From Gymnopus androsaceus JB14 (Eukaryota; Basidiomycota; Agaricomycetes; Agaricales; Omphalotaceae), in assembly GCA_009733575.1 (NCBI GenBank), contig ML769556.1:1-64000 (forward strand): 64,000 bases of DNA. The letters are read 5' to 3'. The notes under the pieces were generated by a model. That model was not told the DNA's origin, searched no databases, and worked only from the letters and a program-made list of their open reading frames with translations. Below are positions 1 to 64,000 of the stretch, in pieces. Both the position numbers and the translations under genes were made by a program. Each line of letters opens with the position of its first letter. Position 1 is the first letter of the stretch.

Positions 1-1784
1 ATCATTCATCCTCTAACAGCTCTTGACATTGAAGAGGCCTCCATTAAGGGAAATGCGGAAGTCGATGAAGTAGTTGTGGGTCCGCAAGGCCTTGATCTTC
101 GGGCTCGAGTCCATCGATTTTGGGAACGGGTCCGTTTGATAGCTGGTGACCAATTATCAATTGCCCGGCTGCGAGCATTGGAAGCCATTCGTGCTGGACA
201 AGAGGCAGGTTATGGAGGGTTTGGCTGGGGCGTATGGATTCCCGGACTCTTTCATGCCAAGATGGCTGATGTCCAAGGGTTTTTCACGACTCATTTCGGC
301 AAACCATCCTCTTCCATCCAAGATCCTGGTTCTCTTCACTTCCACAACACGCTCCTTGAACGCCTTCCTATCACTATTACCTCACTCCCAAATTTTCAGA
401 CCTGTCGCAGCTTAATATTTGTTTCCTTGTACGCACGCGTCCTCCACTGTCTACTCAAAGTTTCTGGAAAGGCTACATTGGCTGAGTATGCCGATTCCGT
501 GGGCTCATGGGACCAGCTTTACCACGATGTCGAGAGGATATACATCACATATACGGATGCTTCCGTTGTTGCAGAGCTTAGAAGTAAACGGGAACTTTTG
601 GGAAAGGAAGAGGGTGACATGGTATTCGAGAATGCAATTTTGTTTCTCCGAGACGCCTTGATTACCCGCGAGTTCACTGATGCAGTGAGAGCGGGAGACT
701 CTGGGCGCGTAATCCTTGTCCTCAAGATTTGGGCCCTAAGCTTCCGGGGAAATGGGCGAACCAAGTATGCGTATGAGATGCTTCATCTCATACATAATCT
801 TGAAAATGTTTGGCCACAGCCAGTTCGGTAAGGATTTATATTCCGACTCGAATTGATTTCAATACTAATCACAAGCATATAGCGATGCAGTTCTCAATAA
901 TTGGTTAATTAGTACCAATGGAAGGTCATTCCTCGAAGTGGATTTAATGCAGGAGCATTTGAATTACTGGATCAAGGTCAGTCCTTTATATATATTATGT
1001 TCGTAGGCTTACGGGGTAACAGGTATTCTATAAAGCTCATGGTAGCAATATGTCATGGCGGTGGCTTGCCATGATCACACCCTGCGTAAACGCATTGCGG
1101 GAACTGGCAAGGACAATGAATGACGCCCTAGGATACGATCAAGGCTCAAAACACACCTCTGTCGATCCCGTCAATGACATCCACTGTATTATGGAAAGTC
1201 TAGATGACCGTGGCACCTATGATTTAACCCTAGGCCGAGTATTGGAAGACGATCAGGAGGTCGCTGACGCGACCTCTGTTGGACTGCACAATACAATAAC
1301 AGGAACAAGCTGTCCATTGAATGAATTCAACAGTGCATGTTCCAGGCTTCAGCGACGGCGCCGCATGATACCTGTTGACATCGATGATGATATCCCACTT
1401 CCTGAAAAATCTCTGCCCACTACATTACCGCCCAATTCATCCTCATCATCTACTTCCAAATCTCCGAGTCCGATGCCTTCTACCTCACACATTCCCGAGT
1501 CCTTCGAAAATTCAGAAGTGCTAGGTAATGAAGATGAAGATGAGTCTCCGGATTGGGAGGATGATCTGTGCGGAGAACTGGAGACCCTATTGAAGGAACT
1601 AGAGACCGGAGGCGGGGAACCAACGTTGCAGCTGACCACTCCCGAGGATGTCAACCTGGATTTTGATGACGAGGCATTGTATAATCAGACTGACGACTTC
1701 CTAGATGAATCTCACGTTGATCTGGAGGAGGAGGAACCACTAGAAGCAGGAGGCGAGTCAGATATCTTCGAACAGGGACGGTGA
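1..1784 (+). CDS. DUF6589 domain protein, 3' part of gene
   Basis: The frame is open from base 1, so the 5' end lies outside the window. Exons are 1-827, 883-976 and 1023-1784 (introns of 55 and 46 bp, GT-AG; the first has a CTAAT branch-like site); 560 residues are visible. The order of motifs matches the DUF6589 family of basidiomycetes: AGDQLS, a GLFHAKM segment, DPGSLHFHN, then YEMLHLIHNLENVWP, DLMQEHLNYWIK, YKAHGSN, GSKHTS and a closing LQRRRR. The last 130 residues are acidic and Ser-rich, probably disordered. Family function is unknown; members are numerous and often found near transposable elements. No stop or frameshift is seen in the visible part. It is convergent with the SNF2 gene, with 813 bp between the stops. 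Confidence 0.86.
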
Positions 1785-2597
1785 AAACATGAAAATTGTG
1801 AATTCTCATTATTTTTCATTCAGTATTTCTCTCAAAAGCAGCTTGTTGAACTATTGACATATTTCTGCAATGGATGGTCTAATTTATTTGAAGGGATAGT
1901 GTTTCGACGACGTATGGAAAGCAAAACTGAGAATGAGCGCTAAGCGCAGAAATCGAAATTTCACCAAGTTAAAGTCACGAAAATGTGACTCTGTTAGTGA
2001 CGCGAGTTTGTTCCCAGTCCTTCGGTAGCCGCCTCAGCTGTTGACAGCGCATTTCAAATTTATTTGAAATAGGTGGCGACCGAACGGAACTGGCACCGCG
2101 AGTCTAAGAAAGCCGCTGCTCACATGTTGTCAGCGTTTCCACCACCGACTGGGCTATGTTATGTTATGTTATGTTATGTTAATAATGAAGAGGCGGCTAA
2201 ATAGCTTATCCGTCGTCTCGCTCCAAGAGGTTGTGCTGCAAATACAAATACTATGGACTCAGTGGAGCGGCTAATTATATAACATAACATAACATAGCCC
2301 AAGTCGAACGCGGTTTGGACACTGCAGTCGACGGCTAAATGTTGTCACCGCCGCTTACCCCATACTTTTTTTGCTAAACAGCAGGTGATATGTACAAGAT
2401 ATTGATATTTGCAATAGATGATATGTAGGATAGCGGTAATCTTTTTACAATAATGGTAATCTATGTACAAGGTAAGCAATACACAAGGCGCTGATCTATA
2501 CACAATGGTGGTAATCTATATACAATAGTGGTAATCTATACAAAATGGCTGTAATCTATGTACAACAGCGGTAAATCTCAAAAATTCATCAAAGCAT
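1785..2597. other. Intergenic region between convergent genes
   Basis: No gene is seen. It holds an inverted-repeat element (2146-2306) and degenerate repeats of about 27 bp built on GGTAATCTATATACAA (about 2440-2575). Half-sites of the CGGCTAAA palindrome lie near 2194 and 2333. Confidence 0.6.
2146..2306. mobile_element. Short MITE-like inverted-repeat element
   Basis: The arms read CGACTGGGCTATGTTATGTT on the left and its near complement ending AACATAGCCCAAGTCG on the right, about 30 bp each around a 100-bp centre. Both arms include TATGT microsatellite copies, so arm length may have grown by slippage. No clear target duplication is seen. Confidence 0.5.
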
Positions 2598-5500
2598 TCA
2601 ATACAAAGTTTTCTTGCCTCGGGCCACTTTCCCTCGGGCCACTGGGGGTTTCTTGGGAACATTGCTCATTGAAGGAGGGTCATCGGGAGACTGAGACTGT
2701 GATAACATGGGTCATGGTAAGTGCTTGTTCATGTCATCACTGCATTGACTTACTCGGACTCTTTTCCCACCACGCATTTTCTTATCTTTGACCGATGGAC
2801 CTGGTACATATGGCCCACGGAAAGCAGACATTGAGGAACTTCCCATGGAATCTTCTGCGGCAACGAAGTCAAACCAATTTTTTTCTGCACTGTCAGATGA
2901 TGTGGATGCCGTTGCTCTGGTTAAAGCACCCCCCACTTCACTCTCCATGACTTTAACAGTCTCTCTGGGGGAGCCAACGACCTCCTCAATGGGATCATCA
3001 GCCAAACCTGTGGTTGGAGAACTAGACTCCTCAATGGGATCATCAGCCAAACCAGCACTTGGGGATATAATGGTCTCCTCAATGAGAGAATTGCTCAACT
3101 GGTGAGATAACGGGTGGGGAATGCTGTCAATGATCGGAGTCTCGACAGGAGATTGCGGAGATTGCGGTGTCATTGGAGACAAAGCGGTACTGGGCAGAGG
3201 CAAATTGAGACCACTTGCAACCCCACCGCGGCCAACACTGATTGGAGTTAACCTGCCACTAGGAGGGGTGTTCTGCCGACTGACATCACTACTTGACCCA
3301 CCGCCTTGGTTGACGGTGATTATCGGGGATGGGTTGTTAGTATGCCCAAGCGGATCCCACCCAAAAGGTATGACAGAAAGATCCGCGTCATAGTTCCAGC
3401 TCGTCACCGCAGCATCCTTGAGCTTGCCATCCGGTCCCACCGCATCCACAAGAGTGGTATCGAGCATGGCATACAAATCATTGAGCGGCGGCGGAATCTG
3501 CTGGGACATAATCTCCGCAGAGAAGATAAAATCACCGATTGCTTTATCCGCGGGTGAGAGTGATTCCATACCCAGAAAATCCATGCCGGCGTTCATGTCC
3601 TGATCCATGGAGATGTGAGTATCTATCGCCGACTGCGCAGTTGATTGGGCTTCGTTTGAAGATGGCACAACAGAAAGGTCAATTGCAGCAGGCATCGGAC
3701 CTTGAGTAGAACTCGAAAGGTGGATTGCGGCTGACTCCCAACCTTGAGTAGAACTCAAACGGTGGATAGCGGCTGACTCCTGACCTTGAGCAAGGCTCGA
3801 AAGGTTCCCTGTCAGTGCTTCTTCGGATTTGGGGCGACTTTTTGATCCAGAGGCAGTGGGTGAGTCCGACATCATGGGATCTGCTGGTCCAGGTACCAGA
3901 GATCCAATCTTGGGCTTCTTTCGCGGTCGTGTCTTCACTGCAGTGGAGTTCGCTTTGGTTTTCCCTTTTCCTTTGCAGCTGCGGTTGCCTGTCACCTCCT
4001 CCATGTCACCTTCATCCTCGCTCTCGGAAACAACATTTCTGCCGCGTTTTTTACCTCTTTTCTTTGCGGGAACAACTGCTTCCTCATCAATGAGCGCTGA
4101 GCGGGTCTTGAGTGTCTGCCCAAGCCGAGACTGTGGGTTTTTGACAACACTAGGAAACTCCTCAACGACATCTTCTGGCGCATCACCGCCATTGAGATAC
4201 TCATCCTCTTCTTCAGCAGTCGCCTGTCCGGAAAGAATAGCCAAGGTCTCTGAGAGATGTTAATACTGTTAGTACTGCTACTTTGATTCATGTTAATCCT
4301 TACCTCTGTTACGATCAATGTGAAGGAAGTCAATCGCAAGTTCAAGTTTGCCCATGCCATGCTTGATAAGCAGTGATTCCACGGTATTGACACACACAAA
4401 CTGGAAGACAAACGTTTCGAGTGTTTGGCCACGTCTATGTATCCTGCCCTTGATTTGGTTAGCCAACACCTGTGACCAGGTTACATCCTGCGGGGAGAGA
4501 TGGATAAAATGTTTGGCAGTGATGGAAAGGGCAAAACTCACCGACAGAATCATGACGCGCGCCACGGTCAGATTGAGGCCTATTTGGCCGACTGAACTCA
4601 TCACCAAGAGATCAATGTCGGGGTCGTTGTTGAACCTATTGATTGCCTCCGTTCGGTCTTTCGGTGAAACGGCCCCACTGATAACGACAGTCCGAATGCC
4701 GATAAGTTCAAAAATCTTTGCTCCGCATCAGCTATCAATAATGTACAAAGTGGGTGGGATAGACTCACGTTCACCATATAATGGTGGAATTTTGTGAAGC
4801 AGGTGAAGAGCACAATTTTTTCCCGTGGAGTCTTCCGCTGAGAAGGGAGAATTGGCGTTGCCTGATATTGTCGAATGAGATCGGGGAGGCCGATTGCCTC
4901 AGTGCTGAGAATGGAGTCCTGTTTGCCGCGGCATTCCGCTGGTACCAACGCCTCTGGTCCTTGCGTGACCACTGTACGAATCGCTTCTACGGTACCCTTG
5001 AGCTTTGTGGCAGTGTCACCATTTAGCGCTACTAGGTCATAGTCCTGAGCGATCCACTTTTCCGGGTTCGGAAATGACACCCTCTGACGACCTAGAAGAA
5101 AGAAACGCTAAAAACAGCAAGTTCAGCGAAACGAATAGAGTGTTTAGCTGCGGCATTGAGCGCTCACGCCTAATTGGTTTGTATCAAAGTACTTCGCCTG
5201 TACCGTGTCGTCCTTGATTTCTTTATATGAATCATTCGCCTCGCTTTCCGTAACAGTGAGCGTGACCAAGACCTCAGTGTAGGCAGGCAGTTGCGCATTG
5301 AGATGTTGCCCGTTGTTGTCCAATGATGCATTTGAGCGCCGTATGGTATGCGGAAAAAGATGACGCTGAGCAACCTTGACCATGGTATGCGCGAGATACG
5401 CCGTAACACCGCCCGTGGTAGCGGCCGCCAGTGTTGTTGATGATCCCAGGGCAATGGCGTCCTGGTGTATCTGAATGGACGATTTGGCCTTAGCAATACG

Positions 5501-8031
5501 GATATCCCGCCCCATTTTCCTCATATCCGTTTGTTGGCTCCAGTCCATCGTCGGCGGTCGCACAAGGATAGCAAGATTGACGAGGTCCTGGATGCAAGTG
5601 AGAACAAGTTGTACACCGCAAAGATTGCACCATTTCTTACCTCAGCCTGCTCTAGAAGAGGCGTCGCAGTCATTAACACCTTCACCAGACACATCTCGAA
5701 AGCGGCGCAGACACTCCGCCAAAGCGCCTTTCCAGTCCTACATTCGTGTGCCTCGTCAACATGTATACTACCCCAGGAGAAGGAGTACAAGGTATGCCCG
5801 GGTTGCGTGTACTTGAGGCGGGGCATCCCATTTACATCCTTCTCAACGATCTTGGGCTCATTAAGGCGCAGCATGCGTTGTATAGCCTATAAAGTGGTTC
5901 AGTAAGATGACGGCTAAAAACTTTAGCCGTTTAGTTGTGCACTCACTGAGTGTGAGACCACCACGATGCGGCGGTTCGGTGGCATTTGAGATTTCCGAAT
6001 CCGATCCATGTCACTTGCCCACTTCGACGATGCGTTGTGAACAACCACGACATCCACCGCGTCATACCGAAAAAAACGGCGGATTTCTGACTTCCACTGA
6101 TCTACAAGGCTGTTGGGAACTACCACCAAATGCGGCGAGTCAGGAATCCCGTCATTGCGGGAGCCAAACGTAGGATCTGTACCGCCCAGTCAGTAACAGA
6201 TAAAAACTCTATCCGCGCATGTTGCTTACTGCGGAAACATCGTGGCAGAGACTCTCGACTCTCAACTCCCGATTCTTTCCACTTTTCCTGGATTGCGTAT
6301 AAAGACTGCAAAGTACCGATTGCAGCCATTGCACACATTGTTTTCCCCAATCCGACACCGTCAAATAGACACGTCCCTGGCACTTGACTCCATTTCTCCA
6401 CAAGAGCCGTGACAGAAGCAGGCGGAGTTCCGGAATGATGGATTTCCTCGAGATCTGCTTTCCCAGTGTTCCCGAGTTGCATGAACAGAGCCGCCACACA
6501 CGTTAGCTGATGCCATGCGATCTCCACAGGAGTACTGCCAGTAAACGGTTCTTCACCATTGGAATCCAAGGGAATGTCTGCGGGATCATCACATGTGTAG
6601 CGGCGGAAAACAGCCGGAACACCATTCTTGAACCCTAAGTATTCCACAAGCTCCATCCTGTCGTATTGTTGAAAGGCGCCTACTCCGATGTCTTGTCCTT
6701 CCGCCAGATAATCGTTTAGTACCGATTCCCACTCAGGGTTGGTGTAAATTGACAGAGCAGGCCCAAGTCCATCTCCATCCGTTCGTCCTACCCAAGTGTC
6801 CGCAAATTCAGCAAGCTCAATGTTAAAGTCTGTCAGATCTGCCCTTGTTGGCATTGGGAATCCATCTAACTGCTGCAGTGGAAGAGCTTCGGCAAGGCGT
6901 TTACCCATATCGACTGATGTAATGAGCACAGTTCATGTTGAAACTCAACGGCCGCAACTCACAAATTCGTTCATCTGTCTCACCACCCATATCGATCCCC
7001 GCCATCTTCCCAGTTTTGGATTGAACAACTCCCGCTAAGAAACCCGCTGCCATCTGGCAATACTCCAGTTTTTGCGCGTGCGGAGTCAGCTTCTCCCACC
7101 GGGCCATGATTGCCTTAGCGGCCCCTTCGTCCTTCAAGTCCACTTCAATTGCCATAACTTTAACGTCATTGGGCGAGCGGATTTGCCAGAGCAACGATTC
7201 ACGGAGGTTACTCAATTTAGTGAGCGCCGCTTTAGCTTTGCGGATTGTCAAGCCATGCGGAAGCTCCAAGGACGGAATTTTGACACCGATAGCATCCTCG
7301 GCGGCTTTAAGGTTTTGTTCGAGCTTGGTTGCCGCCCTTATCCGGTACTTTGAATGGGCATTGAGAATCGGCTGTATGGTAGCGTGCCACCATTCCACCG
7401 CTTGGTCGACAGGCAGACCCATATCGTCGAGTGCAGCGGCTCCGATGATTTTGGGGAGCAGAGTCTCGAGCTTTGTGTCCCACGATTTTGCTGATACGAA
7501 TCCTTTGACTTTCTGCGGGTCATTCTGATCGACATATTTGCTGAAATTCACCGGGTTAGTGTAGATCTCGCGAATGCCAAGAGATTGGCCATTGAGCTGG
7601 TCGACGATCTATGGGTACACATTACATTTGGACTCATAGGAACTCAAGCTACTCAGACGCACCGATTTATCAAAACAGCTGGCCCAGTCCTTTGATCGCG
7701 CCACCTGCAAAACGGCGGAGAGACCATTTGCCACCCAGTTGAATTTATCCACTTCTACTTTTCCGCTTATCTCTGACAAAGCTGTCAACTCCGACCTGAT
7801 CTTTGCCCAGTTTTCACCCCACTCGGCTTGATACTCAGGGGGACAGGCTTCATTCCAGAATGACACGACCCCAGCACGCTCAAAAGCTTTTAACAATGGA
7901 GTCTTTTCAACCATCTCGTCCTCTCCGGCATAAACCGTGGAGGTCTCAGTTAACTCGAGATGGGAGAAGGTTAACCGGAAGATATGAGATAATTTTTGAG
8001 ATGTAGTTGCATCCCTGTTCGTCGCAGGCAT
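2598..8031 (-). CDS. SNF2-family DEAH helicase/ATPase, intact, 11 exons
   Basis: Exons (minus strand) are 8031-7663, 7608-6963, 6913-6230, 6176-5947, 5886-5641, 5587-5168, 5083-4769, 4715-4542, 4487-4304, 4249-2754 and 2696-2598. All ten introns are GT-AG, 49-84 bp and in phase, giving 1620 residues with no stop. Motif I is DGVGLGKT (about residue 522), the Ia region VVPNSLVDQW follows, motif II is VDEAH (about 687), motif III MTATP (about 714), motif V SSVGQIGLNL (about 1008) and motif VI QIKGRIHRRGQ (about 1044). These are the SNF2_N and Helicase_C modules of a dsDNA translocase. Residues 1-500 are unfamiliar. Residues 1090-1620 are low complexity, with a basic KKRGKKRGR nuclear-signal-like stretch and a basic tail. 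Role inferred: chromatin or DNA remodelling in the nucleus; the substrate is unknown. Motif VI carries RRGQ where most SNF2 enzymes have RIGQ. Intron 4 contains the CGGCTAAA palindrome. Confidence 0.93.
5911..5929. repeat. CGGCTAAA/TTTAGCCG palindrome in SNF2 intron 4
   Basis: CGGCTAAAAACTTTAGCCG can fold as an 8-bp stem with a 3-base loop. It lies in the 60-bp intron 5887-5946. The same palindrome recurs upstream of the gene at 9262, 9439 and 9604. Confidence 0.7.
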
Positions 8032-8167
8032 TGCGAAATCCCGCTAGAGAAGTGCGCGTTAGTCATGGTTGTGCATTTTTCAGCATCGCTTGCTTTCCTG
8101 CATTGGACTTACCGTTCAATTCGGGTGCCTATGGGACTCGCTGCTTGTAGTATTGGGGTAGAAGCTA

Positions 8168-8315
8168 TTTTTGAGAGAGAGAAAGATGGTTGGGAGAGAG
8201 ATTGAGAGATGGTTGGGAGATAGAGAGGGAGATGGTTGAGAGAGATGGTTGAGAGAGAAAGAGAGATGGTTGAGAGAGAAAGAGAGATGGTTGGGAGAGA
8301 GAAAAAGAGAGATGG
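8168..8315. repeat. Polypurine minisatellite upstream of the SNF2 gene
   Basis: Tandem GAGAGATGGTT(G) units with AGAGAGAAA runs lie about 140-280 bp upstream of the helicase start codon. On the gene's strand this is a polypyrimidine tract, possibly part of its promoter or 5' UTR. That role is an inference. Confidence 0.75.
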
Positions 8316-8941
8316 ATCTGGTACGAGTTCAAGAGGCCATAAGCCGAACGCCAAGTTATTTGCACCATTTCCCGCGGTCAGCAGTCTCGTGTTAGGTGAC
8401 GCGGGCAAGTTTTGCTGAATGACATCATTATAATTATCTGATTAGATGTGACTCCATGTCTATCTATGTAAGGATGGCACTGCATGCATATTTCTATAAG
8501 TTTCTTCCAGCTGTTTAAAAAAACCTAAGCCATTTTGAATTTTGTTTAAGTTACGCAACGAATTCAATTCTGGTGGGGCTTGTGGGCGACTGAATAGCAA
8601 CTGAATGGAGAACTGTGTTAACCGATTTTTTTTTGAAGCGGCCTGGGTTTGTTTACACTGTTTATTCGTATGTATTACTTAAAAGACCTAGCCCAGGCAC
8701 AGCTAACAACCTATATATTTTTAATCTCGGAGAGCTCTTCATGACTCCGATGCAGTCTCGGAAATTACGGAAGAGATGTATTGAATTATTCTGTAGGCGC
8801 GCCCTAAATACCAAATACAGATAAAGAGGTGCCTCAAACTCGAAGGGGCATAGAATTATGCAAAACCCTGTAAACAGCTGTCAACAAGACTGTGAACTTA
8901 TGGAGAATACTCGAAGATAGCCTAATCCAGAAGCTTCGAGC
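8316..8941. other. Non-coding stretch
   Basis: I see no gene and no clear repeat here beyond scattered short similarities. Confidence 0.4.
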
Positions 8942-9115
8942 TTAGAGTCTGCTTGGCAACGGCATCTGGATTCCAGTTTCCATGATTTGAAATCAGCAGA
9001 AGTTACAGGTCGTGGGGTGAAATTTGGGTGACATTGGATTCGGCACCAACTGTAACTTCTGCTGATTACAAATCATAGAAACTACTGGCAGGTGCCGTTG
9101 CCGAACAGACTCTTA
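8942..9115. mobile_element. Hairpin MITE, about 174 bp
   Basis: The left arm begins AGAGTCTGCTTGGCAACGGC and the right arm ends GCCGTTGCCGAACAGACTCT. An inner arm pair (AGCAGAAGTTACA / TGTAACTTCTGCT) continues the foldback. It is non-coding and I could not assign a superfamily. Confidence 0.72.
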
Positions 9116-9133
9116 CACAGAAACTGCAGATTA

Positions 9134-9480
9134 ATTAACGAAGGTGAAAGATTTAGCCCAAATTTAGGTGTAGAAATACATGGATCTACTCTTCGTTCTT
9201 CGTTAATTATCATCATAATAAAGAGTTGTGAGTTGTGAGTTGTTAGGGTGCAGCACGAGGGCGGCTAAAATCTTTAGCCGCAGTGCTCTCAGAGAAATTC
9301 ACCCATTGTGAGAATTAACGGAGGTGAGAGATTTAGCCCAAATTTAGCAGTAAAAACACACGGAGCTACTCTTCATTCTTCGTTAATTATCATCATAAAG
9401 AGTCGTGAGTTGTGAGTTGTTATTGTGCAGCCCGAGGGCGGCTAAAATCTTTAGCCGTACTCTCAGCTAAAATTCTCCCA
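9134..9480. repeat. Tandem duplication of a ~175-bp block with palindromes
   Basis: Copies at about 9134-9306 and 9313-9480 share AGATTTAGCCCAAATTTAG, ATTATCATCATAA, GAGTTGTGAGTTGTTA and the palindrome CGGCTAAAATCTTTAGCCG. A third partial copy carrying the palindrome lies at about 9585-9630. No ORF. Confidence 0.75.
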
Positions 9481-9776
9481 CAGTAGAGTATATTGGTCAC
9501 ACATCGTAAGCGTTTTTGATTAGGAAATTTTCTATTGTTGGAGCATTTTCTATCAAACCGGCTAAAATGCTCTACTCTAAAATTTGTTGTCCCAGCCCAA
9601 GGGCGGCTGAAATCTTTAGCCGCAGTCTCAGCTGGTTGTTGCCGTGCTTGGCTCGCTATCCATGCTGTGGGCAGATAGCGATATCAAATAGCGCCGGTAT
9701 ATCCGAATAAGGTGGGACGCTCATGGCAAGTACAGGTGTCATCCGGATGGTTGGTCTGGCCAACGTACTTAAGATA

Positions 9777-10267
9777 CACACCAAAAGTGCAAAAAATCCA
9801 CTCGAATGAAATATTGATCGATTTGCTAATTTTCCATGTAAAAATCACTTATGAGTGAAACTTTGAGCAAAAAATAATCATTCAGTTGAGCTATCTATCT
9901 TAATGAAAATAAACTAATCAGTTGTGTATTAAGTTGAAACTGAAAAAATGACTGAAATATGTGCTACACTAGCAGCAAAAACAGGTGGACCCTCCAAGTC
10001 AGGTATTGAATCACAGCCAAATAAGATCTGGTTCTTCAGTAGGTTGCTGGGGGACCATCAGGTCTGGCTGCTAGTGTAGCTGATATTTCAGTCTTTTTTT
10101 CACTTTCAACTAAATGCTCAAATGATAAGTGTATTTTCATTAAGATAGATCGCCTGACTGAATGGTCATTTTTTGCTCAAAATTTTACTCATAAGTGATT
10201 TTTTACATGAAAGCTGGCAAATCAAGTAGTATTTCATTCGAGCGCATTTTTCTGCACTTTCGGTGTG
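9777..10267. mobile_element. Foldback element, ~490 bp with ~215-bp arms
   Basis: It starts CACACCAAAAGTGCA and ends TGCACTTTCGGTGTG. The arms pair almost to the centre, where GCTACACTAGCAGC and GCTGCTAGTGTAGC flank a loop of about 90 bp. ATA flanks both sides. Non-coding. Confidence 0.8.
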
Positions 10268-10313
10268 ATAGGGAAAACACAAACTCGACAAAGATCACAT
10301 GATCCAACATAAG

Positions 10314-11242
10314 TAGTGTTGCCGCGGCTCGGGCAAAATTTGGCTCGAGCTGGCAAGCCGAGCTGCTTTTGCCCAAGCCAAGCCAAGCTGCCAGCCGCAT
10401 TTACCTATCCAGCTTGCAACGGCTTATGAGAAATAATGAAGAAAAGAGCAAAGGTCAATGATCCCGAGGTACTCTGAGGTACTCTAGAGCCCTCATCGAA
10501 TCTCCCTACCACCAGAGCGGTGAGAAAAACATGCTCATCACACTGCGGCCAGGCCATAAAATATCGCGCGAAATACTCTAAGATAAATGTAATGATAAAT
10601 GATTAGAAAACCAATATGAATTTCTCATGAAAAAATGATGATTTCTTGTGTGACAACTACAACAAAATTACCCAAGAAATTTTTGACAATGGCACACAAA
10701 AATCATTATGTTTTGCACCTGAAAAATGAAGGCCGCTCAGCGCCTGGTGAGACCCGCAGAGCCGGTGAGCAGCCATTTTATTTTTCAGGTGCAAAACATA
10801 AAGATTTTTGCGTGCCATTGTCAAAGAATTTCTTTGTCGATTTCGTAGTAGTTGTCATGGGAGAAATCATCATTTTTTCATGAGAAATTCATATTGATTT
10901 TCTAATTGTTTATCATTACATTTATCTTAGAGTATTTCACATGATATCTTATGGCCTGGCCGCAGTGTCAATGAGCAAAACGCCGTCGACATCATCAAGG
11001 GACCAATTAGCGCCCATCATGTCAAACTTTACATTCTAATAACGACAAGTGCAAAAGTGATCCATTTCAAGTTCTTTCACCTTGTACATAGTGGAGAGGT
11101 AGATACAGTACCATCTAAACCCACCATTCCTTCTCTGGCGAGGTTTTTTCTGTACCAGCTTCAGATGGCTCAGCTAGAGATTTTCAAGCCGAGCTGCAGC
11201 TTCATGAGCCGGCTAGCGGCTAGCCGAGCCGCGGCAACACTA
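10314..11242. mobile_element. hAT-like non-autonomous element, 929 bp
   Basis: The ends are TAGTGTTGCCGCGGCTCG and CGAGCCGCGGCAACACTA. Flanking octamers are AACATAAG and AATGTAGG. The uninterrupted arm of the host element reads AATGTAAG at the matching place, so both are decayed copies of one 8-bp target duplication. TA-G termini and 8-bp duplications are typical of hAT elements. A foldback element lies inside. Confidence 0.72.
10532..10977. mobile_element. Foldback element with near-complete palindrome, 446 bp
   Basis: The arms begin TGCTCATCACACTGCGGCC and end GGCCGCAGTGTCAATGAGCA, pairing inward for about 200 bp to a centre near 10755. A 82-codon ORF (10635-10883) inside is a by-product of the arms. 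Confidence 0.78.
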
Positions 11243-11983
11243 AATGTAGGTGTCCAAATTTGGACAAATTCCTCAAGAAAATCAGAGAAAATCTTGTATA
11301 TAATGCTCCCCTCCCCTGGGATTGTGTACGGGACCTAGCATTTTGATATATAATGTCATATGTATGGAATCTCAGAGGAATAAGCTTCACAGTGTTATTT
11401 GGGTGAAGAATTAAACATACAGTCTGAAAATGAGCTAACTCTGTTAATAACTCCTTTAAAGATAGAATGTAAAGATATTTGGGTGTCTAGTAACATTCTA
11501 ATATGTGTATTCTACATTTCATAAGTCTCATATACCGTCCCAAGTGGGGGAAACATATTCTACAAGTTGATTTCTTGATTATCTTCTCATGAGAAAATTC
11601 TTGAAAAACATGTTAGGACATTCTCCTCTCCTCCAGGACTGTGTATAATACCTGGCATTTGTAGATATAAGTCCATAGATATGGTATCCAAGAGGGATAA
11701 GCAATCCACTCCCATTTGGTTGAGGAATTAGCTGTGCATCATCAAAATGAGCTGACTCTGCTAATAACTCTCTCAGACAGAGCATATAAGCAAGTTCAAC
11801 TAGATAGGTAGACTTTAGTATGTTCATTCTGAAATCACTAGGTCCCATACACAGTTGCGGAGGAGGGGTGCATTATATACAAGATTTTCTTTGATTTTCT
11901 CGAGGAATTTGCCCGAATTTGGACACTTACATTGGATCATGTGATCTTTGTTGAGTTTGTGTTTTCCCTATCTTACGAGTCTA

Positions 11984-12946
11984 GAGGACAGGCAAACCCG
12001 GCCAACCCCACGTGGCAGATCGTGACACCCTTTATTTGGTAATTCTCATCAGTATAGCTACTTTTCAATAAATTGTGCTCTTTCTAAGGGCTATTGACAA
12101 AATCTGCTCCCAACGATCAATGAGAACGTATCCCATCTCAATGATCAGCTTTTTTCTATACTTTTAAACTAAAAAATGAGAGAGAAATATGAGATACAAT
12201 TCTGGCTACTTCCGCTAATCGCGCTAATCACAAAAAGTAAGATTTCCATTTAAGCTTTTCCATCATTTACTTTCTTGTTCTTCGCGTTTACAGATGGGCA
12301 AGCGCAAAAATTGGGTACAGAGCCATGCTTCAAACTGGATCTATTGCTTTTATCCAGAGTCCAGTAGAGAGGAGGACCTTCATCGGAACACCTTGGAAGC
12401 ATTGGAGCAGGTTCCTTTGATTACAATCCATCAATTTGTTGTATGGACTTACCGATTCATGGATACTTATGCTTGAGGACTGAATGGACAACAAGCTCTT
12501 GGGCTGCTCGCAAATACAGAGGTCACCGGTGTATACTTCCTGATTCAATTATGCAAGAATTGCTTGACAAAAACATCACCTAGTACATATTCTTATTGTT
12601 ATTATTGCATTGTATATACTTATCCTGTATCCATGGTCATATATGTATCATATCTTTGCTTGTATATAGTTATAGTGTACACTTCTTCACTTGTAATTAG
12701 CAATACTCATACATCTTGATAGTATTTTGTATATAACTCGCACAGATTCCATTGAAAAATCACAGGTAAAATTGGATGACCTTATGAGATGTATTTAAAT
12801 GAAACGTTCAAGGTGCATTTTGTATCACAACTCTGGTTGGGCTAATAAGAGGCAAAGAAGAGTTTACACATGGAAAAACACTAAACAAGGAGTGTAATGT
12901 AACGTGTGATATGCTCACGTGGGGTTGGCCGGGTTTGCCTGTCCTC
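11984..12946 (+). mobile_element. Tc1/mariner-like deletion derivative, 963 bp
   Basis: The 31-bp terminal inverted repeats are identical and begin GAGGACAGGCAAACCCGG. The element is flanked by TA on both sides (11982-11983, 12947-12948), the Tc1/mariner target duplication. It retains only the 3' end of a transposase gene. It sits at the junction between the element 10268-11971 and the satellite element 12949-13799. Confidence 0.8.
12294..12585 (+). pseudogene. Transposase C-terminal remnant (DDE type)
   Basis: The frame begins after a TTTACAG acceptor-like sequence and encodes WIYCFYPES, then IHQFVVWTYRFMDTYA. A TGA stop (12474-12476) is followed by GLNGQQAL, and after a one-base shift by AARKYRGHR and PDSIMQELL. 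The RFMDAY...GL...KYRGHR pattern is the familiar C-terminus of basidiomycete DDE transposases. The catalytic core is missing, deleted from within the TIR-bounded element. Confidence 0.65.
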
Positions 12947-12948
12947 TA

Positions 12949-13799
12949 TCTTATGAGTGCTTATTTATTCAAAAAATGTTGGGAATCAGGCTTGATAAAT
13001 CCTTAAAAAATCATCAAAGATCATCAAAATATTTTGGCATTGTTGTTCCGCCCCCCTGGTGCATATGGGCACATATGGGTGCTCATTTTAACACAGAACA
13101 TTGGGAATTGAGCTTGATAAATTCTGGAAAAATCACGAAAAATAGTGAAAATATTTGGGCATTGTTATCCCGCCCACCACCTCTTTTGGGTGTGTATTTT
13201 CCTGCCAAATAACAGGGATTGAGCTTGATAAATCTCGGGAAAATCATAAAAAATCATGAAAATATTTAGGGATTGTTTTCCCACCTCCCACTGATTATGG
13301 CACCTCATGCCCGAATAAGGTCATGTAACACATGTGACACTGTCACACTACATATGCAGCATACCTTAACCGTAACTCTCTTCTGGAATTCATCCTCATT
13401 GCAATCAAAAGTTTAATTTGTAGTTTTTGTGACAGTGTCACATGCAGGCTGATGGGATCAGCAGAGGTAGGTTGCTGGGTGTAGATGAGAAAGTCATCAC
13501 TGTAACTATCAATTGCTATTTCACAAATTTCAATTTGTACTGTGTGACAGTGTCATGTGACTATTACTATACTTCGCATGCACTACTATATTTACTTGTA
13601 CATGGAATCCATACACTACTATTTTTACTAGTGCATGGAATCCATATCCAAAGGGTGCCAGAGGTCCTAGCCATATGGATTCCAGACAGGGCGTATGGAT
13701 TCCAGGGCCCTGGATTTCCTGTGGATTTTGATCATATTAGTTACTGGATTGTTACACTTTGGACTATCTAACTAGTTACTTTTCCTGGTAGACTGGAAT
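12949..13799 (-). mobile_element. Satellite-carrying TIR element, truncated copy (copy I)
   Basis: This is an inverted counterpart of 40863-41950. From right to left it has the terminus ending GACTGGAAT at 13799, the shared block GTTACACTTTGGACTATCTA, a few satellite units, a segment with three TGTGACACTGTCACA-type palindromes, and three ~120-bp 'head' repeats (GCTTGATAAAT...AAATATTT). The other terminus is missing; the mariner-like element abuts it. It is inserted in the Ty3 reverse transcriptase frame, next to NWPTPT. It lacks the 80-bp hairpin seen in copy II, so it shows the empty site. Confidence 0.78.
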
Positions 13800-14853
13800 G
13801 ACAGGTTGGAGTTGGCCAATTCTTTACAACTTCAACTTTTTTAGGGTCTATTGATATGCCATCTGGTGAAACTATAAGTCCAAGATATTCCACTGTGGTA
13901 GTGTGGAATTCGCATTTTTCGGGTTTCACATGTAGATCATGGCTTTCCAATCTTTTTAGGACACTCTTGACATGTACTGTATGTTCTTCCTCATTGTTGG
14001 AGAAAATCAAGATGTCATCCAGGTAAACAATTACAAAATTGTCAACCATATCATGAAACACGTTGTTCATGAAATACTGGAAATTTGACGGTGCATTGGT
14101 TAGGCCAAAAGGCATAACCAGATATTAGTAAGATCCATAACGTGTTCGAAAAGTGGTTTTCCATTTGTGTCCCTTGGCTATCCGGACATTGTTGTATCCT
14201 GCACACTAGTCAAGTTTGGTATAAACTTTGGCCTTGCGTAATTGGTCTATTAGATTTCCAATCAAAGGTAATGGATACCGATTCTTTTTTGTGAGCTTGT
14301 TTAATGCTCAATAGTCCACACAGAGTCATAAGCTTCCATCTTTCTTTTTTGCAAACAGTACAGGTGCCCCAATAGGTGATGCTGATGCTTGTATGAAGCC
14401 CTTATCAAGCATATCATCTAGGTATTCCTTCAAAGCTTTTAACTCCAGTTCTGACACGTTATGCAGCTTCCCAAAAGGTGGAAGCTTTTCATCCTCTGTG
14501 TCCACCCTTAAGTCATATGAGCGGTGTTGTGGAAGTGTTTTAGCTTCAGCAGCTGCAAAAGTTTTTGCAAAATCATGGTACTGTTTCGGAACATGTTTAT
14601 CCAACATGCTCTGATCAATTGAACCAGTTGTGTTTGGCATTTTTGGTAGAGTAAACCTCTTTTCAATTTCAGGTGGCCTTGGTTCTAATTCCTTTTCGGC
14701 ATTTTCTGCCCTAAGGTTTTCCTCATGTTCAAATTCTTCACACTCTCTGATGCCTCCTTGCAGTGTTATGTGCAATGTGAAGATTTCACAGCCTGCTTTT
14801 GCTAACCTTGCAAACGCTGGTGCACCTACTAGATCAATTCGAGGTCCGCCCAC
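13800..14853 (-). pseudogene. Ty3/gypsy reverse transcriptase, decayed and interrupted
   Basis: Two open pieces (14853-14326 and 14115-13800) joined by a broken stretch give the RT order: PIGAPVLFAKKKDGSL, then VDY-stop-[27 protein letters not shown], the catalytic VYLDDILIFS (about 14020), CEFHTTTVEYLG and NWPTPT. Stops inside include TGA at 14308-14310 where the family has Arg, and TAA near 14128. Copy I of the satellite element enters directly after NWPTPT, so RNase H and integrase are absent; I did not find them to the left. Confidence 0.85.
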
Positions 14854-14967
14854 AGTGTTTGCCCATTGTTTGTTACATTCTGACTTATTTGATTTTCCGC
14901 CAGTTGGCTGTGTTTGGATTTTCCTTGCTTCTTTTTTGAATTTGCTTTCTTTGCTAGCTCTTTCTTT

Positions 14968-15480
14968 TCATGGTAATATTTTTTCCAGCTCATCCACATG
15001 CAACAATAGTGGATCCTCCAGTCCAAGTCCTGGCCATTTTTGTTCCAAGTCTTCTGGTGCATCCTCAATTGTTACCAGTGAAGGATGTTTATGTGGTACC
15101 CAGATGCTGGGGAATAATTTGTCAGCACAAGGTATGTCTCTTACCATTGCTGCTGAAAGTACGACATCCTTCTGTAGTGAGGATTTTAAATTTTTCCAAT
15201 CAATCTGTGGGTTGTATTCACGGAGCCAGGGTAATCCCAACACAATTGGGGTTTTTGGATGCAGTTTGGTGATTAGAAGATCCCTTTTGTGAGTTGTACC
15301 ATCTTCAAACACTATGTTTGTTGTCAATTTGTGCCTTATAAGCCCTGCTGATGATAATTGCCCATCCATCAATTTCAATGTTATTGGTGTTTCAATTTGA
15401 GTGATAGAAGTTTTGAATTGATTGGCAAGGTCTGTGTCTATAAAATTGCATGATGCTCCGGAGTCAATGAGCGAAAGATG
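14968..15480 (-). pseudogene. Ty3/gypsy aspartic protease region
   Basis: Reading leftward, the active-site motif DSGASCNF (about 15445-15466) is followed by LANQFKTSITQ, KLMDGQL, IVFEDGT, and the flap-end motif IVLGLPWLREYNPQIDW. This is a retropepsin of the Ty3 pol polyprotein. It lies upstream of the RT of the same element; the frame to the RT is not continuous. Confidence 0.8.
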
Positions 15481-16289
15481 AGCAGGAAATTTTGTTCTTG
15501 GATTTTTAATGGTATTATGAATGATTATTCTGATCTTGAGGAGATTGTTTCTGATTCAAGTATAGCACTTTGTAGATGTTGGGGAGTGGTGCTAAGCTGG
15601 ACCGGTAGAGTTTCCCCTTCTCCTCGGTCCTTTAGGCATTTCCCGCCTCATTATTTCCCCCTTCCAATTCCGATTCTTCTAGAATTGGATCATTAATGTG
15701 TATTGGTTCCTCAAATCCCTCAATTTCCAGGAACAATTGTTCAGGTTCATCATGGCAATTTTCAACAAAAGTTGCTCTTCCCATTGCAGACTTTGGTCTT
15801 CCCTGGAGGAAATGTTCACGGTACCTGTGATCTTTTCATCCACAAACCCCACATTCTTCACTCCTCATTTGCCTGTTCCATTCTTGCATTGAAATCCACG
15901 GGTAACTTCCTTCTGGGGTGCGTATTTCCTCTTTCGGCGTCTCCTCTATGGCAGCTTCCAGAGTTCTTCTTCAGCAATATCTGCCAGCCTGCCAAGTGCT
16001 TGCCTGATTAATATCCATATTGTCTATTTGGTCCAGCAGCTACGGGACCTACCACAGGAGTTGTTGTAATTACTTTGGTGGTTTCCTCGGTTTTAACTTC
16101 TGCGGTACACATATTATTTTTTACTCCCAACCCCATCTCATTAAACGCTTGTCTAGCTCCATCGAGATGAAGAAGTTTTTGTACAACTCCACTAAAATTT
16201 TCTGGAATTTCACCGTGATTGGCTAGTCAATCTTGGAGACCCCTGTTGATTTGTCGGAGCAATCTCCATCATTTTGCAGGATCATTGTA
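15481..16289 (-). pseudogene. Ty3/gypsy gag-pol junction, decayed
   Basis: Fragments such as NYNDPAK, HGEIPENFSGVVQKLLHLDGARQAFNE (two pieces) and NQALGRLADIAEEE read on the minus strand, broken by stops. They continue the capsid-like gag that is interrupted at about 17290. No intact zinc knuckle is readable. Confidence 0.55.
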
Positions 16290-17290
16290 ATTGGTAAGTA
16301 ACATAATATCTTCAAACCTAACTAAGAAATTGTTAGGAGCTAATCTATGAGACTACTTAAGTAATGTAATATGTAAGTAAACAATGGATCAATAGACTTA
16401 TTGGTAAGTCTATGTACAGTGGGAGTCACTATGTGTAGACAATAACTAGCACGTGTACCTTTGTTAGATGTAATAAGTGTTGTAAGTAAGGTTATTAGTT
16501 GATAAGTACTGGACACTGGTTGTCAACAGTATTAGTAGTAGTAGCTGATAAGTACTGGACACTGGTGGTCAACAGTAATGGTGATAATAGCCGGAGTACT
16601 GGACAGTTGGTTGTCAACAGTAATGGTAACAATAGTCGGAGAGTACTGGACAGTTAGTTGTCAACAGTAATGGTAACAATAGCCGGAGAGTACTGGACAG
16701 TTGGTTGTCAACAGTAATAGTAACAGGAAGATTTGATCAGAGATCAAATGTAGTTGAGACAGCAGAAAGTAAACAAGACAGTGAGCCCAATATCTTCAAG
16801 ATGGTAATCTCAAAGAGAAGTAAGTTAATCAAAATACTCAAGCTGGGGCTTTACAGTGGATTTAGCCCAGCTTTTATAGTGTTTTTACTGTATGTAAGGC
16901 TATGCTATATAGTAGAACTAACCAATAGTACTGTAGTATATCTCTGGCAGTGCTAAAGCTGTAGAGAGGCTGTATCTAGGTATTGAAATATTAGTGGGCA
17001 GTGTACATAGCCTTGGTATGCTATGAAGTGGTTATGGGAATAAGTATTGAGTTGAGTGTGGGCTATGTGCATAGCCCTTGGAGGCTATGGTGTAGCTATA
17101 GGTACAGCCTCAGTAGGCTGTGGTACAGCCAGTGAAGGCTATGGTGTGGCCATGTATACAGCCTCAGTAGGCTGTGGTACAACCAGTGAAGGCTATGGGG
17201 AGGCTATGCCAGCTGTATGTAAGTGTATCCACATGACTGGAACTGATTGTTGATAGTTGTGAGATAAGATAACCCAGTAGTTGTGGGTAG
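16290..17290. mobile_element. ~1-kb insertion in gag with two tandem-repeat tracts
   Basis: It interrupts gag between CYDPAPYTFSN and TNYNDPAK. It holds four to five units of about 50 bp with ACTGGACA...GTTGTCAACAGTAATGG (about 16495-16735) and repeats of GGCTATGG...ACAGCCTCAGTAGGCTG (about 17060-17215). No coding sequence. It may be a solo LTR, but I could not fix TG/CA ends. Confidence 0.5.
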
Positions 17291-18825
17291 TTATTAGTTG
17301 GAAAAAGTGTAGGGGGCTGGGTCATAACAGAAATCTCCAAATGGTTCATTCCATTTTTGGTAACAAGTGTCCAATTTTGATTGGGCATGAAGGGTTTCAT
17401 CATGCGTTCCAAAGAGTTCCACCAGGTGAAGAATAAAACTTGTCCAGAATAGGAATGCGAGTACATTTTCTCCATTCCTTTTCCTTCTCATTAAACTTTG
17501 AAAATGTCGCAGTGTCGCTCCACTGAGATATGAACCTGCAAAAGCGATTTGGGAATTGTCCATATTGTATATAAGTGCTTTTGCTACAAAGGTATTTTCA
17601 CAAGCATCTTGAAAAGTCCTGAATTCTTCTCTTTTTCTCTGGAGAAGGTTTGTGGCTTGTTCAGCTCTAATTTTGATTGTCGGTTCAATTCCCTGTTGAA
17701 GAGGTCTTGTTCCCAATCTCTTCACAATCTTTCATCATCTTCACTACTCCCCCTATTTCTTCCTTGGCCATCCCTTCCATCACGACCGTCTCGACCATCT
17801 CTACCATCCCGATCATTGCGTCCCCTTCCCCATATTTGAAATCTTCTTTTGTCCTCATCATCCTCACTTCCATTGTTGTCATCTGGCCCCTGGCCATCAG
17901 GTGGTCCTAGTCATGGGCAAGAATCATGACTCTATCTGACTCTTGACTCTTTGCTAGGATACTCTCACTCCAAAACCCATGATCTTAACTCTAGCCACAA
18001 GTAGAATCACTTAAGCACAAGTGACTCTAGGATAGGATCACCTAGAGTCAAGAGTCAAATCAATCCAAGGATACTCTAGAGTGAACATTGAATAACCCAG
18101 TAGTTGTTGTATTAGATGTATTAAATATTAGTATACAACCCTCAGCAGTAGCAATATTGATGTTTCAGACACATTTCACTCACAATACATCATATACAGC
18201 ACATAGCAAGTATTTAAGAGTATCCTTGCTAGAGTATCCTAGGTCCCAAACCAGGTGATTCTAACTCTACTCCGGAGTAGAGTCATGATCCTTTTTTTTG
18301 TGGTATGACTCTATCCTAGAATCATTTTCAAGGATCATGACTAGAGTATCCTTGATGATTCATGATTCTTGCCCATGACTAGGTGGTCCACCACCTCCGT
18401 TTCCTCCAAAATCATTTATCCTTGAATTTCCACTTTGCGAATATCTTAGATTATTTGACCACCCTTTGCTTGTTTGTTATAACTTGGTTTGAATTGTAAG
18501 GGAAAATGTTATGTTGTTGTGAGATGGGTACACTGCTATCAGTTGATGATGGGTTGTCAGAACTTGAGCTAGAAATTATTATTGGAGGTGGAGGTCCTCC
18601 TGGCACAATCTGTGAGTTTTGCCATTCCTGGCCAGTTCTCCAGTTCTGTGTTCATAAATGTTGACCTTCACTTCTGACTGGTTCATTTTGATAATCTTCT
18701 ACTATTTCCTCTACTCTTGGACTTGTCACAGGTGTGTTATTTTGTCCCTGTAATTCATTCAAAACTGTTTGTACTACTGTTCTCAAATCCAACTGAGCAT
18801 TGGGGGAACCTATTGATGACACTCC
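17291..18825 (-). pseudogene. Ty3/gypsy gag, central part, with nested MITE
   Basis: Minus-strand frame 17725-17294 encodes a capsid-like segment (RAEQATNLLQRKREEF, IAFAGSYLSGATLRHF, KWNEPFGDFCYD), the Retrotrans_gag pattern. Upstream pieces at 18382-18825 read low-complexity Asn/Gln-rich gag. A 474-bp hAT-like MITE separates them. Confidence 0.7.
17908..18381. mobile_element. hAT-like MITE with perfect 8-bp target duplication
   Basis: The ends are TAGTCATGGGCAAGAATCAT and ATGATTCTTGCCCATGACTA, flanked by the identical octamer GGTGGTCC at 17900-17907 and 18382-18389. The 474-bp interior is rich in GACTCTAG/CTAGAGTC-like motifs and has no ORF. TAG termini and 8-bp duplication indicate hAT. 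Confidence 0.88.
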
Positions 18826-21405
18826 GCGGGATTGAATAAGTGGAGGCTGGAATTATTTCAGGAAAATAGTTTGTAAATAATGGAGTTTTCCGCCACAGAT
18901 TCCCACTGAAAAAGAATACAAATCCCACCTAAAAAATATAAAGAAAAAAAAGTATCTTTTCTGTATATAATCCTGGCTGAAAAACTCTGTGAAATCTAAT
19001 CAGCATTCCACTGGGAAAAGAAGGTCAATTTCACTGGGTAAATTGCCACAATTCCTTTCGACAAAGGAAATGAAATTAATGGTCTTTTCCGCTGGGAAAA
19101 CATGGTCTTTTCTGCATGTAAAAGGTCTTGTAAGCTGTGTTCTTTCCCAATCGAAATCTTTGTTTTATTCCGCCATCAACATGCAGTACCCAGTTACCGC
19201 CAGTTACTGCCCTGTTGCTGGCCGGTTGCAGGGTCTAAGCAAGCTAGACGCTCGGAAACTTAGATGAATTTCATTGCTCCAGGACTGAGCCACAAACACT
19301 GGTGCTGTACCGTTATAAGAAAAGCAATAAATAAAAAATTTATTGTGCATGACAGGGAGAAGTTGCAACGCTCCAGTACTAAGACCCAAGCGTCATCATG
19401 ATTGTGGAGGAAAGAGAACTAGAGCAGGCGCCAAATTGGATTATTCAGCACATCCCCAGGATGAGCTTTGTCATCATCTAGAGCACTTAACTTCTTCTTC
19501 CAAACTTGCTATTGAGCACAGCAAACATCACCATTGGCTGCTAGCAGGGTCCTCTGGAGGTCTATTTGGAGATAGGAACCCTTTTTGTTAGGGGGCTGCT
19601 TTGGTTGGGGTATTTTCCTTGGTGAGGTGTCACTTCTCCCTGAGGCTTATCACCAAGGGATTGGGACGTATTGGGGTCATTTTTAAGCCCTGATTCACCG
19701 CTTTCCAACGCATCTTACGCTCAGTAAATCCGTTGGGCCGTTCCGGAGATATGGCCTCCTCATTCCTCCCCTTCCCCCCAAAACTCCGCTCTTTGTATCT
19801 CGGTCAATTCTTACCGGAATTTCTCGACCTGGCACTCATTTTGAACGCGTTTTTCACGCGCTCGCCAACGCCGCCACCCCCGTCTAATTCCTCCATTCCG
19901 TTCTCAAGATTTCTCTGATCACTGTTTCCCACCTCCCACAACTCCTCCTCCTCATCACCCTGGCCCATTCATTTCTCTAGCCATGTGTTCTGCTCACTGT
20001 AGCATATCTTCAGCATCCCCTCCTTACTCTCTTTTATCTCTGGCACAAGGCATTGCCCTCAGTATTCTGGATTTGCTCTGGGAGCCCTTCAGTGGGTACC
20101 TATCTATGGATGGTAGGCTAAGTAGAAATGGGTATTTGGCAGCCTTCTTTCTCTCCTTATCACTGGCAGTCATTTCCTGCTAGTCCCTCAGTGCTAGTAG
20201 TCCCTCCTGCTGGCACATCCTCTCCTCTTCCCTTCCAACACCACTTCACCCTTGCACCCCACAAGAGTGATATTCACAGCTCTGGATCCTGTGATGTGTT
20301 GCTGCATATGGAGACACCTTGGGGGAGATCTACATGTCCAGGGAGAGGGATAGCCTGGCCCTAGGAAACTTTGATCCATGTACCCTGTGAGTCACTCATC
20401 CCACTAGTAAGGCTCTGTGTGATTAGAAGGTTTGGTTTGGATCCACCCCTTCAAGGGTAGCAAAGTTCTTCTTCTCACCATGCTTTTTATGCATGCCCTT
20501 TTTACCTCTTTCTCATTCCTTCATTTTGTTGATGTTAATGTTGGGATGATTTGACAAAAGATTTTTTTCCTTACTCCCTGGTTTTTTTTGGTAGACCACA
20601 GTTTGGTCTAGTGGGGGAGAGTGTAACGGCTATAGATTCACTGACAGCTTAACTGTCATTCCAGTGCTTATTTAACCTTAGTTCTTCTTCTTCCTGCCAC
20701 ATACGTTGCTCTACTCAATAGATTGGGTTGTGTTGATGTTTGGTGGGATTTGAAGGTTCTTAGCTGGTATCCAGCTTCTGCTACATTTCTGTCTGCATAC
20801 CCGCCTCTCCTGCCTCTTAGCCTCACAGCCAGGAGGCCTTACAAAAGATCAGATGTTTAGCCACCCGTTGTAGACTTATTTTGATTAGGAAATTTCAGTG
20901 GCCATACATGATACTGTAAATACGCTCTAACTAATGCAAAGTCAAAAGTGGTTCCTGTCACTGAGCAATGAAATTCATCTAAGTTTCTGAGTGTCTAGCT
21001 TGCTTAGACCCTGCAACTGGTCAGCAACAGGGCAGTAACTGGTGGTAACTGGGTACCGCCTGTTGATGGTGGAATAAAACAAAGATTTCGATCGGGAAAG
21101 AACACAGCTTACAAGACCTTTAACACGTGGAAAAGACCATTAATTTTGTTTCCTTTTTCAAAAGGAATTGTGGCAATTTACCCAGCGAAATTGACCTTTT
21201 TTTTCCCAGTGGAATGCTGATTAGATTTCACAGAGTTTTTTAGCCGGGATCATATACGGAAAAGATACTCTTTTTCTTTATATTTTTTGGGTGGGATTTG
21301 TATTCTTTTTCAGTGGGAATCTGTGGCGGAAAACTCCATTATTTACAAACTATTTTCCTGAAATAATTCCGGCCTCCATTTATTCAATCCCGCGGAGTGT
21401 GACCT
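18826..21405. mobile_element. Long-TIR element (~450-bp arms), 2.6 kb, inside gag
   Basis: The left arm (18826-19292) begins CACTCCGCGGGATTGAATAA and the right arm (about 20956-21405) is its inverted copy with about 90% identity. The gag frame continues on both sides. ATAGGT occurs at both junctions, but a clean duplication is not certain. The interior holds a possible LTR-retroelement 3' end near 20600-20845. Confidence 0.75.
20631..20845 (+). repeat. Possible LTR with polypurine tract
   Basis: A purine-rich AGTGGGGGAGAG is followed by TGTAACGGCTATAG, and the stretch ends GGCCTTACA, giving TGTAA...TTACA ends. This fits a solo or 3' LTR of about 215 bp. No second copy or coding region was found, so the call is weak. 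Confidence 0.4.
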
Positions 21406-23410
21406 ATCACTATGTCTGGTTCCACTGGGTCCTGCTATAGTATTTTCTATTGTAGGATTTTCTTCATATGGTGGAACTGGGTCATCTTGAGGGATTAGTA
21501 CTTCTGCCCATCCCTCTGGGTTTTGTTCCCTAAGCTCCCTTGCATTCATCTCACGCAATCCATCCCACACTTCATCATCATTTTCCTCTTTATTATTCGT
21601 TCTAGGGACTACAGAGGGTCTTGACCAAAATGGTTGGGGATGCAATACCGGATCTGAATATGATGATATGTAAATGGGGTCTTGTCTTGGAGCCGCAGGC
21701 GTGTCCCATCGTTGATGACATTCTGTAGGTTGACCACTTCTTTCTTCCGAGGGTCTTGCTATTCTTACCCATTGATCCATTCCAGGTCCATGAATAATAT
21801 ATAGTTTGCTATTTACACTTGTGGGATAGTCTGTATCACTAGAAGATTCGGGATTTATTGCTGTATGTGATGTATAAGATGCATTCCCTGTACACAATAC
21901 ACTTGATATGAAACTAACTTGTTCCGAGTTATTTTCAGTTGACGAGTTAGTGTTTGATTCCCTTGAAGGGAACATCCTATTATTTTGCAAAAAATACTGG
22001 AAGTGGGGTGTTCTGGCTTCATCCAACAGGGTTTCAAACAGTTCTTGATTATCCAGGTCTGCCATCGCTGCAATAAATCCAGCGGATAGTCCCCTATTTC
22101 TTCCTAATTGTAATAATACTCTGACCCATCCTGCAGGGGTTCTATGGGGGTCTCTTCCAATTCCCCATTGCCACAAATAATGGTGTACTTGACCACCTAA
22201 ATTATCGAGATGTTCCTCCGCAACTTGCACTTCATCTTGCATACCTAATGTAGTTGGAACTGGTTGTGCTTGCTCATGCAAGTAGTCTCCGGGTACATGC
22301 ATGAATGAAGGTGTATTTTCATTTATGCTCAGATTATTTCTGGCATCCATCTGTGTATGTCTTGGTAAGGTTGTGGGGCTTTCACCATAATCTCCCTGTA
22401 TTGCTCGTGGTATCCAACCCATGGTTCAAGATGCATTGGTGTTGAGGCATTTTGAGCTACAGGTGTTTGTAATCTGGAAAACTCCGTCATTTCCACTATT
22501 GGTATTCCTTGCTGTTCTTCACTATTTCTAGATATATGTGTTTCTTCATCCACTAAATTTATACTAGATTCCCCATTTTGTTCTTGTCTGATTGAAGATC
22601 TTCTGGGTACTACTATTATTTCTGACATCATGCTATGCCTGGAGCTATTTTGCCCAGTATTTTGAGCACTTGCTGGCCTACTGATCCTTTGATTTTCAGT
22701 ATTGTAAAATACTGATGGTGAATTATTTCGGGTTTCAGGTTCCCCAGGTGATTCATGTCGTCTTTGCATTTCTGGAACCATTATTGGGTGTTGGGCAGTA
22801 GTAGGTGTTAATTGTCGATTTACCCCGGATGAGATTGGAGCAGATTGTGTACGTATTGGAACACTAGTGGAACGTACCGGAGTTTGTGGATTTGGTACTT
22901 GTGCATTTTCCACAAATTCAGCCATAAGTTGTTGAGTAATTGCTGCTCCCATATCAATAGGGCTTCTACTGATACAAGTGACAGGGTTTTACAATTCATT
23001 ACTCCACCGTGGTCTAGGAGCCAAATGTGTGACTTGATCCCTCTCCCTTTGTCTTCTTTCAAATTCAATAGACCATTCAAGTGTTTCTGTCAGGATTGTT
23101 GCTGTGCAACACTTACAGGTCTTGATCGGGAGGGAGTTTCAAATGGTCTGGGGTCAGGCATAGCACCTAACTGTTGTCCCCCAATTGGTACCACAGCATG
23201 TCTGGGTTGTCTCTGTAACTGACGTGGTAACAGTGATGGAGAAGCCGGTTCCGTTGCAGTGCCTGAGAACACTGATGGAACTGATGCGGGTGTTGTCGTC
23301 TGAACTAAATGACGACTATGAGGAGCTAATACTGAGAAAGCAGCAGGAGTTGACTCCTCAGTTTGTGCTCTGGTTTGAGCACTAGTACGGGCACGGGTAC
23401 GGGTCGCCAT
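21400..23410 (-). pseudogene. Ty3/gypsy gag N-terminal region
   Basis: Start ATG at 23410 (MATRTRARTSAQTRAQTE), then Pro/Ser/Gln-rich sequence through three overlapping frames (23410-23090, 22952-22329, 22422-21400). At least two frameshifts are needed for continuity. It includes WSIEFERRQRERD and LWQWGIGRDPHRTPAGW. Low complexity is usual for gag extensions of basidiomycete Ty3 elements. The assignment rests on position upstream of the capsid, protease and RT. Confidence 0.6.
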
Positions 23411-25017
23411 TTCAAGTAACAAGTGGCAGTTGTACATTATGTAAAGAACTGAGTACGAGTTTGTTTATCTGAATTATGGATGGAATTCAGAAGGATATAT
23501 TCAGACTAGTTGTCTGAAGGCTTGTCAAAATGAAATAGTCGACAACTCTAAAAATGGTATAGATAGTGGCATTGGGCAACTACAATGGTATATTTGGGTA
23601 TTTAATTCGTGATCGATTGGTCAAAGTGTAAGATCGATGGTCAAAGCGTAAGTTTTCGTGATGTGATTTAACTGGGAAAGCTTCAGCAAATTGGGTATTT
23701 AAGGTTCTGGGAAAGTGTCAGAGGTCCTTCTTCAGTAGTTAACTGGGATAATTAAGGTTCCGGGAAATCTTCAGAGGTCCTTCTTCAGTAGTTAGCTGGG
23801 ATAAAGTGAGCCAGTTGTATTCTCAAGTGCCTATGACTGATGGATACAAAATATACAACTGGGGTCTAATGTAATTATGGTCTGCTTATATAGTAAATAT
23901 GTATGACTTGTAATGAGTCAAAAAGTGTAATGTTGAGTGAAAATTAGTGATTATGCGGAACCGTTGTGGATCCCGGACCCGTTGTAGGTTCCAAATTGGT
24001 TTCTGGGCTGGTTCCAGGTCCATTGTCCAGATGTTTGGCACATATCTGTGAATCATGTGATGAGTGCTTAGAAGCTCGATCTGGAAATCATGTTTGGTTC
24101 TTGACAGTGCTCTTCTCTTCATCAGAGTTGGACTCAAACAACAGTGCACTGTCAAAGATGTAAAGACTACAACCATTAAAACAAAAATAAACAAACTTAC
24201 TACTGCTTTTTTGAACCCATAGTGAAGGACGAGAGAGAAAATGAACCATGTGAAGAAATTCTAACATATTTCAGATGTGCGGAAACACTTCCGAAACAGG
24301 CCCTGCTACTTATAAAGGTCACCTCTACAGTGTAGATCTAATTAGATTACAATAGGACTTTCGGAACTAGTTCAGGTGTATCAGTACCTGACTTCAGGAA
24401 AAATGAAGGGGTGGAAATATTACAAGGATAGATACAAACCTTACATGCAGAAGACACATTGTTGTCAGCTTTGCGCATACTTAATCCACTTGAAAGTCTT
24501 AGTAACGCATATTCTGGCCTCACACAGATCAGAATTGACTGCCTAAACCGATCTGGCCAATTAGTCAATTTGAGAATAGTACAGTGAAACAAGGTGGAAT
24601 CTCGCAGATTTGGGATACTTGTAATTAGCAAATACAGTACACAGATTTGTAATACTTGTAATGAGCAAATACAGTACACTGGGGTGCTGAAAATTGGTTA
24701 ACAAGGTATTTGACTTATTTAGATCTGAAACACTGTCAGTTTGCAAGGTTGAAGTACCAAGGAAGCTGTATTTGCTTCGGTACAATGTTTTGGAGCCAAT
24801 GCAATTTAACTCAGGAATATGGGCATCATTACTATCCAGATAAATGTGCATAAGATGGAATAGTAATTTCAATTCTTTGGACTGCAGTTAGAGAGCATTA
24901 CAGCCACATTGTCATTTTAAATCCAGGAAATAGCAGGGTACAACCAGGAGAAACATTTAGGTGCTTACTTAGGCGTGCATCTTTCTGAAGGTTGTTCACT
25001 GTCATTTGCCAAGTAGA
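23411..25017. other. Region upstream of gag, possibly leader/LTR; no gene seen
   Basis: A ~52-bp block ending TTCTTCAGTAGTTA(A/G)CTGGGATA is duplicated at 23699-23750 and 23753-23804. A ~35-bp block with GAGCAAATACAGTACAC is repeated at about 24610-24680. A Ty3 5' LTR should lie here, but I could not define its ends. Confidence 0.45.
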
Positions 25018-25293
25018 TTATAAAAGTAGATTATAAAAAAGTTCATTGAGCACTGTTATACTGTTTACAAATGTTGTTCCGTAAAGAAAACATACGTAAA
25101 CTGTTTCTCCACCGAGTCTTCCTTCTTGCTTGTGCTTTTGCTTCTCCTCTGGAGATGCTCTAGCCTCAAAGTCTTTGTCAGACATCAGACCATTATATAC
25201 CCAATGAAATAGACCAGATGAAGAATATTGAATTATTGAATACCTAACCTTGCCTTGGGAGATCAGAACATTTGAATGTACATACTGTAACAA
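25018..25293 (-). pseudogene. TET/JBP-like dioxygenase, C-terminal remnant
   Basis: The minus frame reads HSNVLISQGKVRYSIIQY, then GLFHWVYNGLMSDKDFEARASPEEKQ. This matches the end of the longer copy at 26405 (HSNISIQ...YSIIQYSSLGLFHW). Only the second metal-ligand His region and the C-terminal helix are present; the HxD motif and all upstream exons are missing. A tandem second copy or a fragment of one. Confidence 0.7.
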
Positions 25294-26404
25294 TGCATGA
25301 AACTATGAAGTACAACAGTATCAATGTCTGCAAGTAATAATGATCGTACATGTGTATCCAGTACCAAATGCAGCATCCTAGCATGAGGTGTGATTGAAGT
25401 GATCAAAGGATGATTGGATGATCAAGACCTATGATCAAGGATCAAACGATCATACAAGATTGTACATGTGTCCAATGAACTATAAAGAATGAAACATGAG
25501 TAAACAACACAACCACGTGCCTAAACAAGCGCGCGCTTAAGTAAGCACCGAGATATACGAAGACAAATAGAAGAAACAGATAAGTAATAGTCCATGTGGC
25601 ATGAGATAAGATAAAGTGTTTGTAACACATAGGGAGTAGAACTTTGAAACTCGGTTGTTACTTCCAGACTGAAATATCATAAAGGATCCCGACACGATAA
25701 CATGCACATATGTTGACATTGGTGCATTTCAACTACACTTTTGAAAAAAAGTTTTTTGGATGTGATCAAAGAGGACATTATCTCAATATTGCATGCTATA
25801 AGGCTCCAAATCCGAGATATTACTGGCTTGAATATAGGATTGCTCTCTCTAAAGTATATACAATGTGAAATTTAACCTGTTTTAGTGCAGAGACAGAGGC
25901 CAATCCCATATGTGGGTGAGCTTTGGAATTTATTTTATAGATATATACTTGTATAAGACCCTTTGGAATCTTTACTTGCACTGATATAGGGCATACAGCA
26001 ATGATAAAATTTAAAAGTAGATTTTTACAGTAGGTAGCTAATACCGGCGGCGTTAATAGTATTTACTGGCAGGTAAAATTGCCAAAAATACTGAATAGTG
26101 GCTAGAATTTGCCTATACCAAAAGGTCAGCTGGGTTCCATCATGGGAAGCTATAATACCAGCTTTTGTACAGCAACATTGAGGAGAACTGCATGAAGCGC
26201 CAGCCTAGCTCTGGTTAGATTATGATGTCATAATCACACAAACTATTAAAAAACATTTACAAGTGACATTCAAGAGGTGCTGAAGATACAATACTTTAGT
26301 TATATACAATTGAGCATAGCTACAGTATGATACAAGTACTTTTCACATGTAGACTGAGCACAAAGGTTCTCCCAGAGGGAAAACATGCAAAGGCTGTTGC
26401 CCCA
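25294..26404. other. Gene-free AT-rich spacer
   Basis: No recognisable gene. GATCA-rich short repeats occur at about 25395-25450. It separates the two dioxygenase remnants. Confidence 0.45.
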
Positions 26405-29041
26405 TCACTTCTTCTGATCATCTGTGCAGTTCTTCTTCATTTCAGGAGTCGCCCTAGCCAAAAAGTCCTTGTTGGACATAAAGCCATTGTAGATCCAGTG
26501 AAACAGACCCAATGAAGAGTACTGGATGATTGAATAATGTTCCTCTTCTAGCTGAATAGAAATGTTTGAGTGGGTGAGGAGAGCAGAAGGAATGAGGATG
26601 GTTGATCCTGGCAGAAAGCGTATGACTAGACCCAGATCCCAAAGGATCATATGTCCCCCTTTGTCAGGATCAAATTTACCCAGGGCGGTGATAGCACACC
26701 AGCCAAATGCAAGGTTGTGGTTATCGGTGTGAGGCCAGGTAATGGTAAAAGGTCCCATGTTGAATGAGATGCCTGCAAATACGCTGGTTTTAAACCAGTG
26801 TGTAAGCTTGGGGTTGGATGCAAAGAGGATATTGAGGTTGTCACGATAGAGTCCAAACATGTTGGAAGCAAAACATTTGAATATGCCTAGCATTGAGTTA
26901 GTAAGGTGAGAAGAAGGAGGAACGAAACACATTACAGTAGGTGAGCCCTACAAGCCTCTGAAATCCAGAAAAAGCAATCAAGCTCATAAGGATGAGTTGA
27001 TTAGCTGTGCTGTAGAACACCACCGTACCTGGTCTCTGCAAGACACAGTCAGAAATGCGAAAGGAACAAAGGCCTGGCGCTTACCTGGCTACCGCCACGA
27101 AAAGAATTTCCTACGGAAACAGTGGGGAAGAGGCCATGCTTGTGAACCTTCTGCTTTCCGCTGAACAACATCTTCCCTCTTGCATCCTTGAGCTTTGGGG
27201 TGAGTTTGGCCATGACAGCATCCCAGCTGTTGTCTCTCAGTTTGCCAGCAAGAGCTGCAATGATGCGTCCTGCATCAGCAAAAATGGTCTGGGCCCTGGG
27301 TTATCAAAGGCTTTCCTTTGGGTGCCTAGGCTACCTAGGAAGCCTAGGTCACCTAGGCTGCCCAGGTCATCCAGGTTTATCCCTTTTTTCTTGGCCTTTT
27401 CAGGTGGTTATAGGTAACCTATGTCAACCTGAGCTACCCTGAGCTACCCTGAGCTACCCTGAGTGAACCTGAGTAAACCTGGGCTGCCTGAGCAACCTGA
27501 GGTAACCTGAGGTAGCCTGAGGGTGCCTATCATAAGTAGTGGTATCTAAAAAACATCTTAGTTATCTCATTATTCACCTGTCTTTATACTTAGTCTTATC
27601 ACTCAATGTTGCACAACTTATTTCATTATTCTTATTGGACTCACTTAATGTATTCTTATTAGAAGAAGCTTCTTAATATCTTATTGACCTTAACTTACAT
27701 CTCGGAACAGCTCACTGACGTTATTCAGACTCATGTTGAAGTATAGCAAGCTTAGGAGGTAATCTGTTATACTCTTGATGAATATGATTTGACCCCATCA
27801 ACAGGTTTTTGATTGTACGCAGTTCACAGGCGCCCACGCGGTTCGGCGCTTATTTAAGCGCTTATTTCGCGCAATTACTTACAACTTTGATCTATAGATG
27901 ATTTATCAAGCAAGTGGAATGTCTGCTTTTGATTACAGAACATCTATATATTTAATAGCTTAAAACCCGAAGTTATTTAGGCTCTTTAGGTTGTATAAAA
28001 TTAAACCAAGTTTCAGACTGTCTCAGGTTGCCTCAGGTTGCTCAGGTTTCCTCAGGCTTCCCCAGGTTCACCCAGGTTAGCCCTATGGGGTGACTTCAGG
28101 GTACCCTAGAGGGTAGTCTCCATTAACCTGAGTTGCCCTGGTCACCCAGGTTGCCCAGGCTACCTGAGGTTGATCTATAGGGTAATCTCAGGTCACCCAG
28201 GCTACCTAGGCTATCTCAGGCCCAGAGCATTTTTGCTGATGTGCTTTGTCAACAATAGCATAAGATTCCCTGTTATTAAACGGTGCATTAGTGAGTCTGA
28301 AAGTCTGAAAGATGAATATAAAGTGTACCTGCCATCCCAATTCACCAATTCCATGCGGTAGCCATATCCAGTCAATGCAGTGAGGTCAGAAAGAATTTTG
28401 TCAAGAATTTGACAGAGGCCTGACCAAGTGCCCTTATTAACAGGGAGTTTTTTGGTCTGGAATGATTCCCCTGATTTCAGAGTCTGCGACTCAGCAGCTT
28501 AACGCCGTGCAACTTGCTTCAGTGTGGTTTTGAGAGCCTGCTGGGTCGAAGCACGTTTGGCCCTATGTTTGGCCCGGTTCTTGGCCTGTTTCCAATGTTT
28601 CCTAGCTTCTGGACCAGTTTTTTGGCTGAGGTCTGGCTCTTTGGTGTCGGTTCCGTCATGGACTTCTGGCGAAGGGGATTTGGGAAGGAATGGATGGAGA
28701 AACACAGGGAGATAGTCAGCAAAGGTGAAAGATTGGGAAGATGCACTGGTGAAGTTGCTGTTGGAATTGCCGCTGGAGTTGCCATTGGTCTCGTCTAGGT
28801 CACTGACATTGCCAAGGTCAGACAGATCAGAGAGCTCGCTCTCTAGATCAACGTCGTAATCAATGTCGGGATCAACGTTGTGATCATTTTCACTGCCTTC
28901 TTCAAAATCTTCAGAAGTAGGAGATCTCAGCGGAATTGTTGTCCAGGGCAAGGGCAAGATCAAAATCCATTGGTCCCTGGATGGGCTGGCCGGGAGTGAG
29001 AGCATAAGCTCTGAACTCCTTCCCAGACCGCATTAGAAGGT
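26405..29041 (-). pseudogene. TET/JBP-like 2OG-Fe(II) dioxygenase, disrupted
   Basis: Exons (minus) include ~29000-28329, 28269-27086 (split by a 969-bp insertion at 28241-27273), 27035-26936 and 26886-26405; introns are 49-59 bp, in phase. Removing the insertion restores YAIVDKAGRIIAALAGK. Domain signs: SVGNSFRGGSQRPG, HxD as PHTDNHN (about 26725), AFGWCAITALG, PDKGGHMILWDL, RFLPGSTILIPSALLTHSN with the second His (about 26570), then QYSSLGLFHWIYNGF. Basidiomycetes have many such proteins, related to TET enzymes that oxidise methylated bases; activity here is unproven. An in-frame TAA (28499-28501) and a likely frame change near 28950 (MRSGKEF frame versus the acidic SELSDLSDLGN frame) make it a pseudogene. 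Confidence 0.78.
27273..28241. mobile_element. CACTA-like non-autonomous element in the TET/JBP gene
   Basis: Ends CATCAGCAAAAATGGTCTGG and its inverted counterpart ending ATTTTTGCTGATG, flanked by TG on both sides (27271-27272, 28242-28243). Subterminal zones of about 240 bp are packed with CCTAGG, CCTGAG, ACCTGAGCT and similar short units in both orientations. Such subterminal repeat clusters are typical of CACTA (En/Spm) elements, where they bind transposase. The inner ~450 bp is unique. Its ends match the element 34550-34954. Confidence 0.75.
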
Positions 29042-29224
29042 GGAGTTCAGTGATAATCCAAAAAACATAAAGATTGATATACAAGATTTCGAAAATTAAG
29101 TGCAAAAAGGGGGCACAGTCACCTGCCAGACACCAAGGTCAAGCTCCGGGATAGACCATAAGATAAAATGTAGGGTAGAAATTTAAACATGTGCACTGCA
29201 TCCCTTTCAGACGCCAAGGTTAAG

Positions 29225-29794
29225 TAGGGCTCGGCACCGTACCATATACGGGTATGGCCGTCGAAAATACGGCTGTGATTGTATTGAATTTTGGTCAATA
29301 CGGTACGGTGACCATAATACCCATACCATATACCGTATTGTACGACCATGTGGGCGCTAAACTGGCGTTTGGTGCTGTCCCTGACAAAAATTGTGGATTT
29401 ACGTCCAGTTTACCTCCAGACCACCTACCAAACATTAAAAAACACCCTAACGCTCAATCCACTCCAGGTGAGACCAATTTAGCGAAGCCGGAGTTTCGGT
29501 AACAACCCGGAACATTCCCGGTACATGCACACTACATGCAAAAGCTGCTCTTTCAGGCATGAATGTTAATAATTACTTGAACCTACAGCATTGAGTGTAT
29601 AAATTTCATGGAATACTGTCCTCACAAATTGCTGCAATCAGGCTTCTTTCTTCTTGCGAGGTGACCGTATCATGGCCATAACGGCCGTAAACGGGACGTT
29701 AATTTACGGTCACCTAAAATTCAAGACGGTACAGTCACGGTCCGTATTACGGTACCCGTAAACCGTGCATGTACGGTCACGGTGCCGAGCCCTA
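29225..29794. mobile_element. hAT-like MITE, 570 bp
   Basis: Ends TAGGGCTCGGCACCGT and ACGGTGCCGAGCCCTA, flanked by AGGTTAAG (29217-29224) and AGGTCAAG (29795-29802), an 8-bp duplication with one change. The subterminal parts contain many TACGGT/ACCGTA motifs in both orientations (for example 29300-29345 and 29690-29780). No transposase. Confidence 0.85.
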
Positions 29795-30077
29795 AGGTCA
29801 AGCCCTCATGTTAGAAGCGCGTGCAGAAGAAAACATAAGGCTATATACAATATTGTAGATAAAAACAAGGAAAATAAAACACTCACACTGTCTACTGAGC
29901 ATTCCTACAATGACAGCCAGAGAACTGAGGTAGATGTATACAAAAAGTGCACCTAGGTGCATGGGAACGGCGGCTGGTCAAGAAGGCATTTAAACAAACT
30001 TGTCACTATTTATGTGTGAGTGTTACATCACGTTTTCTGTGATTCAACAACTCCGAAAAGCATTCTTTCTTCATACA

Positions 30078-32171
30078 ATGAAAGTCAATGCTAAATCCAC
30101 AGGAACTTCTACTCCAATCTCTGCTCCTACTTTGGACAATAATCCAGAATCCGAAATTGTCCCAGATTCTGCAGATAATAATTCAGTGTCCCAAATAACT
30201 TCAAATACTTCCAATCCCTCAGACCCTCTTGATCCAACCAACAAACATGATGGGAGCAATGAAAATACAAACATTTCTGCTCTTGCTGCTGGTCCTGAGA
30301 TGAAGAAGAGACGTGGGCCCAAATCTGCTTGGTCTCAGGCGGAAGAAATCTACCTTCCGTCAAAAGTTACTGAGTATAATAAAATTGCTGGGAAGAAGGA
30401 TGGATTTTGGTTGAAATTCTGGCCAGAATGGTTTCAGAAATTCCCAGTACAAAGATCAGGAGAATGGCGAAAACGTAGAAGGGAAAATGTTGGAAAAGGA
30501 CTTGAAGAAGGCATGTATCCAATATTTTATAAACTTACATCCTTACTTTTTCAAAAATTCCCAGAAACTTGCTGGATATTTCATGAACAGGAAATCAGCT
30601 GCGGCTATGGTTTCACGGAATCCATTTCAAGCTGCTATGAAACCCATGGAAAGCAGCTTGCGCACATCAGTCAGGTACCGTACTGCTGAACATGTTTACC
30701 TCATGCATCTGGTGTATGGCTGAGATGTCCATGAGCGCGCTCGGGACACATTTAAGAGAGAGGGTGGAAATGACAGCAGAAAATTTCTTGCCTTTGAAGT
30801 CCGCTTTGCAAAGGACAAGCTAGAAACATCCTTGCCAGAAGTCAAGGAGGCTATAGTGAAGGAAAGGGAGGAGGAATATCAGAGAAAGCTGAAGGAGAGG
30901 AAGGATGAGCAGGAAGAGGCTGAAGCTCAAGGGGACTTGGCAGTGGAAGATGTCAATTTGTGAGTTTCTTCACCCTTTCTATACCGCACTGCTCAAATCT
31001 GTTGAGATAGTGCATGCCAAAAGTTTGCTGGAGCTGCAGAGCCTCTTGCTTTGAAGCTTAGTAAACTTATGAGGGCTAAAGTGGCAATTGTAGCCTATGA
31101 GGTTGAATACAATCCAGATAATGGTGAACTGTCTGTATTCTTTGACTCGTACATACCGTTTCTCAATCTTTCAATAATTCACTAATTCATTACTCTTTCT
31201 AGTGTTGTTGTCGGTGAAGTTGAAGGAAAGAAGCCCGACAAATATGATCCTGTGGGGTTCAAGGAGGTCTTTGGAAAGCATTTGATCAAGTTTGCCCAGG
31301 CAGGTTACAAGGAGGCAAAAGGTGTGTGCTAACTCTGCTTTTGTTCAAATCAATGTTGACGAGAGTTCAGGGAAAACCTTAGAGGGCCTGCTTACAATTG
31401 AAGAGCCCAATGAAGGTGAAGATTTCAGTGATGAGATGCTTGTGGATAAACCTGACAATGCACCCATGAATGAGAGTGTTGCACAGAAAGGAAACCATGT
31501 CTAAACCTAGCTGTGGGCGTTCCCTGTCAAGCTCCCATTCAAGTAACAGGTCAACTTCATATTCCACGCCGCCTGAATCTTGTTCCAAATCTTGTTCCGA
31601 GTCCCCAACTCTGCTGCAGGCTGATGCGTCTCTGGGCCAAACTCCATATGAGCATGAAAGAGTGAGGAATATAGCAAGAAACCAGGCTTTGTTTAGGGAA
31701 TTGGGTTTGGACGATGCAGTTAATGCTTTGCAGTCCTCAATGAGCTGTGGTTCAGGGGCTAAATCTGCACCTAGGAAGGCCAGAGCTAACACTTGCCCTT
31801 CTACTCCTTTGGACTGTGTCTTGCGTAAAAGTACCTGTGGGAGAGCTCCAGCACTTCAGCCCTCTCCTGAGGTAACTCCTGAAGGAGACCTCATCCCTCC
31901 TTCCACTCCTTCTACTCCGACTTCTCCCGTCTGTCCAGCTTCTCCTTCTCCTTCCCCAGAAAACACTCCCGCAGGCTCTATTGCATGTGCGGGTGCAGTC
32001 CTCACTCCCGCCTCCATTCCTGCTCCCATTCCATCTGTCAATGTACCTTCCAATATAACTATTCCCAATGGTCTTGATTGGCTGAAGACTGCACAGGTGC
32101 ACCTGCTAGTCCCCACTAACAGGTCAAATAAGAGCCCCGGGAGGAAATTATTTCTGTCTTTTAAAGGTTAA
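30078..32171 (+). pseudogene. Lineage-specific nuclear-type protein gene, decayed
   Basis: The first piece (30078-30495) has KKRRGPKSAW and a Trp-rich WLKFWPEWFQKFP segment. A one-base shift near 30497 moves to the frame with DLKKACIQYF, RTAEHVYLMH, then TGA at 30721-30723 where Arg is expected, then DVHERARDTFKRE and a Lys/Glu-rich coiled-coil-like stretch to ~30963. Plausible introns follow (about 30961-31022, 31150-31199, 31321-31371). The last open piece (31470-32171) has YEHERVRNIARNQALFRELGL, a motif also seen in DNA-binding CMR1/WDR76-type proteins, then a Pro/Ser/Thr-rich tail. I do not recognise a named family; it resembles multi-copy basidiomycete proteins found near KDZ and TET/JBP genes. 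Confidence 0.55.
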
Positions 32172-32558
32172 TAAGAGGATTCCTCCAGGTATGAATAAAA
32201 CCCAATAAAGTCTTACATATTAGGCCCGTATTTCAGGGTAAGAGACCTCGGAGCATCAGTGACACTGCCATGGGCGCTTCCTTACACCATGCTTATTCAC
32301 ACTTAAATCAATAGGTAGGATGTAAAGTCAATATAAGCCAATGTAAGCACCATTTTTTGCTATATACAGTAGTAATAGTATATGCAGGAAGCATTATCAA
32401 GAAAGTATAGTAACAGAGTAAAGAAACAGTAGTAACGGACATAGTGACCACAGGCGAGAAAGAGGCACAGCCACCAGGGGAGATCTACTTGTGACAGAAG
32501 AACAAGTGCATTACAGAGAGAACAAGAAAAAAACACACAGAGAAACAGGTACTGCCTA
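32172..32558. other. Spacer between convergent decayed genes
   Basis: AT-rich, with no gene or clear repeat seen. Confidence 0.4.
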
Positions 32559-34549
32559 CTCATCCAACTCATCATTCTTCTGCGCCTCCTTACTATCTGC
32601 CCAAGCCCTGTCCTGGTGCATTTCTTCAAGCTGAAGACGAGACTCCGCAAACTGCACCTCAGCAATGGCAACCTTGGAACCTGGATGAACCTTGCGCCTC
32701 TTCTTCAACTCTGCAATCTTTTTCTCCTTAGCAGCGAGAGAAGCTGCTGCTTTCTTTCCTGCCTTCTCTGCTGATTTTGAGCCTCCACTCTTCGAAGGCT
32801 GCTCACCCTCGCCAGAAACAATAGACTTGCGCTTTGAAATACATTGCTTCTTCGAAGGGTGCTCAGCATCTTCATCATCGTCATCAGAAGCAATGGTGTT
32901 GCATTTTGGTGCACGTTGCTTCTTTGAAGGCCATTCAGCATCTTCATTATCATCAGAAACAATGACATTGCGTTTTGGTGCACATCGCTTCTTTGTTTTG
33001 GCAGAGTCTGTGGTGTTAGATTTTGTTGGAGGATGTACAACCTTCTTTGCTACTCCTACGCCTGCTTTCTTCACCATACTGCGACTCTTCTTTGGCCTGT
33101 AATCTGCCTCATTCTCATCCTCATCATTATCTTTATCCTCTGAGGCAACTTTATGCTTCCACTTATGCGAGCCCCAGCATTGCTACATTTAGCCCTAGCA
33201 ACTGGCTCATGCTCAGTGAGCTCCAGCCCAACCAGCCTTTGCTCTGCCGCAGTCATGACCCTCCAGTGAGCCTGGCCTGCTTTCCACGAGTTGTAGAGAG
33301 TTTGGATATCCAATGCGACCTTGAGCTTCGACGGAGCCACAAAGTCAATTTCATCAGGCCAGCCTTCAATCATGACACCTTGAGCTGCCCAAATATCTTG
33401 GTTGTAGTGTGCATAGCTCATTGTAAGGTTACTGACTTTCGTAATCTCTCCTGTCGATAGCTGTTAGGCATAGAACAGCAAGAAGTAGCAATGAAAACAC
33501 TCACGAAGACCACTGAGAATCATTTCTACCATGAGGGATTGCATCTTGTTAGTGGGGACCTTCTTATTCTCCACTGGGAACAATACCATTAGTGTTTGGT
33601 CTGGTCAAACAATTAATAAAAAACTTACTTGCTGTAGCTGTGCAGGCATAATCCTCCAGGAGATAAACCATTTCCTGAATGCTAGTGTTGAAGTACTTCC
33701 GCATAAAGTCGTCAATGTTCCTGCGAACAAAGAAGCCAGACTAGACGGATGAGGAACACAATCCACGTACAATAGCACTGGAGCCCCAACAACCCGTGTT
33801 TTCATTAACGTAGTCAATCTGCAACAGAGAGTTACACCTGTGAATGATGAGTAGCAAAGTCGAGGCTTAACTGGCTTTGGCAAGAACTGACGGACTTGCT
33901 AACAATCAAAGCAGCAGACTGCATAGAGACTTGCATGATAGCCTTCCACCCATTGCTGCGGTCATCCTCATACTCTTCACATGATTTGGCCATACGCTTC
34001 TTATCATGATTCAGGATACGCATCAATTCCGTATCCTTATGAACATTGTCTTGAATCTCGACAAGCGGTAGCTTTGACCCATCAGGACAATCTAGAACCA
34101 AGTGATTATTAGCTCAGTAAATCACCACAACATAAAACACTCACCAGCGTTAAGTTCTTTGCTTTTGATATGCACAAGAACAATCCAATTGCTTACTGCA
34201 TGCTTATCTTTTATAGTAGCGGCTTGACCAGCCAACTGACGAATGCGCTCAGGAGTAACTCCCTGTTCTTTCGCAATCTGCTTCACCATCTCATCTACCT
34301 TTTCCGTGTAATCCACAACAGTCTCTGTAAGCCACTCAGATTTCTCTTTAGCAGCAATAAAAGCTTGCGTCTTCTCCTCCGCACCCATCTGCCCTTTCTT
34401 CCTCTTCGGCAAAGCAGATGCACTCTCAGAGGAAGCACCAGCCAAGGAAGAAGAGGAACAATCTTTACCTGTAGAGGTAGAGGAAGCAGAAGAATCGGAA
34501 GGATCAGAGCCACTCAAAAAGGCATTGCCACTTGTACCTGCAGCTACCA
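32559..34549 (-). pseudogene. Lineage-specific 'GWP' family protein gene, probably decayed
   Basis: On the minus strand, a Ser-rich start with basic LPKRKKGQ (34549-34150) is followed by a coiled-coil-like segment (TEKVDEMVKQIAKEQGV). Next come an exon at about 34094-33869 (DCPDGSKLPLVEIQDN) and another at about 33820-33720. A conserved core at 33421-33170 reads YNQDIWAAQGV, EGWPDEIDFVAPS and HWRVMTAAEQ. A frame change near 33170 is needed to join HKVASEDKDNDEDENEADY and the C-terminus (33140-32559), which has three degenerate ~24-residue repeats (SDDxEDAExPSKKQ) and Lys-rich stretches. The GWP...F..PS core recurs in multi-copy basidiomycete proteins of unknown function. The 5' end is cut by the palindromic element. 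Confidence 0.55.
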
Positions 34550-34954
34550 CATCAGAAAAAACTGTTTTGGGCCCAGGAGGATCTAAGGTCACCTAGTCCT
34601 CTTAGGCAACCTGAGGCATCCTAGTTGGCCCAGGAAAAAGGGTAAAACTTTGGACACCTCAGGTATCCTAGTCATCCTAGGTGTCCTGGGAGATCTTGGG
34701 ATGTCCTGGGGCATCCTGGGGCATCCTGGGGCATCCTGAGGCATCCTAGGATAAAATTTCCATCCCAGGATGCCTCAGGATGTCCCAGGATGCCCCAGGA
34801 CATCCCAAGATTTCCCAGAACACCTAGGATGACTAGGATACCTGAGGTGTCCAAAGTTTTACCCTTTTTCCTGGGCCAACTGGGATGCCTCAGGTTGCCT
34901 AAGAGGACTAGGTGACCCTAGATCCTCCTGGGCCCAAAACAGTTTTTGCTGATG
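34550..34954. mobile_element. CACTA-like palindromic element, 405 bp
   Basis: Ends CATCAGAAAAAACTGTTTTG and CAAAACAGTTTTTGCTGATG, flanked by CA on both sides. The two arms of about 190 bp pair almost perfectly about a centre near 34753 and consist of GCATCCTGGG / CCTAGGATG-type units. The termini match the TET/JBP insertion (27273-28241), so it is a short, nearly all-subterminal member of that family. Confidence 0.75.
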
Positions 34955-36515
34955 CAGAGCGGAGGGGTGAGTAGGCTGAGCCAAAGCCTGGGAAGGGCAT
35001 ACCGCTGCAATTGCAGAAGGTGCTTCCATGCTGTCTGCTGAAGTGGAGGAACCACAATGGTTCCCGACGGGAGCTGGAGGACATGTCTGCTGGGCGGAAG
35101 TGGTTCGCTATGCTGGATTGTATTCTGGCAGCACAAGAAAACATCCACTCAGAAGCATTCTCTCAAATACGAATAGACCTTGCAAAAATGAAACCCGGAA
35201 CCTTTCATGACGATGACAAAGATGACAAAGATAATGAGACCAACAAGGAAGGACATGCCCTTCACAATGATAACGAAGCTCTAGATGTTCTAGATATTGT
35301 AGACAGTTACGTCAATGATGAACTTGACCAGGAACAAAAGGACCTCCTCAATTATTTCAATCTTACGCTTCGGCAGACGGAGATTTGGGATAAGTGTACC
35401 ATGTTTGTTGCTTCATAAGTTGCTAGTTTTTATTTTCTAACTGAGCATCGTTTCAGGTCAGCAGAGAGACTTCTATCATTGAGCGAATCACAAACAATGT
35501 TGCTGCTGGTCGTGCACCCAAATCTTTACACGGTGCTTTCCCTTCTTGGAGCGATGGCAGACTTTATGCTCCCATGACCAGCTTATCTCCTCTTAATCAC
35601 CCACTCGCTGCATACTTTGCCCTCATCGAAGGTTTCATATATCCACTGAAGCAAAGCTTTGCTTACTATCGGGACACAACCAAAGATGGATTACGAGCAA
35701 AAGAAAAGCTACTCGCAAAGGGAAAACACGCTGTACCAGTAATCTCGCAAAGTTTGAAAGTCATCATGTCCATCCACAAACGCATAGTTGCGTGGAACCG
35801 TGATTTGACGTCATCTTTGTCATTGTCATGAAAGGTTCCGGGTTTCATTTTCGCAAGGTCTATTCGTATTTGAGTGAATGCTTCTGAGTGGATGTTTTCT
35901 TGTGCTGCCAGAATACAATCCAGCATAGCGAACCACTTCCGCCAGCAGACATGTCCTCCAGCTCCTGTCGGGCAACATCATGGTTCCTCCACTTCAGCAG
36001 ACAGTGTGCGACAATCTGCCAAGCTTTGTATTCCGTAGAAGAAGTGGAAGCAGAGTTCTTAGTTGGGTCATGAGCAACCAATATCGCCTGGATGGCTTGA
36101 AATTCGCACTCATCCCCTGGGTGAATTGCCTGGATACGCTGCCACATCTCAGCCCACTCTGCATCCAAAGCATCACCGCGATGAAGCAATTTGAGTCCTT
36201 CAAAAGCTTTATCAAGATCTATTGTATTATGCCAAAATTTGTACAATATACACCCACCCCCTGATTGGTCTTTCATCGGGCGCGGGGAGGGCAATAGCCA
36301 CTTCTGAAGCTGGGCAACAAGCAATTATAACATTCTGAATGGATTCGGCTTCTTTGACATCGTTGGTCTCGGTTTCCATAATACGTTTGAACAACTCAGC
36401 CCACTCTACATCGTATGAATCATTGCAATTAAGCATCTCTAGCTCCTTGGAAGCTGGACCAGTCTCCAGGTCGTCTTTCTGATACTTTTGCAATAGATCC
36501 CATCCCTTGATCACT
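34955..36515. pseudogene. Inverted duplication of an unrecognised coding fragment
   Basis: A ~200-bp block at about 35030-35220 (+) recurs inverted at about 35820-36010 (-). Both encode LEDMSAG and ILAAQENIHSEAF, then IRIDLAKMKPGTFHD. Between them, plus-strand pieces read KEGHALHNDNEALDVLDIVD and LSPLNHPLAAYFALIEGF. To the right, minus pieces read LDAEWAEMWQRIQAIHPGDE (36200-36070) and YDVEWAELFKRIME (36420-36370), two diverged versions of one motif. I do not recognise the family. Frames are broken, so it is probably non-functional. Confidence 0.5.
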
Positions 36516-37433
36516 CATTCAAGTTCCAAGGGCAGAAGAACTTGAATGTTGGATGCCAGATATGCTTCTACCGCGGGAGGTATTGCGGGAGCACTGGATT
36601 GCGCGGGAGACGGTAAAGACGTGCGAGGGGGTTCAGAACTAGGTCCAGCAAATGCAGGAGATGATGTACGAGGTGGGGTGATGCGGATGAGGGACGAATG
36701 AGCTGTGGGTCAATGGTAGATGGAGGTTCTTTGTTGAGTAAATCGTCTATGGTGAGTCAGGAGAGGGCATTTGTGACGTAGACTGGTGGGGGATGGAGAA
36801 CGTGTGAAGGAATGTCGGATTGGCATTGCTGAACAGCTGCTGCCTTCTCTTCCAGCCATCTGTTAGCTATAGCCTGGACAGGGTCTATGTAATGGGCTGA
36901 GCGAAGCGAGACACTTTGTGCTGTTTGACATTTCTGCTCGCCAATTCTCCAATTCATATAATTAGGTTTCCCCATCCAAATAACCACCATAATCCACTTC
37001 TTCATTGTCTGCTTCGTCGGCCTCAGATGCAATGAAACTTTTGAGCTAGAAAACAGTGGAAATGTAAGTTAGAAATGGTTATGTATGAGATGGACATACC
37101 AGGCGGTCTTTGGGATCGGCCATGGGCGCAATTGAGCAGCACAGCACAGCCTAGGAGAGCAGAGCAGTCAGCCAGCATACTGCGAGGGCGGGATGTAGAA
37201 AAAATCGGGATGTGTAGGTTTCCCAAGGCCCTTTGAGCAGAGGAGCATAGTCTCTCTCCGCATTTTTCATTTATTTAGTATTCTGTACGTTAATTTTTCT
37301 GGCCTTAAGCCTTTCTTACAGCATACAAATGCTTTTAATTTATATAAAACTACTATTATATACTACGAACGAGCTGGAGGCGGACTTACCGTAGCTGGCG
37401 CGCAGCGGACTTGAGCGTAGGAAGTAAGTGGCA
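36516..37433. other. No gene confidently seen
   Basis: Only short open stretches occur on the minus strand (for example 37032-36757), without family features. Confidence 0.4.
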
Positions 37434-37565
37434 AAATGATTAGTAATCATTGCACTGCTCGAGTTACTTGGAGCGATTTTTTTTTCGTGACTCACCATGT
37501 CATAGATTGAGTGAGTCACCGAATGCTCCAAGTAACTCGAGCAGTGCAATGATTACTAATCATTT
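37434..37565. mobile_element. 132-bp hairpin MITE
   Basis: AAATGATTAGTAATCATTGC at the left pairs with the complementary right end; each arm is about 42 bp and perfectly matched through CTCGAGTTACTTGGAGC. Inner GTGACTCAC / GTGAGTCAC extend the stem. No clear target duplication. Confidence 0.75.
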
Positions 37566-37703
37566 CGCTTTTCTTTCCTGAACTCCCATCGTCGTTGCCG
37601 CGCCTCCCTCTGCAGCAGCGCTGACCGCGCCCTCATCGCCTGACGTTCGCTTCTCAATAATCCAATCCTTTCTTATCCTCCAAGCGTGTTTTCCCTGTCG
37701 ATA

Positions 37704-38242
37704 ATGGCACCTGCTCTTCCGATGGTGTTGGTGGAGAAAGAGTTCGTCGCCTACAAGTCGATCCCGGTCTATTTGCGATATAATCCAGACTGGGCCCCAC
37801 TGGTAGATCATTACAGTAAGTTCTCTGCCTTCCCGTTGTAGTACTCACTGACTCTTCTAGTCGATGTTCCTTGCTGGTTGCCTCATTGCTTCGCAAAGTA
37901 TAAATATAAGTATCAAATCGGTGCGTTTTGTATTCCTTAACCTTCGAATTGAGCTGACGGTGCTTTTTAATATAGAGCAAATTGTTGGAGAACGGGTCAA
38001 AACTGGTACCACGGTGCACTACGCTTGTCCGAATCTCAACATAATCATACTAACGGATTTTCATCTAGCAATTTCTCATTCGAGTAAGTTGATTTGTCGA
38101 AAGCAATTGAAGGCAGTCTCTAAGAATTTCCTCAGTACAAGGACCGAGATACGAGCAAGGTTTACTTAACGTACGTTCTTTCGCGCTATCTACTGCCGAT
38201 GACATCCTAAGAACGGCTATTTTAGGTGGGCATCTGTCTTGA
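37704..38242 (+). CDS. Small four-exon gene model, function unknown
   Basis: ATG at 37704. Exons 37704-37815, 37861-37920, 37976-38083 and 38136-38242, with introns of 45, 55 and 52 bp, all GT-AG and in phase, give 128 residues. Features: VYLRYNPDWAPLVDHYIDV, PCWLPHCF, a Lys/Tyr-rich KYKYKYQ, and VKTGTTVHYACP. No signal peptide or membrane segment is evident. I do not recognise the family. The last exon can also be read in another frame (YKDRDTSKVYLTYVLSRYLL), so the 3' part of the model is uncertain. Intron size and spacing fit the rest of the window. Confidence 0.45.
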
Positions 38243-38913
38243 TGCTGGGTGGCTGTGAAAACCGAATCCATGAATTTCGCAGCTACCTCAGACTTGATTC
38301 ACCGGTCTCCGCCCGTAGACTTTTGAACGTCTGAGTCAAGCTCAATAACGCTCCTTTCATCGCTTCCACTTTATGATCTATCTACTGTATATCTTGCTTT
38401 TTCGCTATTGTATCTCCTTTGCTTTGCTTTGCTGTACCTCTGAACCTTGTTGTTTTATCATACTGTAGTTAGTCAATTAGTAGTGTAGCCAAGTAGCTCA
38501 CTATCCCCATCTAATATGTCTTCTGGCGTGTCAAATCAAAACATGTATATAGATGAAAAAAATTGAGTGAATTGAACCAAAAAAGGAAGGTCAAAGCTGA
38601 CATAGCGAAGCTCTTTGTAGGAAAACAATAGGGGGTACATTGGTGGACCGCATGGAAACCTAACGAGGCCGCTCTCCAAGGTGCCATTGGTCCGCAACGA
38701 CCTTAAACTACGAATGGGAGACAATGAGTTTCCGTAAATGGGCCGCATGAGCTGTTATCACGATTGCTCGTGGATAATACTCTTTTGTGCATCAAGCTAG
38801 GTAAGCCCTGACTGTAGCGTTTGTTCAGTATATACTCACGCATTTCTCAGTTTTTATTCCCGCCTTAACCTGCTCACTCATTCACTACCAACCTTGCAAA
38901 ACAAATCTTATCC
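38243..38913. other. Intergenic, nothing recognised
   Basis: Contains short TGCTTTGCTTTGC and similar simple sequence, and no gene. Confidence 0.4.
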
Positions 38914-41220
38914 ATGGTGAATACTCGCTACATGCAGCAAATATCCAATGCGAATAAAGCCAAAACCCGCGGAGGAAAAGCTAGAGCTAAAGCTGATCCT
39001 CCTGATGTTGGTAATGGAATCCGTTGTGATTCCGGTTGTTCGCGGTGTCAAAAATACGTCCTCAGGACGCTATCGATGTTCCGCCTGCTGCGCCAACGTC
39101 GACTTTGGTAAACGACGACATTCGGAGAGAGGGCTTGGGCTCTTCTCAAACGATACTTCGAAGACGACAAGGAGGTGCCCGCGGGTAAAGTCGATGAATT
39201 CCTCAACAAGATCGACAATTCCATCGAGGCGCAGTTGCGTCCGGTTTTTGGGAGAATCATGGGTCTGGAACCTGGAGAACCGGAGACACAGAGGGCTCTT
39301 GGTGATGAAATCGACGCAGCAATCGCAGAGCTCCCCCCTGTCGACGCTCCCCAGGTTAAAAAGGCTGCGAAAGGAAAGGCACGCGGTAAGATCGACTCTT
39401 AATAAGTTGTGAAATAATATTTACATTTCGCAAAGGCAAAGGACGCAAAACGACCTTTAAGCCCTCTTTTCACCAAGAGGATTCCGCTTCACGCCCTCCG
39501 TCCAACGTTCCGTCAAATCTAGCCCCTCACGCGCAATCTTTCTTTCCTCCTGAATCGCCTCCCCGTACTCCTACCAAGCCAGACACTCCCGAAGCTGATC
39601 CTCCTAGCATCAGGACGGGAATTTGGGACGCAGAGCTACGCCAGGAGATGTCTATGGCCTCCGCTATGGACGCTGGCACAGCGCAAGCTGTTGATGAAAG
39701 GATGTCGGAATACCTCGAGGCGCTGGAGACATCGACGGTGTCCCAGGAGACTAGGAAAGCGCTTACCCTAGAAACGAAGAAAGCGTTTCTATCTCGGTTC
39801 GCTGCAATCACTCGGGAGGAGGTGGTTCCTGACACACCGGAAAGCCTTGTACGTTTGTTCAAGGATTTGTCGCTACCTTTGGGTGGCAAAGAACCATCCC
39901 CCAGTCCCATCCGTCAGCCATATCGAACCGGCGGGCTTGCATCTTCGAGCGTTCCACCTTCCTCTCCGTGCCCATCCGCAGGATACAAAGTCGCATCAGG
40001 TTGGAGTACATTGGGGGACGTGGAGGAGGAGGAGGAGGAAGACGAAGAGCATCAGGAGGAGGAGGAAGACGAAGAGCAGGAGGAGGAGGAGGAGACGAAG
40101 AGCAGGAGGAGGAGGAGATGAAGAGCTGGATGAGCTGGAGCAGGAGCAGGAGCAGGAGGAAGATGAAGAGCAGGATGAGCAGGAGCAGGAGCAGGTAGAA
40201 CTTGAAGCCGACCATCTCCATCGTTGAGTGGACGAGTCTCGTGAGGGACTGAACGAAACGCATCCCACTCCATCTCGACCACCTACTCTCCCCGACAAAC
40301 CCAACCAGGAGATGGATAGGATCGCGAAAGCGAGAATGGCACGACAAAACAAGCTCTTGGAGCTTGCCGGCAAGAAAGTACCTGCACCTCTTCCCTCCCA
40401 AAAATCTCGGGCTTCTGCGACGGCGCCTACTGGGTCGAGGAAAGCAGCTAATCCCCGAGAGAAATCACCTCGTCCTGCACCTCCCGCTAACGGGAATCCT
40501 CGAGATAAATCACGCAGTAAGACGACCAAAGTTGTTGCCGTTCCAACTACTCGACCTCCGCAGAACGCCCGTGCTCTTCCAAAGAAGAAAGTGCCTGCCC
40601 CTGTTGTAACTAACTCCAATAACAACGACAATGATGATGAAGAGGGGGAAGAGGGGGATTCGAAGAATAAGGGTGGACGTTTGTCAAGGTCGGCGATTGC
40701 TCAAGCACAAGGCATTCGTCAAAAGTATTATGACGACCTACAAGCCTTGGCGGACAAAGAAGGCAAGACATTCGCTGCAATTCTGTCAGCTGTAGGAGAT
40801 ACCTGTTAAGCCCGTGTGGCCCAGATCGATCGCGAATCAATCGTGGGAATCGATCGATGACCATTCCAGTCTACCAGGAAAAGTAACTAGTTAGATAGTC
40901 CAAAGTGTAACAATCCAGTAACTAATATGATCAAAATCCACAGGAAATCCAGGGGCCCCGCCTGGAATCCATACACCCCACCTGGATTCCATGCATGTCG
41001 CATGGAATCCATGCACTAGTAAAAATAGTAATGTATGGATTCCAGGCATGTTGCATGGAATCCATGCACTGGTAAAAATAGTAGTGTATGGATTCCAGGC
41101 ATGTTGCATGGATTCCATGCACTAGGAAAAAATAGTAGTGTATGGATTCCAGGCATGTTGCATGGAATCCATGCACTAGTAAAAATAGTAGTGTATGGAT
41201 TCCATGCACTAGTAAATATA

Positions 41221-41300
41221 CTCGCTATGACGTAAAGTAACTGGATTTTTTTGGCCGGCAAAACCGCTATAAAATTCCGGTTACTTTACGACATAGCGAG
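41221..41300. mobile_element. 80-bp hairpin mini-element flanked by TA
   Basis: Starts CTCGCTATGACGTAAAGTAA and ends TTACTTTACGACATAGCGAG, with TA on both sides. Copies I (about 13585) and III (about 52830) of the host element lack it and have a single TA, so the insertion and its duplication can be read directly. Confidence 0.85.
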
Positions 41301-41960
41301 TAGTAGTGCATGCGAAGTATAGTAATAGTCACGTGACACTGTCACACAGTACAAATTGAAATTTGTGAAATAGCGATTGATAGTTACAGTGATGACTTTC
41401 TCATCTACACCCAGCAACCTACCTCTGCTGATCCCATCAGCCTGCATGTGACACTGTCACACAAACTACAAATTACACTTTTGATTGCAATGAGGATGAA
41501 TTCCAGAAGGAGAGTTACAGTTAAGGTATACCATATATGTAGTGTGACACTGTCACATGTGTTACATGACCTTATTCGGACATGAGGTGCCATAATCAGT
41601 GGGAGGTGGAAAAACAATCCCTAAATATTTTCATGATTTTTTATCATTTTTCCGAGATTTATCAAGCTCCATTCCCGTTATTTGGCAGGAAAATACACCC
41701 CCAAAAGTGCTGGTGGGCGGGATAACAATGCCCAAATATTTTCACTATTTTCACGATTTTTCCAGAATTTATCAAGCTCAATTTCCAATGTTCTGCAGTA
41801 AAATGAGCACCCATATGTGCCCATATACACTGGCGGGGAACAATAATGCCGAAATATTTTGATAATCTTTGATGATTTTTGAAGGATTTATCAAGCCTGA
41901 TTCCCAACATTTTTTGGATAAATAAGCGCCCATAAGCACCGGGAGGGTGGGCATAAGGTC

Positions 41961-42772
41961 ATACTAGTAAGGAAGCTAATGGTTGTACTGGTACTAATAA
42001 GTCGTACTAGTAACTAACCTAATGGTGGTACTAGTACTGATAACTCGGACTAGTAACTAATCTAATGGTGGTACTAGTAAATAACTCGGACTAGTAACTA
42101 ATCTAATGGTTGAACTAGTACTAATAAGTTGTACTAGTAATGAATCTAATACTTATAATGGTACTAATAACTCGAACTAGTAACTAACCTAATGGTGGTA
42201 CTAGTACGAATAACTCGGACTAGTAACTAATCTAATGGTTGTACTAGTACTAATAACTCGGACTAGTAACTAGACTAATGGTTGAACTAGTACTAATAAG
42301 TTGTACTAGTAATGAATCTAATGCTTATAATGGTACTAATAACTCGAACTAGTAACTAACCTAATGGTGGTACTAGTATGAATAACTCGGACTAGTAACT
42401 AATCTAATGGTTGTACTAGTACCAATAAGTCATACTAGTAACTACCTAATGGTTGTACTAGTACAAATAACTCGGACTAGTAACTAATCTAATGGTGGTA
42501 CTAGTACTAATAAGTTGTACTAGTAACGAATCTAATGCTTATAATGGTACTAATAACTCGAACTAGTAACTAACCTAATGGTGGTACTAGTACGAATAAC
42601 TCGTACTAGTAACAAATCTAATGGTTGTACTAGTACCAATAAGTCATACTAGTAACTAACCTAATGGTTGTACTAGTACTAATAACTCGAACTAGTAACT
42701 AACCTAATGGTGGTACTAGTACTGATAACTTGGACTAGTAACTAATCTAATGGTCGAACTAGTACTAATGTG
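41961..42772. repeat. ACTAGT-rich satellite array, ~44-bp unit
   Basis: About 18 units built from GTACTAGTACTAATAACTCG, GACTAGTAACTAATCTAATG and close variants, some arranged as higher-order pairs. Interior array of copy II. Confidence 0.9.
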
Positions 42773-43560
42773 ACATGCATGGAATCCATGCACTACTATT
42801 TTTACTAGTGCATGGAATCCATGCAACATGCCTGGAATCCATACACTACTATTTTTACTAGTGCATGGATTCCATGCAACATGCCTGGAATCCATACACT
42901 ACTATTTTTACCAGTGCATGGATTCCATGCAACATGCCTGGAATCCATACACTACTATTTTTACCAGTGCATGGATTCCATGCAACATGCCTGGAATCCA
43001 TACACTACTATTTTTACCAGTGCATGGATTCCATGCAACATGCCTGGAATCCATACACTACTATTTTTACCAGTGCATGGATTCCATGCAACATGCCTGG
43101 AATCCATATGCTACTATTTTTACTAGTGCATGGATTCCATGCAACATGCCTGGAATCCATACACTACTATTTTTACCAGTGCATGGATTCCATGCAACAT
43201 GCCTGGAATCCATACACTACTATTTTTACCAGTGCATGGATTCCATGCAACATGCCTGGAATCCATACACTACTATTTTCACCAGTGCATTGCATGGAAT
43301 CCATACACTACTATTTTTACTAGTGCATGGATTCCATGCGACATGCCTGGAATCCATACACTACTATTTTTTCTAGTGCATGGATTCCATGCAACATGCC
43401 TGGAATCCATACACCACTATTTTTACTAGTGCATGGAATCCATACACTACTATTTTTACTAGTGCATGGATTCCATGCAACATGCCTGGAATCCATACAC
43501 TACTATTTCCTAGGGCATGGAATCCATGCGACATGCATGGAATCCAGGCAGGGTGTATGG
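42773..43560. repeat. 53-bp satellite array, about 14 units
   Basis: Each unit has GCATGGATTCCATGCAACAT, GCCTGGAATCCATACACTAC and a TATTTTTACCAGT tail. All three forward frames are open across much of the array because 53 is not divisible by three and no frame of the unit holds a stop. The protein-like frames are therefore a by-product of the repeat. Confidence 0.9.
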
Positions 43561-45904
43561 ATTCCAGGCGGGGCCCCTGGATTTCCTGTGGATTTTGATC
43601 ATATTAGTTACTGGATTGTTACACTTTGGACTATCTAAGAAGATATAAATTGGGGCAGCCTGAAGTGCGATGACCTGGGTTGGACCTTTGAAGTAATGGG
43701 ACTTGGCGAAGCTATTAGCAACACCCTTAACACACTGTAATGTGTCCCAGAGGAAAGGAGTGGAAGAAGGACGGAGCGGAGCGAACGCACAGCCGCAAGT
43801 CGATCGCAAATTGATCGCAATGTTGATTGATTGATCGGCGGAGATTTCGGAAATAAGAATAGAGAAGATCAGCTAGGCTAAGTTGATTTTCGAACTAAAG
43901 TTACAATACATGGTATACTACTTAAATACTAGTCAGTTTGGATAAACGGATAAATGTAAAGAACAATAAGTAATATATATCTGGGAGTGTATTCAGTAAG
44001 TATAACAATAAAGTAATTCAGTAAGAAAGACAAAAGAATATAAGAGGCATAAAACAATAAGTATCGGAAAGTGTGTCCAAACATGATAGGGATGTTTCCA
44101 AAGGTAAAGGGCAGCTATCAGATCGATATGTCAATCGATCGATGGCGATTGATCGGAAATCGGCGGCAAGTGTCGAACATCGGCAGCGAGTGTCGGACGT
44201 CGGCAACGAGCGGTGATGATTGTATGAATAAATCAGTAGTCAATGTGTTGATACATTGATAAGTTGATTAATCAATGACAAGTGATCGGAAATTGATTGG
44301 CAAGTGTCGGAAGTGATCGGTGATGATGGCATGGATATAGATAGCATGGATATAACAATACTGTCTCGGATACCAGAGCGCTGAATCCTTGGAATGCATT
44401 CCAGGCGTATGCGATGCATCCCGACGGACTGGGAATGACAAAGGGCCAGGACAAGTCAACAGCCGATTTGAAGAAAAGGATTCAAGCAGCCTATCATAAG
44501 AAGTGCAACGGGGTGGACAATGTTGAAGAGGAATTCTCGGAGATTCTGGAGTGGTATTTGACTACAATTGCCAGCCAAACAGCTCAGAAACGTTTGGAGG
44601 GTCTTTCCGAGAAGCAGCTAGTTAAGATTGCGGGACCTTTCAACAATCGCGTAAGTTTCAATGTTCTCTTACTGCAGGCTCATTTAACTGATCAACGCAT
44701 TATCCGTTTATAGGGTTGCCAAGTCTGGGAGACTTATCAAGTCTCGTGTTTTGGGTAGATAGTTGATGGAGTTTCTGCGCGAGCAGTCGCTTTTGGATCA
44801 GATCCTTACTACCTTGGTATGAAGGAAGATAACCCATTGCAGATGAGGGATCAATGTGTTGACTATGGCACAATGATACACGCGCAGCTTATGCGCAAGA
44901 AGCAAGGCGCATTGCTTGATCCGCGCAAGCAGAAAATTATCAACAAGTACTTGGAGGATAAGACCAATAAGGTCACTTTACGCACTCCAGTTAAAGACAT
45001 ATGGATCCATGATTTACGTGAGTAGTCTTGTTCAGTTGTACTTGCTCCCCCTCACTGATGGTTTATATGGATTTCAGAGACGTTGTGCCCCAACAGCAAC
45101 ATTACACAGATGAAATGGGGGTCCGCCTTCGCGGATATGTGCTACCGGGAGAAAATCAAACTGGTCAACTATCCCCGGGGACTAAAAGCAATTGGTGCAC
45201 CTGGTGGTCTTCAAGCAGTCTCAGGGATCGAAAAAAATTATCTGAAGACAATCGTGGGTGATCGAGTTCAGTTTTGGCAACAGGAAGCTAGAGAGACGAG
45301 GCGGGAAGCAGTAGAGAATGAGGACAAGGGTATGGCACCTTTATATGATGACGACAGTGACAAGGGGAGTACGAGCAAATGTACGGTGTTGCTTGAAGAG
45401 GATCTCATTTGATTTGTCCCGTGGGATGAAAGTCAGTCAATTTGTTTAGGTTCTTGCTTGGTTAACAGTACTAATCTCGCTTCGTTGATTTAGATGAGAA
45501 AGCTCTAAGTGTGGCAGATAGAGCCAACTCTGGGATCGTTACGGAGCAGCCGAGGGGCAATGAAGAACCTCTGGTGCTGACAAAAGTCCTTTATTCTAAA
45601 AAGTATGTCGAATACGCGAGAGCAGAAGCACCAAGACAGTTGGTAGAGAGGATTCAGACAAGGAAGACAGTGACTCGCAATCGGATGCACCTCATGGAGT
45701 CTCGCAAGACAAAGGTGGGCAAGAGCATTGCAGTTTGTCGGGAGCGAGTGCAGGAGGGAGAGTCCTCAGACGAGGAAGACAGTGACTCGGAATTGGATGC
45801 GCCTCGTGAGTCTCGCAAGATGCAAGGTGGGCAGGAGCATTGCAGTTCGATTCGGGAGCGAGTGCAGGAGGAGAGAGGTCCGAGTTTCTGACACTTCTGT
45901 TGCT

Positions 45905-46345
45905 GCTGTGCGCCAGAAAAAGAAGACTGTAGCACCTCGATCAGAGACTGCAGGAGCACAATTCCGACTCAGCCCCTGTGGAGCCCACGAAGAAAGAAGA
46001 AGACTGTGGCGACCTCGATCGAGACGCGGAGCATCGATTCCGACTCAGCCCCTGCAGAGCCCGCGAAGAAGAAGAAGACTGTGGCACCTCGTCGAGACGC
46101 GGAGCACGATTCCGACTCAGTCCCTGCAGAGCCCTGCGAAAGAAGAAGAAGACTTTAGCACCTCGTCGAGACGCGGAGCACGATTCCGACTCAGTCCCTG
46201 CGGAGCCCGCAAGAAGAAGAAGAAGAAGACTGTGGCACCTCGTCGAGACGCGGAGCACGATTCCGACTCAGCCCCTGCAGAGCCCACGAAGAAGAAGAAG
46301 ACTGTGGGACCTCGTCGAGACGTGGAGGTCGACTCCGATTCAGTG
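45905..46345 (+). repeat. Coding minisatellite, ~66-bp unit, in the gene C-terminus
   Basis: About six units encode variants of VAPRRDAEHDSDSxPAEP followed by KKKK. The units alternate acidic DSDS and basic Lys runs. Small length differences shift the frame between units, so no single frame runs through the whole array. Confidence 0.75.
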
Positions 46346-46782
46346 CCTACTGCGGCTCCCGAAGAAGATTGCAGGGAAGGGGAGGGACGAGGTAGGTCTT
46401 GTGCGAAAGGCACATGTTGAGACGCAGGAGACGGATGAAAACGAGGAACAGCCAAGAAAGCGAGCACGGCTTAACAGGGAGCATGGGAAGAAGCATGGTA
46501 AGGAGAAGAACATTGCGGACCAAAGCGAGGTAGTGGGTGGGCAAGGAAGGAAACGGAAGCGTGATGAGGATGCCCCGAGAGTCATAGCACAACTCTCAAG
46601 ACCTATAGTGAAACTCCCAAAGCGTAAGAGTGGTGATTAATTACTTTTCGCATATTGTACCTTCGTCATTAGTTACATCTATCTATCTATCATGTATGCC
46701 CATGTACTCATGTATGCTATGCAGTTATAAGTGAAATGTATAAGTCTAAAGATTAAAGTGAATCTCCAAGTAGTGAAAAACT

Positions 46783-47172
46783 GGGTGGGCAGCTGCCCTC
46801 ACTTGAAGGAGAGGTGGGCAGCTGCCCTCACTTGAGGGAGAGGTGGGCAGCTGCCCTCACTTGAGGGAGAGTTGGGCAGCTGCCCTCACTTGAAGGAGAG
46901 GTGGGCAGCTGCCCTCACTTGAAGGAGAGGTGGGCAGCTGCCCTCACTTGAGGGAGAGGTGGGCAGCTGCCCTCACTTGAGGGAGAGGTGGGCAGCTGCC
47001 CTCACTTGAGGGAGAGGTGGGCAGCTGCCCTCACTTGAGGGAGAGGTGGGCAGCTGCCCTCACTTGAGGGAGAGTTGGGCAGCCCTCACTTGAAGGAGAG
47101 TTGGGCAGCTGCCCTCACTTAAAGGAGAGGTGGGCAGCTGCCCTCACTTGGAAGAGAGGTGGGCAGCTGCCC
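46783..47172. repeat. 29-bp minisatellite, ~13 units, two palindromes per unit
   Basis: The unit is GTGGGCAGCTGCCCTCACTT followed by GAGGGAGAG. It contains the palindromes GGGCAGCTGCCC and CCTCACTTGAGG. Units differ by one or two bases, and one lacks six bases. Confidence 0.92.
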
Positions 47173-48087
47173 AGATAGTATGCATATAGCTTAATAATCT
47201 TACTCTGTAACAGAAACAATGTGTTTAAGTGCTTACTATGTATGTATTTTTTTGAAGCTTTGATTGGGTGGGCAGCTCCCTAATCATAACTACAACTTAA
47301 ATCAATTATTTCCACTACTTAATAGTTAGATTATTACATATTTATGTATGTATCCTAAATTTTGTAGCATGTCATAAGGAGAGAGTGGTTTAATACTATA
47401 TAAGTTTGAATATCTATTTTGTTTTAATCTTTCAAATCCGGGTGGGCAGCTGCCCAGGTGTACTATGTAAATAGATCTATCTGAGGTGGAGATCTATCTG
47501 AGATGGACACCCCACCTCATATGGCGAGCATGTAAAAATGCCAATGGATAAAAAGGGGGAATATGTAGAGGCAGCTGCCCTAGAGCTGTATTAGTGTAGC
47601 AGCAATTGGAGCAGGTGTACCAATCATATCCATGCAGAACTGCATGGAAAGTAGTGTTAGGGAACCCATGGCAAAATCAAAAAAAAAAAAAAAAACACCA
47701 GGCAGCTGCCCAGAAGGACCCCGGACACCTGTGACCTGTGACAAGTTGGGCAGCTGCCAGGTTGGGCAGGGCAGTGGTTTTCAGTTGAGTTGGCTGGGGT
47801 GGGCAGCTGCCTTGGTGAAGTTGGGCAGAGGTGGGCAGCTGCCCCATGAAAATAATGGGTGGGCAGAATGCCAGAAAAAGGGACCTCTTAGGATAGTTTA
47901 GGTACATCATTTTTCTATCCTAACTAGGTCATATTTAGTGGTAGCCTGAAGTGGGTGTCAAACTTTTTTATTCTGGCTTGATGGCTGGACTAACTAACCA
48001 ACCCCCAGTTGGGTGCTTAATTATTTGCAGCCCCTTGGTTTGAAGCCCACTTTGTCTAATATCATAAAGGGCCAGATAGGAAACTCT
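47173..48087. other. Spacer with scattered GGGCAGCTGCC motifs
   Basis: Isolated or partial GGGCAGCTGCCC copies occur at about 47270, 47440, 47570, 47700, 47748, 47802 and 47830. There is an A17-like run at 47680. No gene. Confidence 0.7.
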
Positions 48088-48770
48088 TTGTCAATCGTGG
48101 CAACAGAACTCAATTAGTATACACAGACTTCTTCAACCCCAAACATATCACACATAGAGGCCTCCACATGTCTGTTGGAGTTGTCTCCTGTGCCAATCTT
48201 GCACTAGATTCATCAATCCAATACCTCCTAGAGTATTTCTACACATACCTCATTCCTGGTCTTTATGAAATGGACTACAATGAACTGGACCATTATCTTC
48301 AACCTGTCTTAGAGAAGTTTGTCAAAGCATGGCAACATGGTATGAGGTTATCCTGCACTGCCAATTCCAAATCAAGGGTGATAGTTGAAGCAGGGATCTT
48401 TCTCTCTGTAAATGATCTACCTGCTGCTCAAAAGGCTGCTGGTTTTATGGGAACAATGACAAACTTCATCTGCACAATATGCAACTTGCATGGAACACAT
48501 CATATCTTCAGCTGTGATCACAAAAATTGGCCTTGTTGAGACGTTACAGAACTACGCCACTGGTCGGAAACCTACAGAGATACTTGGACACACTCCAAGT
48601 GCACCACCATTGTCAAGAACCATGGTGTTCAATGGTCATCCTTTTGGCTATTGGAGTATTGGGATCCTACCTGGATGCTTGTGATTGATGTATGCACTGT
48701 ATCCTGGAGGGTGTTGTACATTATCACTTGTTGCACAGCATATAAGCTAGGAGGTGCAGTGACTAGCACT
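48088..48770 (+). pseudogene. Plavaka/Tnp2-type (CACTA) transposase fragment
   Basis: The frame reads TDFFNPKHITHRG, HMSVGVVSCANLALDSSIQY, LIPGLYEMDYNELDHYLQPV, SVNDLPAAQKAAGFMG, FICTICNLHGTHH and DHKNWPC. A TGA (48537-48539) follows where Arg is expected, then DVTELRHW and VQWSSFWLLEYWDPT. After a one-base shift near 48690 it reads MHCILEGVVHYHLLH. This order matches the central part of Plavaka-type transposases of basidiomycetes; N- and C-terminal parts are absent. The 3' end abuts the copia LTR. Confidence 0.82.
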
Positions 48771-49045
48771 CACGAAGTGTTTAAGCTTGTAGAGCAGATA
48801 GAGAGAGGTAAAAGACTAGTAGAAGTCATTATCATTAGCAGTACTACTGGAGTCCTTATATACTGTAGTACTGTATTCGTTACATATATGGTAGTATCCT
48901 TCTAGTATGTTCTATGTGCATGACCTATGATGTTGTCCATAAAGCTACTTACTAAGATACTACTGAGGCTGAGTAAGACTACCTTGGCAATGACTGATAG
49001 TGTCATATGACCAAGATGATGAGTGATATCATCATACGTTCAACA
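48755..49045 (-). repeat. Ty1/copia 3' LTR
   Basis: On the minus strand it starts TGTTGAACGTATGATG directly after a polypurine tract (GCGAGGGGGAG) and ends CTAGTCACTGCA, about 291 bp. A TATATAAGG box lies inside. The right border is firm and the left border is inferred from the TG...CA rule. Confidence 0.65.
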
Positions 49046-52000
49046 CTCCCCCTCGCTGAGGTCGTGGAGGTAGAATTCCTCATGTGCTTAAGAAAGCACG
49101 TGAATCTCACCTGAGATCCAGTCTCTTGCAAACTTTATTCAAAGTCAGCAACATATTCAATGCCAAGTTGATCTCGGCAACGTTTGAATTTAACCCAAGC
49201 AAGATTCTTAGTTAAAAGATCCACGACATTCTGATCCATCGGAATATAGTAAGGGATCACAAGTCCTGACTTGGTAGTTTCCCTGATGTGGTGATATTGG
49301 ACATCAATATGTTCGGTCCGACGATCTTGAGCCTGATTATTGGCCATAAAGATTGAACCCATGTTATCACCGAGAAGTGGGAATCCAATTTCCCCAAGTA
49401 AATTGAGGATCCCCCTGATTTGTCTACAACAGTCACTTAAAGCCATATATTCAGCTTCGGTGGAAGATAAAGCAACTGTCTTCTGGAGATACGAAGTCCA
49501 GGACACAATTCCCTTGGCTAGTTTGAGAATATATCCAGTTTGGGATCGACATCTATCAGGATCTGATGCATGATCAGAATCCGAGTTTGCATAGAAGCCT
49601 TCTCCAGAGTTCCCATCATGGACAAGAAAATATTCGGCAGTACCTATAAGATAGCGAATAATATAATAAGCCTTGTTCAGATGATCCTGAGAAGGATTTG
49701 CTGAATATTGTGACATTTTTGCCACATGGTAGGCTATGTCTGCTCTTGTTCCAAGCAACAGATATAATAAGGAGCCAATCACTTGTTGGTACTCCTGGCG
49801 TCTTTTAGGATGCACAGGACCATCATATTTAGAAGGCTGATATCCTGCCGGTAGTGGAGTTCATGCTACTTTGGCGTTTATTAATTTAAAGTGCTTTATA
49901 ATCTTTTTAAGATATTCTGACTGATCTAAGGTCAAACACTGCTTAGATCTGTCACGCCGAATGCGCATGCTTAAGAGCTCCTGTGCTGCGCCCAAGTAGC
50001 AGCACTCCCAACGTTGCATAAATTCGCACTTCTTGCGCATGACAAGTTCTTTGTCATTTCCCATGAACAATGCATCATCAATATAGATGATTGCAATTAC
50101 GGTCTTATTGTTTTCTTTGTAAACATATACACCGGCATCTGAAGCGCAATGTTTGAAGCCTAGATCCTGGGTCATTGACTTTGTACAAGCGCAGCACCAG
50201 GACAAACCAGCTTGCTTCAGGCCATAAAGAGATCGGCGTAATCTCCAAACCTTGCTGCTATCCTTGATGCAGCCTTCAGGTTGTTCCATATAGATCTCCT
50301 CATCTAATTTGTCATATAGAAAGGCAGTTTTTACGTCCAGCGCCTCTAGTTCCCAATCTTCTAGGGCAGCTAGTGCAAGTAAGACTCGCACTGTTTCATA
50401 ACGGACAACAGGAGAGAACAATTTGTCACAATCCACTCCTTCTACTTGAGAATATGCTCTGGCAACAAGTCCAGATTGTTTCCGACCATCTGACTTGATA
50501 TCAAAGACCCATCTGTTCTTTATTACATTTCTGTTATTGGGTCAATCAACAATTTCGAATACCTTTCGCTTAACTAGACTGTCAATTTCTTCTTTGCATT
50601 TGTCAAGCCACGGTTGCCGGTCCTTTACAGGAAGGCGCATCAAATCACGGAACTGCCAGTTTCAAACCGTTTCCTTATTTTCAGGAGCCTGAGAAAGCAA
50701 ATAGTCCAGAAAAGCTACTCTCCCTTCATGAGCCAACTGGGAAATATAATCAACATTTCCGCGTCCATTCATACTTTGTCCTGAATAATTGTTCACAGGT
50801 GGGTCAGAAACGGGATTATTTGCTCTAGGCTGTTGTCAAGCAGGTTGCCTTTGCCGGGAAGGTCTGGCTTCAGGTTGATCACCGTAAATCTGACGATTCC
50901 CTGAACCAATATTACGAGATCAACCAGCATTTCGATCAATCTCGGCAGGAGGTGTATCACCATAAATATTTCCAGGTCTCTGGGTAGGTACTCATGCTCT
51001 TTCAGAGCATCTTACGATTGGTGCTGGTTCAGGTTCCATCACAGGATTGAATGGATTTAGAGGTGGTTGTCAAGCACCAGCTCCCCCTTGATCTGCACCA
51101 TGTTGATCAGGTACTTCTCCGCCGCTTCTCACTTCCTCGTCTCCTTCTCCATTTTCTTCATCATTTTGTGGATCTATCGGAGCAGGAGGATTAGGCGGAG
51201 GAGGAAACTCAGGGTCATCATCCTCAACATTATCATCAGGAGCGGACCTGGATGGTTCAGAATCCTCTTCAAAATCATTATCGTTAATGTCAACTGTAGG
51301 TTTTGATGTTGAGCAGTGTGGAAACCAGCACTCATCAAATATGGCATTGGAAGAAGTCGCAATTGAATTATTATGTGTGCGCATGAGTCAATAAGCATTC
51401 ATCTCTTGTGTATATCCAATAAAAATCATTACTTCTGATCTTGGAGCTTGCTTGTTTGGGCGAGTCTCCTATGGACAATACACATATGCGACACATCCGA
51501 AAGTCCGAAATTTGGACACATTGGGTTTCTTCCCGTATCTGATTTCGTAAGGTGTTTTCCAATTTCTATTTTAATCCCATTGGCGGTGCATAGGTGTCCT
51601 GTTATAGACAACATATGCAGTTTGAACACTAAATTCCCACCAGGAAGGTGGTAAGCAGGCCATGTGCCTCATGGCTTCTGATTTCTCATGGATTGTACAG
51701 TTGAATCTTTCGATTCTCCCGTTCTGCTGGTGTTCATAAGGAGTCAATGGTCCCAATATGATCCCTTTATCATGGCAAAATTATCTGAAATCCTTAGTGA
51801 CAAATTTGTTAACAACTCTTATTTGTTTTATTTTGATAGGGTCTTGGAGGTCCACAAGATTGTAGAATTCCTTGAACGCTTCCAATATGTCAGATTTGGC
51901 AGCTAGGAGGTATCCTGTGCCATATGATGAATGATCATCAAGGATATTCAGTACATATTTATGCTTATGATATGAAATAGTGAGAAACTCTATAATGTCC

Positions 52001-52655
52001 ATACAGACTAAATCAAAGAGTTTTTCAGCACGTTTCTCACTTTTGGGATAAGTGCGCTGGGTCATTTTACCTTTAGCGCAACCAGGACACATTTCTTTGT
52101 CCTCATTGGGATATTTACTTTAGGAAAACCACCTGTTACCTCAGACGCATGTCGTAAAACATCTTTAGAAGGATGTCCAAGGCGATGATGCCATATATCA
52201 TAGTCAATAGTTTTATGAGCAATCAGATTTTTAGGAATTCTGATGTTTTTGGGAATAAAATCCTTGAAAAGGTCAATCTTGCTCTTTATTACTGCGGTTT
52301 TTAACCAATGTAGAGCATCTGACGAGTTCATGGGGTAATACGTCATGAAGACCTTATGATTGCTCTTAAACCTAAGTGAAAATTTCTTCTCATCAGCATA
52401 GGCATAATAGCCATGGCGCAAGATGCTGCCTTGTGAGAGAAGACGATATGGTGAATGTGGTTGGTAAAATACTGGTTCCAATTTGGTAATTTGGGTGACA
52501 TTATTTTCATTTGTATGTTTGATGAGAACAACTCCAGCATGCGTAATATAAGTCTTTGACTGCTTATCAGCAGTCTGGATTTCAATTGGTTTTTCTAATT
52601 GTTTTAATTCTGTGAAATCCGACTTACATGGCGTGGTATGTATTGATGCACCTGA
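49046..52655 (-). pseudogene. Ty1/copia gag-pol, 5' truncated by an insertion
   Basis: Reading leftward: protease start SGASIHTTPCKSDF at 52655, gag-pre-integrase IWHHRLGHPSKDVLRH (about 52190), integrase with CPGCAKGKM and DDHSSYG (52090-51900), Pro-rich linker, RT with LDVKTAFLYDKL, QPEGCIKD and YIDDALFMGN (about 50080), and RNase H with SSTEAEYMALSDC (about 49450) and KSGLVIPYYI. All the usual copia domains are present in order. Many in-frame stops are TGA at expected Arg positions (for example 49861-49863, 50542-50544). The frame starts exactly at the border of satellite element copy III, which cuts the D-SGAS active site. Confidence 0.88.
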
Positions 52656-53193
52656 CACTTCAGGCTGCCCCATTTTATATCTTCTTAGATAGTCCAAAGT
52701 GTAACAATCCAGTAACTAATATGATCAAAATCCACAGGAAATCCAGGGCCCTGGAATCCATACGCCCTGCCTGGAATCCATATGGCTAGGACCTCTGGCA
52801 CCCTTTGGGTATGGATTCCATGCGCTAGTAAATATAGTAGTGCATGGATTCCATGCACTACAAAATTTAGTAGTGTATGGATTCCATGCATGTCGCATGG
52901 AATCCATGCGCTAGTAAAAATAGTAGTGCATGGAATCCATGCACTAGTAAAAATAGTGGTGTATGGATTCCATGCACTAGTAAAAATAGTAGTGTATGGA
53001 ATCCATGCACTAGTAAAAATAGTAGTGTATGGAATCCATGCACTAGTAAAAAAATAGTAGTGTATGGAATCCATGCACTAGTAAAAATAGTAGTGTATGG
53101 AATCCATGCACTAGTAAAAATAGTAGTGTATGGATATCCATGCACTAGTAAAAATAGTAAGAATAGTAGTGTATGGATATCCATGCACTAGTA
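52656..53193. mobile_element. Satellite-carrying TIR element, copy III, up to the gap
   Basis: Begins CACTTCAGGCTGCCCC, the inverted right end of copy II, then the block GATAGTCCAAAGTGTAAC. A satellite of ~30-bp units (GTATGGAATCCATGCACTAG plus TAAAAATAGTA) runs from 52745 into the gap. Sequence after the gap (53832-53890) is a degenerate form of the same satellite. The far terminus is not visible. Confidence 0.85.
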
Positions 53194-53831
53194 NNNNNNN
53201 NNNNNNNNNNNNNNNNNNNNNNNNNNNNNNNNNNNNNNNNNNNNNNNNNNNNNNNNNNNNNNNNNNNNNNNNNNNNNNNNNNNNNNNNNNNNNNNNNNNN
53301 NNNNNNNNNNNNNNNNNNNNNNNNNNNNNNNNNNNNNNNNNNNNNNNNNNNNNNNNNNNNNNNNNNNNNNNNNNNNNNNNNNNNNNNNNNNNNNNNNNNN
53401 NNNNNNNNNNNNNNNNNNNNNNNNNNNNNNNNNNNNNNNNNNNNNNNNNNNNNNNNNNNNNNNNNNNNNNNNNNNNNNNNNNNNNNNNNNNNNNNNNNNN
53501 NNNNNNNNNNNNNNNNNNNNNNNNNNNNNNNNNNNNNNNNNNNNNNNNNNNNNNNNNNNNNNNNNNNNNNNNNNNNNNNNNNNNNNNNNNNNNNNNNNNN
53601 NNNNNNNNNNNNNNNNNNNNNNNNNNNNNNNNNNNNNNNNNNNNNNNNNNNNNNNNNNNNNNNNNNNNNNNNNNNNNNNNNNNNNNNNNNNNNNNNNNNN
53701 NNNNNNNNNNNNNNNNNNNNNNNNNNNNNNNNNNNNNNNNNNNNNNNNNNNNNNNNNNNNNNNNNNNNNNNNNNNNNNNNNNNNNNNNNNNNNNNNNNNN
53801 NNNNNNNNNNNNNNNNNNNNNNNNNNNNNNN
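53194..53831. other. Assembly gap (638 N)
   Basis: A run of N inside the satellite of copy III, most likely a collapse of the tandem array. Confidence 0.99.
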
Positions 53832-54176
53832 AAAGAGAGAGATAACCCATGGATTTCATGCACTACGGAATATTGGAGTTTATGGAATCCACGAACTACA
53901 AAATCTCAAAGACATTACAATCTTCTCATGTCTACAAATTATCATATTGTAATATTTACACTACAGACAATTGTCTACAACATAAATTATATGATGATGT
54001 AATATATCTATCCCTTTCTATCTAAGCCTTAGTCCAAGAAATTGATTCCCTATATAAGTCACATACAACATATATGAAATTCAGTACATGCAGGTGAGTC
54101 CAAGAAAGATACACATAGATAAGTCCAAGATCAACAATTCCAGGTCATTGCAAGGAAATATAAGCTCTCAAACATC
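53832..54176. other. Post-gap spacer
   Basis: The first ~60 bp are a degraded satellite (ATGGATTTCATGCACTAC). The rest is AT-rich, with no gene seen. Confidence 0.5.
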
Positions 54177-55700
54177 ATGCTTGGGCTTCTAAATCAATCC
54201 ATTTCTGGCTCAACCCAATCAGCTACCTCTAAAGCATCCAGACACTCCAGCAGTCCAGGGTCTAGCATATCCATGTCTGACTCCTCGGATGAAGTTAATT
54301 CATCATCACTGTCCTGCTCCTCAATTGGCTCATCTTCTGCTCTCCATAACTCACTACCACCGAGGTCTCGCTCCATTGCATCCAGTTCTTCCACTGGAGG
54401 AGCCCATTGTGGCAACCGCACATCATCTGGCATATCCCACATTGCTCTTTGCCAGCGGACACACAGTCATGTAAGGTCCACCTTGCGCCCATTGAAATGA
54501 TAAAGCAAAACAGCATCACCTAGATTTCCATACAATAAGTTAAGGAGATCACAACTTTTGATTATCACAAACCTAGCTTAATAACTTCTTCAATAGCCCG
54601 CTGAAGCACACTCCACTCCTCCTCCATCCATTCAAATAAGGAACGACGTTCTCTTCGCAAGCGTTGCAACTCCTCATCACACCGATCACGCTCAAGTATT
54701 GCTTTGATACCCTTTCGTACCTTATCATTGCATAACCACTCAGGCGGAGCCCCTGTGTCTGTGGTATCATCCAGTCCTACATCCTGCCATATTGCATCAT
54801 CTACATCCAGTCTAAACAGTTCTTTCAAAGGTATAGGCTCGGGGGCAACTGCATTCCTAGGTGCCCACTGCCTTCCAATGAGGACACGCATTTTCTCACA
54901 CATTGAATTGTATTCTTTCGTTAGCTTGCTGATACCGGGCTCACGATGTTTCACCGAGTCCTCAGTGTGCCCTTGTATCTTACGTTCTGTTTAGTTATGC
55001 AAATGATTAATAGGTAATGTACAGAAAATGTTAAACATACCATTGTACTGTTGACGATGGACTGCACGCTCTACACAATCCCATTCGAATTTGCGGGCTC
55101 TCAACCTGTCTCATAGACGGATTTTCTTGGCCCGCGCGTTCATACGCAAGGTAATAAACTCATTGGAAGCCAGATGTTGGTATGTGTTCATCTGGTCTAC
55201 ACCCAGTGCCCTCTCCATGTGCAGAAGAGACCGTTTGTTGTACTTGAGCTCCTTCGTAAGACCTGGCAGCTTCTCCTGGGCCTCGGTCATTAGGTAGGGC
55301 GGCTCATTCAAGTCACACACTACCACTTCGAGACAGGCGATGCGGGTTTCTAGGGTGCCAATGACAGTGCACATTTGGATTGCTTCCTCGATTGCCTTCT
55401 TTCCAGCGTTCTTCGATTGACCTGAAGCAACATCAATTAATTAGAACCTTGGTAACACAAAAAGATCCTCACGAGGCAATGGTTTGGTTTGTGCAGCAAC
55501 CTGCTCCGACCACTGCGTGTGCAGCAAATCAGGAGATCGTTCCGATTTTACAACCTCTCGATTTACCTCTTCACGTTTTGTCTGAGCCAGCCGCCATTTA
55601 CGTGCCACCCATTTGCCCAGACCTCTCAAGCTTTCTTTATTGCCATGTTGAATCTGGCGATCCAATGTATACAGTCTCTGGTAATGCTAAAAAGATAAAG
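54177..55700 (-). pseudogene. KDZ transposase, C-terminal region
   Basis: Minus strand. First exon from about 55690: HYQRLYTLDRQIQHGNKESL, GLGKWVARKW, LHTQWSEQVAAQTKPLPR. Then a coiled-coil exon (55374-55111). Next KHREPGISKLTKEYN, GRQWAPRNAVAPEPIPLKEL, DVDDAIWQDVGLDD, NDKVRKGIKAILERDRCDEE and EWMEEEWSVLQRA (54950-54570). The last part is VDLT-stop-LCVRWQRAM and an acidic end (54500-54194). This is the recognisable tail of KDZ (Kyakuja-Dileera-Zisupton) transposases. The RNase H-fold catalytic core is not in the window. TGA at 54467-54469 replaces an expected Arg. The first exon abuts the Ty3 zinc-knuckle fragment, so a rearrangement joined them. Confidence 0.85.
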
Positions 55701-55891
55701 CAAATGAGCAATGTTTCGCAGCTTGCCTGATAATGGCCCTGGCCCCCACATTGTAGGCAGAGGTTTTACGCCCTCCGACGATTCATTTCTGCCTGCTCTT
55801 GCGGGGTCCAGGGTACCCTCGCTGCTCTAAGCGAAACTCCTGTAAAGTCCCCCCCATCGTGACAAGCACAAACATGTCACTAGATGTAGCT
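55700..55891 (-). pseudogene. Ty3/gypsy gag zinc-knuckle fragment
   Basis: The minus frame reads PWTPQEQAEMNRRRA, a stop, then LCLQCGGQGHYQASC, a CX2CX4HX4C knuckle. It is the downstream part of the gag that continues at 60670 on the other side of the satellite element. Confidence 0.7.
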
Positions 55892-56452
55892 AGCCTAATG
55901 CTAAATATCCCGATAGTTATCGTAGAGTGTTTTGCAAAATATTACGATAAGAATTTGCCCTTGAAAAAAATACAATGGAAAAATATTTGGTGAAGATTCT
56001 GGCCGGCCCAGCCGTGATGTCGGCAAGTCGGCAAAATAGGTGTTCTTGATTTTCCCCTTCCCCCAGCGCCTATATGATTCTTTTGCCAAATATCTGGCAT
56101 ATTTATTAGCTTCTGTGTCTTTTGCCAAATATTTGGCATTATCATTAATGCTTAATGAAAGTGGCGGGCCGGGCGCTTAGTTTGCACGTATGCCCGCCCA
56201 CTGGGCCACTGCTTATGGGCGCTTATTTTCCGAAAAAAATGGATTATTGGGTCCCATAAATCCCCAAAAAATCGCGAAAAATGCTAAAAATATTCAGGGG
56301 GCAGGGTCAGGTGCACTGGCACATGATTTATATATTGGCCCGCTGTTTATGGGTGCTTATTTTCCGAAAAAATGGATTATTGGGTCCCATAAATCCCCAA
56401 AAAATCGCGAAAAATATTCAGGAGGCGGTCAGGTGCACTGGCACATGATTTA

Positions 56453-57066
56453 CAGTATTTAACCAATCCTTTGGACGGTCAAAATGAAATCTCATCGTTG
56501 AGGATGTCACAGAGGGTATGATACCAAAATAACTTTCTAGAATCCTTGAGTAGCATCTTAGCTATTGTGGTGCCAAACCGCTTGTATGTAGCTTGCGTGT
56601 AGCGATGGCAATGGGCGGTGCACAATGACAGCCCCAAAACCGGTGTTTCCGGCTCGTTTGAACAGCATGACTTTTGGCGGGCAATAACACCATGACACGC
56701 ATGACATCTGTCATGCTTCGTGTCGCATTTTGTTTGCAGGACTTGCAATTCTTCATCCCTTCATGTGAAATTGATATGGATAGTTTATCTTGCTGTTCTG
56801 TATAGTGTAGTGAGACTAATAAGGAAATAGGAAAACATAAGAGCTGTAGGTAGCTTATTCAAATTTTTGATGATATCTCTCCGACACAGTAGAACAGCAT
56901 ATAAAACACCGCTAACAGTATGAGAGAGTATTTTTGCAGAGAAAATTGTGAAATGGACCAATGCACATATAAACAATCCCTTATTAGCCTCCCAGTATGC
57001 TACAAGGCTTGAAAAAATACAACTGTTTAAACGAGTGATCGTGTCCAAAGGACTGGTTAAATACTG
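56453..57066. mobile_element. Tc1/mariner-like element, 614 bp, nested in copy IV
   Basis: Ends CAGTATTTAACCAATCCTTT and the inverted right end (23 of 24 bp match), flanked by TA. The neighbouring head repeat at about 56322-56345 shows the uninterrupted site (CACATGATTTATATATTGGC). It carries the Cys/His-rich frame below. Confidence 0.82.
56479..56756 (-). pseudogene. Cys/His-rich ORF inside the Tc1-like element
   Basis: The minus frame reads KHDRCHACHG, QKSCCSNEPETPVLGLSL, CTAHCHRYTQATYKRFG, then KLFWYHTLCDILNDEISF and a stop. The Cys/His spacing suggests a small zinc-binding domain. Being inside a TIR element, it may be the C-terminal end of a lost transposase; I do not recognise the family. 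Confidence 0.45.
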
Positions 57067-58114
57067 TATATATTAGCCCACTGCTTATGGGTGCTTATTT
57101 TCCGAAAAAATGGATTATTGGGTCCCATACATCCCCAAAAAATCACCAAACATGCTAAAAATATTCAGGGGACAGGGTCAGGTGCACTGGCACATGATTT
57201 ATATATGTATATACATTGCTGGACGCTTATTGGCGCTTATTTTCCGAAAAAAATAGATTATTGGATCCCACAAATCCCCCAAAAAATCATGAAAATACTA
57301 AAAATATTCAGGGGTAGGGTCAGGTGCACTGGCACATGATTTATATATGTATATACATTGCTAGACGCCTATGAGCGCTTATTTTCTGGAGAAAGTTGCT
57401 TATTGGATCCCATGAATCCCCACAAAATCATGAGAAATACTGAGAATATTCAGGGGGTGGGATTAGGTGCAATAGCACATGATTTGTATATGTATATAAA
57501 ATACTAAAAATATTCAGGAAGTTGGGTCAGGTGCACTGGCACTTGATTTATGTATGTATATAGATTTTTGGGTGCTAATGGGCACTTATTTTCCAAAAAA
57601 AAGTCAATCATTGGGTTTTATAAATCCCCAAGAAATTGTGAAAAATGCAAAAAATATCCAGGGGTGAGGTCAGGTGCACTGGCAAATGATTCATATATAT
57701 ATATATTTATATATTGTTGGCCACTTATGCATGCTCATTTTACAAAAATAAAATACCTATTGGGTCCTGTAAATCCCCAAAAAATCATGAAAAATGCAAA
57801 AAATACATTCAGGGGGTGAGGTTAGGTGCACTAGCATATGATTTATATAAGGATAGAAAATACTAAAAATATTCAGGGAGTGGGGTCAGGTGCACTGGCA
57901 CATGATTTATGTATGTATATATATTGCTGGGTGCTTATAGGTGCTTATGTTCCAAGAACAAAAAGTCAATTATTGAGTTTCATAAATCTCCAAGAAATTT
58001 AAAAAAATACCAAAAATATCCAGGGGTGGGGTTAGGTGCACTAGCACTTAATTTATCTATTATTGGCTCCTTAAGGGAGCTTAGTTTGCAAAAGAGGTGC
58101 ACATATCTGCCCAC

Positions 58115-59280
58115 TGGCCCTGACTAGTAACTCTGAGTTACTTAGTAATGACTACTAGTAGCTCCAGGTCACTTACCAGTAATTAGTACTATCAACTCTG
58201 AGTTACTTACTAGTAATGAGTACTAGTAGCTCCGGGTTACTTACTAGTAATTAGTAATAGTAACTCCGAGTTACTTACTAGTAATGAGTACTAGTAGCTC
58301 CAGGTCACTTACTAGTGATTAGTACTAGTAACTCCGGGTTACTTACCAGTAATGAGTCCTAGTAACTCCGGGTTACTTACTAGTAATTAGTACTATCAAC
58401 TCCGAGTTACTTACTAGTAATCAGTACTAGTAGCTCTGGGTCACTTACTAGTAATTAGTACTAGTTACTCTCAGTTGCTTACTAGTAATTAGTGCTATCA
58501 ACTCCGAGTTATTTACTAGTAATTAGTACTAACTCTCAGTTGCTTACTAGTAATTAGTGCTATCAACTCCGAGTTATTTACTAGTAATTAGTACTAACTC
58601 TCAGTTGCTTACTAGTAATTAGTGCTATCAACTCCGAGTTATTTACTAGTAATTAGTACTAACTCTCAGTTGCTTACTAGTAATGAGTACTAGTACCTCC
58701 GAGTTGCTTACTCGTAATTAGTGCTAACTAGTAGCTCCAGGTTACTTACTAATAATTAGTACTAGTAAATCCGAATTGCTTAATAGTAATTAGTGCTAGC
58801 TAGTAGCTCCAGGTTACTTACTAGTAATTAGTACTAGTAAATCCGAGTTGCTTAATAGTAATTAGTGCTAACTAGTAGCTCCAGGTTACTTACTAGTAAT
58901 TAGTACTAGTAACTCCGAGTTGCATACTAATAATTAGTGCTAACTAGTAGCTCCAGGTTACTTACTAGTAATTAGTACTAGTAACTCCGAGTTGCATACT
59001 AGTAATTAGTGCTAACTAGTAGCTCTGGGTTACTTACTAGTAATTAGTAGTACTAGTAACTCTCAGTTGCTTACTAGTAATTAGTACTAGTAACTCCGAG
59101 TTGCTTACTAGTAATTAGTGCTATCAACTCCAAGTTACTTGCTAGTAGCTCCAGGTTACTTACTAGTACACTAGTAACTTCAACTTGCTTACTAGTAATT
59201 AGTGCTATCAAATCTGAGTTACTTACTAGCAAGTAGTACTAGTAACTCCAAATTACTTAGTAGTAACTAGTACTAGTTGA
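58115..59280. repeat. ACTAGTAA satellite array in copy IV
   Basis: Dozens of units of roughly 34-45 bp built from TTACTAGTAATTAGTACTAG and AACTCCGAGTTACT, with higher-order blocks (for example three near-identical ~79-bp blocks at 58490-58670). The reverse complement resembles the ACTAGT array of copy II. Confidence 0.88.
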
Positions 59281-59590
59281 TATGTTTGGCCTAGGGTGAA
59301 AGTGGGTCAATGCTGGCATGTAGTGGTTACTCATGCAGCGCCAGATGGAGTCTTTGCATAAATAATGACAGTAATTTGATTTGAATGATGCTCTTGAATA
59401 AAAATGACTTTGAAAATATTCATTTTTGAGGACGTCAAATTTTGAAAGACTCTGGATTGAGCAAGTAAAGTGTGATTCCTGAGGGCATTTTCAACCCAAG
59501 TAAGGAAATCTTGGTATCAGTCAGGTGACAATATAGGGCACTACCACTTTGTTTTTCTACTGAGCGTGGGAATTTTTTTACTAATCACTT
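59281..59590. other. Unique spacer between array and right arm of copy IV
   Basis: About 300 bp of non-repetitive AT-rich sequence with no ORF. It is the only unique part of the element apart from the nested insertion. Confidence 0.55.
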
Positions 59591-60669
59591 GTTCTATATA
59601 TACATATATATAAATCATGTGCTAGTGCACGTAACCCCACCCTCTGAGTATTCTTCGCATTTTTCACAATTTTTTGGGGATTTATGGGCCCAATAACTGA
59701 CTTTTCTTTGGAAAATTAGTGCCCATTAGTACCCAACAATATATACATATATAAATCATGTGCCAGTGCACCCAACCCCACTCTCTGAATATTTTTAGTA
59801 CTTTATAAATAGATCATGTGCTAGTGCACCTGACCCCACCCCTGAATATTTTTAGCAGTTTTCATGATTTTTCGGGATTTATGGGACCCAATAATTGACC
59901 TTTTTTTCGGAAAATTAGCGCCCATAAGTGTCCAGCATATATATACATATACAAATCATGTACCAGTGCACCTGACCCCACCCCTGAATATTTTTGGTAT
60001 TTTTCGTGATTTTTTGAGGATTTATGGGATCCAATAAGTGACTTTTTTGGAAAATAAGCGCCCATAAGCGTCCAGCAATGTATATACATGTATAAATCAT
60101 GTGCCAGTGCACCTGACCCCGCCCCCGAATATTTTTAGCATTTTTAGTGATTTTTTGGGGATTTATGGGACCCAATAATCCATTTTTCGGAAAATAAGCG
60201 CCCATAAGTGTCCAGCAATGTATATACATATATAAATCATGTGCCAGTGCACCTGACCCCGCCCCCTGAATATTTTTAGCGTTTTTAGTGATTTTTTGGG
60301 GATTTGTGGGACCCAATAATCCTTTTTTTCGGAAAATAAGCGCCCATAAGCAGTGGCCCAGTGGGTGGGCATACGTGCAAACTAAGCGCCCGGCCCGCCA
60401 CTTTCATTAAGCATTAATGATAACGCCAAATATTTGGCAAAGACATAGAAGCTAATAAATATGCCAGATATTTGGCAAAAGAATCAGATAGGCGCTGGGG
60501 GAAGGGGAAGATCAAGAACACCTATTTTGCCGACTTGCCGACATCACAGCTGGGCCGGCCAGAATCTTCACCAAATATTTTCCCATTGCATTTTTATCAA
60601 GGGCAAATTCTTATTGTAATATTTTGCAAAACGCTCTACAATAACTATCGGGATATTTAGCATTAGGCT

Positions 60670-63600
60670 GGCTGAATCGGCTGAACATGTTCTGATGAGG
60701 AAGAGTGTCCATGTCCGTGGCCCGACGTGTCGTTAACTTCTTCCAAGTGTGCTTGCGGGTGACCGTCGGGCGAGTTTCCTGGGTTTCCTTCCCAGGCGGC
60801 AGCTCCTCTTTGTCGATTTCTCCAGTTCCGAGCTCGTGATGCTGTCATCTGCGGTGTGTTTGCAGGATTTGCTTCGATGCAGGCTACAGGCCAATATTGG
60901 GGTTGAACCAGAACAGCCTGAGCGTATGGAATTGCGGGCAAGGGTTGGTATGCGATTTGGGGTTCAACTCGAGTCGCCCCAGAGGAACGACAAGGAAGCC
61001 CCTCTCAGTATCCCCTTACCGATCTGTCGAGTTGCATCATCCTCCTCATCCATCCGCCATAGGTATCGGGTGGGCTGGGTTGACTTGCAATGGAAAGAAC
61101 CAACCACTCGTGTACTGCGGACAACAGGTTGTGTATCAGGGCATCGTCGTTGTACCCTGTTCGGAAGGCGTATTCTTCAAACTGAATGATGAAATTGGTG
61201 AAGGATTCATAGGGTTGTTGGGATATCCAAGAGAGTTTGGAGTGTACATCCAATTTCTCGTTCGGAAGGCCGAATATCTCGCCAAAGACTTGCATGAAGT
61301 CATCCCACACATGAAGAGCGGTATTCTGTACTCCACTCATAATCTCTCTGTCCCGGAGATTCTGATAGTGGATTGCAGCCGCTTCTCTGAGGAAACTGAC
61401 TGCGTATGCCACCTTGGTCAAGCCCTCTTCATGGATTGTGGGTTTTGCTGTGAATACTCGTAGGATCTGTGATATCCACGGGTGGAAGAGTTGATGGTCT
61501 TTTCCTGTGAAATCGTCAGGTTTCCTGACATCGATTTTCGATTCCATGTTGATCCTGTCCTTCCGCTCGAAGTCTCCATTCTCCCTTCCAGGTGGTCCCT
61601 GTTCGCCTCTTTCACCCTGGGGTCCCGGGATTGCCATCCAACGTATTCCGTCCCACCATTGAGGATAGCCCGTTGGGGGTGGAGGTGCTCCAGGTGGTCC
61701 AGGTGGCGGCCCACCATAAGGTCCCCCTGGTGGTCCTCCTGGTGGTCCTCCCCCTCCCATCAGTCCCAACTGTCCCCATGGTCCGAGTGGTGGTCCTGTA
61801 GGTGGTCCCGCAGGTGGGCTTCCCCATCCGCCTGGGGGTCCTCCTGGCCCGCCTGGATTGGGAGGTTCTCTTCCCATATTCGCATTCTGCCCTTGTGTGC
61901 CCGCATAGTTCCAATTCCAATTTAGTTGATTTGGAGTTTGAATGAATGGTGCAGGAGGGAGAGCAGGAGGTCTGTACACGTATGGAATGTTTGCTGGCCC
62001 TTGCGGTTGAACGGGCGGGAGCGCTCCTTGAGTGTTAGGTGGGATGGCGGGTGGCGCAGGGGGTGGGATGGCAGGTGGCGCAAGATTTTGTGGGAATTGG
62101 GTAGGAGGCTGGAATGCGGTTTGTGTGGGGATTGAGTATGGCAGCCACTGGGTGTGGTACTGATTTCCCCTTATCCCTCCCTCTTCTTGATCCCCTTTTC
62201 CTGTTACGCCTGGATCTGAAAGGGCTTTTGGTAACCCAGTTTCTACCCCCTTTGAGGTTCCCCTCCCGCAATCCCTCCCGCTGCCTCTAGTGCCTGTCTG
62301 GAACTATGGGGCGGGCTATCTCGGATATGCCACGTCGCCTGTCCCTTCCTCACTCTCTGATGTTGTGGCCACGAGCTACATCCCACGTCTGGTTCTGACC
62401 TAGTACGTTCAGGTTGTGTTTGCGGGAGCTCCCCAATTGTCCGAAAAACCCGAGGAGCACTTGCATTCTGCTCCAGTTTAGGAATTGGGATTTCCCTCCT
62501 TGTTCCTTCTGCAGAATGTGGAGACCTTGGCGGGCGAGCTGTGTGATCCTCCCCCTCGTTCATATAGATACTGTCGCCATCTTCCTCCTGTACTGTTTCA
62601 AGGGAAGCGGGTTTGAGTAACCCTGGGGATCCCAAGATGTCTGGATTTTCTTCCTGTGTTTGCGATACACTTTCCCCCCATTCTCTCCACGTCGATGGTG
62701 GTCGCAAATACGGCAAGGGGTTTCGTGGTCCTTTGGGCGGAAGAGTCAGAGTCGGAAGGTTATTGGAGGGTGCAAAGGAGGGGTCATGAGCAGTAGAGGC
62801 AGGCTCAGCTGCCTGCTGTCCTTCGTTGTTCACAGTAAGTAACAGATACTGTTGCTGGTCATCATCCTCTTCTATTGCCCGTTTCAGCTTCTTTGCCTGC
62901 TCCAACTCTTCTGGGGTGAGTGTCGCACCAGGTTTCAACATGATTTCGTCCAATTGCATTTGACGGGAAACATGTTGCGTTTCAGGTGTGCTCACATTGA
63001 ATCTCCCCTCCCCTGACAGTGCTACACTATAGATGGTTTGGCCCCACCTATCTCCAAATGCAGATGTTCCCCTCAGAGGAGTCATAGTGCCCTCCAGGTG
63101 GACATCAGCGGGACGACGTCTATTTGTCGTCTGCGCTTGTCGAGGTCAGACCACGGCGGCTGACCCCCCACTTTCAGGTATTCCTCCCAATTGCACTGTT
63201 GGGTCGAGCGTCCGCGACGCAACTGGTGTAGCTCGTGCTAAGGGATCAGTTCAAATTCCGTGTTGCCATTCGTAATGGGTGATTGGCAGGTGGACAGTGT
63301 TATTTCCCTCCCATTGTGCATGCGAGGCTTCCCAAGCAATTTATGCAGCCTCTGAGGAGATGCTTCTTCCCCCTTGGTCCCAATCCAAACCTGGTCTATT
63401 TCCGTGGTAGGATGGGGTGAGGGGAAGTGGTCCTCTTTCAGCGTTATACGTTTGGGAAGCTTCGTTAACATGCTGGATAACTTCTGGATCCAAGAGCACA
63501 TTGAAGAACCACAGCAAGTTGCAGTGATTTTCTGCGACGGACAGGAAACTGGACACTGTGGGGTGACCCGCTTGTACTGGTATGGGTTGTTGGCATATCT

Positions 63601-63976
63601 CGAGAAACGTTTCCCGTAGCTCTGAAGGGGTCAAACTCCCTTCCACCGGCAGTCCCATCTCCCGCAAGATGTAGTGGGAAACGTGAGCCAGGTCGGCCCA
63701 GGTGCAGCAATTTGCTGTCAGAAGATCCTGCAGTCGGAATGTGGTCTCGGAGGATGGTCGAGGTCCAATCATTCCTCCCGATCGATCCATCTCTATCAAA
63801 GATAGGGATGGTTGTCTTGCCCTTGAGATGAAGTCCCCCATGGTACTACTCCTATGCCGTTGGGAGCTAGTTTCCGATTGTTGAGCTTCCAAATTCTGAC
63901 GTTCTTTGTCAGGGGCTCCCTGCGGAGTATAACGAAGCTCCTGTGGGGGTGCTTGTTGGGCATGTCTCCCCCTCAA
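60670..63976 (-). pseudogene. Ty3/gypsy gag, second element, 3'-interrupted and open at window end
   Basis: Minus pieces: 63976-63341 (helix-rich start, WADLAHVSHYILREMGLP), 63085-62243 (acidic/Pro-rich, TPEELEQAKKLKRAIEEDDD), 62270-61980 (basic, RSRRNRKRGSRRGRDKG, frame changes), and 61979-61005. The last holds a collagen-like Gly-Pro-Pro stretch (about 61890-61650) and the capsid: KIDVRKPDDFTGKDH, YAVSFLREAAAIHYQ, VWDDFMQVFGEIF, SYESFTNF-type motif YESFTNFIIQFEEYAFRTGY. TGA at 61005-61007 stands where Arg fits, and the frame continues to 60670 (GHGHGHSSSSEHVQPIQP), where copy IV enters. No LTR, protease or RT of this element is in the window. Confidence 0.75.
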
Positions 63977-64000
63977 AGATGGTGAGATGTCTGTCGGGCG

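Follow-up and report, generated by a model that had tools for sequence, protein, structure and literature searches.

A 2806-bp mobile element lies at positions 40862-43667 of the window, the stretch of 64,000 nucleotides of Gymnopus androsaceus JB14 that was analysed, and is bordered by a 7-bp target duplication, CGATGAC (Table 1). Copy comparisons suggest that it is probably one copy of a recently active, non-autonomous cut-and-paste DNA transposon family, mobilised by the KDZ (Kyakuja-Dileera-Zisupton) transposase of relatives with which it has its end and its satellite-bearing flank in common.

Ends, target duplications and copies across the genome

The preliminary description of this DNA had recognised identical flanks, and CGATGACC is indeed found at 40855-40862 and at 43668-43675. 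It had read them as an 8-bp duplication around a 2805-bp unit (40863..43667), which is corrected here: the element itself begins with the C that was counted as the eighth base, and a C also happens to follow the right copy of the duplication. The termini CATTCCAG..CTGAAGTG (CA..TG) are present in 20 of 21 sequenced copies, the remaining copy having CCTTCCAG. A flush 7-bp duplication was found in 18/21 copies, and a flush one of 5, 6, 8, 9 or 10 bp in none; three copies lack a perfect duplication, two of these matching at 6/7. A shifted 8-bp reading fits only 8 of the 18. When left and right flanks of the sequenced copies were mismatched as a control, 2 of 462 pairings were identical at 7/7, both of them pairing one duplicated locus with itself. 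From base counts judged by eye, a GTANTAC-like target consensus is absent from the 18 duplications. The 7-bp length speaks against canonical hAT and Zisupton; an 8-bp duplication with canonical hAT/Zisupton mobilisation is rejected on the flush 7-bp duplications (0/21 at 8 bp).

Genome-wide pattern searches with the two 26-nt ends located 80 left and 165 right ends. Control searches with each pattern reversed gave 0 hits, so that the ends are not chance matches. The sharing of ends with two other loci of the window was confirmed, with a left-type end at 13800 (minus strand) and a right-type end at 52656 (plus strand). The first belongs to a truncated copy, for which no partner end was found in the window and which adjoins an element that we take to be Gypsy-like. 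Inconsistent ends or duplications, which would have contradicted transposition, were looked for and not found; the shared termini and the 18/21 flush duplications support the non-autonomous DNA transposon proposed earlier. Two long copies were considered as autonomous ones and rejected: a 7.8-kb copy on C545, with 7-bp repeats, turned out to be a satellite copy that contains a retroelement, and in an 8.6-kb copy on C87, with right-type ends on both sides (R-R) and 7-bp repeats, KDZ was not found by tblastn.

Table 1 Coordinates of the element, its parts and related features in the window
Feature	Position	Strand	Remark
Target-site duplication CGATGAC, left copy (7 bp)	40855..40861	.	
Whole non-autonomous element, CATTCCAG...CTGAAGTG	40862..43667	+	termini shared by 20 further sequenced copies, one of these with CCTTCCAG
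Left terminus, 29 bp found only in L ends	40862..40890	+	copy comparison, end census
Inverted-repeat arm common to both ends, left copy	40891..41000	+	98% to 43529-43638
Left 53-bp array, 4.2 units	40983..41208	+	inverted relative to right array, 96% over 226 bp
Core: TGTGACAcTGTCACA palindromes and imperfect repeats (110-111 bp in related copies)	41209..41961	+	
43-bp ACTAGT array, 18.9 units	41962..42769	+	
Right 53-bp array and degenerate end	42773..43546	-	
Inverted-repeat arm common to both ends, right copy	43529..43638	-	
Right terminus, 29 bp found only in R ends, inward CACTTCAGGCTGCCCC	43639..43667	-	copy comparison, end census
Target-site duplication CGATGAC, right copy (7 bp)	43668..43674	.	
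Truncated copy: L end at 13800, core at 12950-13588	12950..13800	-	
Right-type end and 33/53-bp array of KDZ-coding relative, within retroelement	52656..53193	+	
Assembly gap after 33/53-bp array	53194-53831		
KDZ transposase gene, C-terminal part	53843..55713	-	97.8% nucleotide identity, 1873 columns, to C368 copy

Arrays, palindromes and the distribution of the 43-bp satellite

TRF assigns 65% of the element to tandem repeat, in agreement with the earlier view of an interior made mostly of such repeats, and both the 53-bp and the ACTAGT arrays named there were found. Of the three palindromes listed, those at 41447 and 41543 are exact, and the third (about 41332) lacks its first base; the head repeats, given as ~120 bp, have a period of 110-111 bp in related copies. 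In the sequenced copies the 53-bp arrays are opposite in orientation and flank a palindrome-bearing core, the 43-bp array is present in 15/21, and array length differs between copies. Inverted self-alignments (at least 75%) cover 18-93% of each of the 21 elements (46% of the window element), and their long, inverted, internally repetitive flanks place them in the foldback class. The 21 elements contain 50 palindrome pairs, compared with a mean of 0.08 in 50 base shuffles, although these pairs are not independent cases since the elements are related. A single 53-bp unit is predicted to fold into two hairpins (z -6.4).

No KDZ transposase ORF was found in the sequenced elements, in which every ORF that reaches 170 aa reads through repeats, except for a portion of one in L032, and tblastn with the KDZ ORFs matched flanks only. 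As the KDZ transposase is not encoded in the element, membership would be only that of a non-autonomous KDZ member.

The 43-bp array gave 142 genome matches, and 40 places picked from 134 candidates were scored. A listed end has 35 of them on its inward side at a distance of no more than 8 kb, and the other 5 are not so placed. The proposal that the element is a vehicle seeding satellites is not supported by these counts; as 65 right ends are unlisted, the 43-bp satellite may or may not have been seeded outside elements.

KDZ-coding relatives and the candidate transposase

The right-type end at 52656 is inserted in a retroelement that, from its ORFs, is presumably Copia. This retroelement matches C696 as far as CACCTGA and then diverges, so that the end is exact, and around 52655 it is uninterrupted in C696 (the one other copy compared), which represents an empty site. 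A genome search allowing up to 3 mismatches gave 0 matches to the partner junction of this copy. At 1.9 kb inward of the end, gap included, 54568-55440 encodes the C-terminal part of a KDZ protein that is 93-97% identical to the C368 and C538 ORFs. The window KDZ copy is without its N-terminal part, its homology to the C368 copy ends at 55713, and the link between gene and array spans the assembly gap.

Elsewhere in the genome, PF18758 (KDZ) has at least 161 matches, and the C538 KDZ ORF matches PF18758 with an E value of 4.8e-54 and CxC1 with 1.1e-9. The C169 KDZ copy (88% identical) presents the gene, short tandem repeats, GTGACA palindromes, an inverted-repeat arm (83% over 139) and a CACTTCAGG end, in the same gene-to-end order as the 52656 locus. 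Its short tandem repeats are diverged, TRF yielding no 53-bp period, its KDZ match has 2 in-frame stops, and on the 5' side of the gene the homology, judged by eye, seems to end at about 142.26 kb, where a UTP7-like gene is adjacent. The C341 KDZ copy (91%) contains 23.2 units of diverged 53-bp repeat, plus palindromes. In C368 and C538 the array of the element family adjoins the KDZ C-terminal side with no N run (361 bp of C538 excluded); the C538 array stops without a terminus, a right end 1.3 kb further on facing away, and the gene-side array of C368 continues into a partial copy in inverted orientation. The order of gene and repeats recurs in KDZ copies of 98%, 91% and 88% identity. In C368 a right end also abuts the KDZ 5' region. 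It is probably a deletion junction, because this region runs into an end at one of seven places, the other six matching 1-224 of 330 only.

Among the KDZ copies read, which are broken, rearranged or partly read, no L-type end was seen on a coding copy, and none was found with both ends and a duplication. The preliminary description had asked whether a coding element has these ends too, which is found for one side (52656 and C169) and not for the other; of the enzymes that it named, hAT or KDZ/Zisupton making 8 bp, the KDZ link is retained, and the 8 bp, canonical hAT and Zisupton are not.

These data point to a mechanism in which the KDZ transposase would recognise the CA..TG ends (CATTCCAG / CACTTCAG) and the adjoining ~110-bp inverted repeat, and would insert the element by a 7-bp staggered cut. 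We infer from the copies that mobilisation is by the KDZ lineage, and that the gene-free copies would be internal-deletion or rearranged derivatives retaining the ends and the inverted 53-bp arrays, and mostly also the GTGACA palindromes and the 43-bp array. Array length would then shift copy by copy, yielding a foldback-like satellite package. Since the element's ends and repeats match those beside the KDZ gene, the satellites seem to have been inherited with the transposon and not picked up as stray cargo. The 53-bp array type looks built into the KDZ lineage, because related repeats adjoin the genes in the 91% and 88% identical KDZ copies.

Another superfamily with 7-bp duplications (P/Galileo-like or hAT7-like) might instead mobilise the element, merely inserted beside common KDZ genes, which we consider unlikely. 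Galileo is described as having 7-bp duplications and long TIRs that are repetitive inside (PMC4168063), rust hAT7 is reported to generate 7-bp duplications (PMC12730594), the KDZ matches are abundant, and two copies adjoin diverged KDZ genes (L033, and the C152 copy in L050). Against this, the gene and its repeats keep their order across the three levels of KDZ identity, and the 18 duplications, by eye, present no GTANTAC-like preference. The P superfamily would fit the 7 bp, the CA ends and the foldback shape; its domains PF21787 and PF21789 had 0 matches in the genome, which is uninformative as the controls were equally silent. It is still less probable that array and end are a nested insertion in one ancestral KDZ copy, later multiplied, with the ends of another transposon riding along with KDZ. 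Array and end lie on one side only of KDZ (window, C169) and the 5'-side end of C368 resembles a deletion junction, which speaks for such an insertion, but the repeats have diverged alongside the genes in C341 and C169, and 7 bp with CA..TG suit the KDZ lineage. Segmental duplication or recombination-driven satellite spread with no transposition, to which the variable array lengths and a 1247-bp direct duplication on C121 (99.1%, including L end and flank) would be suited, is hardly credible in view of sharp common ends in differing flanks, the flush duplications and the exact empty site at 52655.

Comparison with known systems and significance

The element family and the Kyakuja transposons of Agaricomycotina, e.g. 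Kyakuja-1_LB, have in common 7-bp duplications, CA..TG termini (both described for two Laccaria Kyakuja families) and agaric hosts, and Kyakuja encodes a KDZ transposase, to which the element family is linked via its coding relatives (PMC12730594). Kyakuja is, however, reported without TIRs, whereas in the element family the subterminal regions form strong inverted repeats and tandem arrays are present; neither 'satellite' nor 'subterminal' appears as a word in the main text of that paper (PMC12730594). Resemblance in duplication and termini suggests a family that is Kyakuja-like only, since its 110-bp arms are 98% identical and Kyakuja has no TIRs.

Tetris of Drosophila virilis is likewise described as non-autonomous and foldback-like, with inverted flanks of variable-number tandem repeats; it differs in its animal host, in duplications of 8-10 bp, in a coding partner that is not named in the text consulted, and in satellite arrays demonstrated outside the element, compared with the 35/40 places near listed ends here (PMC4079207). 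Galileo (P superfamily) also has 7-bp duplications in most copies, many copies without transposase, and long TIRs that can contain tandem repeats, but it is reported with a P-type transposase and a GTATTAC target consensus, in contrast to KDZ sequence and no such consensus here (PMC4168063). Cryptococcus neoformans KDZ1-3, like the KDZ relatives here, are basidiomycete elements with a KDZ + CxC1 transposase; they are described as coding elements of about 9-11 kb with TIRs of 139-241 bp and duplications of 8 bp (KDZ1) or 4-8 bp (KDZ2, KDZ3), in which they differ (PMC12810828). No satellite-bearing KDZ element was found among the listed titles and abstract openings of the Kyakuja, Zisupton and fungal satellite, foldback and minisatellite literature, few subscription journals being covered. 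Our verdict is that the element has an architecture like that of Tetris or Galileo, carried by what is probably a KDZ transposon.

A tentative and rather doubtful extension is that iterated hairpin satellites are functional in the KDZ lineage: the 53-bp units and GTGACA palindromes might be arrayed binding sites of the transposase, codiverging with it, a new satellite arising per divergence and being spread by non-autonomous copies.

The KDZ-linked family gains defined ends and 7-bp duplications, and a foldback/satellite architecture that is familiar from elements of Drosophila is extended to a fungal transposon of KDZ type. The origin of satellites is an old question, and because KDZ-coding relatives, gene-free copies and arrays occur together in one genome, the way in which a transposon flank becomes a dispersed satellite can here be traced copy by copy.

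Ends, target duplications and boundaries

The whole genome (83.27 Mb, 934 contigs; the window is C174:1-64000) was searched with 26-nt end patterns, allowing at most 3 mismatches. The left end was matched at 80 places and the right end at 165, and the reversed patterns used as control gave 0 matches. With all 80 left ends and 100 of the 165 right ends listed, 45 of the left ends have a listed right end facing them within 20 kb. A non-random sample of 20 loci, drawn from the best end matches with two facing ends, together with the window copy provided 21 elements spanning 786-4628 bp.

A flush 7-mer is repeated in the flanks of 18 of these elements, the exceptions being L023 and L040, where 6 of the 7 bases agree, and L024, where no repeat is seen, and flush repeats of 5, 6, 8, 9 or 10 bp were found in 0/21. 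The window element therefore extends over 40862-43667 between CGATGAC repeats. The terminal-inverted-repeat element and flanking repeat of the preliminary description are retained, with the duplication shortened from 8 to 7 bp and the start moved from 40863 to 40862; the genome search with element ends that it proposed did yield full copies with a consistent duplication. Counted without gaps, copies differ by a median of 1 in the first 95 bases and of 2 in the last 95, and these small differences suggest that the family spread recently.

In L035 (contig C121), a second left end with the same flank as the first was dropped as a duplicate. Positions 931-2170 and 5759-7001 of this locus form a direct duplication (99.1%) taking in the left end and flank; a 25-N gap separates the duplicates, which may be two haplotypes that the assembly placed one after the other.

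Anatomy of the elements and unusual copies

The terminal 29 bp of the left end are unlike those of the right, and directly inside them lies a 110-bp inverted repeat (98% identity). The left and right 53-bp arrays follow in inverted orientation (96% over 226 bp), varying from about 4 to 30 units by TRF in the sampled elements; one 53-nt unit is predicted to fold into two hairpins (z -6.4). Between the arrays is a core bearing GTGACA palindromes and the 43-bp ACTAGT array. Exact TGTGACA..TGTCACA palindromes occur in 15/21 elements, 2-4 apiece, and no 43-bp array is among the TRF rows printed for six copies (L023, L033, L034, L035, L036, L040). Inverted self-alignment makes up 79-82% of L033, L036 and L040. 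No KDZ open reading frame match lies inside the sequenced elements.

Within the core of the window element, at 41221-41300, a small hairpin CTCGCTATG...CATAGCGAG is flanked by TA dinucleotides, and is perhaps a nested mini-MITE, since the alignment of the core to the 12950-13588 copy starts only past it.

From 142 genome matches of the 43-bp array, 40 places were picked; for 35 of them a listed end stands no more than 8 kb away, with the place on its inward side. Since the 8-kb inward stretches of all listed ends make up no more than 1.7% of the genome, the array is mostly tied to elements, and a seeding of free satellites is at most a possibility.

Two copies are of unusual build. L042 has an interior of several kb of non-satellite DNA, in which tblastn found no KDZ; the retrotransposon inside L041 is taken by us to be Copia, and a GGTTAGGGT run is present at positions 7407-7433 of this locus. 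A second satellite-bearing element, at window 57079-60355, has inverted ends CACTGCTTATGGG, a possible 3-bp duplication GCC and a 34-bp ACTAGT array between inverted repeats of ~142 bp; to judge from its CACTG ends and 3 bp, it may be a non-autonomous element of CACTA/EnSpm type.

Features at 52656 and in two unusual copies
Feature	Location	Remarks
33/53-bp array	window 52809-53193	inward of the 52656 end
Assembly gap	window 53194-53831	
KDZ sequence	window 53843-55713	97.8% identical to C368
L042, 8.6-kb element	C87:88373-96987	right-type end at each side; 7-bp repeat TACTCTA
L041, satellite element copy with retrotransposon inside	C545:21456-29288	duplication TTGAGAT

Probable link to KDZ transposases

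The KDZ domain PF18758 has at least 161 matches in the genome, so that nearness of an element to KDZ alone is weak evidence; a common order of gene, repeats and end is stronger. At 52656, the right end begins exactly where a retroelement, presumably Copia, is interrupted, the C696 copy of this retroelement being uninterrupted. The window KDZ copy is without its 5' part. On C368 and C538 the array adjoins the KDZ C-terminal side with no run of N between, and telomere-like CCCTAACCCTTAACCC is seen where the two meet (L074 ~2597-2614 on C368; L075 1-60 on C538).

More diverged KDZ copies retain related repeats at the C-terminal side. The C341 copy (91%) has a diverged 53-bp repeat (23.2 units) and palindromes beside the gene, in the part covered, which does not extend as far as an end. 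In the C169 copy (88%), whose KDZ match contains 2 stops, short tandem repeats that have diverged (TRF periods 19, 33 and 142) are accompanied by palindromes, the end CACTTCAGG and the inverted-repeat arm, the last at 83% identity; 5' of the gene, by eye, homology appears to end near 142.26 kb. C169 also carries a UTP7-like host gene with a BING4CT domain, its protein matching a Gymnopus androsaceus protein at 94% identity over 99% of the query and the listed Lentinula proteins at 76-93%. The best named relatives of the KDZ protein in the protein search are from Lentinula and Marasmius. The host belongs with agarics close to Gymnopus and Lentinula.

The coding element with the same ends that had been proposed is thus found in part: one end accompanies KDZ at 52656 and on C169, and none of the KDZ copies examined has both ends and a duplication. 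On C368, where the array is fused to an inverted partial copy, a right end abuts the KDZ 5' region; this is probably a deletion junction, because 6 of the 7 places with the KDZ 5' region do not continue into the end. The gene and array lie between two oppositely oriented copies of the KDZ N-terminal region (C368:44001-45685 and 48697-50379, 99.4% identical), which are a recent inverted duplication. On C538, no terminus was found at the end of the array, and the 5' side runs on into a divergent 300-aa open frame without a Pfam match, so the full KDZ element may be larger.

Classification

In architecture the family resembles Tetris and Galileo, as far as the available accounts of these describe it, and is assigned to neither. 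Kyakuja, as described in PMC12730594, shares with it the 7-bp duplications and the CA..TG termini, whereas the inverted repeats of the family are at odds with that description. The satellite-filled elements are classed as a non-autonomous, Kyakuja-like family that is probably mobilised by KDZ.
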